Shown: positions 1 through 64,000 of the stretch, in pieces
How positions within the stretch are numbered: position 1 is the stretch's first letter
Layout of the letters: each line of letters starts with the position of its first letter
NCBI GenBank assembly: GCA_008802785.1
Contig: VUYT01000011.1
Location: 1 to 64,000, forward strand
Length of the DNA: 64,000 nt
From: Symmetrospora coprosmae
Lineage: Eukaryota; Basidiomycota; Cystobasidiomycetes; Symmetrosporaceae
Direction of reading: 5' to 3'
Notes under the pieces: generated by a model
Databases searched by the model: none
What the model saw: only the letters and a program-made list of their open reading frames with translations
What the model was told of the DNA's origin: nothing
Position numbers and translations under genes: made by a program

Positions 1-640
1 CAAGACGAGGATAGTGTAGGCGAGGCTTTACGAAATTTAGCACGAGGAAAGGAGAGCTAAGATACAACATCGTGACTAGGGTTATATAGCCGACAACAAG
101 ACAAAGGACGAGATCTGAGCAAACTTCGGAGCGGAGTCGAGGCGAAACGGAATGTCGGACATAAAGGACATGGCTTGGCATGATGGCGTGATGTCGGACG
201 TGGTGCGGAAGTGACGTGACGGAGGAGGTGAGCCGAAACCAGGCGTGACAAGGGGGAAGCCCATGAAAGGGTCTCGAAGTTCGATTCGAAGTTCGAAACC
301 AAGTTCGAAGTTTGAACCAACTTCGAAACGTCGGCGGAGGGTCGAGGAAGATGAAGGAAGATTCGCTGTGGCCCGGGAAGTTCCGATAAGGCTGAAAGGC
401 ACCTCCGAGATCCATATGAAGATGGGTCGAAGTTCGGAAGCTTCTGCGAGGCAACTTCGAAGTTCTTCTGAACTTCGAAATTCGAAATTAGGTTCGAGGC
501 CAACTTCGAAGTTCGACAGGAAGTTCGAAGGAGGTTCGAAACGCTCAGACTGTGACACAAGGTGGGAGGGTATCGGGTCGGCGCGCGCGGGCTCGGGAGA
601 AGGGGCGCGCGGCAAAGGGGATCCCTCCCAACGAGCTGTC
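1..640. repeat. Array rich in the palindrome TTCGAA
   Basis: Between roughly 270 and 550 the self-complementary hexamer TTCGAA occurs about a dozen times, often inside the longer string GAAGTTCGAA, with irregular spacing. Both strands stay open for 130-180 codons here, but the translations are only echoes of the repeat (Phe-Glu-Val/Asn-Phe-Glu on one strand, Ser-Lys-Phe-Glu on the other), so I do not call a gene. It looks like a degenerate satellite-like or low-complexity tract. Confidence 0.6.
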
Positions 641-835
641 TAGTGAGCCAGTAAGGCGCGAGAGCTGCGTATTATGTGCCGATGCGGCGACACAGCTGAC
701 GCGTGCACTCGCGGCGTTGGGCGTTGTCGGAGTTGCTTGAGTCGCGTCCCCGGGCTCGACCGGGTCTTGAGATCCAGAAGCCTTCGGGCCGCCGCTTGGT
801 TAGAGCAGCAGCCTTTCAGCGTAAATGAAAGCTTG

Positions 836-884
<49 letters not shown>

Positions 885-1313
885 TGTCTGTGTGTGTGTG
901 TGTGTGTGTCTGTGGGGGTGGGTGGTCGGAGGGCAGGGCGTCAGCCAGCCAGCCAGACAACGGCGGCAGCACCGCGGCGACAGCAGCAGCAGCAGCAGGC
1001 GGCCTAGTGCGAGTCATACGTAAGGGCTCAGACGCACGCACCCAATGTTGCTGCCTTGCTGGCTGCCGAGACCGTCCGTTCAATGGACGAGGGATGGAGT
1101 TGGTCTGACGGAGATGCAGAGAGCGCCCGGCAGCGGGCAGCACCACGAGCAAGACCGACACAGCGACGGGGGCACACAACCCGAGCTCGGATTTCAAAGA
1201 CAGACACAGCTACAATGTACATGCAACCAGCTGCTATTCTGCTCGCGTCGAGCTAACTCGCACCATTATCGGCGTGCATCTGGAGCCGTGCCTCCCACCG
1301 CTCCATGAGCGCA
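641..1313. other. Gene-free stretch with microsatellites
   Basis: No convincing coding region. It contains a GT dinucleotide run and a short CAG run near 981-999. Open frames across the GT run give only Cys-Val repeats and are not genes. Confidence 0.5.
836..910. repeat. GT dinucleotide microsatellite
   Basis: About 37 GT units, interrupted by two TCTG steps, run from 836 to about 910. A length-variable marker; no function can be read from it. Confidence 0.95.
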
Positions 1314-1766
1314 TCACGTGTGGCAAGGTCCGCAGCTGTGCGAGGAAGTCAGCTCGAGGGACGGCAAAGCAAGCGAGCACAGGGATGAGGGCTCACGATC
1401 GTCATCCGTGGTGATGTACTTTGCATAGAGTCTCTTGTGCTCGGCTGCCTGCAGACTCATCGTCATGCTGGAGGATGCGCCTGTGCCGCTGACTGCTGCT
1501 GCTGTGGTGCGAGCAATTGAGCTCGGCGGTGGACGAGCTGCACTGGCAGAAGAAGAGGAAGAGGAGGACATCATGTCCAGTGCGAGAGCATCGCCATCAT
1601 TGTCGCCTCGCCAGTGGTCCGGCGAGATTGGCGAGCTCGAGGCGGTGCGCGACGTTCGACCTGGAGCCTCATCCTCATCCGGCCCCGTGTGAGCGTGAGC
1701 CTGAGCAGCCCCATCTGATGGTGATCCTCCACGACGACGAGCATTGCCGCGACGCTCCCATGCCAT
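1314..1766 (-). CDS. Possible terminal exon of an unknown gene
   Basis: A minus-strand frame of 150 codons that could be the end of a gene transcribed away from the NC2-alpha gene. The middle is a Ser/Ala/Pro-rich stretch; near the end there is a more protein-like segment with LQAAEHKRLYAKYITTDDD. I recognise no family and could not find a secure start or upstream exon. The same segment is open in other frames, so this is a weak call that rests mainly on composition. Confidence 0.2.
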   Translation of the reverse strand: MAWERRGNARRRGGSPSDGAAQAHAHTGPDEDEAPGRTSRTASSSPISPDHWRGDNDGDALALDMMSSSSSSSASAARPPPSSIARTTAAAVSGTGASSSMTMSLQAAEHKRLYAKYITTDDDREPSSLCSLALPSLELTSSHSCGPCHT

Positions 1767-2147
1767 TTACTGTGCTCCACTGCTGCTGCGTGTTCGAGAT
1801 GGGAAGGATGAAAGGCTGCGTCCTGCTCGCAGCTCGCTCGCAGCTCTCGGCGCGTCTGGTCTGGCCTGCCGCTGCCGCTGCCCCTGTCGCCCCTCCCCTG
1901 GCCCTCCCTGAAAATAGGGGTCGGCTGCTCGGTGTCTGGCTCTCTCCTCCTCGAGTCCCTGCTTCCGCCTTGAGCACTGCAGACTGTTGCTACTGGCAGT
2001 CTCAGACTGTCGCAGTCCATCCCTTCTCTCCTCACAAGTCACAGAAGGCCCCCGGAGCAGCGAGGCAAGAGCCAGCCAATACCCGCCTTCTCCAGGACAG
2101 TAACAGCAACAGCAGCTTGAGAGGAAAAGAGCACAACCCCTGCCAGG
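1767..2147. other. Probable promoter region of NC2-alpha
   Basis: No gene is supported here. It separates the weak minus-strand candidate from the NC2-alpha start and presumably holds its promoter and 5' leader. I see no clear TATA box or other named element. Confidence 0.4.
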
Positions 2148-3156
2148 ATGCCACCGAAACGACTGACGAAAGGATCTGTCCTGCCTGCTGCTCGGTGCGT
2201 GTGTGTCCTTTGCTCAGGCGGGCACTGCGGGAGACTGACGGACCTCCTGCTCTCTCCCTTGACGCGCTCTTCTCCCGCTGCGCAGTGTAAAGGTGCGCCC
2301 CACGTCAACACTGTACCTGCATGCAAGGCTTGCTGCGGACCGCCGGCATGCTGACGCCTTTTGCTTGTACCGCTCCCGCAGCGCATCATGCAGACAGAAG
2401 ACGACATTGGCAAAGTAGCCACCGCAAGCCCCGTCGTCATGGGTAAGTACGGTTGCGCCCGATGGAGATGCCCAAACACGCCCGCGATAAGCTGATATTG
2501 CTATTGTTACCTTGTCTGATCTGCCACTTCCCCCCGCGTCGTTTGCCCACAGCCAAAGCGACCGAGCTGTTCCTCCGCGAGATGGTCGAGGCGATAGAAA
2601 AAGAAGCACGAGCAAAGAGCACAAAGAAGGTCTCCATGCACCACGTGTGCGTCGTCCGTGCCTGCTCATTCATACCATATCCAGCTCTTGCTGAGAGGCG
2701 CCCTGGGTCTCCCGTCTCCCCAGCAAGCGCGCCGTCGAGAACACCTCCTCGCTCGACTTCCTCAAAGACCTCGTCGAATCCATCCCAGACCCAGGCGAGG
2801 CCGATGGCGGATTGGAAGAAAGCGGGTCTGGCGGGGCGAAACGCGGGCGCTCCGGCCCATCTGCGAGGGCTGCCAAGGGTAGCAGCGCAGCAGCAGGGCC
2901 GTCGGGCCGCAAGGGGAAAGCCTCAAACAGCTCGTCGCCGGCCCCTTTCGCACTCGGACAGGAAGCAGACCGCAAAGTTGCCATTCCCATAAGCAGCCTG
3001 CTGGGCCCTGGGCCTGGTGATGGCGCGAAGGACGAGGATGACGAACAGGAGGAGGACTACGACGACGCACAAGCAGCGGACGCGCAGATGGCAGAAGCGC
3101 CCGCACCGATAACGACAAAGGCGTCCAAGGAGGAAGACGAGGACTATGACGAGTGA
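2148..3156 (+). CDS. bur6: NC2-alpha / DRAP1 histone-fold co-repressor
   Basis: Subunit of the nuclear complex NC2, which with NC2-beta (Dr1) binds TBP on promoters and blocks or redirects pre-initiation complex assembly. The predicted 213-aa protein has an H2A-like histone fold at about residues 13-85: basic lead-in PAARVKRIMQTEDDIGKVA, helix AKATELFLREMVEAIEKEA, then SMHHVKRAVEN and LDFLKDLVESIPD, all matching the DRAP1/Bur6 pattern. The C-terminal two thirds are low-complexity Gly/Ser/Lys and then strongly acidic, ending EDEDYDE. Exons by hand: 2148-2194, 2286-2292, 2382-2442, 2553-2646, 2724-3156; all junctions are GT-AG and the sum is in frame. Exon 2 is only 7 nt, yet it is needed to keep the conserved AR-V-K-R-I-M stretch. 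Family assignment is secure; the acidic tail is less diagnostic. Confidence 0.93.
2286..2292 (+). other. 7-nt microexon of NC2-alpha
   Basis: The bases TGTAAAG lie between an acceptor (CGCAG) and a donor (GTGCGC). Exon 1 ends after two bases of a codon at 2194. Adding these seven bases restores the frame into exon 3 and supplies the end of Arg, then Val-Lys, so the protein reads AARVKRIMQ as expected for the family. Skipping it shifts the frame. Confidence 0.85.
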
Positions 3157-3557
3157 TGCGAGGTAGACGTGTAACATGGACGCCGGCGGGGTCGTCCTGG
3201 TAGTATTGTTGTGGCAGTAAGGGCGTGTGGACATGTCGAAAGGACGACCGTAATGCAATAGCGATGTGCATCAATGAAAGAACACAACATGTGCAGTGGA
3301 AATGGTGACCAGACACGGTGACGGTACAGACGCTTTGCATCGGATAGAAGGTGGGCACGGTCATGAGGACAGACAGGGAAGACCCGTTATGCGGTGCCAA
3401 AGGACACAATGCGTGATAATGATAATGCGGAGTAGCAAGCATGCGGGATAGCGGACTAGACAGATAACAAGCGATTGATGAAGATCAGGAAGAGCGGGCA
3501 TCTAATCTGTCTAAGCGAGGGGGTGCAATTACGTCACAGATAGAACCCGACGTTTGC
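3157..3557. other. Convergent 3' intergenic region
   Basis: The NC2-alpha gene (+) and URA2 (-) converge on this 400-bp stretch. It should hold both polyadenylation regions. I see no gene in it. Confidence 0.6.
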
Positions 3558-6500
3558 CTACGCCAAGGACGGGCCAAGCACGGATGCGAGGAGCGCCATG
3601 CGGACGAACAGGCCGTACCGCATCTGGCGGAAGTAGCTCGCGCGCAGGTCAAAGTCGACTTCGGGCGCGATCTCGGCGTTCCTCGGGAGAGGGTGCATGA
3701 CAATCATGCTGCTCTTTGCCTTGGCGAGGAGCTGTCAACGGTCGACCGTGCGTATCAGTACCATGTCTTCCTCGTACAGTGAGGTATGGATCGAGAGGGA
3801 CCGGAACTCACATGATTATCGACAATGTAGGCGTCCTTGACGGCCTCGTACTCGGTCTGGCTGCTGAAGCGCTCCTGCTGCACGCGCGTCACGTACAGCA
3901 CGTCCGTCTTGCGGATCACGCTGTCCAAGTTGGTCGTCTCGTGGAAGTTGGCGCCTGCCCGGCGCAGCTCGTTCTTGACGGCGTCCGGCATGGGCAGCGA
4001 GGGCGGCGAGACAAAGTTGAGCGTGACAGAGTAGAGCGAGAGCAGGCGGACGAGCGAGTGCACCGTCCGACCGTACAGCAGGTCGCCGACCACCGTCACC
4101 GTGAGGCCATTGACCGTTCCCAGCTCTGCGGGCGGGCGGACACGGGAGGAATAGAATGAGCAAAGGCTTCCAAGCAAGCAGAAGAGGAAATGGAGCAGAC
4201 ATACCTTCTCGAATGCAGAAGACGTCGAGAAGAGCCTGCGTCGGGTGCTCGCCTGATCCGTCACCAGCGTTCATGATAGGCACCGGCGAGAACTTGGCCG
4301 CCGTCTGTACCGAGCCAACTTCTGGGTGCCGAATGACAATGGCGTCGCCGTAGCAGCCGAGGGTCCTGACCGTGTCGGCGAGAGATTCTCCCTTGGTGAT
4401 GGAGGACCTGTCAACATTGACAGACACGACCTTGCCACCGAGCCGGTTCATCGCCGCCTCGAACGATGCCGACGTCCGCGTGGACGCCTCGAAGAAGAGC
4501 GAGCACAGCACCTTGCCGCGCAGGATCTCGATCGGCACACCCCGCTCAACCTGGATCCGGAGCTCGTTGGCAATGTTGAAGAGCGTGTGAAGGTGCTCTC
4601 GGTTGAACTGCCGCACCGAGAGGATGTGGCGTCGGTAGAAAGCGGCGTCGTGGGGCACGCGGATCGCCGCCGCGTATGGGTAGGCCGAGGCACCGAGAGC
4701 GCCCTGCAGAGCGGCTGTCTGCATGACAGGTGTCGACTCAATGAGCGACTTCTGCAGGGACGACGAAGCAGCGGGGAGAGCAGACTGTGCGACCTTCGGC
4801 GAGCGCAAGCTGTCGAAGACCTGCGGCACAGCCTGTTGCGAGCCGAGCTGGCCAGTTGAGGACGTGATCGAAGCCATGGACGGGCGCTGCTGAGACGACG
4901 AGGTGAAGGAGAAGCGGGCAGATTTGCGCCGCGTGATAGTGCTGGAGGCTGAGCTCTCGGATACGTCTCGACCGAGCGGGATCGCACGGCCGGTCGTCTG
5001 CGACTCGAGGTAGGCGACCTGGCCGCGGAGAACCACGCGGTCGATGGCGCCCGACAGCTTCGTCTTGCCGTCCAGCGGGGACCAGTAGCCATGCCTGGCG
5101 ACCTGGTTAGGCCGGTCGATCTCGACTTCAACATACGTGTCTGCCTGTTCAGGCAGATTGAAGATGCGGCGAGGGTTGCTCGAGATGCGCTGTGTGACCT
5201 GGTCGAGGCTGAGCCTGCCGTCTGCGACTGCCGAGAGGAGGAGCAGAAGGGCTTCCTCGTAGCCGGCCTCGACCGACACGGACTTGCCGAGCTGCTTAGC
5301 CAGAGTGTGAGGAATGTTGCCGACGGAGAAGGCGTCGATGACTTCCAGGTTCGCCCAGAGCGCTTCCTGGTCAGCCTTGGTCGGGAGGACCGATGCTGAC
5401 GGGAAGTCCTCCTGCGAGAGGAAGAGCGAATAGACTGCCACGTCGCAGCTGACCTGCAAGTCCTTCTCCTTGCTCAACGCAATAAGCTCGACATCGTCTC
5501 GGCTGGAAATGCCCGTGACGTGGATGCTTCGCGAATGCAGCGAAGCGAGCAGGAGGATGGATGCGAGGTCGTTGCGCTTGGCATCGGTAATGATTGGCTT
5601 ATCCGCCGGCCATGCCGAGAAGAGGGAAGCAATGGTCGAAACGGAAGGTGCTGGCGTCGACTTGTCACCGAAGGAAATGAAGAGAGAGCGTGCAGAAGCA
5701 ATGACGTCGTCCGTCAAGTCGGCAGCCGACTTTGGCGAGACCGTGAAGGCATAGTCGCAAGCGACTGGACCCTCGATGGAAGCACCAGCGTCCAGAGGCG
5801 CGAGCTGGAGCGTCGTGAAGCCGCCCCGCAACGCCGCCTGTGTGGCTTGTACCATGTCCGAAGCGGTGCCAGGGACGAAGGCGGCAATGTTGACGAAGCC
5901 AGGCAGCTGCACGGTCCGGTGCGACGACTTGAAGTCAACGTTCGAGATTTGGAAGCTTGGCTTGCGGACGAGCGCCTCGATGAAGAGCTTGGCGCACTTG
6001 ACGTTGGTCAGGAGCGGGACAGCAAAGTCGACTGCCATTCGTCGCGAGCGGTAACCCTTGCTCATGTAGCTCGCCGGGCGTCGGTACCTGTTCTTGGACG
6101 GCAGGTTGACGTAGAAGTCGATGAGGTTGTTGGCAATGTGCTGATCCAGCGAGTACTCAGACTTCTGGCTGCTCGACCCATCCTCGTCTGCAGCGAGAGC
6201 CTCAAGGTACTTGACGGGGATGCCGTGCTCCTGAATGAAGTCGGCGGTACCGGCTGTGGCGAAGATGTTGTAGCCCGCGCGGTGCAAGTTCTGGACAGAC
6301 GGCAGCATCTCGAGCTTCTCCTTGTACGACCCAATCGAGAAGAGGATGTTCTTCTTTGGGATCTTGATGCCGGTCGAGATGAGCGACTTGATGTATGCCT
6401 CGTACTTGTCCTTGCCGAAGCATGCAACCTCTCCCGTGGAAGCCATCTCGACACCGGAGATGGGATCCGCACCGGAGAGACGGCTGAAACTGAACTGTGG

Positions 6501-9500
6501 CACCTTGATGCCGACGTAGTCCTTGGGCATCGAGACCTCCGGGTATGGCGACACGGGCATGCCCATCATGACATCGGTCGCGAGCTCGATGGCATCGATC
6601 CCGGTAACCTTGCTGACGAAAGGCCAGGACCGCGCAGCTCGGAGGTTGCACTCGATGACCTTGATCTCGTTGTTCTTGGCGATGAACTGGATGTTGAAAG
6701 GTCCAGTCACGTTGAGTGCGTTGCCGATCTTCTGCGTCGCCTCCTCGATGCGCCGGATGGTGACCGGATCAAGGTCCTGGGGCGGGTGGATGAGGGTGGC
6801 ATCACCCGAGTGAACACCGGCGTTCTCGACGTGCTCGCAGATGTAGTGCATGACGAGCTTGCCGTCTCTCGCAACCGCGTCCATCTCGATCTCCTTGGCC
6901 TCTTCGATGTACTTGGAGATGACGACGGGGTGGTCCTTCGAGACGTTGGCAGCCTGGGTGAGGTAGTTGTCGAGATCGTCGGCGGAGTAGACGACGTTCA
7001 TGGCAGCCCCGGAGAGGACGTAGGAGGGTCGGACAAGGACAGGGTAGTCAACCTTGTCGCAAAAGGCGTGTGCCTCCTTAAGCGTGCTCAGCTCCTTCCA
7101 GAGCGGCTGGTCGACGCCGATCTGGTCGAGCATTCGCGAGAATTTGTAGCGATTCTCGGCGGTGTCAATCATCTCTGGCGAGGTGCCGTAGATCTTGACG
7201 CCCTGTCGGTGCAGCGGAAGGGCAATGTTGTTTGGCGTCTGACCTCCCATGGAGATGATGACACCGGAAGACGTCTCAATCTCGTAGATGTCGAGGATGG
7301 TCTCGAGACTGATGTTTTCGAAGTAGAGTCGGTCTGCCTCGTCGTAGTCGGTCGAGACTGTCTCTGGGTTGTAGTTGACCATGACGGTCTTGAAGCCGCG
7401 CTCGCGCAGGGTGCGGATGGCACGCACCGCACACCAGTCAAACTCGACGGAGGATCCGATGCGGTAGACACCGGAGCCGAGCACCATGACACCCTTGTCC
7501 TCAAAGTCGACGTCGTTCTCGACAGCCGAGTACGTCATGTAGAGATAGTTGGTGAAGGCTGGGAATTCGGCCGCTACCGTGTCGATCTGCTTGACGAAGG
7601 GAACAACGCCCATCTCCTGCCGCAGGCGACGGATGGCAAACTCGTTCGAGCCAGTCAAATTGGCAAGCTGTCGATCGGAGAAGCCCATCTGCTTGGCGGA
7701 CCGGACGACATCGCTTGGAAGCTGAGACGAGGACCCGAAGGATCTGCGGTGGGGCGTAAGCGAGTTAGCGTTGCAAATGAGATGCACTACAGAAGTCACA
7801 CTCACGAGACCCTCTTCTCCATGGTCACAATGTGCTCCAGCTTGCGAAGGAACCACTTGTCGATCCTGGTGAGCTCCCAGATCTTTTCCACCGAGTAGCC
7901 AGCGTGCATGGCGTTGGCGATGGCAAAGATTCGCTTGTCTGACGGGTTGACGAGCTCGAAGACGAGCTTGTCGTCCGAGGCTTCGGCGTACTCGTTCTGG
8001 CCGAAGCCGGCAAATTGGAAATCGATGGCACGAATGGCCTTCTGGATAGTCTCCTCAAAGGTCCGGCCGATGGCCATGACCTCTCCGACAGACTTCATGC
8101 TGCTGCTAAGCGCGGTCGAAACTCGGGTGAACTTCTTCAAGTCCCATCTGGGGATCTTGACGACGCAGTAGTCGAGGGAAGGCTCGAAGCAGGCAGACGT
8201 GACCTTTGTGACCGAGTTCTTGATGTCGTTGAGCGGGATGCCGAGACCGAGCTTGGCGGCAATGAAGGCCAGTGGGTAGCCGGTTGCCTTGGAGGCAAGG
8301 GCGGATGAACGGGACAGACGCGCGTTGACCTCGATGATGCAGTACTCCTGCGAGTCCGGGTTGAGCGCATACTGGATGTTGCACTCTCCGACAACGCCGA
8401 GGTGCCGAATGACGTTGATGGCGGTGGTTCGGAGCATGTTGTAATCTGCATCAGACAGGGTCTGCGATGGCGCAACGACGATGGAGTCTCCAGTATGGAT
8501 ACCCAGCGGGTCGAAGTTCTGCGGAGAGAGTAGGGTAAGTCGGAGAGTTCGGCCAAGGTGCCGAGGGGTCGGCGACCCACCTCCATGTTACAGACGGTGA
8601 TGCAGTTGTCCCTGCAGTCACGAACGACCTCGTACTCGATCTCTTTCCATCCCTTCATGCTCTTCTCGATGAGCACCTGGGGTGAGGTGGCGAAGGCCTT
8701 TGTGCAGAGCTCGACAAGCTCCTGCTCGTTTTGCGCAAAGCCAGATCCCAGACCGCCGAGTGCGAAAGCCGCACGGACGATAACGGGATAGCCGATCTTT
8801 GCTGCAGCGGCCGTGCACTCGGGGATGTTGACAGCAGAGGCGGACTCGGCACAGTGCTCGCCGATCTCGGCCATGGCGTTCGCGAACAGCTCGCGATCCT
8901 CTGTCGTGATGATGGTCTGGATGGGCGTACCCAGCACCTTGACGCCCAGTCCTTCGAACTCGTCCTTCATCTTGATACCGACCGAGAGCGCGGTCTGGCC
9001 ACCGAAAGTGACATAGATGCCGTCTGGACGCTCGTGCTCGATGACCTTGCGGACGAACTCGGGTGTGACGGGCAGGAAGTAGACCTTGTCGGCCAGGCCC
9101 TTTGACGTTTGGATCGTAGCGATGTTGGCTGGCGGCGAGAACGCGGAGCGAAGCGGGATAGAGCGACGGAAAACACGGCAAGTGGACGGATGAGACACGG
9201 CACGGACACGGACACGGTACGCATGACGACATGGAGAAGGAGAAATAATAATGCATTGCATAAGCTTCTGAAGCCGCTTCTCTCTGATACACATGTGCGC
9301 CTCTGAGCGCGGAAGGGGAACGCACGGTTGATGAGCACGGTATAAATCCCTTCCTGCTTTAGCGCTTTAATCGCCTGCGACCCGGAGTAGTCGAACTCGC
9401 CCGCCTGTCCGATCGAGAGACCGCCAGAACCGAGGACCAGGACCTTCTTGACATGCACGCGCGGGTACGCGGCAATGTTGTCTGCGAGGAGCCCACCTGG

Positions 9501-11581
9501 AACTTTGATGGGGACGAGCTGGCCGGCCTTAGCACAGTCGAGCACGTTGCTGATGAAAACGTCAAAGAGGAACTCCGTGTCTCGAGGACCGGGTGTGGAC
9601 TCTGGGTGGAACTGAACCGAGAAGTACGGGTGAGTAGTCGAGTAGATACCCTCGTTTGAGCCGTCGTTGGCGTTGACAAACAGCTCCTTCCAGCCGGACT
9701 GGAGCGACGAGGCTTCAACGGCATAGCCGTGATTCTGCGAGGTGATGTAGCATCGACCGGAGATGAGGTTTGTGCAAGGGATGTTTTGTCCGCGGTTGCC
9801 GTACTTGAGCTTTGTCGTCTTGGCGCCGGACGCGAGACCGAGCAGCTGGTGGCCGAGACAGATACCAAAGATGGGGAACTTGGCCATATCCATTGCCTTC
9901 TTGAGTCTGTCAATGGTGGCAGAGACAGTGACGGGGTCACCAGGACCGTTCGAGATGAAAAGACCGTCGAATGGCTCCTCTCCCGGTGCAAGAAAGTCAT
10001 AGTCCCAGGGGACTACCTTGAGCTCGACACCACGCAGGACAAAGCATCTGATCTGATTGAACTTCATGCCGACGTCCACAGCGAGAATGCGCAGAGGTCG
10101 ATTATGTGTGGGGTGCATCAGCTCTTTGGGCGAACTTGGCTTCGAAGGGAACGTCTTGGGGCTGTATATCTTGGGCTCCTTCAAGCTGACAGTCGCAACG
10201 AGGTTCTTGACATTCGGGTCATCGAACGGGATGTCGACGTAGTCGGACCTCCACTGCGAGGCGGTGGAATGAGAGCTGGTTGAAGATCGGACGGCATCAA
10301 GCAGACGGCTGGCACGATTCTGCAGAGCGTTGACGACGCCGCTGCTGCTGCTTTGGGTGGCTTCGGATTCGCCGTTGGTAGAGATGGCCCGCTGGGCGAG
10401 CATCTTGCAGAGCAGACTTCCCTTCTCCCTAATCATCTTGGTGATGGCTCGAGTGTCGACGCCGTAGATAGCCGGCACACCCTCCTCGGCCAGCCACTGT
10501 CCGAGCTCGCTGTCGGCCAGGAAGTGCGAGTAGTCGTCGGCTGCGCCAGAGTACGAGCCAACAACGAGTCCAGCGATGTGGATACGAGACGATTCGAAAA
10601 AGGCAGGCAGAGTCGGGCCCTTGAAGCCTTCCGGGTCGCGTTTGGGTACACCGTACGAGCCGACCAGAGGGTACGTCAGGACGAGAATCTGGCCTTCGTA
10701 CGAAGGGTCGGCTGTGAGTGTGTAATGCTTGTCAGTAGGCAGGTCAGCGGTTGAATAGGGTATGAATGCACTCACTGAGCGATTCGGGGTATCCGACCAT
10801 GCCTGTTCACGTTGTGAAGCGGGAGAAGCAGTCAGCGTGTGCCCGCAACGGTAAAGAGCTCGGCGAGGGCGACGGTGAGGAGAGTCGACGGTTTCAGGAC
10901 ACTGCATAGCGTATATATAAGTTGTAAAAGAACAGTGCCGGGGTTATGCCTCTTCACTGCCTCCCTGGAACCAATGTCCGCAGGGCGACGTTGGACTGGT
11001 GCCAACTGAACGTTCATCATTGAAGAGGGGAGGTGCCAGGAGAGGGAGAGGGATGTATTACGACTGAGAGACTGACCTGTCTGGAAGACGCATTCTCCCG
11101 AGACGGATTTGCCCTTTGCACCGAACGAGAAGCCCTGGAAGGCGGTCCCATCGACGAGCTCGAGGACCATCTTGTTGGCGCTCGGGGCGGCTGTCGGGTC
11201 GGCGTCCACGCCTGAAGGGAAGCAGACGGGCTCGTGGAGGTGGCCTGCCCCGACGCTGGAGAGGCCTCGCTGCTGGCTGGCGCCACGGCGTCGGGTCGAG
11301 CTGGAGCGCGACACCGTAGGCGAGGTCGAGGTGGACTGCTCGCCGTTCGCGCCGACGACAGCAGCATCATCACCGCCGGCAGCGCCGTTCTCGAAGCTGA
11401 CCTGCTTCTTGTCGTCTGCGTCGTCGCCGTTCACACGGCCAAAGTACGGCTCTGGGAGCTCGACGCTGGGTGTAGAGACGACGGCGGGGAAAGCGGCGGC
11501 GTCGCTCGAGACTGCAAGCGAGGTCCTGGCCGTCTCGCGGACCGCGTCGACCGCGTGGTTCGGGTCGGTGTTGCTCGACAT
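3558..11581 (-). CDS. URA2: URA2/CAD: carbamoyl-P synthase-aspartate transcarbamylase
   Basis: Multifunctional cytosolic enzyme for the first two steps of pyrimidine synthesis: glutamine, bicarbonate and ATP to carbamoyl phosphate, then carbamoyl aspartate. Predicted 2401 aa from eight exons: 11581-11077, 10802-10776, 10711-9326, 9128-8581, 8518-7806, 7743-4205, 4125-3812, 3731-3558; every junction is GT-AG and in frame. Domains: divergent N-tail (~1-130); glutamine amidotransferase with FGICLGHQ (Cys about 462) and SVQFHPEST; two ATP-grasp halves of the synthetase (~590-1630); dihydroorotase-like domain (~1670-2020); ATCase (~2090-2401) with [16 protein letters not shown] and [12 protein letters not shown]. 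The dihydroorotase-like domain has PGFVNIAAF where active enzymes have a His-x-His motif, so it is inactive, as usual in fungi; a separate URA4 is expected. UTP feedback is known for the family, not visible here. Exon 2 is 27 nt. Confidence 0.97.
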
Positions 11582-12272
11582 CTTTGAGTGTGCAGATGTG
11601 CAGGCTCTGCTCTCAAAAGAGCTTCACCGGTTTTTGTGTGCAGTGCTTCTAGAGGATGAGAGCTCTCTGAAATTTTCGAGGATGCTGCTCGAGTGGCCTG
11701 GACAGGACTGAACAGGTAGGGTGGGATGGATCAAGAGGGTGGAAGGAATGTAGAGGTGTGGCTGTACTGTTGGAGACTAGACAAGGCAGCAGTGTAGGCT
11801 GCTGCTGGCTGGACCCTTTTGACGGGATAGGGAGAACAGGAGAAGAGCCACGGACGCACGCACGCGCAGAGCTGGGCACAGCACAGACGCGCGCAGAGCT
11901 TTCACCGGGTGGCCCGCCGGGAAAGAGAGCGTGGAGAACAGCAGCAACACGCATGCAGCACAGCAAAGAGCAGAGCAGAACACAATTGTCCGAGAATCTT
12001 GTGCTTTCGTATTGACCCTGCTCAGCGGTCACGAGGCGCTTCTGTCTGGCTGGCAGACGACTGCATGACGGAAAGCGCGACCGCAATACGCGACATGCAG
12101 CTGATTGTGGTCCAGCTTCAGGCAGAGGGAGTCGTGACTCCGTCAGTATGTTCAAGCTTGTGGAAGACAATGCGGACGGCATGAGCGCGAAGGGCTGGTA
12201 ACGAGTCGGATGTAGGCTGCATCATGCATTCCACAAGGACAAGGACAACGGATCGCAGGAGAACAGAGTAGT
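11582..12272. other. Upstream region of URA2
   Basis: About 690 bp between the URA2 start and the 3' end of the uL14 gene, both on the minus strand. It should contain the URA2 promoter and the uL14 terminator. Several short open frames exist but none looks like a conserved protein. Confidence 0.5.
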
Positions 12273-13160
12273 CTAGGCGACGGACGAGCTGCGGGAACGC
12301 AAGAGGTTGGATGATAGTCAGCCCTTGTTCATGCTCCCCCTAAAGCACCAAGGCCTGTTAGGGCGATAGCATCCGCACAGACACACCTGTTTGCTGCAAT
12401 TCGCGGCCAGAGGTCTGCACACTCCTTTGCGACGGGCCCTGCAATGCCGGAACCCTGAGGAAGCCATAATAATTAATCCCAGAGCTACGGTAGCACTTGA
12501 TGTGGATGAGTGAGGTACGCTACCTTCATCTCTCCCTTGGGGTTGACAATGACACCGGCGTTGTCCTCAAAGTAGATGAAGACACCGTCTCGGCGCCTCC
12601 ATGCCTTGCGCTGGCGGACGACGATTGCGGGGTGGACTGCATTTGCGACACGAGCGTTAAATCAGCATGTAGTACTGGGCGCAGCGCTCGCGCACTGGTC
12701 GCATGAATGGAGGCCGACTAACCCTTCTTTCGGAGGTCGGGCTTTCCCTTCTTGACGGTCGCGAGGACCATGTCGCCAGCAGACGCCGCGGGCAGCCTGT
12801 TGAGACGCGATCCAGTTCGGGTGACGGCAATGATGTACAGGTTCTTTCCTCCAGAGTTGTCGCAGCAGTTCATGACGGCTCCGACGGGCTGCATGATGCG
12901 TAGACGGCGGCGTGTCAGCACGCGCCCGGACGACCGCCAGACAGCCCAGAAGGCGTGCGGAAGCTGCGCAAAACGCACCAGAGCCAGCGTCATTCGGTAC
13001 TTCATGCCCGCACCACCACCTGCAGGAGAATCCGGCATGGATCAGCATGACATCCATCGCTGCCTACCCCCAGCTGTATCGCTGCTCTTCTGCTAGAAGA
13101 GCAAAGTCAAGAATTTGACGATAATTCCCTCCTGTTCTCACCTCGTCCCATCTTTGCCAT
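12273..13160 (-). CDS. RPL23: Ribosomal protein uL14 (L23 of the large subunit)
   Basis: Structural protein of the 60S subunit next to the GTPase-factor and subunit-interface surface. The assembled protein has 137 residues, exactly the length of the yeast protein, and shows the family landmarks [68 protein letters not shown] and [15 protein letters not shown]. Six exons on the minus strand: 13160-13142, 13019-12979, 12888-12723, 12637-12534, 12454-12387, 12288-12273. All are GT-AG and in frame. The first exon is only 19 nt (MAKMGR plus one base) and the last only 16 nt (ending SSVA), so an automated caller would easily miss both ends. Dense 5' introns are typical of fungal ribosomal-protein genes. 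Confidence 0.96.
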
Positions 13161-13915
13161 TGCTGCTCTGTGAATAGGTATAGGGTATCAGAGATGTTGT
13201 ATGAAGGTCCTGGAGGCTGTCTGGTCCCTCACGATTGATTTGGAGGGTGTTGAAGGCTGAACGGGCCGGGACAGGGCAGGAATAATCGGAGAAATCGGCC
13301 AGATATCAGCAGGATATCTACGACATATGTATGGTGCTCTCTCTGCACTCACAGGTGTCCTTGAAGATGTCTTGAGGGGTTTACGGGTCGGGAGGAGAGA
13401 GAGAGTCCCGGCGCACCTGATCGGAATTTGCGAAGAAGGCGAAGGCGGCGGCCAGGTGCAGAGCAGCCAGAGAGAACGGCCAGAGAGGAACCACAGCGGC
13501 TCGTTCGCGAGAGAAAGTGTTCAGCGAGATGAGCGACCATCTAGCATCAGAGAGACTGCAATAGACTACAACATAGCCAGTCTGGCACCGGCGTTGCGTC
13601 CGCGAAGCTTCTTGGTACCCGCTCCAGGCACCTCAATCCTTCCATCAAGCAGGACGGGCTGCGGTGACATACTGCCAATTGCTGCAGACAGCGCTACGAG
13701 ACGGAGACGAGACTGTCTATGCTAGAACAATGGCAGGCCTCTAGCATACAGTAGCAGCCTTTGCTTCTTCTTCTGCTGCTGGGAGAGTGCCGCAAGGGGC
13801 ACATCTCGTACAGCTCTGGACTGGGATGGGGCAAGGGGGCACGTGCACAGGCCTGCTGTATTCGACCACCCTCCTCGACGACCGTCATCTCCCCCATCTC
13901 TGTTCTCTCTCTTTC
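13161..13915. other. Divergent promoter region
   Basis: About 750 bp between the uL14 gene (-) and the lipid kinase gene (+), so it probably carries two promoters. There are open frames (for example 13327-13725) but they lack any recognisable motif and I do not call them. Confidence 0.5.
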
Positions 13916-15124
13916 ATGGACTGGTACATTATATCGAACGAGACTGCCGGTCAGGGCAAGGCTGCCGACTATGTGGCTCAGCTGCTGCAGCTCATCAAGC
14001 CATCAGCGGGGTCTGTCGAGGTCCACAGGACGCAGTGGGACGGGCACGCAGGCGAGCTGGGCACCTCCATCCTCTCACACTCGAAGGATGACGCACGCGC
14101 AGTGATTGCGGTGGTCGGAGGTGATGGAACACTGCACGAACTGCTCAATGGCATCCATGATCAGCTCCATACCACCCACGTCAACCTCGTCCTCATTTCA
14201 TCCGGAACAGCCGACGCCTTCTACCACTCGCTGTTCCCCGCAACGGCCGCTGATCCAGACACATACGACCGCTTCCTGTCTGCCAAAGCCGCTCTGAGCG
14301 CAACACCATCCGCAGCCCCACTCTCTCTGCTGTCCGTCTCTGCTTCTTCATCGGGCCACCGCTACTACAGCCACGTCGTCACATCAACCGCCCTGCACGC
14401 CCAGATCCTCGAGACGGCTTCATCGCCCGAAATGCGCGCAAAGCACCCCGGGACAGCCCGCTTCCGCGCAGCTGCAGAGCTCCACATTGGGTCGTCGTAC
14501 GCAGCAGAGCTCACGCTGCACCCGCATTCAACGCAAGGCGTCCAGCGCTGGTCACTCCGGAGCAGACAGTGGGAGACAGTTTCACAAGAGGCGCTGCACC
14601 TCGGAAAGGACACAATTTACACCTACTTTATCTCAGCCCTGGTGGACCGCTTCGAAGCGCAGTTCAGGATTGCCCCCTTCTCCTCGCCAAGCGCCGGTCG
14701 CCCAGCCGACGCGGTCGACGTCTTGCTGGTGAAGAGCCTGCCGGGACTGAGCAAGGAGCAGGAGGGGAAGAGGCTGTTCCACATCCTAATGGCGGCGTAC
14801 GAGGATGGCAAACACTTGTTGCTAACAGAATCGCCGAATGGGTCGGGGGCGGACCTGGAGGTTGATGGAGCCGGTGACCAAGTAGTCGAGTACTTCCGCG
14901 TATCCGGGTATGATTGGAAGCCGGTGCGCCTACTTCGAGCAGATCGTGGAACATCGCCGATATGCTGACTGACGGGTAACCACTCCGACGTGCAGCTCGA
15001 TGAATTCTCGCGGCTGGTTTGCGTGGATGGGACCGTCATCGAGGTGGAAGAGGGTCAGAAGCTACGGTGTTGCATGGAAGTACCGTCCTCTGCTTCGGAG
15101 AGGGGCGTCTCGGTATATGTCTAG
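13916..15124 (+). CDS. Diacylglycerol/sphingoid-base kinase family protein
   Basis: Likely phosphorylates a lipid alcohol (sphingoid base, ceramide or diacylglycerol) at a membrane, using ATP. Two exons, 13916-14923 and 14996-15124, give 378 aa. The N-terminal DAGK catalytic domain begins almost at once: NETAGQGKAADYVAQLL is the first nucleotide-binding stretch and VVGGDGTLHELLNG near residue 65 is the GGDGT motif that defines the family. The C-terminal half, with DVLLVKSLPG, VEYFRVSGYDW and LVCVDGTVIEVEEGQKL, fits the beta-sandwich domain that closes the active site. It is shorter than yeast Lcb4/Lcb5 and lacks their long N-terminal region. The start was chosen because the motif follows directly; an in-frame ATG at 13787 exists but its extra residues look non-coding. 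Substrate cannot be decided from sequence. Confidence 0.85.
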
Positions 15125-15854
15125 GGGTGAAGTGACATACGTTCAACGAAGGCGATACGCGACGGCCCCGCACAGTATCTTCTGCCCGGGATCTCAGCGA
15201 CGAGTCTGTTGCAGGTGGTAATGACCCTCCATGGACTTGCCAACTCTCTGTCAATCATCGTGCGGATTGGTGGACTAAGCGATCCAGTATCTGCTCCCGC
15301 CGTGGCCCGATTCCCATGTTCACCGCCATTCTTACCGGACAAAGGGTCCTTTCAAGCCCCTCAAGGCGATGATAGGCGAGCATGGGCCATTAACTTGACC
15401 AATTGGCCACCACTATCGGCCACATCCTCTGCTCTGCTCTGCTCACCCACTTACTGACACAATCAATCCGAGCAAATAGCCACGAAGTAGCACTGCTCAT
15501 GACCAGAGTGAGTGCGGTACCGTCCTCGAGTAGGCCTAGAGGCATCTCTAATGGGTGCGCCCGTCCTTCTCGCGGTGACAGCCGAAGACGAGGGGCCTCG
15601 AAGTGCGTAACATTCCGAGAGCAGCTCTGGAGGTACCCATACGCTTGATGACTCTGGCTGACGCAGAGCTGGCCATTGAAGTGCCGGATGGACAAGTGGT
15701 GAGGCACGTCCAAGAGCTCATTTAGACTGGGGCTGTTGACCGCTGACGTGATGCCATTGATTACTCCACAGCATGGAACCGCGCGGACACCCTGAGTGCG
15801 TGTGGTCTGCAGCAACATCACTGACAGAGGCTGATCTCCGTAGGTCGATCTAGT
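15125..15854. other. Gene-free border of the accessory block
   Basis: No supported gene. Coding-like composition stops at the lipid kinase and the DNA becomes less GC-biased, as in the following 9 kb. Confidence 0.4.
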
Positions 15855-16609
15855 TGGACGAAGAAATATCATCACGAAGTGACGCACTTTGCTGTCCTGA
15901 CATTCTGCAACAGCATACGCAACACGCAAGGGCTTGCTGACTTGCAAGAGTACCAGGTGGAGACGGCAGCGACCTGTCCCTACCAAGGTAAAGGGAAGGC
16001 GTGCAAGTACGCCAAGGCTTCACGCTATCTGGCCGGCAAAGGATGCAGCACTCGCTGATATTCCCTCTTCTTCGTCTGACAGCGATCCCCGTGGCTTATG
16101 TCCGTCCTCAATGTCTCCTTCTCGGATGCAATGCTCAAGGTGGTGTGTTCAGGTGGCTGACGGTCACTTTCCCACCAGCCTCATTGATTACACATCTGAC
16201 GACCAAGCATTCAGTCAACTGGACCGAACACCTCATAAACTGCAAATCCGAACACACTAGATGGGCCGCAGTCAAGGTTGCCGCCGTGCGGTCGGATTTA
16301 CCGCCTCGAACGCACGCAGGTGGACAAGTGTTGACGACGCAATTGGCTGGAGTCAAGAGGCGGCGGTCTTCTCCTGGTCATGACAACACCCATCGGACCT
16401 TTGCATCCAGCGGTCAGCAGGGTCAAGTCGCTCCATCCCGATGTGTTCCAGCCACGCAAGCCGAAGTGCCGGCATCCAGCATGACATCAGGCGGTAGGAT
16501 ACCGCAAGTGCCGCAAACGCAGTACGCCTCCGGGCTGCCGCACGGACTTGAGCAGATTGCTCGATACAATACCGTCTCGACCTGGGGCAGCCACCCTTCG
16601 CAATACTGA
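15855..16609 (+). CDS. Unknown Cys/His-domain gene 1 (one domain copy)
   Basis: First member of a local family. Around 15867-16008 the translation has HHEVTHFAVL, then about 30 residues on ATCPYQGKGKACK, followed by a plausible donor GTACGC. Around 16178-16222 a further exon has SLITHLTTKHSVNW. This Cys-Cys, intron, His-x4-His order recurs in the next two genes and resembles a split C2H2-type zinc-binding module. The tail is short and Ser/Gln/Arg-rich, ending at the stop at 16607-16609. I could not fix all splice sites, so the exon chain is provisional. Function unknown; a nucleic-acid-binding role is only inferred from the Cys/His pattern. It could also be a decayed copy. Confidence 0.35.
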
Positions 16610-16840
16610 GCGTACCTCCGGGAGAAAAGAGACACTCTGTGCGATGGTCGTTCTGCCACCCTTCGGGCGATGTGGCAGCCTCGCTGGTTAGCTTATATCC
16701 GCTATGCTATAAATGCGCATCAAGAGCACAGGTCTCGTGCTGCCTTGTCAGTACAGCATTGGAGCCATCCCTCTCCCCGCACCTTTTGCCCTCCAGCCTT
16801 TGCATGGCAAGCAGGCCAATTATGCCTGTGTCGAGCCGAG

Positions 16841-17064
16841 GTCGATTTTGCACAACGATCAACTGACATCAGCTGCTTGTGCGAGCCGCGAACCTTCAAC
16901 ACATTGCTGACTGACGCTCAGATGCTCTGCGTCGCACTGACATCCGGGTGTCTGCGCCCGGCAAGGCCAGGATGTCCAACGCATCGGTGCCGGTGGCGAA
17001 AGAATTCCTACACAACCCTGCAATGTTGTCTGACAAAGGTTGACTCCGCAGCGTCGGGGCGGTG
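16841..17064. repeat. Direct repeat, copy 1
   Basis: About 224 bp nearly identical (a handful of differences) to 20003-20228. It lies just upstream of unknown gene 2, in the same relation as copy 2 to gene 3, so it is best read as duplicated promoter/leader DNA. Confidence 0.9.
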
Positions 17065-17173
17065 TCTGTAGACTGAAGCCACTGCTAGACGTTTAGTCGT
17101 TCGTCGCTACAGGTCTCGCAGTCGCCTCTTTGCTCCCGCCAATCGCCCACTTGCACCAGCCCAATACCAGTCA

Positions 17174-19642
17174 TGGCACCCAGAGCAAGGCCGGAAGGAC
17201 AGCCAAAGGTAAGCAAGTAGGTCTGCTTGACTCGCAATCTACATTGGCTGATACCGGGCTCCCTCGAATCAGCAGTGCCGGGTACCAGGCTGGTAAGCAC
17301 GGCCTGTCCAGAGCGACTCTGTCTAATCCTACATTGCTGGTCAGCACTGACAAAGCTACTCATCCATAGTCCTTGGACAGGAGCAGCGTAGGTCCTGCTG
17401 GAAATCACTGTCGGGTAGTTTGACTATTGACGCGGAAATCCCTGTTCACTAGGAGCATTAAGCAAACGCACGAATCCGACCACTACATAGCATGGCGCTT
17501 ATTAGGGACCGTTACCGGTAAACAGCTCAAAGCAGAAGACTTCGATAGCGCTGGAATATCCTGTCCCTGGCGAAGGGAAACAGGCGCACCGGATACTTGC
17601 AAGTGAGTCCCCTTCGCGGTCTGTGATTCCTGAACCTTATCTTGGTTCAAACAATTGACTAGTCATTGTCATTCAGGGGACCTATGAACCTCGGTAGGTC
17701 TCCTACCACGCAAGGGCACATTGCATCGGTGCCTTATTGATGAATATGTCGGTCCTCTCGCAGAGGCATTCAGAGAACACGTCAAACTGATACATGCGGA
17801 TCGCCACGATTGGGTATCACTCCGCAAATCTTTGGCAAAAGAAACTCAAGCTTACTTGATGAACGTTGGCAAAAATCAAGAGTTCCTGGATCAGCATTGG
17901 CATCCGACGCCGCTTGGGGCACGACCTCAGAGCTCAACAGCCGGCCCTGTCGCTATCAATGTCAACGCGGCAGAAGCTAATGCAGCTTCTCAGGGCACTG
18001 TTGTGACAGTCTCAAAGGCACCTATCACGAAGGTCAGTGCGGTTGTATACTTGCTGCTTCCGCCAGCCTGTTTCGGTACCTGGCTGACAAGGCTGTCCGT
18101 CTACAGTGTCGGATCCCCGGATGGTGAGTGACATCTGTCATGAACGAGCAGGAAGTAGCGCATGCCAACAGCGACCCTTGCCTCCCGCCAGCCTAGAACC
18201 CTTCTCGACGGGCCATGAGCTGAAGCACTTTTGCGTGGGTAACTGGCTAATACGCAACGGTGTGAGCCAGGAGAACCTCAAAGAGAATATGACTAGCGAA
18301 GTAGTCCGCTGTCCTCTCCCCGGCTGCAGGTGCGTTGATAAGTCCCACGGGCACTTCGATTCATGCGGATCTGGCTGAATTCCAACCTGTGCCTTCATAC
18401 AGGAATGTGCCAATCTCCTACAAGAGTAATAACCTTCTTCTTCCAATCGAGCTACAACCCGGGGGCTGATGTGATGTATTTCATTTGGCCTTCACAGCCA
18501 ACGGTCTGGGCCAGCATTTGGCTAAAAAGAAAAACACAGCACACAACACCATGTGGAGCACTATTCAGGGAGACTTAGCCCCTCGTTATAACGCATGGGT
18601 AGCGAGCATCCAACCCAATCGCCAAGTCCCTTCTCCCTGGTTGGATCCTGGCAGTACCGGTCCGAAGCGCAAGATCGAACCTACTACCTCGAGTCCGCAC
18701 CCGGAGGTGCCACCTTCCGACAAGCGTGCGCGCAGCAAGAGCCCCAAGGAAGGCACGTTGCTTGAGTTCGACGAGCTGTACAGGGAACCAACACCACCTG
18801 CTGCGCACAACAAGGGGATTGGCGAAGCAGCCCTGTCTTCTTCGACTCACTTGGAGGGGCGTCATAGATCATCCCCGCATACAAGGTCTCCGGCGACCCC
18901 TGCCCCTGCCCTTGGTAGTATGAATCCTGGACGACAGAGACTATCTCCAAGCTCGGCTGGACGGCCTTCGCCCGCAAGCCCTAAGTCCGCGAATACGCCC
19001 TCGCCGGGGTCTGGTGGACTACACCCTGGTACTCCTTTACCCATCCGCTCGTCATCACAGCGTTCGAGATCCGGACTGTCAGACTCCGGCTCCTTACTGC
19101 AATACAAAGCTTCTTCGACTGGCAGCAAGCCAACTACGCCGGGACGCGGTGCAGCAAGTCCTGCGGGAAGCGTTCGACACAATAACGGCAAAGAGCGAGC
19201 AAGCTCTACCGATTCAACAGAATCACTCACAAAGCAGTGGTCTCGAGGAGTGGAAGCAATGGATGCGGAGCCGCTGCAACGTACACACTTCAGGGGAAGA
19301 CCACGATACCGCGATGATGTCACCTCGCAAGGTTCAGCCTCTCGCGGTCCGTCCACAACGGCGACGGCGGGGACCTACTCACCGCGGACACTCTCTGCGA
19401 TAGGCAGAGCGGCGCAAGAATTCCGAGACGTCCTATACGAGCTCGATAAAATGCCCTCTAGCTCGTCACCGTCGTCCCGAGCCCAGAGTCGCGGAAATCG
19501 ACCTACCAGCGCGGGTCCTCAGTCACGCGGCTCGCAGGCTTCCGGTTCTCGTCCGCCTCAACCTTCCCAGAGCAGGCCTATGGGCACCGCCAGTTCATCA
19601 ACATCGAGATCAGCGAGCTCAGCGCGAGCCGGACGAAGGTGA
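17174..19642 (+). CDS. Unknown Cys/His-domain gene 2 with Ser/Pro-rich tail
   Basis: Provisional multi-exon gene. Domain copy A: HESDHYIAWRLLG then ISCPWRRETGAPDTCK (17470-17605) and, after an intron, EAFREHVKLIHADRHDW (17762-17812). Domain copy B: GHELKHFCVGNWLI then VVRCPLPGCRC (18208-18330) and FTANGLGQHLAKKKNTAHN (18487-18545). From about 18590 to the stop at 19640-19642 comes a tail of some 350 residues, disordered, rich in Ser, Pro and Arg, with a KRAR basic motif, TTPGRGAASPAGS and repeated Ser runs. The tail is clearly paralogous to that of gene 3. A possible start is MAPRARPEGQPK at 17174, directly followed by GTAAGC. I recognise no family. Nuclear location is inferred from basic motifs only. 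The long tail frame is the best-supported part; the 5' exons are uncertain. Confidence 0.45.
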
Positions 19643-19700
19643 TGGTGCTCGCCAAAGACAGGAGAAAGTGGTAATCAGCACAATCCACTAGAAGCGTTCC

Positions 19701-19770
19701 TAGATCGAGTGAACAGTCCTTAGATGAGCAATCACTAGATGAGCAGTCCTTAGATGAGTATGTCCGTGTA
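19701..19770. repeat. 15-bp minisatellite, copy 1
   Basis: Four to five imperfect units of TTAGATGAGCAGTCC directly after gene 2. The same unit follows gene 3 at 23696-23760, so the array was duplicated with the genes or has arisen twice from a shared seed. Confidence 0.85.
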
Positions 19771-20002
19771 TGTAAAACCTTGAAAAAGAGCTTCTCTCTT
19801 TCGTGGTTGACATCATCGGTGGCTCTTGTGTCTCTGCGGGTGGAGATGAGCAGCCTCATGAGTTTCGATTTCGACGAGTCGACGGTTGACACAGGCCGAC
19901 TCGCTCGGGCGCTGGCATGTTACGAACCCCGATGGAAGCGACAGCGAACAGAGTACGACAGTGATGGCGAACTTCGCTGGTCTTCGCTGGTCCTGTGCCT
20001 TC

Positions 20003-20228
20003 GTCGATTGATGCACAACCATCAACTGACATCAGCTGCTTGTGCGAGCCGCGAACCTTCAACACATTACTGACTGACGCTCAGATGCTCTGCGTCGCAC
20101 TGACATCGGGGTGTCTGCGCCCGGCAAGGCCAGGATGTCCAACGCATCGGTGCCGGTGGCGAAAGAATTCCCACACAACCCTGCAATGTTGTCTGACAAA
20201 GGTTGACTCCGCAGCGTCGGGCGGTGTC
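20003..20228. repeat. Direct repeat, copy 2
   Basis: Near-identical partner of 16841-17064, just upstream of unknown gene 3. The low divergence indicates a young duplication or gene conversion. Confidence 0.9.
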
Positions 20229-20344
20229 GACCTTGGAAGCGCTGCTAAACTATGCTCGCTCGCTTCAGAGCCACTCTCCGATTAGATGCTCTCTCTCCCT
20301 CGTCAATCTTATTGTTCCAACCATCCATCCAACTCAAGTACACG

Positions 20345-23300
20345 ATGAATACGCACTGGGACAGTGCTGTCACAGACCCAAAGTCTTCTTGGCTTCCATT
20401 CCCGGTGCGTGCCTGCGTTGCGCGTGTGCCGCTTTGCATGTGCCGACATGCGCCTTCCCCCACGTTCCCCCAAACCACTCCAGTGCCGAATGCCTGGGTG
20501 GTGAGTAATCTCCATCTGTTGAAGCCTTTGCCAGGTCTCGCTGAGATGCCTTTTGCGCCTAGCCCGGCAACGGCTCAGACAGCGTGAGCAGCTTCGCATA
20601 GCCTGTTTTCTCGGCACCCTTGCCCGCTAAAGCAAGTCTCCTTACATCACATTCAGGCCGTACAGAGAGCAACACGAGTTCATACACTTCATCGCCTGGA
20701 AGTATTCTGAGCAAGTGAACGGGCAAGCTGTAGATCCAGCCGATGTCGAGCCCGGCAGCCTTCGATGTCCACATCAGGGCTGTGAGTTTTCCGCGGAAGG
20801 ATCTGCGTAAGTTCCGTACATCTGTCGTGTGTGCATATAGCCTGCTTACGATAGGTTCTGCCTACAATAGACCACTCAATCTCGGTCAGCAAGCCTTGCG
20901 CTATGTGACGATATGTGACTGCCTGTGTAGCGTGCAACTGAAACAGTGGACCCATGCTCCTTACAGCGTCCTTCACGTCTCACCTGAGGAGTCACGACAT
21001 CAAATATGACAATCTTCGGAAGCAATATGCGCAGCAGTATAGGCTCTGGATACCGAAGGTACGGCCGTCTAAAAGAATCGGATGATCCACCGTCCGGGAG
21101 GATATGGCTGATATCTGCAACTTTTTACCACAGTGCCGTGTCCTAAACTGGTGAGGCACGCCGTCTTGCATTCGGTTGTCTTACCAGATTGCCTGAGATT
21201 CTTCCGCTACTTTCGGAAATGACGGTCTTTGGTACTAGCGAGGCTGACAGGGGTGAAGAGCGGTAGGCTATGCGCGGACAGTGTACCGCGCGGCGCTTGC
21301 GCTGATATTCGTCTCCCGCTTCTCCGTAGTGCGAATCTGCACCACGAGCTAGAGCATTTCATCGCTATGGACTATTGTCAGAGCGAGCTGGTCCGTCTGG
21401 GAAAGTCTCGCCGAGCAGAAACAGAATTTGCAGCATCCTTCACCTGTCCGCTCAAGAGCGAGGAGACAGATCAAGCAAGCCCGTGCAAGTGCGTACAGCA
21501 CCTTAGCCTCGATACTGCACAATCTTAAGCTGAAACAAGTTCCGTATCAAAGAGCAAAACTTACCCTAGGTACGCAAGCTACCACTCGTGATTGCCGAAG
21601 TCCTATGCGAACTGAACTTTTTTTCAACAGGAGCTTTCTCAGGACACTTGCTGAAACAGCACAAGGTTTCGACCTGGACGTGGAGACTCGTAAGAGAAAG
21701 GTACCGTGAAACGAGCACGCAGGAGTATAAACGCTGGTCAGCGTGGCTCAAGGCAAAAGGGGCGGCAGTGACGAAACCGCCCGTGACGAGGCGAGCACCC
21801 GACAGGACCGGTCAGGCGAAGACCGTGAAACCACCGTTGAAGGTCAGTCCAAGATGCTCCGACAGACAGAGAATCTCGATATTGGGGCTGATGACTTAGC
21901 CATCTTCTCAGTGCCGATTCCCTGGCTGGTGAGCTGAACACGTAAGACAGAATGAGGAGAAGATACCGACTGACCGTACTCGTGCCGGAACCGTGCGGCG
22001 CTCAGCGACGATGTGTCCGCCGCCCCAAATCCTTCGTGAGCGGGCCTTCAGCTAATTCCGAAGGGTGTGGATCTGTCAGCTGACGACTCGGCTAACTGGC
22101 TTCTGCAGTGCGGCACGCTCGCGTCACGAGCTGGAACACTACGCAGCCTGGGCTTACATTTCCAAGGTCTCGAGAGACTCGCATCTGGACAAAAACTCGG
22201 TCGGCAAGACAGGCCTAGCGTGTCCGCATCGCGGAGGTTCTGGGTGCAAGTAAGCCGCCGCCCTCGACACCGTCCGCCTATGCAGCATGACACGATTCTG
22301 ACGCTGAGCAATGTCTTCTGGGCGGCTGATGCCTTACCAGTGGTCCCTTCACGATTGGTGTGTGGAGCATCTCGTGCTGATCAATCGCTGCCCGAGTGGA
22401 GAGCTGATGCTCCAGAACCCAAATTCAACAGACACCTTCCACAAGCATGTTCAAAGAGTTCATGGCGTACGGTGGGTAGCATACCGCTCAGACCTGGAGA
22501 AAGCTTGCAAGACATTCATTGCCTCCCAAGTAGCCATCCGACATCAAGCACGGCCAGCACCTACCGAGAAGGCTGCCTCGACCGTGGGCCGGTCGGCTCC
22601 GGGAGACAAGAGTCCTGCCCAGATGTCTAGCATAGCTGCCGGGAAGCGAAGAAGTCGCGCTGGCGCATCGCCCTCTCCGCCGGTCGATCACGGTAAACGT
22701 GCACGAAAGGATCCCGAAAGCCCAGAAGAGCGAGGTCGGTCCTGCTCAACTTCCGACGACGACCTGTACAGGTCGCCTACACCCCCTCGCGCTGCTAAGG
22801 GCTCAAGGGCTCGCGAACGGCCGCCTCCCGCCGGAAACGTGAGGGTATCCCCCGGTGCGATAACCCCGACCGGACCCGCAGTCTCGTCTGCGGGTGTACA
22901 GCTTAGAAACACGCCCTCGACTGGCCCCCGTGCTGGAGGTACAGCGAGTTCCGAGCAGCACAGGCATGGACACGCTTCGCACGCCAATCAGCCCAGATCG
23001 AGCGCAAACATGGCCTCGCCGCACCCAATTGGAGCTTCACATGGTATCCCTGCACCCGTCCGCCCGCTATCACAGCATTTGAGCTCCCGAGGCTCAAGCC
23101 CTGATTCGATACCACTATATCAAGCCCCTCTGACAGGAAACAGGCGGACTACGCCCGGACGTGGTGGAGCAAGTCCTGCGGGAAGCGATCGACACAATAA
23201 CGGCAAAGAGCGTTCAAGCTCTATCGAATCGAATGACTCACTCGGGACGCAATGGGTAAAAAAACTGGCAGAAATCAATGCAGGGTGCTCACAATCTATG

Positions 23301-23419
23301 CAAACGAGGGGAAGAACACGTCATCGCGGGAGTCATTCAGGAGCTTCACCATCGCCGGGGGGGACCTGGTCTCCGGGGACTCGCGCTGCAATTAAAGAGC
23401 TTGCTGAAATGGCGTCAAG

Positions 23420-23453
<34 letters not shown>

Positions 23454-23627
23454 AGTGCACAGAGTCGCGGTAGACAACCAATGAGCGCGGGTCCTTCCTC
23501 AGGCGCCCCGCAGGCTTCCGGTTCTCGTCCCCGTCAACCGTCCGAGAGCAGGCCTGTGAGCACTACCAGTCCCTCCCAATCTCCCTCAAGACCGCCAGCG
23601 AGCTCAACGAACGGCAGCCGCAGGTGA
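20345..23627 (+). CDS. Unknown Cys/His-domain gene 3 with Ser/Pro-rich tail
   Basis: Provisional multi-exon gene with three domain copies. Copy A: HEFIHFIAWKYSEQ then SLRCPHQGCEF (20670-20785) and SFTSHLRSHDIKYDNLRKQY (20966-21030). Copy B: HHELEHFIAMDYCQSE then SFTCPLK...SPCK (21340-21490) and AFSGHLLKQHKVSTW (21631-21680). Copy C: RHELEHYAAWAYISK then LACPHRGGSGCK (22118-22250) and TFHKHVQRVHGVRW (22434-22475). A tail of about 350 residues to the stop at 23625-23627 has GKRARKDPESPEERGR, TTPGRGGASPAGS and a run of about twelve Ser, and aligns along its length with the tail of gene 2. A possible start is MNTHWDSAVTDP at 20345. It may be more than one gene. No known family recognised. Confidence 0.45.
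23418..23456. repeat. Trinucleotide microsatellite coding for poly-Ser
   Basis: A run of CGT/TCG units inside the tail of unknown gene 3 encodes about twelve serines. The paralogous tail of gene 2 has only a short Ser cluster here, so this run expanded after the duplication. Confidence 0.9.
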
Positions 23628-24632
23628 AGGGCATCGCCGAAGACGGGAGAACGCGAAGGGCAAGCAGAACAGCCCACGGAGAAGCGTTCTTGTTTGGATG
23701 AGCAATCCTTAGATGAGCAGTCCGTAGATGAGCACGTCTTAGATGAGCAGTCCGTGTATGTAACATCACGCCAAGAGCTGCTGTCCTGTGTGTGTGACAT
23801 CATTTGCGATGGTTCCCAACTCCACGTGTGCGGAAAAGCAGCCTCGCTTTCGACACCTCAAGAAGTCGAAAACGCATATCGACTCCACGTAATCAATGCC
23901 GATGAAGGCGGTATCGGGCACAGTGCAACAGTGATGGGGTCCGTCGTTGCTCTTCGCTGGTCTTCCGCCTTCGGCAAAAAGCATGAGCTTCGTCCGACTC
24001 GGAAGCTCCTCGACGTGCCGGAGCCCGAGCATTTGCCTCAGAGCTAGGCATTGCAATCACGACTGACGGAAGGATGGTGCTCGCGGCTAGGACGAGCCGG
24101 TGTGCTCGCTTGAGCACGCAGTCGCGTCGTCGTGCTCGCGCACTGAACAGCACTGACTGAGCATCCTTGTCGTATCGAGCAGCTTGAAGCACAGCAGAGC
24201 GCACGGAGGTCGCCAAGGGTCGGTAAGTCAATACGGCTGTTGGTACATGCAGCCTTCCGGATCAGAGAGGGCCTCGCAGCTGATCCGTTCCATGTGGATG
24301 ATCAGCGCGCGCTCAGGCCTCTCTCACGCGTTGGCGGTCTGCATCTTGGCCGTCGTCGGATGGATGGTCCAGCGTCAACAGCAGTAGCAGCAGCAGCACT
24401 GGGTGGAGCAGTACATCAGCAGCATTGAGTAGACTGACTAGTCGATCCGAAGACAACCCAGCCTCGCTCCTTTCTCCACTTCCGCAACGGCGCTCCGGCC
24501 ACTCCTGTCTCTGCGCAACGGTCCTTCCGTACACGTCAGGCTCCGACCCGGACGCGCACACATCCAAGTAACGGCGCACGCGGCCTCGGTAATCAGCAAA
24601 CGGCCCCTTGATAGGAGCGAGCGCCAGGAAGG
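23628..24632. other. Gene-free stretch after the accessory block
   Basis: It begins with the minisatellite and a flank related to that of gene 2 (for example a shared CTTCGCTGGTCTTC segment near 23950), and ends in the presumed promoter of the kinase gene. I see no supported gene. Confidence 0.5.
23696..23760. repeat. 15-bp minisatellite, copy 2
   Basis: Four imperfect units of the TTAGATGAGCAGTCC type following gene 3, matching the array after gene 2. Confidence 0.85.
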
Positions 24633-27600
24633 ATGGCTGCAGAGTCATTTCCGGCTCCCGTGCAGCTGTTTCAAACGCACTTGATTGCACCGTTCCCAGC
24701 GCTGGACAAGGTTAGACGAAGGAGCAGCTCGCTGAACGCGCCCGTCTTTGTGAACGTGGCCTTCCCTGCCAGCGCCCCTCTCACACCACGTCTGCCAAGG
24801 GCCTCTGAAGGAGGCGCCGCTGCAGCAGGCTTAGTAGGGCGGGATGCGCAGGGCGCCGCCGAGATGCCCGGACGATGGAGCAACCTGATCAATGGCAATA
24901 ATGCGAGCAAGCAGAAGGTTACGCCGGAAGGAAGGGAGAGACGTCTCAGTGCCGCTGGTGCGGGCAAGCAGCTCCTGCTGAGCATGTCTGGGCGTGCCAG
25001 TGGGGCCGCTCCTCCCGCTGCACCCGCTGCCGCCGTCGCCGTCGCCACCATCTCCGTCGCGGGCAACGAAGACGGCAGCGACCCCGACGATCTTCATGCC
25101 ATCTCTACGAGCGCGCAATTTCGCCCAAAGCCAAGCCACGCTGCTGGTGGTGGTGGTGGAGGGAGAAGAGTCTTTGCAGCCACGTGGGATGACAGGAGGG
25201 CGGTTGGAGGGGAAGAGCAGCAGCTGCAGCCGTCACAGCACCGCTCAGAGGGACGTCCGGACGTCCATAACGAGCTGAATCAGAAGGAGGAGGGAGGAAG
25301 CAGCGACGAGGCAGATCACCCACATTTGACCTCGCCTCTGCTCCTCTCTAGACAGGATAGGGATAGAGAGAGCGACAGCTGCGACGTCGACACGTCCATC
25401 TCGGAGCAGCGCGCCCAGGCCTACGCCGTGCTCACTGCAGCATCGCCGACCGCATCGCCTGCGAGGCGATCTTCGTCCACCCGCATCCCGCACGTCGCCC
25501 GCTCCTCGCCTACCCATCGCGGCATCATAGACGTATCCATGGCAGCTGCTCGCATCTCGCAACCCGCGCTGATGAAGATGGAGCTGGACGGACGCGCTGC
25601 GGCCCCGCCCTCAGTTCTGCCCCGTCGACGGACAACGTCCTCGAACGATGCGCCCAGCATGGCAGAGAGGGCAGCGACAGGGCAGCGTTCGCCGCTCGCG
25701 GCCATCTCTGCATCGAGTCCAGCATCGCAAAAGGCGCCTCGTCGGACACGCGTACAGTCGGCCAACGCCGCTTCCACCTCGCAGTTTGCCTCTGCCGTGA
25801 GCCCCGCAGGCACTGCGGCGGCCAAGGGGGCAAGGCGAGGCACAAGCTACTCCTCTAGGCGACGAAGCCTGAGTGCAGAAAACTCGCTCGTCGCGACGCG
25901 CCTGGCTAGAGCATTCCTTGCCAGAGAGCTCGGCGAAAAAGCTCTGACGAGAAAGGGCGTTGCCTTGTGCGCGTCTGCTGCTGCGCGCTGGCCAGCAGAT
26001 GATAGCGAACAGCGAGATCTCTGGACAGCCTTGCACGATGGTGTGCTGCTGTGCCGGTAAGTACAGTACAGCGTGACCGCTTTCAAGGCTGGCTCCAGCT
26101 AATCTGATGATATGCTGTGCACGCCTGTAGCCTCATCAACGGCCTCGTACCGCATTCTGTCAGGCACATAGACAGACGCGACCTTCCAGCAGCCAAAGCA
26201 GCCAACGTCACCAATTTCGTTGCTGCAGCGAAGGCTCGCTTGCCCTTGCAGCCGCACGAGTTCTTCGAGGTGGAGCAGCTGGTACGTACCGATGCCGCCG
26301 CTTGATCAGCCCCAAAGCTGACTCCTTCTTCGACGCTTTGTGCTCCAGTCCTCTGGGTCATCCCACGGCTTCGAGCGGGTCTTGCACACAATCTGCGCCA
26401 TCGCGGAATACGTCACGCTCCGGCAGCAACAGAACGTCCATTCCGGTGCATATGAGGCTTCACTGTCAACAGAGTCCCTCCTTCTCCCCTCACCCCTCTC
26501 CAGAATGGGATCACCGCTCATACCGCCGCTGCCAGCCTCGCCCACGCCCGGCAGCAGTTACTCTCCTACTCTGCCCTCGCCGACGCATCGCCGGAACAGC
26601 TCGCAGCTAGCCGCCTCGCCGGTATCTCCTGCTTTGCAGCAATTCAAGCCGGCGGCTAGGGCAACATCGCCAGCCTCTTCCCCTGCTCAGGTCATCCCAG
26701 CTTCTAGCGTCCCTCGGCCTTCTCGTCTCCTCAGTAGCTCCAGTGGTATCAAAATACGCTCGAGGACCGGATCGCGGCCGACATCTGTTTCACCGACCTC
26801 GCCAGACCAAGGCAATGTCGCTCTCGGTGTCACAGGCATTGGAGGCATCATCCAGACGCCACGTTCCCGAATGGTCTCTCCTCCTGCCACAGCGATAGAA
26901 GCGCCCGCGAATCGGCGCATCACGTTCGCCTCGTCGACAGCTTCGAGCTCGAGTGCCTCATCAGTCTCCACCCGGAGCAGGCATAGCCCCTCGCATTCGG
27001 TCTACAGCAATAATGCCGATAGGCGGATGAGCGAGTCTGCTGTAGAGATCATGACAGTTTTGCAGGAAGGAGAAGAGATGCCTGCGCCTCGTCGAGCAGC
27101 CAGCGATCGACCCGTCACTCTCGGTACTCGGACCCCGGATGGGGACTGCACGCCTGTGAAGATCAGCAGAGCGATGCTTGAAAGGCGCAAATCCTCCAAT
27201 GCGGTACATTCAGCTCGCTCGTCAATGGACCTCGATTCCTCGGTTGACGACCTCTCTACTGTCATTGCGCCCTCGCCGCGGCTGGTGACGGGATCGAGAG
27301 CGTCTGTCCTGCTTGCTTCGACGAGCTCAGGGGAGAGCGGTAATCAGCCCTCTCCTCGCATGTACCGGAGGCGATTGTCCTCGGAATTGCCCATCCGCGC
27401 AAAGTCAGTCTCACCCTCGCCGATTGGGGTCTCAAGTCACGTCCCCTTCCCGGCGGCCGGCATGCGCAGTCATGCTCGCCCTCCGCAGGAGAGCCATATT
27501 CCGCGTTTGAGCGTCGAAGCCGAGGACTTCTTGGAGGAAGATTCTGAGGCCAGAGACTATACACCCAGTCCATCGCCGCAGCCACCTTCTCCTGCACCAG

Positions 27601-30328
27601 ACAAGCCTGCCGCTCGGCCGCGGCAGCACAAGCGGTGGAACTCGGAGGTATTTGATCAGCCGCTGAATGGCAGTCGACTCCGCCACGACCCGACCGAGCC
27701 TCGATCGCGGCACGACAGCTTCATGTCGCCACCTAGTGCTGGCCTTGAGCCGCCCGCACTCCGAAAGCAGGGTGGCTCGGATGCCGGGCGAGGCCTGCGC
27801 AGGCGCAGCACAGATAAAGCATATGCGGCGGACGGCGCACGACAGAAGCTAGTCGTCTCTGAGCCTGGCAAAGCGCCTGTCACCTATGTGAGCATCGTCC
27901 GCTCGTCGCGAAGGCGTGGCGAAGCCTGCTAACCTCGTCCCGTCACCTCCTCAGCAACTGGGAGAGTGCATCGGCAAAGGCCAGTTCGGCTCGGTTTATC
28001 GTGCCTTGAACATCCACACAGGTAGTGTTGTCGCAGTCAAGCGCATCCAGCTGGCTGGCAAGAGCGAAGAGGAGATCATACAGCTGCAAAAGGAGGTCGA
28101 TCTGCTTAAGCGACTGTCACATCCGAGTGTCGTCACCTACGAGGGCTTGGTCCGCACTGAACACTACGTCAACATCATCCTCGAGTTGGTCACCGACTCC
28201 TCAGCTTTCTGTTCCGATGGCAAGGCTGACCCGCAAAGCCGGTCCCTGCAGATACGTTGAAAATGGGTCCCTTCAGCACACCCTGAACGCTTTCGGCATC
28301 CTGCCTGAAGCTCTAGTCGCCAGCTATGTCGTCAAGATCCTTGAAGGCCTCAGCTATCTGCACAGCGTGCACGTCATCCACCGCGACCTCAAGGCCGCCA
28401 ATCTGCTCACTACAAAGAATGGCAATGTGAAACTGTCGGACTTTGGCGTCTCGCTTCAGCTGAATGCGGTCCACAATACCATCGAAAATGCAGATGCGAC
28501 AGGCACGCCCAACTGGAGTGCGTTCGAATGCCAGTTTTGCTTGCCGAGTCCGCTGACATGATCGCTTTCGGCTCACAGTGGCTCCGGAGGTGATCAAGCT
28601 CGAGCGTGCCACCTTCGCTTCCGACATCTGGTCTCTTGCCTGCACGATTGTCGAGCTGCTCACTGGCAAGCCGCCGTACCACCAGCACAATGCCATGACG
28701 AGCATGTACCGTATCGTCGAGGATCCGATGCCGCCCTTGCCTCCGGGGTGCTCGCCCGAGCTCGAGGACTTCTTGACGCAGTGCTTCGCGAAGGAACCGG
28801 AGCAAAGACCGACTGCGGATGCTCTCTTTGAGCATGCCTGGCTGCGCAAGCACTGGCATCTGCACAAGGTACGTCACATGACTAGGCAGTTGCCTGCTGG
28901 CCGTACAGGTTGGGCCATCGTCTAACGCCCGTACCGCAGATGGTGCTTCGACCGCAGGACAGCATTCCATTCATCCGCCGCATCTCTAGCGAGTATCACC
29001 GTCGTTCCAGCTTCATGCGGGAACCTTCAAGCTCTTCCGAGGTCCCCGAGCTGGACCAGTCCGTCTCGTCGCCTGGCAACTCGAGCCTCATGGCGCGGGA
29101 CGATGCGTCGTCGCCGCAGATGTCGTATGCCGGAGACTCGTTCGCCAACGCCAGCGCGTGTGAGGACGCCAGCTCGTTAGCAGCGCGACTTCCCAAGCCG
29201 CGCACGGGGCCGGTACCGGGAGATCAGGACGTCATGATGAGCGACTTGCTTAGAGGCGGAAGGAACGTCGACGCGCCTGAACACATGGCGTTCTCCGTGC
29301 CCAATGCATATGTGGGTTTCGAGCTCGCGTGCCGTCAGCCGAACAAGCTGACGTCGCTCTTACCTTCTCAGCCCTTCCCGCTCGCATCGTCCTTGCCGCC
29401 TCCGATCGGTCTGTCCGAGAATGGACCAGCTCACGACTTTGTCAAGACAACCTTCAGCAAGCGTGAGTTTCATCGTCCTGTCCGTGTACTCGGTGCGCAG
29501 ACTGACTGGGTGTCATCGCGACTTGCAGCCATCGAATGCAAGCTGTGCCACCAACACGTGCGCAAGTATGCCGTCCTCTGCCAAGAGTGTGGCCTCATCT
29601 GCCATTCAAAGTGCAAGGAATTCGCTCCAGTCCCCTGCGACCTCCGCTCGCAGCTCCTTGGCCTGGCCAGCCCACCTGGTCCCCAGCCCACGCCATCGCC
29701 GATGCACATCCCGCATTCGGCGACAAGTCCGATGCTGGCATGCTCGGTACCGCTGATGGAGCCTTCGCCTCTCACATCGCCATCCCAGTTTGCCTTTCAC
29801 TCCAAATTTGGCATTGGCAATCTGCGCAAGTCGAAAGGGTCGCCAATCGAGGCGGGGCCCGAGAGCAGTCCTGGTCGAGGGCGCGGTGCCGGCCCGAATG
29901 CCAGCGCCGCCAACCTCGGCGGTGGTCTGCACATGCTGCGCACGCGGACCAGCTCGCCAGACGCAGGTTTCCGACTCCCGCTGGCGGGCCGGCCCCGTCC
30001 AGCCTCATTCGCCAGCTCGAGCAGCCTGCCCATCTCACGGCGAGAGGGCAACGCAAGCAGCATCTCTAGCTCGAGCGACAGCCATCCGCTCTCGGCTACA
30101 GCTTCCATACCAGAGGACTCGGTCGTCTCGCCTTTCTCGAGCACGCCGGCCAGCTCGCCTCAACAGCCGCCTTTCACCGGTCACTCGCCAAGTGCGGCCG
30201 CCGCCCTTCCTAGCCGTTCTTCTCTGCTCCTCTCTCGCCGCTCGCTCTCTGCACCTGGGAAACCGACAAAGCCAACCAAATCCAAGCACGGCAAGAAGGA
30301 AAGCTCTGGAGACTGTATCATTGCCTGA
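24633..30328 (+). CDS. Cdc7/SepH-type kinase with CH, C1 and CaaX motifs
   Basis: Ser/Thr kinase, about 1740 aa, most like the septation-initiation kinases Cdc7/SepH (Cdc15 group), so a role in cytokinesis or polar growth is likely. Exons: 24633-26056, 26131-26281, 26349-27887, 27955-~28188, ~28252-28517, 28579-28868, 28940-29462, 29529-30328. Order: disordered N-region; calponin-homology domain (~430-560) with WTALHDGVLLCRLINGL and GFERVLHTICAIAEY; ~480 disordered residues; kinase (~1039-1300) with IGKGQFGSVY, VAVKRI, HRDLKAANLL, DFGVSL, APEV; C1 zinc domain (~1470-1520) with CKLCHQHV, CQECGLICHSKC; Ser-rich tail; polybasic SKHGKKESSGDCIIA at the end, a CaaX prenylation signal. The junction between exons 4 and 5 does not fit a GT-AG intron while keeping both IILE and YVENGSLQ in frame, so that site needs evidence. 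Residue numbers are approximate. Confidence 0.88.
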
Positions 30329-30921
30329 CTCGTTCTGCATTCCCAATCATACACGCGCCTTCACTCGTCGTCTTACGGACCTCACGCAACTGCATCGACT
30401 CCGCACCGCAACTATTACGTCCGCTACGATTTGCAAACCTCGTCTCTCGCCAGCTGCTCAACACTGCGTCTCATACACGGCCACATATCGAACACGTCTC
30501 TTGCGCATCTCGTCCATCCATCTCTTCTTGTTCCACCGCATTGCCCTTGCCCTTCGTACATGTCCAAAGTATATGATACCCGCAAACTTAACTCAGTGTC
30601 GTAGAACGAGTGCTGTGGCTTCGTCGCGCAATCCATTGTCGCGTGTATGTGCTCTCGCGCAGCACTGTCCTTGAGCCCGGTGGCGAACGGCACCTGTGCT
30701 GCGCCGGTCCCTTGCCTTGTGCTCATCGACGTTTGAGAACAGCATCTCAGACAGCTCACTCATCCGCCCTCGTCAGGACAGCGTACGTTGGTGCATCATA
30801 GCGACTATGCTCACTGGGCGCGAAGCTGACTGCATTCGCTCGATGCCGCGCTCGAATCTCGCAGCACGCCCCCGAATCCAATTCACGTCGATCTTCCTCG
30901 ACACACACAGCAGCCAACACG
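30329..30921. other. Intergenic region, kinase to monooxygenase
   Basis: About 590 bp with the kinase terminator and the monooxygenase promoter. No gene seen. Confidence 0.5.
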
Positions 30922-33156
30922 ATGACCGCAGCGCCAGCCAAGAAGGTGCTCGTCATTGGCGCCGGCGCCGGTGGTCTCGTCACGCTCAAGACGGTGCTCG
31001 AGGCGAGCGGACGCGACCCATCGCACCCGCTCGAGGCCATCCTCGTTGAAGCGACCGCCGAGATCGGGGGCACGTTCCGGTACAGAGGGTACGAGAACGC
31101 AGAGCTCGTCTCGTCCAGGCAGCTCACGGCGTTCAGCGACTTCCGCATGCCCAAGTCTGGCCGCGGCAAGTTCGGAGATCACATCAGTCTCCCGGACTAC
31201 TGTCGCTACTTGAAGGTGCCGGGCGGATTGACACGGCGTTCGGCGTGCGCTGTACCGGGCTGACAAGTTTGTTCTCATCGTCAATCGCGCTCACAGCGCT
31301 ACGTGGAGCACTTTGAGCTCGATAATGGACAGGGGTGGGACGGACAGCCCGGCCGCTTCCGCATGAATACGCGCGTCGTCAAGATCGAGCGCCATCCGGA
31401 CGGAGGGCATGTAGTCACGATGCAGCGGAAAGCTGGTGCTTCGCTAGCGCCTATCAGCCGCAGCGACTCTGGCGTGAATCTCACCTCAACACCCTCGACA
31501 CCTCCCGCCGAGCCCGACAACGACACGGGCAACAGCGACAGCAGCGATAACGGAGACGGAGACGCCGGCATCGAGACCTTCACTCTGCACGCCGACGCCG
31601 TCGCCATCTGCAGCGGACTGCACGTCACGCCTGCTGTACCCAATCTCCCGGGCGCGGAGGTCGTTCCCGAGTCATTCCACAGCAGCCAGTACAACGGGCG
31701 CGCACAAGTGGCAGGAAAGCGCGTCATGATACTCGGTTGCGGCGAGACGGGGATGGATCTCGCGTACGAGAGCTGCAAAGCCGGCGCGAGCCAGGTCGTG
31801 CTCTGCCACCGCGGCGGCTACCTGAGCTTCCCCAAGGTGCTCAACTCGTTCACCATGTTTGGCGCGACGTTCGACGGCGAGCTGCCCATCGATGGATTGA
31901 TCACGAATCTCTTCGAGACGGCATACGTGCATCCATGGGTCAAGCGAAGCCATTTGCGCTGGTTCGTTTCAGACTTTGTCATCAAGCGGGTCTTGTGGTT
32001 CCTTACCGGCACGCAGGCTGGCTGCAACCAATGGTACGACCACACACTGAGCTAGCACAACTTAGCATGCGCTGATTGAGCTCTTTCACAATCGGCAGGG
32101 TCGGGCAACTTCCGCCGGAGCGCCTTGGCCGAGCCTACGTCTTGTGGGCCTCTTGCCTCATGCTCATGCTGTGACATCTCCGAGCTGACACATTGCCTTT
32201 ACACGCTAGCCTCAACAAATCGCACAAGGCGCAATGCTACATCAACAAGCCGCACAAGCCAGCCCGGCGCTGGCTCTCGATTTTCTCGCACTACTCGGAC
32301 CCGCAGGAGGATATCGACAACCCGATCCATGTCGATCTTGCGCCGTTCCCGGAGAGCTTCAATGCAGACGGAAGCGTCGTGTTCGGGGACAGCCGGGATG
32401 GCTACCACGAGGAAGCCATGAAGAAGAAGACGGTCAAGCCAGAAGTGCTCATCTACGCTACAGGGTACACGCAGAAGTTTGAATGGCTCGGAGAAGGGTA
32501 TCCGAAGGGTCCCGAGAAGGTGGATACGCTCGAGATGGTCGACTCGAAGGATGTCTCGCTGAGCTGGATCGGCCATGTCCGGCCAGGAGTGGTGAGCTGA
32601 AGAACATTGACTTATCGCCCGAGTCGGAAGCAAGGCTGATATCGCACATCTGTTCCAGGGCGCCATTCCACCCATCGCCGAAGAGCAAGCCATGCTCTGG
32701 GCCTTGCTGTTGCAAGACCGTGTGCCCGTGCCTAAGGACGAGGGCAACTACCGCCTCTTGGCTGCGAAGAAGGCGCGCATTCAGTACGGCGTCGATCACA
32801 GCACGTACAGCCACGCCCTCGCCGACGCAATGGGCGCTGTACCCACGCTCAGCGAGCTCTACCGCGAGTACGGCCTGCAGGTGCTGGCCATCTACTGCTT
32901 TGGCGCTGCATTTGTCAGCTTCTACCGGCTCGTTGGTCCGTATCGCACGCCGTACGCGCGGCAAGTCGTCGAAACCGAGATCAAGGACGTCATTCTGCGA
33001 CGAGGCGTTGTTGGCAACATTACGATGGGCTTGGTTCCCATGATCTTCTACGGGCTGGTCTCTGGGCTTGCCCTCCTTCTCGAGACGGCCTGGAAGGCGG
33101 CCAACGCGGTGGGGATCCATATTCCGCTGCCGGAGATGCTGCAGGATAAGTCCTAA
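30922..33156 (+). CDS. Flavin-containing monooxygenase
   Basis: FAD- and NADPH-dependent monooxygenase of the dimethylaniline/Baeyer-Villiger superfamily, probably oxidising N- or S-containing or xenobiotic compounds. Five exons, 30922-31215, 31297-32033, 32099-32143, 32210-32591, 32659-33156, give 651 aa in frame. FAD-binding Rossmann motif near the start: VLVIGAGAGGLVTLKTVLEA. NADPH-binding motif in the middle: RVMILGCGETGMDLAYES. ATGYTQKFEWL near residue 460 fits the family ATG-Y motif. The segment from about 300 to 340 (YLSFPKVLNSFTMFG) fits the substrate domain. A hydrophobic stretch near the C-terminus (TMGLVPMIFYGLVSGLALLL) may anchor it to a membrane. An insertion of acidic Asp/Ser residues near 190 is unusual but not disruptive. 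Substrate unknown. Confidence 0.9.
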
Positions 33157-33587
33157 CAAATCGATGGATGCGAGGAGGAAGGCGGAGTGAAGGAGTGAGG
33201 GGGAAGCATGAGCGCGCTGGTGGCAAAAAACGAGGACGACGCTCTGCGAGGTGTGAGATGTCGAGGTGCAGCGAAGTGGATGTGTAGCCATCAGTGTCAA
33301 TGAGAAACGTGCAGTGTGCTTGCAGTTCAGCTGCCCCCGTCTGCCCTTTGCCTTGATCCTTGCGCGCCTCCGCACCCTCCACTGAGCGCCCTTCAAATTT
33401 CGGCGTGTCGCGCCTGTGCGACCCTCTCTCTCCTCCTCCCGACTTCTCCATCAACGTTCACACCGCTACTCACCCTCAAAGGCAGTCTCTGTACCACTCT
33501 CATCCTGTTGTAGCATCACACAGCAGCAGAAGCAGCAGAGAACATCACCTCACCTCACCTCACGTCCAGCCAGCAGCAGTAGCAGCC
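33157..33587. other. Upstream region of NOG2
   Basis: About 430 bp between the monooxygenase and NOG2. Close to the NOG2 start it carries a short CACCT repeat (33547-33563) and CAG-rich leader DNA. No gene seen. Confidence 0.5.
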
Positions 33588-36500
33588 ATGGCGGGCAAGT
33601 CATCGTCGGGATCCGCAGGAAAGGCGAAGGGTAGCGGCCAGAGCCGCCAGCATGTCAAAGGCAGCAACAACTTCTACAGGAAGGACGATGTCAAGAAGAT
33701 CAAGAAGATCAAGATGCTCGCCAACGGCCACAAGGCGACGCGGGACCGGGATGGCAAGATTCTAGAGGCGGCAGAATTTCAGTCGAGGGACGCACAGCCT
33801 GGGATGGTCCAGCCAGACAGGCGGTGGTTTGGTGGGTTGACTGTGCAGTCATCCGTGCGTATAGATGCACCCATCAGTGTGCTGATGCCGCTGCCGTGTC
33901 GCCGAATCGCATTGCAGGCAACACCCGCGTCATCAGTCAGGATGCCCTCACGCACTTCAGAGACTCGCTCGCTTCCCGCCAGGCCGACCCTTACTCGGTC
34001 GTCCTCAAGCAGAACAAGCTGCCCATGAGCCTGCTGCAGGAGTCTACAAAGGTGTGTCACTCTCGTGCCAAGCTGTCCGCACCAAGGGTGTCTGCTGACT
34101 TCGCCTCCGCCACAGCTGTCCCGACCTAATCTCACCACTGCCGAGCCATTCCAGAACACCTTCGGCCCCAAGGCACAACGCAAGAGGCCCCGCATCGAAG
34201 TTGGCTCGTTCGAAGAGCTCGCCTCGCGTGGATTGGCACTGGCTCGGACGAGCAAGCCTCCACCCATCATGCTCGGCGCGGAGGATCCCGAGGACGAGGA
34301 AGCTGCCGACGCAGAGGCAGATGCGAGCCAGGTGCACGCCACAGATCTCGGGCAGGACGAGCCGTCCGAGGCGCAGAAGGCGATGATGGAGGAAGAGTCG
34401 GCCAACAACGCCCCGCTCGACTACATCCTGCAGGCGGGAACCAGTCGGCGCATCTGGGGAGAGCTGTACAAGGTCATCGACTCGAGCGACATCATCCTGC
34501 ACGTCCTCGATGCACGCGACCCCATCGGCACGCGGTGTCACTCTGTCGAAAATTATCTCGCAAAGGAGAAGCGCGGCAAGAAGGTCATCTACATCCTCAA
34601 CAAGGTCGACCTCATCCCTGGCTGGGCAGCTGTGAGTTTGCCTTTCCTGTCTTGGCTGCTCTCTCTCTCTCTCCCCGAATACTTTGTATCCCCTCCGTTC
34701 CGCCTCTCCTCTACGTCCGCCCCATGCACAGTCAGGTTGCCCGACATTGTCGCTTCGGACGAACAGGAGGGCTTGTTCTCTCCCTAGTACTCCAGACAAG
34801 GGCTCGGTGCCAGACTTTCTCTCTGACCTGTCTTCGGGCGGGTTCCAGAGGGGGTTAAGCTGGTCTCACCGAGCTTTCAATTGCGGAAACGACCGTTACG
34901 TTCATGGAAGATCACATAGTCGCCTTTCTCTTCTCCCGCTTCGGCGACGAGAAGGGTCTGGTGCAGCTTTAAAAGAGTTGAACGCCAGTAGAAAAGCGCT
35001 TGCACGCATCACAGGCACCGCCTTCTTCATCCAGCTTCGTTAGGTGCTGCAGGTTGCGGGACACGAAACGCTTCGAGACCTTGGTCTCGGAGACGGACTA
35101 GTGATCTCCGTACCTCTTTCCCTTGTCGCTGGGCGGGGGTTCCGGTGGTGCCTTCGCGGAGCTTTGGGACCACTCCGGTGGTAGCGTACTGGCCTTCTTA
35201 GTTAGGAAGCATACATCCCTTCATCCTTCCCCTTCATGATCTTGAACACACGCTGTCGATGCCTCAATACTGACACTGCTGTCCTTCGGTCTTCTCGTTG
35301 GACAGGCTCGTTGGGTCCAGCACCTCTCGAAGACGCACCCTACCATCGCCTTCCACGCTTCCATCAACAACTCGTTCGGCAAAGGATCCTTGATCCAGCT
35401 CCTTCGGCAGTTTTCCAACCTTATGAGCGACAAGAAGCAGATCAGCGTTGGCTTTGTCGGCTACCCGAACGTCGGCAAGTCGAGCATCATCAACACCATC
35501 AAAGCCAAGAAAGTATGCAACGTCGCTCCGATTCCGGGAGAGACGAAGGTCTGGCAGTACATCACCTTGATGCGGCGCATCTATCTCATCGATTGCCCGG
35601 GCATCGTCCCACCATCGAGCAAGGACACCGAGACGCAAAAGGTGCTCAAGGGGGTCGTGCGCGTCGAGCACCTGTCGGCACCTGGAGACACCATCCCGCC
35701 ATTGCTCGAGAGGGTCCGTCCGGAGTACATGACGAGGACGTATGGCATCGTCAAGTGGGAGAACGCCGAAGATTTCCTCACGCAGCTGGCCGTCAAGCGG
35801 GGCAAGCTGGGCAAGGGTGGAGAAGCCAACATGGACACGGTTGCCAAGATGGTCTTGAACGACTGGAGTAAGTCATCTCCACCTCGTACCGCCGGGCGGG
35901 TCAGCTGCTGACTTTGGCCGACTCTCTGAACGCAGTCCGCGGCAAAATCCCCTACTTTGTCCGACCGCCAGAGCCCGAGCTTCGCAAGGCGTCCTCCGAG
36001 ATGGTCGATACCGTCACTGCAGCGGCTGCCGCGCAGGCAGAGACTTCCGACGCCAAGGCGTTCGGCGAGGGCAAGGTCGCCGGTGTTGTCCAGCCCCTGC
36101 ACCAGATCGTCTCTCGCCAGAAGTTCATTGGCGATGACCAGGGCAAGGCGGTTGATGAGACTGAATGGGCCGGCATCACTGGGTCTGCGGACGACGAGGA
36201 GGTCGAGGTTGTCGAGAACGACCTCGACAAGCCGGACGAGCCGTTCAGCGATCCCGAGGCGGACGAGGACGACAACGACGAAGATGAGGAGGAAGAGGAG
36301 GCCGCAGACGTCACTGCTGGCGCAAGTGAGCTCGCATGGGAGGACCTCGTCGGCGACACGTCGACCGTGTCTGCGTCGGCATCTGGCTCCGCCAAGAAGC
36401 GCCAGCTGGAGCAGGCAGCAGAGCAGGATTCTGATGAGGAGGATGACGACCCCAAATCCCGGCGGCACATCAAGGAACCGCGGATGAAGACCAACAAGAA

Positions 36501-36597
36501 GGCCACTGCCAACTTCTTCACCACGGCCAATGTGAAGAACAAAAACAGGGACCGCAAAGTGCCCAGAGACACCAAGGCCAGGAGCAAGCGGCGGTGA
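33588..36597 (+). CDS. NOG2: NOG2/Nug2 60S-assembly GTPase
   Basis: Nucleolar and nucleoplasmic GTPase that binds pre-60S particles and blocks premature Nmd3 loading. Five exons, 33588-33831, 33918-34051, 34116-34631, 35306-35867, 35936-36597, give 705 aa in frame. The N-domain matches the family: [51 protein letters not shown]. The GTPase is circularly permuted as expected: G4 [10 protein letters not shown] comes first, then G1 [15 protein letters not shown], then G3 [10 protein letters not shown]. The C-terminal third is acidic, then Lys/Arg-rich with [20 protein letters not shown]. The intron after G4 (34632-35305) is 674 nt, about ten times the usual length here, and is described separately. 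Confidence 0.96.
34632..35305 (+). other. Long structured NOG2 intron, possible ncRNA
   Basis: The 674-nt third intron of NOG2 contains a dense series of inverted repeats. GGCTCGGTGCCAG at 34801 pairs with CTGG...CACCGAGC ending at 34874; inside that arm 34825-34832 and the following bases close a TTCG tetraloop. A second TTCG hairpin spans 34930-34954. Perfect arms CGAGACC/GGTCTCG lie at 35074-35089. CCGGTGGT at 35142 pairs with ACCACTCCGG ending at 35178. Such packing is not expected for a plain intron and suggests an intron-hosted structured RNA, for example a snoRNA-like species in a ribosome-biogenesis host gene. I could not match H/ACA, C/D, U3, RNase P/MRP, SRP or spliceosomal RNA signatures. 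Confidence 0.4.
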
Positions 36598-36816
36598 TTG
36601 AGCGCGAGGGGCCACTATAGGCAGCGATACATGGTGGATCGTGCAGTCTACACTCGTTGTTGTGTCATTATTCTGCTTGCAATGCGTATGCATGGGCTTG
36701 TCTCCTCGACTCGGCTCTCCCATCGCCTAGCGCACACGTGACTTTCTGCGACTTCGTCCCGGCCGCACCCTCGCCGGGCGGCTGCAGCTTTGTTTTCTGC
36801 TCATTCCCCTGCGAAC

Positions 36817-38102
36817 ATGGCCCCTCTGACGGCTGCACTGGCTACGCACTTCAAGGAGAAGCGAGGGGATGTGACCGTCTACGAAGGTCAAGTGGATCCA
36901 GAGTGGACGATAGGCGCGTGAGTGCGCCCCTGTGTACGCCAGACACCGGCAACCTGCGTAGCCGACCGACCCCCGGACGCAGCTGAGACGCGCGCACCGC
37001 ACCAACACCCGCAGAGTACCTCACGGCGGCTATGCGCTCGGCCTGATCCTGGACGCTGCGATCCAGTCGCAAGCGGGGACAACACAGCCGGACGTCTGCC
37101 ATTGCACGGCCCACTACCTACGCTCAGCCCTGACGAAACCGTTCGAGGTGCACATCCGTCCGCTCAAAGTCGGGCGCGGCTTCTCGAACCTGACGGCCGA
37201 GCTCGTGCAAGATGGCGGCGCGCGCATCATCACGCACCTGATCTTCACGCAGCTGCCAGACGCCCCGGGCCCGCAGCTGCCCACGCCAGAGTCGCTCACC
37301 GTGACGCGCCCTTCGCCCGCTGCGAGGCGCGTCCCGATAGAGGCGCACCCGAGTGCTGTGCGGCCCACGGGCCTCGTCAAGAAGTTCAGCTTCAAGGACC
37401 GCGTGCTATGGTCAGAGCAGTGGGACCAGCTCAACAGGCGCAATACAGAACGGCAAGCGGATGGACGTGGAGGAGCGGAGTGGGCCGCGTGGATGCAGCT
37501 TACGGACGAGAGGGATGCGATAACGCCGAGTACGCTGTGAGTCCGAGCTGACGCTGGTTCCAGGGCCGCTTATTTCGCTTACGTGTTTTACTTGTGCGAT
37601 CCAGGGCGTTCTTTGCGGACATGTTCAGGTGGGACGATACCATGCTGACCGACCAAGCGACACGGGTACTGTAAGAGACTGACAGATGATGCACGTCAAC
37701 CAGGAACCTTCCCGAGCTCTTACCTGCGGATCAAAAGGCTGGTCCGTCATGGTTTCCGACCATGGTGCTGACCATTGACTTCAAGGTGAAAGTGTCATCT
37801 CTGTCGAAGATGCGGACTGTGGGCTTGTGGGCCGAGGGCAAGTTCATGCAGGTGCGGGCAGCTCTTTGCGATAAGCGATGACAGCTCCTTCCAGTGCTGA
37901 CATCTCGCAACCGCAGGACGGCCGGCACGACAACTCGGTCGAAGTGTGGACTGCACCCGCCGAACTGGCTTCTAGTCAGCCATGTTCTCAAAGCCACGAC
38001 TGGCGGAGCGAGCAACACTGCTTGTGCGTGTCAAATCAGATGGCGCTGACGCTGCCACTATCAGTCAATGCAAAGCGCGCAGCTGTGTCAGCCAAGTTGT
38101 GA
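36817..38102 (+). CDS. Acyl-CoA thioesterase-like (hotdog fold) protein
   Basis: Probably hydrolyses an acyl-CoA or related thioester. Five exons, 36817-36917, 37015-37536, 37605-37628, 37704-37851, 37917-38102, give 326 aa in frame; exon 3 is only 24 nt. The start shows the double-hotdog pattern: VYEGQVDPEWTIGAVPHGGYALGLILDAAI, with the HGGY turn that precedes the first hotdog helix, then a strand pair EVHIRPLKVGRGFSNLTAELVQ. The second half has LTIDFKVKVSSLSKM and WLWAEGKF-like strands. This matches fungal thioesterase-superfamily proteins of TesB-like type. Exact substrate unknown. The last 40 residues look non-conserved, so the true end may lie in another frame after one more intron; the proposed stop is the least certain part. 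Confidence 0.75.
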
Positions 38103-38825
38103 TATTGGGTGTGGTGCGGGGTGGACATGGGCGCAGAATGCAGCAAGCCTGCGAGGAAGTGCGCAGGGGGACTTCCCGGTACAAGTGCAACATTACGATG
38201 GATCAATAGTGTTCGGTTGTTATAGACAGTGAGGCGCTGCTGTGAACTTCATTAGCTTTCCAGCGGGCACGTCTGCAGCCAAGCCTTCCACTGCGACCGG
38301 GTTCTTCCGGCGGTCCGCCTGAAAGTGTCCCAGAGCGTGCAGGCCGGAGCCAGCGCACCGATTCGGAGAGACAGAGCCGTAGAGAGAACAAAGAGCATGT
38401 ACAAGGAGTCTACAGTGTACCAAGTCACCGCAGAAGCATATCGTGAAGCCTGGGCGGATTCGACACGGTCGAGCCGTCGATGCCGGACCTTCCTTTCCTT
38501 GATTGACGTCATGGGCCTGGCACTTTACGCGTGAAAGAGTGCACGTGCTTGGCCGAACGCGGGCGCCCGGTGGGTTGACGTCGGTGGCCGATGATGATGA
38601 TCTCACTGGATCCCGAGTATACGCTCCGCCTTCCTTATTGAGACATCCTTCCCTTGCAATTGCGGGGGACAGCGGAGTTCTAGAGTACACAGAGTCTGGG
38701 GAATCCTCCCTTCTCCTCCCTCTTCCCTCCTTCCTCCCTTCCTCCTTCTTGCTTCCCTTCTTCACGCTCAACCACTGACTAGCTCTCTCGCACAAACCAA
38801 GCAAGCCTCTATACACCCCATCAGG
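38103..38825. other. Promoter region of the secreted-protein gene
   Basis: About 720 bp without a supported gene. A pyrimidine-rich tract (CT/CCTT) at about 38700-38765 sits some 60 bases before the start codon; such tracts mark core promoters and transcription start regions in many fungal genes with strong expression. Confidence 0.45.
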
Positions 38826-40023
38826 ATGCTCTTCCGTTCCACCTCTGTCCTCGCCCTCGGCGCATCGGCCGTCCTCGCGTCGCCCTTCCAGCGTCGACAG
38901 GAGACGTCCGTGTCTGGCTCGCCCGCAGTCAGCGACACGGCCGCCAGCACCTCGGTCGCCGTCCCCACCGCCAGCGGATCCGACACCACCGCTCTCGAGT
39001 CTGCCACCAGCGCACTCGGATCGGCAGTCTCCGGTGTGACCGCTGCTGCCACAACCACCGGCAGTGCCCCCGCTGCCACTGCTACCAGTGAGTCTGTTGA
39101 ATCGCGCTGGGGACGTGCAGAGCCTTTACTGAAAGATCATATCGTCTTGCTCAATAGCCGAGGCCAATGCCACGAGCCCGGACGCCTTCGCCTTCGGCTG
39201 CCCCGACGGCTCAAGCCTCACCTACGTTGTCGGCGTCGCTCCTTACCCGGATGTGGACATCGAGCAGGCCTACTCGGCCCTCGAGAACTGGGGTACGGCC
39301 ATCCCCCCTCCCATCATGGGCGTCTCGTCCGAGGGTGATGGAGAGGGAGCTACCCGAAGCTGGATGCTCGCTGCCGGCGAGACCAACCTCTCAGTCTCCG
39401 AGGTCCTCACCCGAGTCAACGGTGGGTTATAATGCGCTCCTTCGCGCGTGTGCTCGATGAGCTTTGCTGATCAACCACGCCTATGATCTGCAGAGACCCC
39501 ATCCACCTTCCTGGAGCAGGAGTGGAACTTGACGACCCCCATCACCGTCTCGCCCTCGGTCGTCATCAACAACTACACCAACGTCCTCACGCTCTACTCG
39601 AACTCGACCGACAATGCCACGTCCGTCCAGCTCTTCTCCAACTTCTGCGTCACCAACCAGACTGCCGGCCTTGAGCTCTTCACCCAGCTCGTCACCGTCT
39701 ACCTGACTGGCCTCACCTCGGTCTTCAACAACGCAACCATGGACATGGGCAACATGACCTCGACCTCGACCGGCGCCGTCGGCTCTGCTTCGAGCTCCGC
39801 TTCGAGCGCCGTCGAGTCCGCCACATCGTCCGCATTAAGCGCAGTCGAGGGCATCACCGGCACCGCTTCGTCCGCCGTCTCCGGCGCTCTCGAGACTGCA
39901 ACCAGCGGTGCTGCCTCTGTCGCCAGTGCTGGTGTCAGCGGCATCACCTCCGCCCCTGGGTCGGTCGCTACCAGCCTCGTTGGCGCCGTCACCGGTGCCA
40001 TCCTCCCCAGCAGCGCTGCCTAA
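38826..40023 (+). CDS. Secreted Ser/Thr-rich glycoprotein, unknown function
   Basis: Three exons, 38826-39087, 39158-39421, 39494-40023, give 351 aa. It starts with a clear signal peptide (MLFRSTSVLALGASAVLA) followed by a Kex2-like basic pair (FQRRQE). A Ser/Thr/Ala stretch leads to a central domain with AFGCPDGSSLTYVVGVAPYPDVD, WNLTTPITVSPSVVINNYT and FSNFCVTNQT, containing two cysteines and about seven N-glycosylation sites. The C-terminal 120 residues are Ser/Ala/Thr/Gly repeats ending in a mildly hydrophobic segment, which could be a GPI signal but is not a strong one. I recognise no family. Cell-wall or secreted location is inferred from the signal peptide and composition. Confidence 0.8.
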
Positions 40024-40225
40024 GCGCCTCGACTCTAGCAGCACCCTCGGCAGCTAGTCCTTATTAGTGTTTACAGTTGATATACAAGTCTTAGATTAGG
40101 TCTTCGATGGACTCTTTCCTCATGTATCTAAAATACGTCTCCTGAAATCGAACGTCAGCAAGAGCTTTCGCGCCACTTCGCTTCCTTGACCTCATCCGCA
40201 CCCAAATGAGATCGCTCAGCCTGGT

Positions 40226-41170
40226 ATGAGAACGCGCCCGCTTCGCGTCCTCTACCAGGATGCAAAGGTCCTAGCCGTGCACAAGCCTGCGGGCGTCGCC
40301 ATGCAGGGCCAGCCATTCTCGGAAGCTGGCAAAGCATGGCGAACCCTCCTAGACGGTCAGCCGGGGGTCAGCCGCGTTGCCTCACTGATGGACCGGACGT
40401 ATCTGACGAATGGGTACTCTCACGAAGAGCAGATGTCCAGAAAGCCGCTGGAACGAGTGAACCCTTGAAGATGGTCCATCGGCTGGACGCTGGGACTTCT
40501 GGATGCTTGCTCCTTGCCAAAACCGCCAGCGCGGCAAAGCAGCTCGCAACCCAATTCCAAACGCATCAAGTTAAGAAGACGTACCTGGCTATCGTCGACA
40601 GCGGTCCAGGCGGGTGGCCGCACGGTACGAACGGAGATCTCGACGCTAAGATGCGGACGACTTCGACTGGCGTTGAGCTGTGTTCGAATACTGCTGATAC
40701 ACGTAAGCTGCGGGTGCACTCCTCTCCGGATGATTTGCAGGCTCATGGTCTGTATATTCTAGGCGATGTGTCAGTCGCTGGCAGCCAGCCAGCCACCGCT
40801 TCCTGGACGTTTCTATCATCGAGCAAGAACGACCGCCGCTTCTCCCTGGTGGAGTTCCGTCCGGAAACTGGAAGGAAACACCAGCTACGCCTGATGGCGT
40901 CCCGTCTGCTTGCTTCGCCCATCGTCGGAGACTTCAAGTACGGCTATGCGGGTCCCCAACTACAAGGCCATCTCCTTCACAGCAGCTCCATCGAGTTCTT
41001 CGTGAGTCGGCTTTGACAGTGCTTCTGACGCGCTGCTGCTAACGATTGCAATGCAGACCTGGTTGAAGACCGGCAAGAGGCAGACCATTGCGGTGCACGA
41101 TCCGCTGCCCGAAGCATTCCAGACTTTCGCAGAGGGCGTCAATCTGTCACTGCCAGGCGATCTATCTTGA
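40226..41170 (+). CDS. RluA-family RNA pseudouridine synthase
   Basis: Isomerises specific uridines in RNA to pseudouridine; a small stand-alone form of this type often acts in mitochondria. Exons 40226-40355, 40433-41001 and 41057-41170 give 270 aa. I placed the first intron at 40356-40432 because it is GT-AG, has a branch-like CTGAC and is the one that joins the two frames. N-terminal VLYQDAKVLAVHKPAGVAMQG is the family opening; MVHRLDAGTSGCLLLAK holds the catalytic Asp in HRLDxxTSG; KTYLAIV and RPETGRKHQLRLMAS are the following conserved motifs. The region between the opening and HRLD is shorter than usual. No S4 domain is present. Confidence 0.88.
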
Positions 41171-41198
41171 CGTTACATGCATGCGCATACGAGCAGCC

Positions 41199-44100
41199 CT
41201 AGTCCCATCCTGCCTCGCTCGCGTCCCTCACATAAGCTTGCTTGCTCGGTGTCGCTTTTGACGGCCCTGCTCCGCCGGCAGATGCACCTTGACCAGCGCC
41301 CGGAGCACCCCACTTTCCTCCAGTCGGGCCTCGAGGGATGGCTCGTAGGTGCACCATGTAGCCCTGCACAAATATCCTGTCGTCCAATACAGCGATCTGG
41401 CACTGAAAAATGGCATCGAAGCCGTGCGCGCTGTTCAAGCAGGGAGTCAGCCCCGACCCTTCACGACGTTTGCCATGAGGGCACACTCACTGTGCAATAG
41501 TGGCCAGGTGATCCAGAACTGTGGCTTCCGTCACCTGCGGTTTGGCAGTAGGGTACTCTTCCCTGAACCCTTGCGGCGGAGGGTCCATGACCACCTCCAC
41601 TCCTTCATCCAGAGCCTCATCCGCCATATAGATCTGGAAATCCTGCGGATCAAAGTCGTCCTCCTCTCCTTCCTCTTCTCCTTCCGGGCCGTCCTGATGA
41701 AGAGCTTGCTGAGAGTGCTGGGAGCGAGGCGAGGCGGCCGCAGCGGCGAGACTGACGACGACCGGATCACTCCCCTTGGTCGCGACCTTCTGATGTCCGT
41801 CGCTAGCAGCATCCCGGCCCGAAATGGAGTCTGCACCCCAAGCGCTGCCGACTTTGCCCTCTTTCGGCGATACGGCTAGACCGAAAGCGGGCGATGTCAC
41901 ACCTTTGACCGAAGCGGCTGGAGTTTGAGGGGCGCCCCAGCTGTCGTCTTGATATTGACCGGCACCTGCCTCGCCTTGAGCGGGCGAAGCGCCCCAGGAA
42001 TCACCTTGTGCCGCTGCAGCACCCCAGCCGTCATCTGCTGCCGCTTCGCTCTTACTCGAACCCGCTGGCGAGCCCACTTTCGAGGCGACCGACCACGCTC
42101 CGCTTCGTACAGGCGAGGCAGGTCCCTGGGCTGGACTAGCCGCGCCCCAAGAGTTTGTTGCAGGCTTTGCATTTTCGCCAACTGTCCGCGCTGAGGTGGT
42201 TGACCTAGCTGCTGGGCTGCCCCAAGTAGATCCAGGAGCGGCTGCCGTTGCCCTCGCTGAAGGTGCCGGGGATCCCCATGCAGATGCAGGTGCGGGTGCG
42301 GGACTTTTGGCCTTGGCAGATGGTATGGGACTAGCCACACTTACTGCCTTGGACCTGGGCGTGGCCGCCTTGCTGGGCGCGCCCATGGAAGGAGGCCGAG
42401 TCACGACAGGCGAGGTCACTTTGCTAGGGGTCTTCTGTGAAGGGCTTTTCGCAGCTACTGAGGCGGCAGCTAATTCATCAGGGGTTGCTTTCGGCGACAG
42501 AGCCTTCTCGCTCGGCACCCGAGCACTAACTACCGGCGAGGCTTTCTTGGGTGTCGCTTCCGCGTCCTTGCTTCTGACGCTGGCAGCCTTTGTGGTTGGC
42601 GACGACGCGACCGCAGCAGGCGATCCGACAGCTGTAGCGGTCTTTGGGCTCGGGACGACGGGAGTGGGCGCTTTTGGCGTCCGCGGTGTGCTCTTCACGC
42701 TCGCTACCTTTGGACTGGCCACCTTCTCACTTGGCGCACGGGGACTGGCCAACTTCTCGCTCAGTGCGCGAGGACTGGCAACTTCGTCATTAGGTGCCGC
42801 CGGGCTGGCGGCTTTCTCACTTGCCGCTCGCGGAGTGTCGGCAGTCTCGCTCGGCGGTGCACGCATGGACATGGCAGGCGCGGTGTGCTCGCTGGCAGTC
42901 GCAGCCCGAGCCGGACTGGCGGCGACTGCCAAGTCGGCAGGCGGGAGGACGGGCGTGCCCCAACCATCGTTGTCGGCTGCAGGCTGTGCCTCTTTCGGTG
43001 AAGGTGTGCGACCCCAAGTGTCATCGACGCCTGGCTGCTCGGTGGGATCGCCAACGTCAGGCATCGGCATGGGATCAGCGGGTGGTATGGTCCACAATCC
43101 CGCTGGTGACGCTACACGCTCTCGAGGGAGGGAACTAGCGTTGAAAGGGGCGGGCGGTGAAGGAATGGGCGATCGACGCGCTTCGAGCTCCCGTGCTGTT
43201 GCCTCCGAGTCCATACGTGCGGAAGCTTGTGCCTGAGCTTGCGCCTCTGCCTCCGCCGCTTCATGGGGTGCCATCTGCTGATACCGCTCTGATTCATCGG
43301 CTTCGGCTGCTTCTCTCTGAACCATCTGCTCATACTCCGCAGCCTCCTGCGCTTCCTGTCCCTCACGCTCCGCCATCTGCTGCCAGTGCTCATTCGCTCG
43401 AGCCTCGGCAATCTCTCGCTGAGCAGACTCTTCGGCCGCAATTCGAGCTTCCAGCGCCTCAATGTCGCGCTTCTCCTGTTCAAGAGCAGCCTGCTCAGCA
43501 TCCATTGAAGCCACTGCCAAACCCGAAGGATGGCCTGCCGAGGTGCGCGGGAACGGTGAGATGGGGACAGATGGCAGCATCTCCGCGTCAGGAGACGGGT
43601 AGCGCGTTGGAACTTCGCCAGCAGCGGGGACGTTATTATTGACGATGACCACCGTTGGCTGGTTGCTACCGCTGCTCCCGCTACCGCTTGATGACGATGA
43701 CGTCGCCTTCCCATTTCCGCCTTTGCCTTGCTTGCCCTTTCCTTTCCCTTTCCCTTTCCCTTTCCCTTTCTCTTTGCCGTTGCCGCCTGCGTTGATGTTC
43801 TGTTGGAGTTGCTGCTGCATCTGGGCGGAGGAGTCGTCGTCCACGTAGCGTTCGGTGATATGCGGCCCAGTGTCCTGGTTTTGGGGCGGAGAATGGACCT
43901 TATCGATGACGATGTCTGGCACCTGGCCGTAGGGGTGTGTTCGATGGTGCATCGCATGCGCTCGTGCTGCCTCGTAGCCAGCGGGAGGTTCCATGCCGTA
44001 AGCAGGCTCGGCGCCGAAACGCTCGTACAGCCCGTACGCGACCTCTTGAGGAGCCATTGCTAGCGTACTCCGCAGGAAGTGCCGCCGCGTCTCTTCGTTC

Positions 44101-46464
44101 TGCAGGTGGGCGAGGTAGTGCTGCTGAGTGGCGTACTCGGCACGAAGGAAGTCTTCCATGATGGCGCGGGTCGCCTCATCGAGTTCGGGCGGTCGCTGAT
44201 AGGCACGCTGCTGATCCTGTGCCTTCCTGGCGAACGGCGATATGCCCCTCCGGATGTTCTCCTCGACGGTCCGCAAAGCTTCATCGAGCAAGCGAGGGTC
44301 ATCCTTGAGGCGGCTCATGTCCAAACCCTGGATAGCAGCCTGCGGATGCTCCCGAAGCATGTTTTCCAGCCTGTTGAGCTCCTCCTCTCGCGCCACAATC
44401 TTCTCCAGGCGGTCAACCTCGGCTAGTTCGCGCATGATCTTCTCCTTCTCATGCGCTGTCTGATTCTTGCGTGCAGCGTGCTCGTCTGCCTTGCGCTTCT
44501 GCCCCTCAAGGTAGCGCTGCATCTGTGCGAGCTCATGATCACGCTGTTCAAGCGCTTGCTGCTTGGCCAATTCCTTGGCTCGGATCTTCTCCTTCTCCTC
44601 CCGCCTGACGAGCAGGACAGACTGCCGTTCGTGCTCTTCATGCTCGCGATACGCTCTGGCCAGAGCATGATCGTAGAAAGCGTGGCTAGGGTCAAGGCGC
44701 GGATCATTCGAAGGCAGTCGGAATTTGCCTGTCGCCAGTTGCTGCTGGTAGAGATGATACTGCTGCTCGCCTAGATCGCCTGCAGTTTGCGTGCGTCGGA
44801 GAGACTGGGTGCGGCGCGGGTCAAGCTGTTGATGTGCCTCCGCGGGATGCGTCGCATTGCGTCGGCGGTAGGCTTGTGCTTGAGCCTCGCTCATGCCAAA
44901 CAAGGGATCCTCATGCTGGTGCCGTCGCCCCCCTAGACTCGCCTGCCTGTGTTGCCCGTAATCTCTGAAGAGTGCGTCATCAGCCTCGCCGAATAGGGCC
45001 TGGCTGTCCCACACGCGATGCGAATGAGCACAATATCTGTCGATCAGCAAGCTGCTCCCTGCTCAGGCAGTATTCGCTCTTCTGCTCTGCAGGAGAGGTC
45101 TGCTTACTCGTACAGCGGCTCCTGTGATCTCCGAGATCGCCCATCCAGGGTCGCGGATCGGCCGTGCAGACCAGGATGCCCGAATTGCTGCTCCTGGAGT
45201 CTGACCTGCTGCTGGTACTGCTGCAACCTCTGCAACTCGCGCTGCTTTGCGAGCCTGTGGGCGTAGTCTCCATCTCCTCCTCCATGGCCCCCACCGTAAC
45301 CGTAGTCGTCCTCGCCGAAGAGCCCGTCATCCGCATGAAACAGACCATAATCTGGTTCTCCGGAGCCGAGATGCCCATACGGGTCGTCCGGAGGGGTCTG
45401 GACATGGGAAAGATACTCATCGGAGTCAGCCGAGCGACAGCGTCCGAAGGGACATCGGAGTTGCCTTACATTCGGCACAATTTTGGCTTGCAGACCGAGA
45501 TCCTTCAGCTTCTGTTCCATCGCGGCAACTTCCTTCCGAGTCTCTTCTCGTTGTGCAAGTTGCTGCAGAAGGCAATGGGCAGACGTAAGATCGCATCCAT
45601 GATGGTTTGACGCTAGTCGGCACCCACCAGCTTCAGCACAGTTAGCCGCATGTGCTCGTACTCTATCCTAGCCAACTTTTCCTGCTCGGCAAGTGTGAGT
45701 TCGTCCTTTTTCGCATCTTCAAGCGATTTGCCAGCTCGCAGGAGCTCGAGCCTCTTCTTGAGCTCCTCTGCGCTTGTCTTGCTGTCAATGCTCGCTTGCA
45801 GCAGGGCGACAAGGTCTGCGTCCTTGCCACCTTTCGCCTTGATATCCCTTGCGAGCGCATCGAGCTTCTTGAGGTCCTCAATGTCCTTGTTCTGCTTGCG
45901 CACGAGCGCCTCTCGTGCCCGCTCGAGCTCGACCAGCTCGTCCGATTTTGCTTCCCACGTCTTTGCGCGGACGTCGAGTCCGGACAGGAAGGTGCCTAGC
46001 ATCTGGTTGAGCTTGCTAGGCGGCTTCTGGTTCGTCTTACTCTCAGCTGAGGGTGGAGCTGTGGCGGACCGCTGCATAGCCGGGGCCGACGCCTGCCGGT
46101 TCCGACGGAATCGCATGATCTCCTCACGGTCGCGTTCGAGTTGGGCTCTGGCTCGCGCTTCCTGGGCCTGTGCAGCAGATGGATGGGCAGCTGAAGTGCT
46201 TGCGTACGCTCTCCCGCCTTGCTGCTGTTGAGCCTGCTGCTGCTGTAGCTGTGCGATGCGGTGCTGCCGGAGACGCTGCTGCTCGCGGAGCTGCTCCTGC
46301 TGCTGCCTCAGATGCGTGAACTGCTCGCTGTCTGGGTCGAGCTGCAGGGGCAGACAAGCACAGTGAGTCGATGCACACAAGGAAAGCGTGTTGCGCGTTC
46401 GACGTACCTGCTTGACCTGATTGAGGAGAGCGGCGAGCTGCGCCTGCGGATTAGCGGAAGCCAT
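41199..46464 (-). CDS. Very large coiled-coil and low-complexity protein
   Basis: Minus-strand gene of five exons, 46464-46408, 46341-45628, 45562-45108, 45003-41491, 41430-41199, all GT-AG and in frame, about 1656 aa (18 fewer if the 54-nt GTAAGG...AG segment near 45470 is also spliced). No family recognised. Residues ~1-260 are Gln/Glu/Arg/Lys coiled coil (EQLREQQRLRQHRIAQLQ, LVELERAREALVRKQNKDIEDL). A Gly/Tyr/Asp-rich region follows, then a second long coiled coil at ~450-700 (EEKEKIRAKELAKQQALEQR), a Lys-Gly run, and about 600 residues of Ala/Ser/Pro/Thr with many SP sites and repeated EKxASP units. Near the end comes a compact, more ordered segment, VLDHLATIAHAHGFDAIFQC followed by QIAVLDDRIFVQGYMVHLRAI, which may be the only folded domain. 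A scaffold or endocytic/cytoskeletal role is a guess. Confidence 0.8.
43735..43776. repeat. TTTCCC hexanucleotide repeat coding Lys-Gly
   Basis: About six units of CCCTTT, read on the minus strand as alternating Lys and Gly within the large coiled-coil protein. Confidence 0.9.
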
Positions 46465-47303
46465 GACGGGTGACGGGGAGGTGCTTGAGTGGGTAAAGCC
46501 GGATGAGAGTTCGCTACTGAACTGCGCCTTGTCTGTTCGATGGAGCGACGGTCTGCCCAGCCGTACGCGTGCTGGCCGTGCTTCTTTTCAGTTCGGTCAG
46601 GAGCGTTCTGCGGCAATGACAAGAACGACGCCAGGTTTGTCACGCGCGGAGAGCACAGAAGTCGGATGAGGGTGAGAGTATCGCGATGATCGGCAATTCA
46701 CATTGCGCTTCCTTCTTCACCGCAGGCTGCGCAAAAGCCATGGCCAGACTGGAAACCAGGTTTGGGTGGCCTTTTCGAATCTTGAAGAAGTCGCGGAGGT
46801 CCGCTCCGGCGCAGTTCCGCAAGCGGCCCTCTCGGGATCCCGTACGCGTCCCGACGTTGCGTCAACGCTGCAGTGCTCGCTTCGCCTCTGTTCTCGCTGT
46901 CCCTCTTTCTCTCTTCCGAACACTCCTCTGTGGGCATCGCCCTTCACCAGGCCTCCTCGCTGGATCTCCGTTTGTCCTCCTGTCAGCGTATTGAAAGCTT
47001 CTTGCACAAGCTGAACAGGGCTTCTTCACAGAAGCTGTCACTCAGGCGTAGCTCTTCACTTTCTCTCCCAGAGCTCATGTACTTGGTGCCGAACCAACGA
47101 CGAATGGCACATCGCGCAACATGATAGTCTGCACAGGCACGGGCCAGGCCTCGCAGTCGTCAAGTGTGGACTGAGCTGTGCAGATGCAGGAGGCGACAGG
47201 CGAGCATGCTGCAACTCCTCGCAAGGTCTTCGAAACCAAACTAGACACTGGAGGCGAAGTCATCCGCCTCGCTGTACATCCTGGACGGGCATGCAGACGC
47301 CCC
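46465..47303. other. Upstream region of the coiled-coil gene
   Basis: About 840 bp between the start of the coiled-coil gene and the 3' end of the YbjQ-like gene, both minus. Short open frames occur on both strands. One on the minus strand (46640-46822) reads DLRDFFKIRKGHPNLVSSLAMAF, which looks somewhat protein-like, but I could not connect it to a gene. Confidence 0.4.
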
Positions 47304-48574
47304 TCATATAGCCGGCAGAAGGCGCACAGCGTCTCCCGTCGCAGTAACATTGCCTATAGGGTCTGTGACAAGACGCAGATTGACGACGCCATTGCCTCCA
47401 AAAGCCGCAGCTCGAGCTACGAGCATCTCCACAGCAGAAAGGCGCTGCACGGCGAGGTTTGCAAAACCCGTCGCGGACGCCATAGAGTCCGCAGGGCCGA
47501 GAACATGGGCCACGATGAAGCCAGGTATGTGCTATAGACAGGGCGGTCAGCAATTAGTCACCACCAGGATAACACATCACGACTCACCGACCCGACACTG
47601 ATAGGGATATCGTTGACCAAGCTGGCCGCAGGGTGAGCCGCCACCGCGCCGAGACCGGCACCGTACCCCACCATCGGCAGCGCGGCGGCTGTTTGGACAG
47701 GCACAGGCACAGGCTCTGCTACGGGCACAGGGAGCACGGCTGGCGCGGCGCCAATGAGGCCACCACAGCCTGCTCCAAGCATGGGCGATAGGCCGCTCAT
47801 CTGGCCCATACGGGGCATCGCAAAGTTGGGTCCAGGCGAGACTGGCAGGTGGACGAACAAGGGGCGGTCAGCCTCCGTGGCCTCGCTACTCGCGCGAGCT
47901 GTCGGAGACGCTTACCATAAGGCGGAGCAGCTGAGAGAATATTCATCTGCGCATTCGCCAAGCCCATCGCGTACATCTCTGTGCCCCAGCTGGTTGGACC
48001 GTAGCTGCTCAGCATGTCTGCCGAGTCCATCGAGTCGGCCACGTCGTTGTACATGACTGAGTTCAGATACTGCGTCAGCACAAGCTCCTGACACTCGGGA
48101 CCAGTATAACGCACTCTGACGCTGCGTCTTCCAGGCTTCTTTCGCCATGTGCGCACTCGTGCGGTCCGCGTCGTACTGCATCTCGGCCAGCTGACGCGTA
48201 ACAGACTTGGCATGCCTGCAAATGACAGGATATGCTCAGCGAATCCCTGAATGTTATGATCGTGGTCGAAGAGAGACGCGCACCAAGGCCGTGCCGATAT
48301 GTTCTGAAATGGCGAAGGCATGCTGGAAGGCGCTGAGTGACGGCGGGTTCGACGAAGGCTGTCGAGTTCGAACAAGCGAGAGATTGAGAGCTTGCAGATG
48401 CGCCTTGTTGCGGGCTGCGATATCCCCTTGCGCTGACAATGTCGCCCGCTCGCTGCCCTTTGATGCTCTTGCCTTCTTTGGGCGAAGCAGGCGGCACTGC
48501 TGCGGATGGTGGATCGCCCTTGTTTGCCCTCGATGACCATCTAGTACGGACGCTCTTTGAGCACTTGGCCGCAT
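47304..48574 (-). CDS. Protein with C-terminal YbjQ-like (UPF0145) domain
   Basis: Multi-exon minus-strand gene. Best-supported exons: 48215-48115, 48056-47916, 47841-47588 and 47531-47304, with a start near 48574 less certain. The front half is helical and acidic-basic (SLSAFQHAFAISEHIGTAL, AKSVTRQLAEMQYDADRTS, NDVADSMDSADMLSSYG). A Gly/Pro/Ala/Val linker follows (MGQMSGLSPMLGAGCGGLIG, VLPVPVAEPVPVPVQ). The end is a YbjQ-type domain: NDIPISVGSHIPGFIVAHVLG, then AVEMLVARAAAFGGNGVVNLR and ATGDAVRLLP, matching the bacterial pattern of an N-terminal strand pair, an Ala-rich helix with GxNxVV and a final strand. Bacterial relatives form pentamers with a proposed metal- or ligand-binding role; function here is unknown. 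The joint between 48215 and the first exon fits only a GC-AG intron if the most protein-like frame is kept. Confidence 0.6.
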
Positions 48575-48656
48575 CGTTGAGCTTGGGTGACCACCTCGTC
48601 CGGCACGTTTCTCGCTGAGTGCGGATGATAGGAGCGCTTGCCGTGCCCTTTCACGG

Positions 48657-49749
48657 CTAGTTCTGCGACAATGTTCCAGCAGAGGTCACTTCGATATCCG
48701 TCGACTCTGTACTGTCTTCTGCGCCGTGATAGACGCCATTGTGATTGCCGTTGTGAGACTGTGGGACCGCACCAGGCATACTGGCAGAGGCTGCAGCGGC
48801 TGCAGCAGCGAGCACCTCTTCCTCCTTCTTACTGGGCTTGCGCTGTCGCTTACGTGCTGGCTCCTTGTTTTGCAGCTGTGGGGTGCAAGTCGACGTTTGT
48901 CACATGGGTCAGACAACGTCACCTTGCCTGAGCTGCCAAGGGCAAATCCGCTCACCTCCCGGTATTTTGCAAGGTAGATGAGGAGCACTTCCGACATCTC
49001 ATCGAAGCCGAGCGTCTTGAGCGCGTAGAGAATGTCGTCGCCCGTAATGGTCTTTCGCTTCTCATTCGTGGCGCGATCTGCGGCTTCGGACGTGATGAAG
49101 CTTATAAATTCCGACGTGGCTTCTTGAATGCATTCTGGCGGGCGACAGATGGGCAAAGATCAGGTCATGCTCGTCGCCAGTGTGTAAGAAGGCTGAAAAG
49201 GCACACCCTTGGCATCCTTCGAGATCTTCGACGTGTCTGGCAGAGCGCGCTTCATGAGGCTGGAAAGCGAAGATGCACGTGGACGCAGGGGTGATGACGA
49301 AAGGCAGATGGACAACAGCATCATTCATTCGTCAGGATTGACTTCTTGAACTGTCCCGCAGCATTCTCGAGCCGCTACGCACCGCTGGATGTTGTTGATG
49401 GGGAGGAAGCGGTCTTGCTCTCGATAGCCGACGACCTCGGGGAAACAAGAGGCGTGTCAGCTTCTCCGGGCAACAGGCCACCCCTTCGGAGCAAACAGGC
49501 CATCGCATAGCTTACCTCCTCCTCTGTGATTGGGTTCTGGCCTCCTTCGCCGTTCCTCTGTATCGCTGCAGCCCCAGCTTCTCCTGCTGCGCCCGTGGTG
49601 CCGCCCAGGGCGACGGTGGCTCCTTGCCTGTCCGCAGCGACGACAGAGGCATCGGCCGCACCGTTCGAGGCAACGACGCCGTTAGAAGGCAATGGTACGG
49701 ATGTGGACGCGCTTGCCGCATGGACAGCCGGAGCGAGTTGACGTGACAT
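48657..49749 (-). CDS. HAP3: NF-YB/HAP3 CCAAT-binding histone-fold subunit
   Basis: Subunit of the heterotrimeric CCAAT-binding factor; pairs with NF-YC (Hap5) through its histone fold and recruits NF-YA (Hap2) to CCAAT boxes. Five exons, 49749-49516, 49435-49383, 49259-49207, 49134-48956, 48875-48657, give 245 aa. The core at about residues 80-170 carries the family signature in full: REQDRFLPINNIQRLMKRAL, PDTSKISKDAKECIQEATSE, FISFITSEAADRATNEKRKT, ITGDDILYALKTLGFDEM. The N-terminus is an Ala/Gly/Ser-rich extension; the C-terminus has a basic stretch (PARKRQRKPSKKEEE), an Ala run and a Ser/Thr-rich tail. An ATG 99 bases upstream is in frame but adds a Cys-rich leader with no similarity, so I prefer 49749. 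Confidence 0.95.
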
Positions 49750-50113
49750 GTTGGATGAAAGAGCTGGGAGGAGCGAGAGAGGCGTACGGTACAAAGCTTG
49801 GACCCGGCAAGCAAGGGTGGGTGAGCAGCAGCCATCACAGGGTAACACGATGACTGACTACGGCGACACAGCATCACGTCGGTAAGCGCACTGCAATGCC
49901 TCTATACACGAAGGCGACCCGAACATGACCGGCGGTCGTGTTCTTCACCGGTGGCGGTCTTTCACGTGAGAGCATGTGTCATCCGAGCGACGAGGGCCTG
50001 CGCTGATGGTCGCGAATCAGCAGGCTCGTCAGTTCGGAGGTGTCCTAGCATAGCGGAGCGCCTCTTACCACTCACGGTGTCGCGATGCTGTCGTCGGGAC
50101 GGATCTAGCGGCC
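49750..50113. other. Upstream region of HAP3
   Basis: About 360 bp, the presumed HAP3 promoter and the 3' end of the small membrane-protein gene. No gene seen. Confidence 0.5.
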
Positions 50114-50389
50114 TCACGTGCGGACTCCAGCAGCCGAGCCGCGAGTCCGAGCACTGCCTGCATCGGCTTCCACGCCAATGATCCTCTTCTCCAGCTCCTC
50201 GAGCCTCCTCAGTTTGATGTCGTGGTACATGGCGAGCGTCTCCTTATGCTCCTGCTTGAGTATCTTGAACTCCCTGTCTAGGTCGTGGTGCCACGGCTCG
50301 AGGACGAACAGCTGGAAGCTGAGCGCGGAGACGGCGACCCCAAAGTTGAGGTACGGGAGGAGCATCCGAGCAGCGGGACCGAATCCCAT
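50114..50389 (-). CDS. Small single-pass membrane protein with coiled coil
   Basis: Single-exon frame of 91 codons. It begins MGFGPAARMLLPYLNFGVAV, giving a hydrophobic segment at about residues 8-28, then LEPWHHDLDREFKILKQEHK and a charged helix to about residue 75 (LRRLEELEKRIIGVEA) with heptad-like spacing. The layout, one N-terminal membrane helix and a short soluble coil, is common among small mitochondrial inner-membrane assembly factors and respiratory subunits, but I recognise no specific family. Coding support comes from the coherent composition and lack of low-complexity sequence. It could have a missed 5' or 3' exon. Confidence 0.6.
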   Translation of the reverse strand: MGFGPAARMLLPYLNFGVAVSALSFQLFVLEPWHHDLDREFKILKQEHKETLAMYHDIKLRRLEELEKRIIGVEADAGSARTRGSAAGVRT

Positions 50390-50671
50390 CGCTGTATGTT
50401 GCTTTGGTGCTAGGTGCCTGGGATCCGGCGTGTGGCGGATGGCCTTTGTGGGTTATGAGCTTGTTGGCTACACTGGCCGGCGAGGCTATGAACACGGTGA
50501 AGTCGTCGAGATGGCACGGATGGAGGCTGAACACGGTCCCGGAAGGCTCGGAGCCTGGTGAGCCGGGGGCTCCGAGGCGGAGATAGCCCTTCTATTTGCC
50601 ACTTTGGCGTGGACACGAATTTGGGCAGTTATGTGACAGCTTGACGAGACTGGAGGAGCTTCGGCTCCCCC

Positions 50672-52008
50672 TCAGCGAGGTTTGTTGAGCTGGCTGACGA
50701 TCTTGTTCTTGAGGCTGCGGCAGGAGGCCAGCAGTCAGCCATAGACGTTTTCCTGCCCGGATAACCGGGCAGACAAGCCAGACGCACTTGCTTGGAGCTA
50801 GCGGCGCCAGCCTGGACATCTGCCCAGATACGGCGCTTCCAACTCTGTCGAGCTGTCCCGAGACTCGATTGCCGACCCGATTCTCGAGACCTTCATCGGC
50901 GGTATTGGCCTGCACGCGAGAACGGGGGTGGTTTGGTCCGATCAGTCAGAGGCTGCAGAGAAGGCAAGATGCGGAAAGACATGCCTGATAGTTGTCGAAG
51001 AGGGACTGTCTCCGCTCTCTGTCGGCCTGCTTCTGTTCCGAGGTTTGGTGGTCCGGGACTTGCGGGCCGAGCCTGGCTTCCCTACTCGCTGACGCTCCTC
51101 GCACGTTCTCTTCGTACCCTTCAAACATTCTCCGGCGAGCTGCTCTCTCGGCCTCACGCCGTTCTTCAGCTTCCATCTGCTCGTAGTCGGGCACCCGGTT
51201 CACGGCGTCGGGATCCGGAATACTCGACGTGCCCCTCACTCCGCGCTCGTATTGCTGGAAAAGGCGGCGTCGTGCACTCTTTTGCGCTTCACTCTGATCC
51301 TCTGCTTGTACCCGGCCGTAATTCGGGACCTCGTTGACTGGGCGTTGAATGCTGGACTGCCCTCGCGTGTTGAGCTGAGGCCATCGATATAATCAGGTCT
51401 TTCCGTTGAAGTGGTGTTCCTGGATGACTATGACTTATACACGTACCTCGTACTGCCGGAAGAATTCTCGTCGAGCTTCGCTTTCCGACAATGTCGGATC
51501 CGCCAGAGCCGACTGTTGTATGAACTCCCGTCTGGCCTCGGCTGAGCGCGTTGCGGCAGTGTCGCTGTGTGCAGCATTGCGCGTATCGCGCTCATACTGC
51601 TGGAAGAAGCGCTGTCGAGCTGCCCGCTGAGCCTGGGGATCATCCTGTAGCTGGACCTGGTCGTACTGCGGGACTTCGGTCGTGTGCTCGCTCGTCTGCC
51701 CGCGCGTGCTCAGCTGTTGGAGCGGTGAGCAGAAGGAGGTACAGATCAGTGCATCATCAAGCGGCCGGGCTCACTTCACGCCGCAGAAAGCCCACTTCGT
51801 ACTGCCTGTAGTAGTCGCGACGTGCCTCTGCGCGGCATTCCGCCGACACGGTCTGCGACTCGCTCGAACGGGTGCTGCATTCATACTGCTCGAAAAGGCG
51901 CCGGCGTGCCTGTCTCTGATCCTGTCGTTCATCGTCCGCTCGTATATGGGCGTACTCTGGCAGTTGGCCGTCACTCGCGGCCGGGTTGCTTTGTGTCATG
52001 CTGGTCAT
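50672..52008 (-). CDS. Unknown protein with repeated RR-x-FFxQYE motifs
   Basis: Five exons, 52008-51775, 51713-51447, 51374-50985, 50909-50788, 50714-50672, give 351 aa in frame. The first three exons each encode one or two copies of a unit of about 45-60 residues: a polar lead-in with VPxY (LPEYAHI, VPQYDQV, VPNYGRV, VPDYEQM), then an Arg-rich helix ending in a near-invariant block (ARRRLFEQYE, ARQRFFQQYE, ARRRLFQQYE, ARRRMFEGYE), with shorter ARRxFxxQYE echoes between. Exons 2 and 3 both open with the same L-S/N-TRGQ, as expected for exon duplication. The end is a different amphipathic segment (LENRVGNRVSGQLDRVGSAV) and NLKNKIVSQLNKPR. The intron after exon 3 fits best as GC-AG (CAG then GCATGT). 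I recognise no family. Confidence 0.7.
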
Positions 52009-52309
52009 CCAGGTCAGCAGGTCCAGCGCGGGAGACTCCAGAGCATTCAGTGGACGGGTGGAAGCATGGGCGATGCAGGAGCGGGCAGCAAGAGCAAGAG
52101 CAAGAGCAGATGCAGCTCGAGGGAGCTGGTCGTCGCTGCTCCACTGAGCGTGCGGCTGGTACAGAGGCGAGGGGCGAGGTCTCCACCTGCGACCGAAGCA
52201 CGTGTGCGCAAGGGACTGCGTCAATCGGCTTCCTTATGCTCTTCTCCGCTTCACTGCAGGTTGCAGATTGAGTAAACAGAGATATTGCTGCGTCAATAGT
52301 ATCACACCC
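52009..52309. other. Divergent promoter, repeat protein and F-box gene
   Basis: About 300 bp shared by two divergent genes. The frame of the minus-strand gene stays open upstream of its proposed ATG to 52224, so a longer N-terminus is possible. Confidence 0.4.
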
Positions 52310-53784
52310 ATGGCCACCCTCCTCACGCTCCCCGACGAGCTCCTCGAGCGCGTGTTCGAGCTTATTCGCCAGGACGCTGCGCACTGCACGGGATACAGCA
52401 GCGATGACGATGTACAGCTACTGCAGGCTAGCGGCCCGACTGAAGAGTACGCAGACATGCTTGTAAGACGGCCGTGCTCGCCATCATCGTCCCGCCAGGC
52501 GCCCGGGCTTACTCCCAAATGCTGCAGGCGCCTTTCGTCCGGATCTGTGCACGCCTCCGCGGCTTTGGCAGGCGTATCTTGTATCACTCCATCCTCGTGG
52601 ACAGTCACCGTGCCACAGAGTGGGTTGAGCGCTTCAGCACCTGCCACTGGCTGGGACCCCTCGTCAAGTTGCTATATGTCAGGAGCAGCCCGTCCTTGGC
52701 CCGGAGCGAGGATGCGCAGGCGCGGGCCTGCCTCAGCGACATCATCAATCGCTGCAATCAGCTTCGCACGCTGTGCTTTTCCTTGTGGGGACGCGACGCT
52801 GGGTTCCAGACACGCATCGCGCTCTCTAACCATCTACGGACCTTTCGCATCTCGGCGACGGATGCGATGGCATCACCCACGAGAGACGCGTTATTGAGCG
52901 CAGTCATAGACCAGAAGATTCGCCTGCGCACCTTGCACCTGGACAGTGGCGCGGCCATAGCTCCTACAACGCTGCCAGACATTGGTTACTTTACCTGCGA
53001 CGAGCTCATCGTTCGGAACGATCTGCAACACCATCCAAGGCCGCGTGAGAAGCTGAGGCAGTCGAGGCAGTCACACCCCGTGATGCCGTGGCTCATCTCG
53101 GTCATGGACCCGAAACCTACACGACTATCCATGCCCGAATGCCTCTTCGACGCGTTGACTTACGGCGCACTGCTCGAGGGCTGTGCAGATAGGCTGCGGC
53201 AATTAGACCTGGACCTAGTCGGAGGGGTACTCGCGGCCGGGGATCTCGAAGCGAGCCCAGAGCTAGAGGACGAAGACGAGAACGAGATAAGCGCCGAAGC
53301 GTTCCCCACAGCCTCTCTCGCCAAGTGCACCTCCCTCACCCACTTCTCGCTGGTGGGAAAGAGCCTCAGCAGCGTCATCCTAGAAGCGCTGCCTCCGACG
53401 CTCGCCTCGCTCCGCCTCACATGGCACGTCTCGGCGTGGCCCTTCTGGGAGCCGCTCAGCGCTTGGATGGAGAAGCTCGAAGCGCCGCCGAGGCTTGAAA
53501 TCGACGTCGAGCGGGATTGGGAACATGATAGCGAGGAGGACGACGAAGACGACACGCTTGAAAGCTTCTGCAGGGACTATCGTGCCGTGATTGTCATCGA
53601 CGACATACTTGCGCGGAAGAGGGATGTGGCGGGGCAGGGCGATAGGGGTCGCACTGCACCAAGGAAGCGTATATCCGGGATGTGGGCGAGGGAGGCACTC
53701 CAGACTCTACCGCCCCCGATGCAGAAGACACTGCTCGAGGTCATGCTGCAGCTCGCAGAAGAGATGGGAGGCACCGTGCCATAG
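52310..53784 (+). CDS. F-box protein
   Basis: Probably a substrate receptor for an SCF ubiquitin ligase, binding Skp1 through its N-terminal F-box. Two exons, 52310-52462 and 52528-53784, give 469 aa. The F-box is split by the intron: TLPDELLERVFELIRQDAAH at the start, then after an acidic Ser/Asp loop APFVRICARLRGFGRRILYHSI. The rest follows the usual basidiomycete layout of imperfect leucine-rich segments (LRTLHLDSGAAIAP, LRQLDLDLVGGVLAA, LASLRLTWHVSAW) with an acidic patch (PELEDEDENEIS) and a Leu/Met-rich C-terminal helix. Such genes form large, fast-evolving families in these fungi, so the target cannot be inferred. Confidence 0.8.
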
Positions 53785-54073
53785 ATCGATCCGGACCCTT
53801 TTTCTGAGCCTGAGGATGGCTGTCCGAATCTGAGCGATCCGTCATCGGGCGAGCTTATCCATATGCCAGCCAAACATCGCAGCGGAGAGTAAGCCACAGC
53901 TAGGATGCTCGTTAAGATTGTAACAGTACTATGCTACATGGTAGATGGCTGGCCGCGAAAGCAGCATTGACAAGCGTCAGATTGCCTTGTTAGCAGACAC
54001 CGTCCCACTCCTAGTCATCTTGGTGTACTCGGGATACGATGTTCTGTACCTGGTGACCAATGCAATGTGAGGC

Positions 54074-54841
54074 TCAACGCACAGACGGCCTAATTAGATC
54101 TGTGTGCTTGACCCACCCCAAGATGCCGCCGCCGATCCAGTACCCGCAGAGGTGGTGCATGGCTTTGAGGAGCCAGATGGGCGCCCAGAACGGCGGAGCG
54201 AGAATAATGTCGGCATCGTAAAGGAAGAGCAGTCTATGCGGGTAGTCACGTCGTCAACTACGACCGAAAGGGCAGAAGCTTCTATATGAGCTTACAATTG
54301 GAAGATAGACGGGCCGACTTTCTGCTCCTCGCAATCGCGCAGGTAGCCAGCAAAGTTGCGGAGGAAGCCTTCGTCTAGTCCGTATTCGACGTCTTGCGGC
54401 TCGACCCAGCACTGGAACTTGATGTCCTCGGTCGAGCTAGGGTGCGGGAAGAAAGTGTGTCGGGTACCTGCGGGGATGGTCGTCTCTGACGACTCGGCGG
54501 AGAGGACGTGCGCGACGCCGCGAATGTTGACGCCGAGCTTGCCAGAGAGGACTTTGAATGTCTCGTCCTGGTTCAGATGGATGTGGCTATGAAAGGACGT
54601 CAGTACGTTCAGTCAGGTCAAGCGGGTCAGGTTGTTGACGGTCAATAAGGGCAATTCACAGTCCGGCTTTGACTGTGGGGTTGGAGATGTAGTGCGTCTC
54701 CTGCACGATGGCCCGTTCGTCGTCTTCAGAACGCAGGAACTCGTAGAGGATGGCTCCGCCCGCGGACTGGGCTGTCTCCAGCGCAGCGACGTTCGTCCGC
54801 ACGGGCCGAGCGGAGAGCCGGTGCTGCAGGGCGTTGGTCAT
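54074..54841 (-). CDS. Cupin-domain protein with hydrophobic C-terminus
   Basis: Three exons, 54841-54660, 54586-54296, 54233-54074, give 210 aa in frame. The cupin barrel is plain: YISNPTVKAGLHIHLNQDET supplies the first motif (His-x-His and a Glu downstream), FKVLSGKLGVNIRG the connecting strands, and GTRHTFFPHPS the second motif with its His. These residues would bind a single metal ion. Many cupins of this size are dioxygenases, isomerases or sugar-nucleotide enzymes; nothing here decides which. After the barrel, exon 3 encodes a strongly hydrophobic stretch (IILAPPFWAPIWLLKAMHHL, then GYWIGGGILGW), which is unusual for a small soluble cupin and may be a membrane contact or lipid-substrate lid. 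Confidence 0.78.
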
Positions 54842-55499
54842 CGCTCAATGCGCGGCTGGGACGTGGTAATTTTGCAGACGAGTGTCCGAGGGTGCAGTGG
54901 GAAGGGAGAGACTCGCACTGCCTGTGCCATTACGGCGCTGGCAAGACGTCTCCGCTTTCGCCGTGCTTCCCGACGCGTCCCGTCCAGTGGGTCCGTGCCT
55001 GCCCGGCGCATTGTGAGGTTTCATAGAGCACAGATGCAGCTGGGACCGCATTGTATGCGACTGCACTCTGTGCGATGGGAATTCTGCAGCCCAGGTCTCG
55101 TCGACTGGAGCAAGACGTGCAAGACGTGCAAGACGTGTAGAGACCCGCCCTTGCGAGAAGCGGCGAGTCGAAGCCGGGCGGAGACACACGTCGCTGTGCA
55201 CGGTCCTGCAACAGCGCAGTAGGGGCCACTTCCTGCGTGCATTGCTTGTGTATGTGACCTTGCACCTGCACGTATATGTGATGCTCTTGCTACTATCGAA
55301 AGCTGGCCAGCGTGGACGCGTTTCTGCTGCCCCTCTCTTCCAGCCCGACCGGCCAGCGATCCACCACCACAGAGCAGCAGCAGCCACCACGATTCAGCTC
55401 TTCGCCAGAAGCAGGAGCAGCCCGATCAGCAGCAGTCTCGTCTGGTATTCCCTGCGCCAGATATCAGCAGTCCCGTCCTGCTGTCTCCTGCATGCTTGC
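54842..55499. other. Divergent region with possible ligase leader
   Basis: Between the cupin gene (-) and DNA ligase (+). It contains a fourfold 10-bp repeat, GCAAGACGTG, at about 55109-55138, and from 55242 a frame that joins the ligase frame without a stop (see findings). Confidence 0.5.
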
Positions 55500-58400
55500 A
55501 TGAGCAGCAGCGGCACCAGCAAGGGCAAGGGCAAGGGCAGAGCATCATCGTCATCCGGAGCACCACCACCAGCACTGGCAGCAGAGAGGCAGAAGACGCT
55601 CAACAAGTTCCTCGGTCTGCCACTGGAGCAGAGACAGACGCGCGTCGACTCGCTGTTCAGGAAGCAGGAGCGTGCACTCAGTACCACCACTCCAGCCGCC
55701 GCCGCGACCATCATGTCGGGCGAGGCTGCATCGTCGAAGGAGGAGCCTGTCACGGTCGACGCATCGAGCGACGTCGAGATGACTGCGAGCACGAGCAGCA
55801 AGGCGAATGGTGCGTGTGCGCTGCATCGAGCGTCCCCGGAGGCTTTGCCTGACCCCCTGATCGACGTCCGCCCCGCCAGGCAAGAAGCGACGCGTCGTAG
55901 CGAGCTCGGATGAGGAGGGCGAGGACGGGGCAAAGGCGGACACGGAAGCACCCGTCGCATCGGCGAGCAAGACTAAGAAGGCAAGCACAAAGTCGCCAGA
56001 GCCGGAGAAGAAGAAGGCAAAGACGGGTTCAAGCGAGGACAAGAAGCCAAAGAAGGAGGCGACTGCCACGGCTGGTGAGGGTGATCCTGAGAAATGATGC
56101 AGACGCGCGTACATTGAGCTCATGCGTGGGTCCCACGCAGACAAGGGCAAAGAGAAGGCGAAGAGCAAGGCAAAGTCGACCGATCCAAAGAAGGTGGCCT
56201 CGATTTTTGCCCCTCCCAAGAAGGCTGCAGCGAGCAGCAGCACCAACGGCAAGGACAAGGACAAGGGCAAGAAGGCCGAGTCAAATGGCAGCGGTAGCAC
56301 GAAAGGCAAGGCCAAAGCGGACATCGAGGAGGAGCACGAGTCCGACGAGGGTCGTGCATCGACCAGTAAAGCCAGTCAGAAGGCTGTCGGCTCCGATGAA
56401 GATGCCGGGCAGGTCTCGGGCGTAGATGGAGAGGGCCACGGGGAGCACGACGACTCAGCGATGGAGAGCGAGGAGGAAGGCGAACAGGCTGCCAAGATGG
56501 CAGAGATTTTCACCAAGAAGGTTGCGGGCAGCAGCAAGGGAAAATGGGGCAAGGTCACGCAGGTCTGGAAAGACGGAGAGCCGTGGGTGATGCGTGAAGA
56601 TCATGCCAGGCAGGTTGCATGACGGCTGATGATGCACCTCCTTCTTCCGGCTCGTACAGAGTGCCCTATGCCGCGCTCGCGGAGTGCTTCCAGCGCATTG
56701 ACTCTACAACAAAGCGCCTCGAGATTGGCGCCTACCTCACCACCTTCCTCACCACGGTCATCACGCAGACGCCGACGGACCTTCTCCGTGTCATCTACCT
56801 TTGCATCAACCGGGTAAGCATGGTCTCTGCGCTAATGCAAGCGGGAAGAGGCAATGTTGACGATATGCCCACGTCTGGCCGCCGCCCGGCAGATCTGCCC
56901 CGACTACGAAGGCCTCGAGCTCGGCATCGGCGAGGGACTGCTCAAGAAGGCCATTGCGCAGGCTACCGGTGTCAATGTCAACCACATCAACGCGGAATAC
57001 AAGAAGGTCGGCGATCTGGGTCTCGTCGCCATGAACTCTCGAGCCACTCAGGCGACTCTCTTCAAACCGAAGCCGCTCACCGTCAACAGCGTATTCAACA
57101 AGCTTACGGAGATTGCGAAGATGACCGGCAACCTGGTGGGTTGAAGCCAAGTCATGCTCAAGCACGCAACGTCCAACACTGACCTTGCTGGCATTTGCCA
57201 TGATAGTCCCAAAACAGGAAGATCAACATCATCAACGGCCTGCTCGCGGCGTGCCAGGGAGAGGAAGCCAAGTTTGTCATTCGCTCGCTCGAGGGCAAGC
57301 TGCGCATCGGACTGGCGGAGCAGACCGTGCTCGGCTGTCTCGCGCACGCGATTGTCACGGCCCGATACGAAGCCTCGGGCAAGACCCACTCTTCAGACCG
57401 CATCGCCAAGGACCTGCAGGAGGGCAGCCAGATTGTCAAAGAGGTCTTCTCCGAGTGCCCGTCGTACGACCTTGTCATCCCCCCTCTTCTCGAAGGTGGC
57501 CCGCAGAAGCTCCGCGAAGCAGTCAAGCTCACACCGGGCGTGCCGCTCAAACCCATGCTCGCCAAGCCGACCAAGGCAATCTCGGAGGTCCTCGACCGCT
57601 TCGAGGGCAAGAAGTTTACGTGCGAGTACAAGTACGATGGAGAGCGTGCACAGGTGCACTACTACGATGGAAAGCTGGCCGTCTTCTCCAGGAACAGCGA
57701 AGACATGAGCGTCAAATACCCGGATCTCCTCGAGCACATGCAGAAGGTGAGTCGGCTTAAGATTCACCAGAGCTCACTGCGCCGTTGCCTGACCCTCATC
57801 CTGTGATATCGTTTCGCTACGTAGTGCATCAAGCCGAATACCCAATCATTCGTCCTCGATGCTGAAGCGGTCGCATACGATGTGGACGAGAAGAAGATCC
57901 TGCCGTTCCAGGAGCTCAGCAAGCGAAAGAGGAAAGACGTCAAAGCCGAGGACATCAAGGTCAAGGTGCACATTTTCGCCTTCGACTTGCTCTACGTGAA
58001 CGGCGAGGTGGGTGTCCGGCGGTACGACAAGACCGAAAATAGCGCGCAGCAGAGGAAGCTGATTGAGGCCTTCACAGACTCTGTTGAAGAAGGATCTCGC
58101 CGGTCGACGAGACCTGCTCCGAGAGCACTTCCAGGCTGTTGAAGGGCAGTTCGCATTCGCCAAGAGCAGTGATGCGCACGCCGTTGAGGAGATTCAGACC
58201 TTTCTTGACGAGAGCATCAAGGACTCGTGCGAGGGCCTCATGGTCAAGATGCTCGACGGAGAGGACGCGACGTACGAGCCGAGCAGGCGAAGCATGAACT
58301 GGCTCAAGGTGAGGATGCGGTGCTTGTACTATAATGGCAATGACTGTCTGGCTGAGATCCACGGACATGCCGCGGTCTGCCCAACCCAACAGCTCAAGAA

Positions 58401-59117
58401 AGACTACCTGGCAGGTATCGGCGATTCGTTCGACCTGGTCGTCATCGGAGGGTACCACGGACGAGGAAAGCGTACCTCCGTCTACGGCGCCTTCCTCCTC
58501 GCTTGCTACGACCCCGAGACCGAGACGTACCAGGCGATCACCAAGATTGGCACCGGGTTCAGCGAGGAGATGCTCGAGACGCACTACAAGTACCTCAACC
58601 CGCTCGAGTGCAGCAAGAAGAACTACTACGACGTTGGCGAGGCCAAGCCGGACGTGTACTTTGAGCCAAAGCAGCTGTGGGAGGTCCTCGCTGCTGATCT
58701 GTCGCTCAGCCCGGTCTACGCTGCAGCCAAAGGCCTGGTGCGCCTTTCCTCCTGGACTTCTCCCGCGCCTGGCTTATTGGGCGTGCGTTTTACAGATCGA
58801 AGCTCGAGGCATCTCTCTGCGCTTCCCGCGCTTCATCAGGTGGGTCTGAAGTCCGCTTGTGGTATACAAGCGGCCTGTCGTTGACGCCACTTTCCGCTTG
58901 TCAGGATTCGAGACGATAAAGACCCGGACGACGCGTCTTCTGCCGAGTTTGTGGGTGACAACTCTTGACAGACGCAGCGAGCTGCAATTGACGCGTCGAC
59001 TAACCCCATTCTACCTCTCTCTCGCAGGTCGCCGAGGCATACCAGAGGCAAGCTGCGGCTGCCGGCGGCGGAAAGGGCAAGAAGGGTAAAGACATGGACG
59101 CCGATGGGTTCTGGTAG
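55500..59117 (+). CDS. CDC9: DNA ligase I (ATP-dependent), replicative
   Basis: Seals Okazaki fragments and repair nicks using ATP. Twelve exons: 55500-55809, 55880-56074, 56141-56582, 56660-56813, 56893-57135, 57222-57746, 57825-58007, 58078-58308, 58393-58737, 58796-58839, 58905-58950, 59028-59117; 935 aa, all in frame. N-tail: PIP-box-like QKTLNKFL at residues 31-38 for PCNA, then ~300 disordered Lys/Glu/Ser residues with basic nuclear signals. DNA-binding domain from VPYAALAECFQRID; adenylation domain with the catalytic Lys in EYKYDGERAQ, FAFDLLYVN, CEGLMVKML; OB domain with GRGKRTSVYGAFLL, ITKIGTGFSEE and SLRFPRFIRIRDDK. The tail AYQRQAAAAGGGKGKKGKD is usual. Upstream in-frame ATGs at 55242 and 55281 could add a mitochondrial leader. 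The next gene is an ATR-like checkpoint kinase on the same strand. Confidence 0.97.
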
Positions 59118-59322
59118 ATGCAGAGAAGCGCAATACGACAGTCTTGATGTTGTCGTGATTCACCCCAGTGCTTTGTGCCGTGCAGTCTGCAAAAGTGTCA
59201 GCTTCAGTGCGCCTACGAGGTACCCCCGCACCCTGGTTGCCTCTGTTCCAGCACGTCAGCCAGCCAGCGATGCAGCAGCTTCGAGCAGCAGCAGCAGCAC
59301 TACCACCACCAGCAGCAGCATC

Positions 59323-62300
59323 ATGACGCACAATGCGCACAATGGCAATGGTTCGTCGTCGCCTTCTCGCAGCGGCTCGGGCGTACGCAATGCGCCGTCG
59401 TCCACGGTCGGTCTCTATGAGGCCATGCTCGAGAGCGCAGAGAAGGACGCGGCTCTGGATGGAGGAAAGCGCGTCAAGCTGTTCGAAGTGGCGACCAAGA
59501 TGAAGGCGCTGCTCGAGGAGGACGATGGAGGGCACAACATGCCCCTATGGCACGGTCTCGTCGGCTTCCTAGAGCGTAATCCAGAGTATGCGACATATCG
59601 CCCGCATCTGAGCGGACGACCGCGTAATGCTGCCGCCACCACGAGCAACGGCGCCGAAACCGACGAGCAGGACGAGGACTCGCGGCTGGGAGAGCCAATG
59701 GGTATCTGGCTTCTCCCTCGACTGCTGCGCAGATTGGCCATCGCCGACCCGCTGCCTAGCATGACCAACGGCAAGGGCAAGGCTGGCGGCAAGACTTCTG
59801 GGCCTGGCAGCACCGACGCGACGCGCGCGGCCCTCCTGCTCAAGCAGAAGATTGAGAACTGGCTCGCAATGGCTGTTCCCTTGCTAGCTCAGCAATTCTT
59901 CAGGCAGGAACAGAATGGTGTGCAGCTGCACCGGGAATTGGTGACGGAGCTTCTGACCGTCTCGAAAGGTGAGCTTATACCCGAGGACGTGTACGTGACG
60001 ACCCAAAACTGAGCTGACCCGCTTGCTATGCGCTATCCGTGAACAGGTATCACGCACCTTCTGGACTCCCCGGCATGCGACAAGCCTTTTCCGGCGACCG
60101 TATGGATGTTCAGACAGGGCAAGAGCAGGCAAACCGACCTGTTCACTGCACCCGACAGGAAAGGCGAGGAACGACCATTCACACTTCCTCTGCGTACACC
60201 CGAAGAAGCCAGAATCCTGCAGAGCTCGCTGATCCGGATCCTCGCCCAGCTCCTCGCTAGCTGTACGACATGGATCCAGGACGCAATTCCTGAGGTCATT
60301 GAAGTGATCGTCGCGAGCCCGGACGAATGGGGTTTGGTGACCGATAGGAAGGGCAAAGGTCGAGCGGTGGACCGCACGCCATTCGTCACAGAGCGATTGA
60401 ACGTTTGCCGTCAGGTGCTGGATGTCCAATCGCTCCCATCCGGAAGTCTCGATCGAGTCATCGACAGGATCTTTGCGTTGCTCGAAGGTCACATCGATGT
60501 CTCCGGGGAGTTAGACTTGCAGGACGCTACGACGTCCGCGGCAGCCATCCACCAAGCGCTCTTCGCGTGTCTGGCACGGCTTATCGGCAAGGATACTCCG
60601 ACTGCTGCTGCGAGAGCCGTAGCGAATGCAACAATCGCATTGCTGGCCGGTCCCGGGAAAGAGGCGGTCCAGGCCCTGGTGCTGAAGCAACCGGTGGTGG
60701 ACTTGGAGACCGACACCGCAGAAGTCTCCCACATCCAGGCATGCTGTCTCTTACTAGCAGCCGCCAAGCTCGGGCAAATGTCAACAGATGGAACCGACAT
60801 TCATGCCAGCGGCAAGGCGCTGAGCTGCTACGCATGTGAGATGATGCCTAGGAGAGTGAAGGAGGATCTTCGGGTGTGGACAGAGCAGCAGCCTCGTCTA
60901 GTGCTTATCGCCGTGAAGGGGAAGCAGGCCAGCCAGCTCTCCGGCGAGCCTCTGGACCGTGCGCGGCACGTTATCGGATCTGTTCTCGGCACGGGCGCTG
61001 GCAATAGCAGGAAGCGGAAGCACGACAGCATCGACGGCATGGCGCTCACAGAGTGCTCTGAGCTTGTGACGCTGCTTCAGGATAGCTTCAAGCTGCCAGA
61101 GCCTGCCTGGCGCGAGAAGGGTTGGGCGGAGGCCATCAAGCGGAAGCTAGAGACCGAGCGCTTCACCATGCAGCAATGGGCCGCCTTTAGCCGGGCAATC
61201 TGCCTTACGAACGCTACGCGTACAAGCGCCGTACAGCCCGGACAGCTCGAACCTTACCTCTGTGCCCCCTGCGATACTTCCGTCCAGTACAACAAGTCGA
61301 GCAGGACCGCCTTCGGAGACGTCTTCGACACTTTGCGGGGGTACCTTCTGGGTCCAGTCGGGCGGAGTCTCATAGCAAAGGAGCGGGTCGCAGTCTGGAG
61401 CGCCATCGCCACTGTGGCCACTCACCACAATCGGCCTCCAATGTTCGTATCCGATATCGCAGCGACCCTCCTCCACGACCTGAGCAGCAGGAGCAAGGTT
61501 GTGCGCCTCGCCGCGGGCAATGCTGGCAACGCGCTCATCCGCGCACATCTCGATCTGAACGCCAATCCAGATCCGAACGGTCACGTTGGGGTGTACTTCG
61601 AAAAGCTCCGCACCATCCTGTTGCGAGGCAGTCTCGGCGCTAAAGCAACAGTTATCGCAATAATAGTCCAGCTAGCGCGCTTTACGGAGCATGCTCTGCT
61701 TGGCAAGACACTCGGCTTGATCGTCCTCGGACTCGCACAGAGCGGTCAGCTGAAGTGCTTGCTCACCACTCAAGTGGGTCAACGCCATGGTTGGAGGTGA
61801 TGCAGTGGACACTGCTGACAATCGGGAATCATCTAGGTCTCAGCGCTCCTAGACTTCCGAGGCACTGTGGCCTACAGGCTGTTTGCACCGCATTTCGAGA
61901 CGCTCTGTCCGCTGCTCGCAGAGCACACGGATGTCTCTTTCGGGCTGCTCGAGTCATTCTGCAGTCTAATACAGACATCTCCGAAAGCTTTTCTCAGCCA
62001 AGAAACGTCCCGCATCTTTCTAGTGAGCGCCGTCTCCCGGAGGCAGGCCGACATTCTACATCAACTCGCCGCCTACACTGGTCTCCATCCAGCCCAAGCC
62101 ATCGTTCTTCATGCGGACTGCATCCTCGCGCCGCTATACTTTGCGAGTCCGACCAAACTGGCCGAATGCACAAGCTTCATCAGTGGTGTCCTCGTTGCAA
62201 GCGGCGTCAAGCAGAGCATCCAGGAAATCTACATCTCCAATTTACCTAGGCTGCTGCTGGAGGTCTTGATGTGCATCGAGCCCTCGCCCGAAGGCATCGC

Positions 62301-64000
62301 CACGGTAAGCGCAGTAATGGTCGACACGCGAGGAGTCCAGGCTGATTGCATCTTCAAACAGCTTCAAGGCATCATCGAACGTATCTGCTGCGTGACGGAT
62401 CCGAAAGAGGTATGGCAATCGCAGATCGCCAGGTCGGCCACAGTCTTGGCCGTGGCTGGACGAGCGGGAGACTTGCTGCGTGGTATGGACGGGAGAAAGA
62501 CCACTGCAGATCGCGTTGGCATCCTGCGAGGATTGACCGCCTTTGTTGGGCAAGTAGGCGCTCCTATCAACAGCGCGGCTCCGCAGGTATGTTTGACATT
62601 GCGGCATGAACGTCGGTGCAGGCTGATGCCGAGTATTTATATGGCAGATCATGTCCGCGATACAAAGCTCGTTCGCCGATCCTGCACTTCGCTACCAGAG
62701 CCTGCTACTATGGCGCGAGTTGCTCACCACCCTAGTCTGTGAGGACGCGTGCCCTCTTCTCGCCCAGACCACGGCAACGTTCGTGCAGAGCTGGTCTTTC
62801 CTCGAAGAAAAAGATCGAGTAATCATCAAGGACATCCTGAAGTACTTTATCATCGACAACCGTAATCGCATTGGACCCGCCGTTCAGGGCATCGCCAATC
62901 TCGGCAGCATACCCGACCTGCGAGAACTCGAGATGGCGCTAGGTGCAATGAAGCAGCAGCAAACTCTCACAGGCCGTCTCGACGGCTTCATCCGAAGACT
63001 TGATACAGTCAACGAGACGGTCCTCCTGCAATCCCTGCAGGAGCTATCGTCCTTCATCCAGCAGGAAGCCAATGGGATACACAAGCTCGCTTCAGGCAAT
63101 GCATTCCATCCCTGTCTTGGCACTTTGGTGCATGGGCTTCTCAGTACCGCGATCCGTTCTGCCGATGCAAAGACGCCAGCTCGAGGTCTTGCGCTTCGAT
63201 GCCTCGGTATCCTCGGTGCACTAGATCCCGATCGGCTCGTTCTGCCTTCGGAAGCAACCGCCTTCCAGCTCAAGCACGATCTCAAAGACGAGGAGGAGTG
63301 TAGGGCTTTCGCCTGGTACCTTGTCGAGAAGGTCCTAGTAAAGGTTGTGCGCTCGACGAACGAGCCGACACAGCAAAACGCCCTCTTTCTCGCTATTAAG
63401 GGCTTAGCGAAGGTCTGCGGGTTCGATGACGGCTTGCGCGCTGCAGGCGGCTTCAAGGCCGGTGTCCTCCCCACTGTGCGAGAACGGTGGAAAGCGGCCT
63501 CAAAGGAGGTCCAGGAGGTGGTCGAGCCTCTCTTATCAGCACAGATCGATCTCCAGATCGTAGAGAACGAGAAGCATCAGTACCCACTCTATCTACACAA
63601 GGCGTCCTACCGCGAATGGCTACAGGCGTGGACGTCAGATTTAATCGGTCAATTGGTCCAGGGTCACTCGGCGATGCGGTCTCCCTTTGGCCCTGACGTG
63701 CTCTTTGGACCTCTACAAGCGACCGTCCGACGAGGCCACGACCTCACAGTAGCGTATTTCGTCTTGCCCTACCTCGTCTTCGTGACGGTTGGAGAGGGCA
63801 ATACAAATCACGCCGCGAGGATCCGAGCCGAAGTAGAGGTGGTACTGCAAGATCAGATCACGCCGAATGAGAGAATCCCGATGAGCAAAGAATCGAGGTC
63901 TCTGTGCGCTCAGGTGAGTCGCGATCGACACCTTGCGCAAACGGTCTACGAAAGGCTGACACGCTGTGACGCGAACAGGCGGTCTTCGAGCTCATGGATC
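59323..64000 (+). CDS. ATR/Mec1/Rad3-type checkpoint kinase, N-terminal part
   Basis: Incomplete at the window end. First two thirds of a PIK-related kinase that senses RPA-coated single-stranded DNA and starts the replication checkpoint. Exons that can be traced: 59323-59968, 60047-61773, 61837 onward to near 62307, one after a short intron from about 62340 to 62586, then about 62647 to 63912 and onward. The sequence is helical-repeat (HEAT-like) throughout. Family evidence is in the later part: the UME-like stretch LALRCLGILGALDPDRLVLP, closely matching the ATR pattern of leucine-rich helix plus GxLDPxR, and further on SPFGPDVLF...RRGHDLTVAYFVLPYLVFV, which fits the ATR segment before FAT. 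The FAT and kinase domains would lie beyond 64000. The N-terminal 60 residues are low complexity. Assignment rests on these segments, not on the kinase itself. Confidence 0.8.

Follow-up and report, generated by a model that had tools for sequence, protein, structure and literature searches.

The window, a stretch of 64,000 nucleotides numbered as in contig C2, appears to hold three members of a small, fast-diverging and intron-rich gene family. The best explanation of this family, to which we give a probability of about 0.7, is that its domains are pairs of C2H2-type fingers and that its proteins bind nucleic acid in the nucleus. Across the predicted models, the fixed ligand pattern and the exon phases show that the family is real. 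The presence of two C2H2-type fingers in each domain is probable; nuclear nucleic-acid binding with targets specific to each copy has roughly even odds. We infer splicing, zinc binding and fold. Pattern searches have revealed five genes and ten domains (d1 to d10) in this genome: genes 4 and 5, with four of the domains, form a second cluster ~92 kb further on the same contig. The domain measures roughly 95-115 residues and occurs in one to three copies per protein.

Table 1. Predicted genes, exons and associated sequences of the family (C2 coordinates)
Feature	Position	Strand	Remarks
Gene 1, possible first exon	15500..15508	+	ATG ACC AGA then GTGAGT; read by eye, start uncertain
Gene 1	15682..16609	+	d1 and short tail; 213 aa, excluding the unfixed N-terminus
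Gene 1 exons	15682-15698, 15772-15795, 15854-16006, 16083-16099, 16179-16609	+	Predicted from sequence
Gene 2, upstream repeat	16849..17058	+	Contains TGTCTGACAAAGGTTGACTC at 17027-17046
Gene 2	17173..19642	+	d2, d3 and Ser/Pro/Arg-rich tail; 609 aa, 10 predicted exons
Gene 2 exons 1-5	17173-17208, 17276-17292, 17370-17387, 17453-17602, 17677-17693	+	
Gene 2 exons 6-10	17764-18032, 18107-18123, 18192-18329, 18403-18425, 18498-19642	+	
Gene 3, upstream repeat	20012..20221	+	98% identical to 16849-17058; same 20-nt core at 20190-20209
Gene 3	20345..23627	+	d4, d5, d6 and Ser/Pro/Arg-rich tail; 727 aa, 16 predicted exons
Gene 3 exons 1-6	20345-20404, 20484-20500, 20563-20583, 20657-20806, 20871-20884, 20967-21058	+	
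Gene 3 exons 7-11	21134-21150, 21239-21262, 21330-21488, 21553-21569, 21631-21842	+	
Gene 3 exons 12-16	21912-21928, 22006-22035, 22109-22249, 22341-22357, 22432-23627	+	
17-nt exon, d2	17276..17292	+	C-R-V-P-G-C, final codon split
17-nt exons, d1, d3, d4, d5, d6	15682-15698, 18107-18123, 20484-20500, 21134-21150, 21912-21928	+	
Second small exon, d2	17370..17387	+	18 nt; supplies second Cys
Second small exons, d1, d4, d5, d6	15772-15795, 20563-20583, 21239-21262, 22006-22035	+	d3 has none
HE codons of the window copies	15873, 17469, 18214, 20673, 21343, 22125	+	
Gene 4	about 120390-118218	-	d7-d8; 11 predicted exons, open frame
Gene 5	about 117567-115484	-	d9-d10; 10 predicted exons, open frame

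Exons were predicted from GT/AG sites, open frames and agreement across copies, that is, from sequence only. A 17-nt unit (TGYCG...TG, preceded by ag and followed by gt) occurs exactly six times in the window, once upstream of each H-E-x-x-H-[FY] exon, and codes for C-R-x-x-x plus the first two bases of the next codon. In five of the six window copies, a long intron of 155-180 nt precedes the HExxH exon, and within it an in-frame small exon (18-30 nt) is predicted. In these five copies the small exon starts with C or T and thus completes the Cys codon; in d3 the HExxH exon itself completes it. Once the long introns are split by the small exons, all introns of genes 1-3 measure 58-91 nt (65-77 nt in gene 2, with GT donors and AG acceptors; 61-91 nt in gene 3). 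The predicted 17-nt exon, mostly together with a 12-30 nt exon, gives a C-x4-C preceding the H-x3-H. Between the CP..C and F-x-x-H exons there is a third small exon (17, 17, 23, 14, 17 and 17 nt in d1-d6). The ten domains all show intron phases 2, (2), 2, 1; the third intron is missing in d3 and d9, and a leading phase-0 intron could be placed in nine.

Exon choices yielding a Cys were favoured when the models were built. For d9, a 20-nt exon was chosen over a 14-nt one because the former gives the Cys; alternative small exons exist in d5, d8 and d10, and the small exon of d7 requires a GTC donor, there being none under a strict donor rule. A Cys-first, in-frame small exon was found in five of five long window introns. 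Dinucleotide-shuffled introns contained one at rates of 15.4% (d1), 19.4% (d2), 12.1% (d4), 23.8% (d5) and 27.9% (d6), and the product of these five rates puts five of five by chance at ~2.4e-4.

A preliminary description of this DNA had listed six H-E-x-x-H-[FY] copies, and all are present on the + strand. As it reported, each is followed by C-P and another Cys and, beyond an intron, by a further His pair; this pair is H-x3-4-H in five copies and H-x8-H in the third. The exon breaks recur at matching places and phases, but the description begins one or two exons too late and omits the exon of 14-23 nt. Its reading of an unfamiliar HExxH element placed ahead of a CP..C / H..H module is not supported. 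With the predicted exons that it missed, the front half becomes C-x4-C...H-x3-H and the back half, in most copies, C...C-x11-H-x3-4-H, which reads as two consecutive C2H2-type fingers.

All ten domains of the predicted models fit C-x4-C-x7-15-H-x3-H-x26-30-C-x4-15-C-x11-17-H-x3-8-H. In the six-copy alignment, C1, R2, C6, H21, E22, H25, C55, P56, H76 and H81 are invariant; aligning all ten domains leaves seven ligand columns unchanged, with the eighth kept in nine. The order C-C-H-H is present in both putative fingers of every domain, the second finger-2 Cys of d4 lying out of column. In finger 1, the second Cys and first His are 7-15 residues apart and the two His 3 apart (the C2H2 criterion being about 12 and 3-5), and the ten C-x4-C segments read CRMDKC, CRVPGC, CRIPGC, CRMPGC, CRVLNC, CRFPGC, CGMPEC, CPMQGC, CRITGC and CLMDRC. 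Finger 2 has C-x11-H in eight domains and spacings of 14 and 17 in the other two (d4 being C-x17-H), with H-x3-4-H in nine and H-x8-H in d3. Beyond the ligands, an aromatic residue follows H-x3-H in all ten domains, Pro follows the third Cys in eight, and a C-terminal W...Y-x2-W segment is largely retained (W115 in 8/10, Y130 in 7/10, W133 in 8/10).

Outside the eight ligand columns, mean pairwise identity among the ten domains is 16.5% (range 7-26%), which bears out the earlier proposal of one domain family holding its metal-ligand-like residues while the rest diverges. The ligand codons mix TGC with TGT and CAC with CAT, so conservation is at the level of the amino acid. KRAB-ZNF genes form lineage-expanded tandem clusters in which the ligands are fixed and the residues between them change. 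The present family is similar in its tandem clusters, fixed ligands and variable intervening residues; unlike KRAB-ZNF, it lacks TGEKP linkers and a KRAB-like effector domain, and the genes found number only five.

The H-E-x-x-H of all six window copies could be taken as the mark of a zincin-type metallopeptidase or a relic of one. Family-wide, however, the Glu is present in eight of ten domains (the exceptions being HQQGH and HGHYH), while both His are kept in all ten. A C-x4-C precedes each H-x3-H, and Pfam gave no match to a peptidase family. The peptidase reading was rejected on the loss of Glu in two domains, which leaves it with hardly any probability; the preliminary description had likewise cautioned that the HExxH need not be a protease motif.

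Whole proteins and single domains were compared with Pfam, and no family reached its cut-off, C2H2 models included. A profile search of the PDB with the whole domain gave nothing significant (best E 0.93 and 1), and literature searches, mostly at the level of search results, found no paper describing the paired-finger family. The earlier statement that no named family matches therefore stands for the whole domain, but finger-by-finger profiles point weakly to C2H2. Against a reference of seven canonical C2H2 fingers entered by hand, hhalign gave finger 1 a score of 19.7, which none of 200 column shuffles reached, and finger 2 a score of 12.9, which 1 of 200 reached. With alignments left untrimmed, the probability was 34% for the whole domain, where finger 1 was the matching part, and 45% for finger 2. 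The finger-2 profile retrieved 11 distinct PDB sequences, all of them C2H2 fingers: one YY1 and ten RAG1, the latter counting as one independent match since they belong to one family. The best was RAG1 at E 0.0086 (0.025 for a single stretch). The finger-1 profile retrieved six: a mitochondrial ribosomal protein ranked first (E 0.19), ahead of SWI5 (0.2), YY1 (1.1), REF6 (7.2), KIAA0535 (7.5) and ZIC3 (10). Although the PDB scores are weak, the printed alignments to RAG1 and SWI5 match ligand for ligand. Together, the finger profiles weakly resemble C2H2 fingers.

These comparisons also bear on a separate two-zinc fold, in which the ligands would be interleaved rather than arranged as sequential C2H2 fingers. 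Such a fold is unlikely, though it would suit a domain that as a whole matches no named family, that keeps a tight 26-30 spacing between halves whose own loops vary (x7-15 in finger 1, x4-15 in finger 2), and that retains its C-terminal aromatic segment. The CCHH-CCHH ligand order and the resemblance of each finger to C2H2 fingers argue for the sequential arrangement instead.

The proteins of genes 2-5 close with a long Ser/Pro/Arg-rich tail (Ser 19-23%) that contains basic clusters, among them KRK, KRARK and KRLKKK, which may act as nuclear signals. Matched parts of the gene-2 and gene-3 tails have 73-75% DNA identity; over 191 codons dN is 0.41 and dS 0.59, and identity by codon position is 0.69, 0.69 and 0.60. 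These values point to weak constraint on the two tails. The resulting dN/dS near 0.7 would also be expected of decaying gene or transposon fragments whose present function is gone, as would the irregular finger 2 of d3 and two features of gene 1: the unusual donor following 16099 (GTCCGT) and the unfixed start, for which ATG 15500 is a guess. Decay is nevertheless quite improbable: frames are open over 10, 16, 11 and 10 exons in genes 2, 3, 4 and 5, ligand codons differ synonymously, and Pfam gave no transposase-like or other match.

Upstream, genes 2 and 3 have 227 nt in common at 97% identity, and genes 4 and 5 have 150 nt in common at 92% (blastn; three rows at 100%, for genes 1-2, 2-3 and 4-5, were overlaps of the cut stretches and were excluded). 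A weaker version lies near 15,300-15,370, ahead of gene 1. Between the two clusters blastn gave no match at 1e-3, and their upstream link rests on the short core TGTCNGACAAAGGNTGNCTC. Derived from genes 2-5, this core has four matches in the genome, exactly these four, with 0 in the control. The upstream sequence of genes 2-5 suggests a common control region or sequence homogenised by conversion.

Relatives were sought in the 20.05-Mb genome. The gene-3 protein recovered gene 3 alone, missing gene 2 and the second cluster; a search that misses known relatives is too insensitive to prove absence, and DNA patterns were used instead. The pattern of the first 17-nt exon, AGTGYCGNNTNNNNNNNTGGTRNG, derived from the six window copies, matched seven sites genome-wide, against two for the reversed-pattern control: the six window copies and C2:117411, a relative that led to the second cluster. 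A second pattern gave 13 matches (control 4), nine within the two clusters. The other four (C17, C55, C74 and C75) have no H-x3-H exon, equal the control in number and were rejected. A third, looser pattern gave 42 matches (control 25), ten of them within the clusters. Among the 33 of these matches with available sequence, nine of the ten family sites are followed by an H-x3-H-[FYW]...C exon and none of the other 23 sites is; the sequence of the tenth family locus (L005) ends ahead of that exon. Because protein searching is too weak, members more diverged than the ten domains could have escaped detection.

In the mechanism that we propose, each domain would consist of a C-x4-C...H-x3-H finger, a C...C-x11-H-x3-4-H finger and the aromatic segment W...Y-x2-W, and would bind two Zn2+, one in each finger. 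The proteins would act in the nucleus, and the residues lying between the ligands would contact DNA or RNA, so that change there would alter the target of each copy; the basic Ser/Pro/Arg-rich tail may serve localisation or partner binding. A bolder version, a distinctly long shot, is a lineage-specific arms-race arsenal against mobile elements or a selfish locus, driven by the shared upstream element and with small-exon skipping that toggles finger 1. The second small exon is divisible by three in length in every domain that has one (8/10). As read from the sequence, skipping it would change the Cys to Trp in d2, d4 and d8, end the frame in d7, and keep the Cys with a shorter loop in d1, d5, d6 and d10.

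The paired-finger reading places the family beside the fingers of SWI5, YY1 and RAG1, with which it shares the order C-x2-4-C...H-x3-4-H and, in finger 2, the C-x11-H of eight domains; the C-x-x-P-G-C...H-x3-H of SWI5 aligns with finger 1 at every ligand. Unlike these, the family falls below every Pfam C2H2 cut-off, has loops of 7-15 (finger 1) and 4-15 (finger 2) and a linker of 26-30, and has introns splitting each finger. Tandem CWCH2 motifs of Zic, Gli and Zap1 have been described, in which two C2H2 fingers form one unit with longer linkers and extra sequence inside the fingers (PMC2837044). The family would likewise have two C2H2-type fingers per unit. The motif is defined there as Cys-X-Trp-Xn-Cys, with the Trp in both fingers, but the Trp between the finger-1 Cys pair is missing in all ten family domains, and the mean linker of 11.8 aa in CWCH2 proteins is shorter than the 26-30 of this family (PMC2837044). 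A fungal microexon has been tied to a zinc-type domain before: in Trichoderma Xlr2, its inclusion is reported to decide whether a zinc-type GAL4-like DNA-binding domain is present (PMC11121469). Unlike that case, the zinc domain here is of another type, and the small exons recur in each domain and are predicted from genome sequence.

What is new here is how far the copies have diverged and how their exons are laid out; the metal site itself is of a familiar kind. Automated gene prediction and domain libraries would probably overlook this family because predicted exons as short as 12-17 nt hold half a finger's ligands and identity outside the ligands is about one-sixth. On the paired-finger reading, a C2H2 pair can diverge past profile recognition while its ligands and intron phases persist, and the two tandem clusters offer a natural test of lost constraint versus selection for new binding.

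Rfam gave zero matches within the window. The lipid-kinase neighbour of the window genes named in the preliminary description was confirmed by a Pfam DAGK_cat domain; the proposed Cdc7-kinase neighbour was not, since the ORF at 26322-27932 has no Pfam match. Pfam assigns PF03029 (GPN-type), UPF0172 and MRG domains to genes that adjoin the second cluster; for one of these neighbours a MO25-like identity was dropped, Pfam giving the MRG domain.

The proteins encoded by genes 2 and 3, two members of the probable paired C2H2-type zinc-finger family, showed identity of about 25-32%, compared with 98% between the copies of a 210-nt repeat found upstream of these genes. Genes 4 and 5, from the second cluster of the family, were preceded by a 20-nt core related to this repeat.

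A short motif (DELYREPTPP / DDLYRSPTPP) was conserved in the otherwise variable Ser/Pro/Arg-rich C-terminal tails of genes 2 and 3; TDIYYQTKPIS occupied the matching position in the gene 4 tail.

Repeats and other genes in the window
Feature	Position	Strand	Remark
210-nt repeat	16849-17058		upstream of gene 2
210-nt repeat	20012-20221		upstream of gene 3
Short 15-nt tandem units, TTAGATGAGCAGTCC-like	19695-19773		immediately 3' of gene 2 stop codon
Short 15-nt tandem units, TTAGATGAGCAGTCC-like	23684-23762		immediately 3' of gene 3 stop codon
Carbamoyl-phosphate synthase/aspartate transcarbamylase-like gene	3816-10943	-	Pfam
ATR-type kinase N-terminal repeats	61837-64000		UME, M-HEAT_ATR
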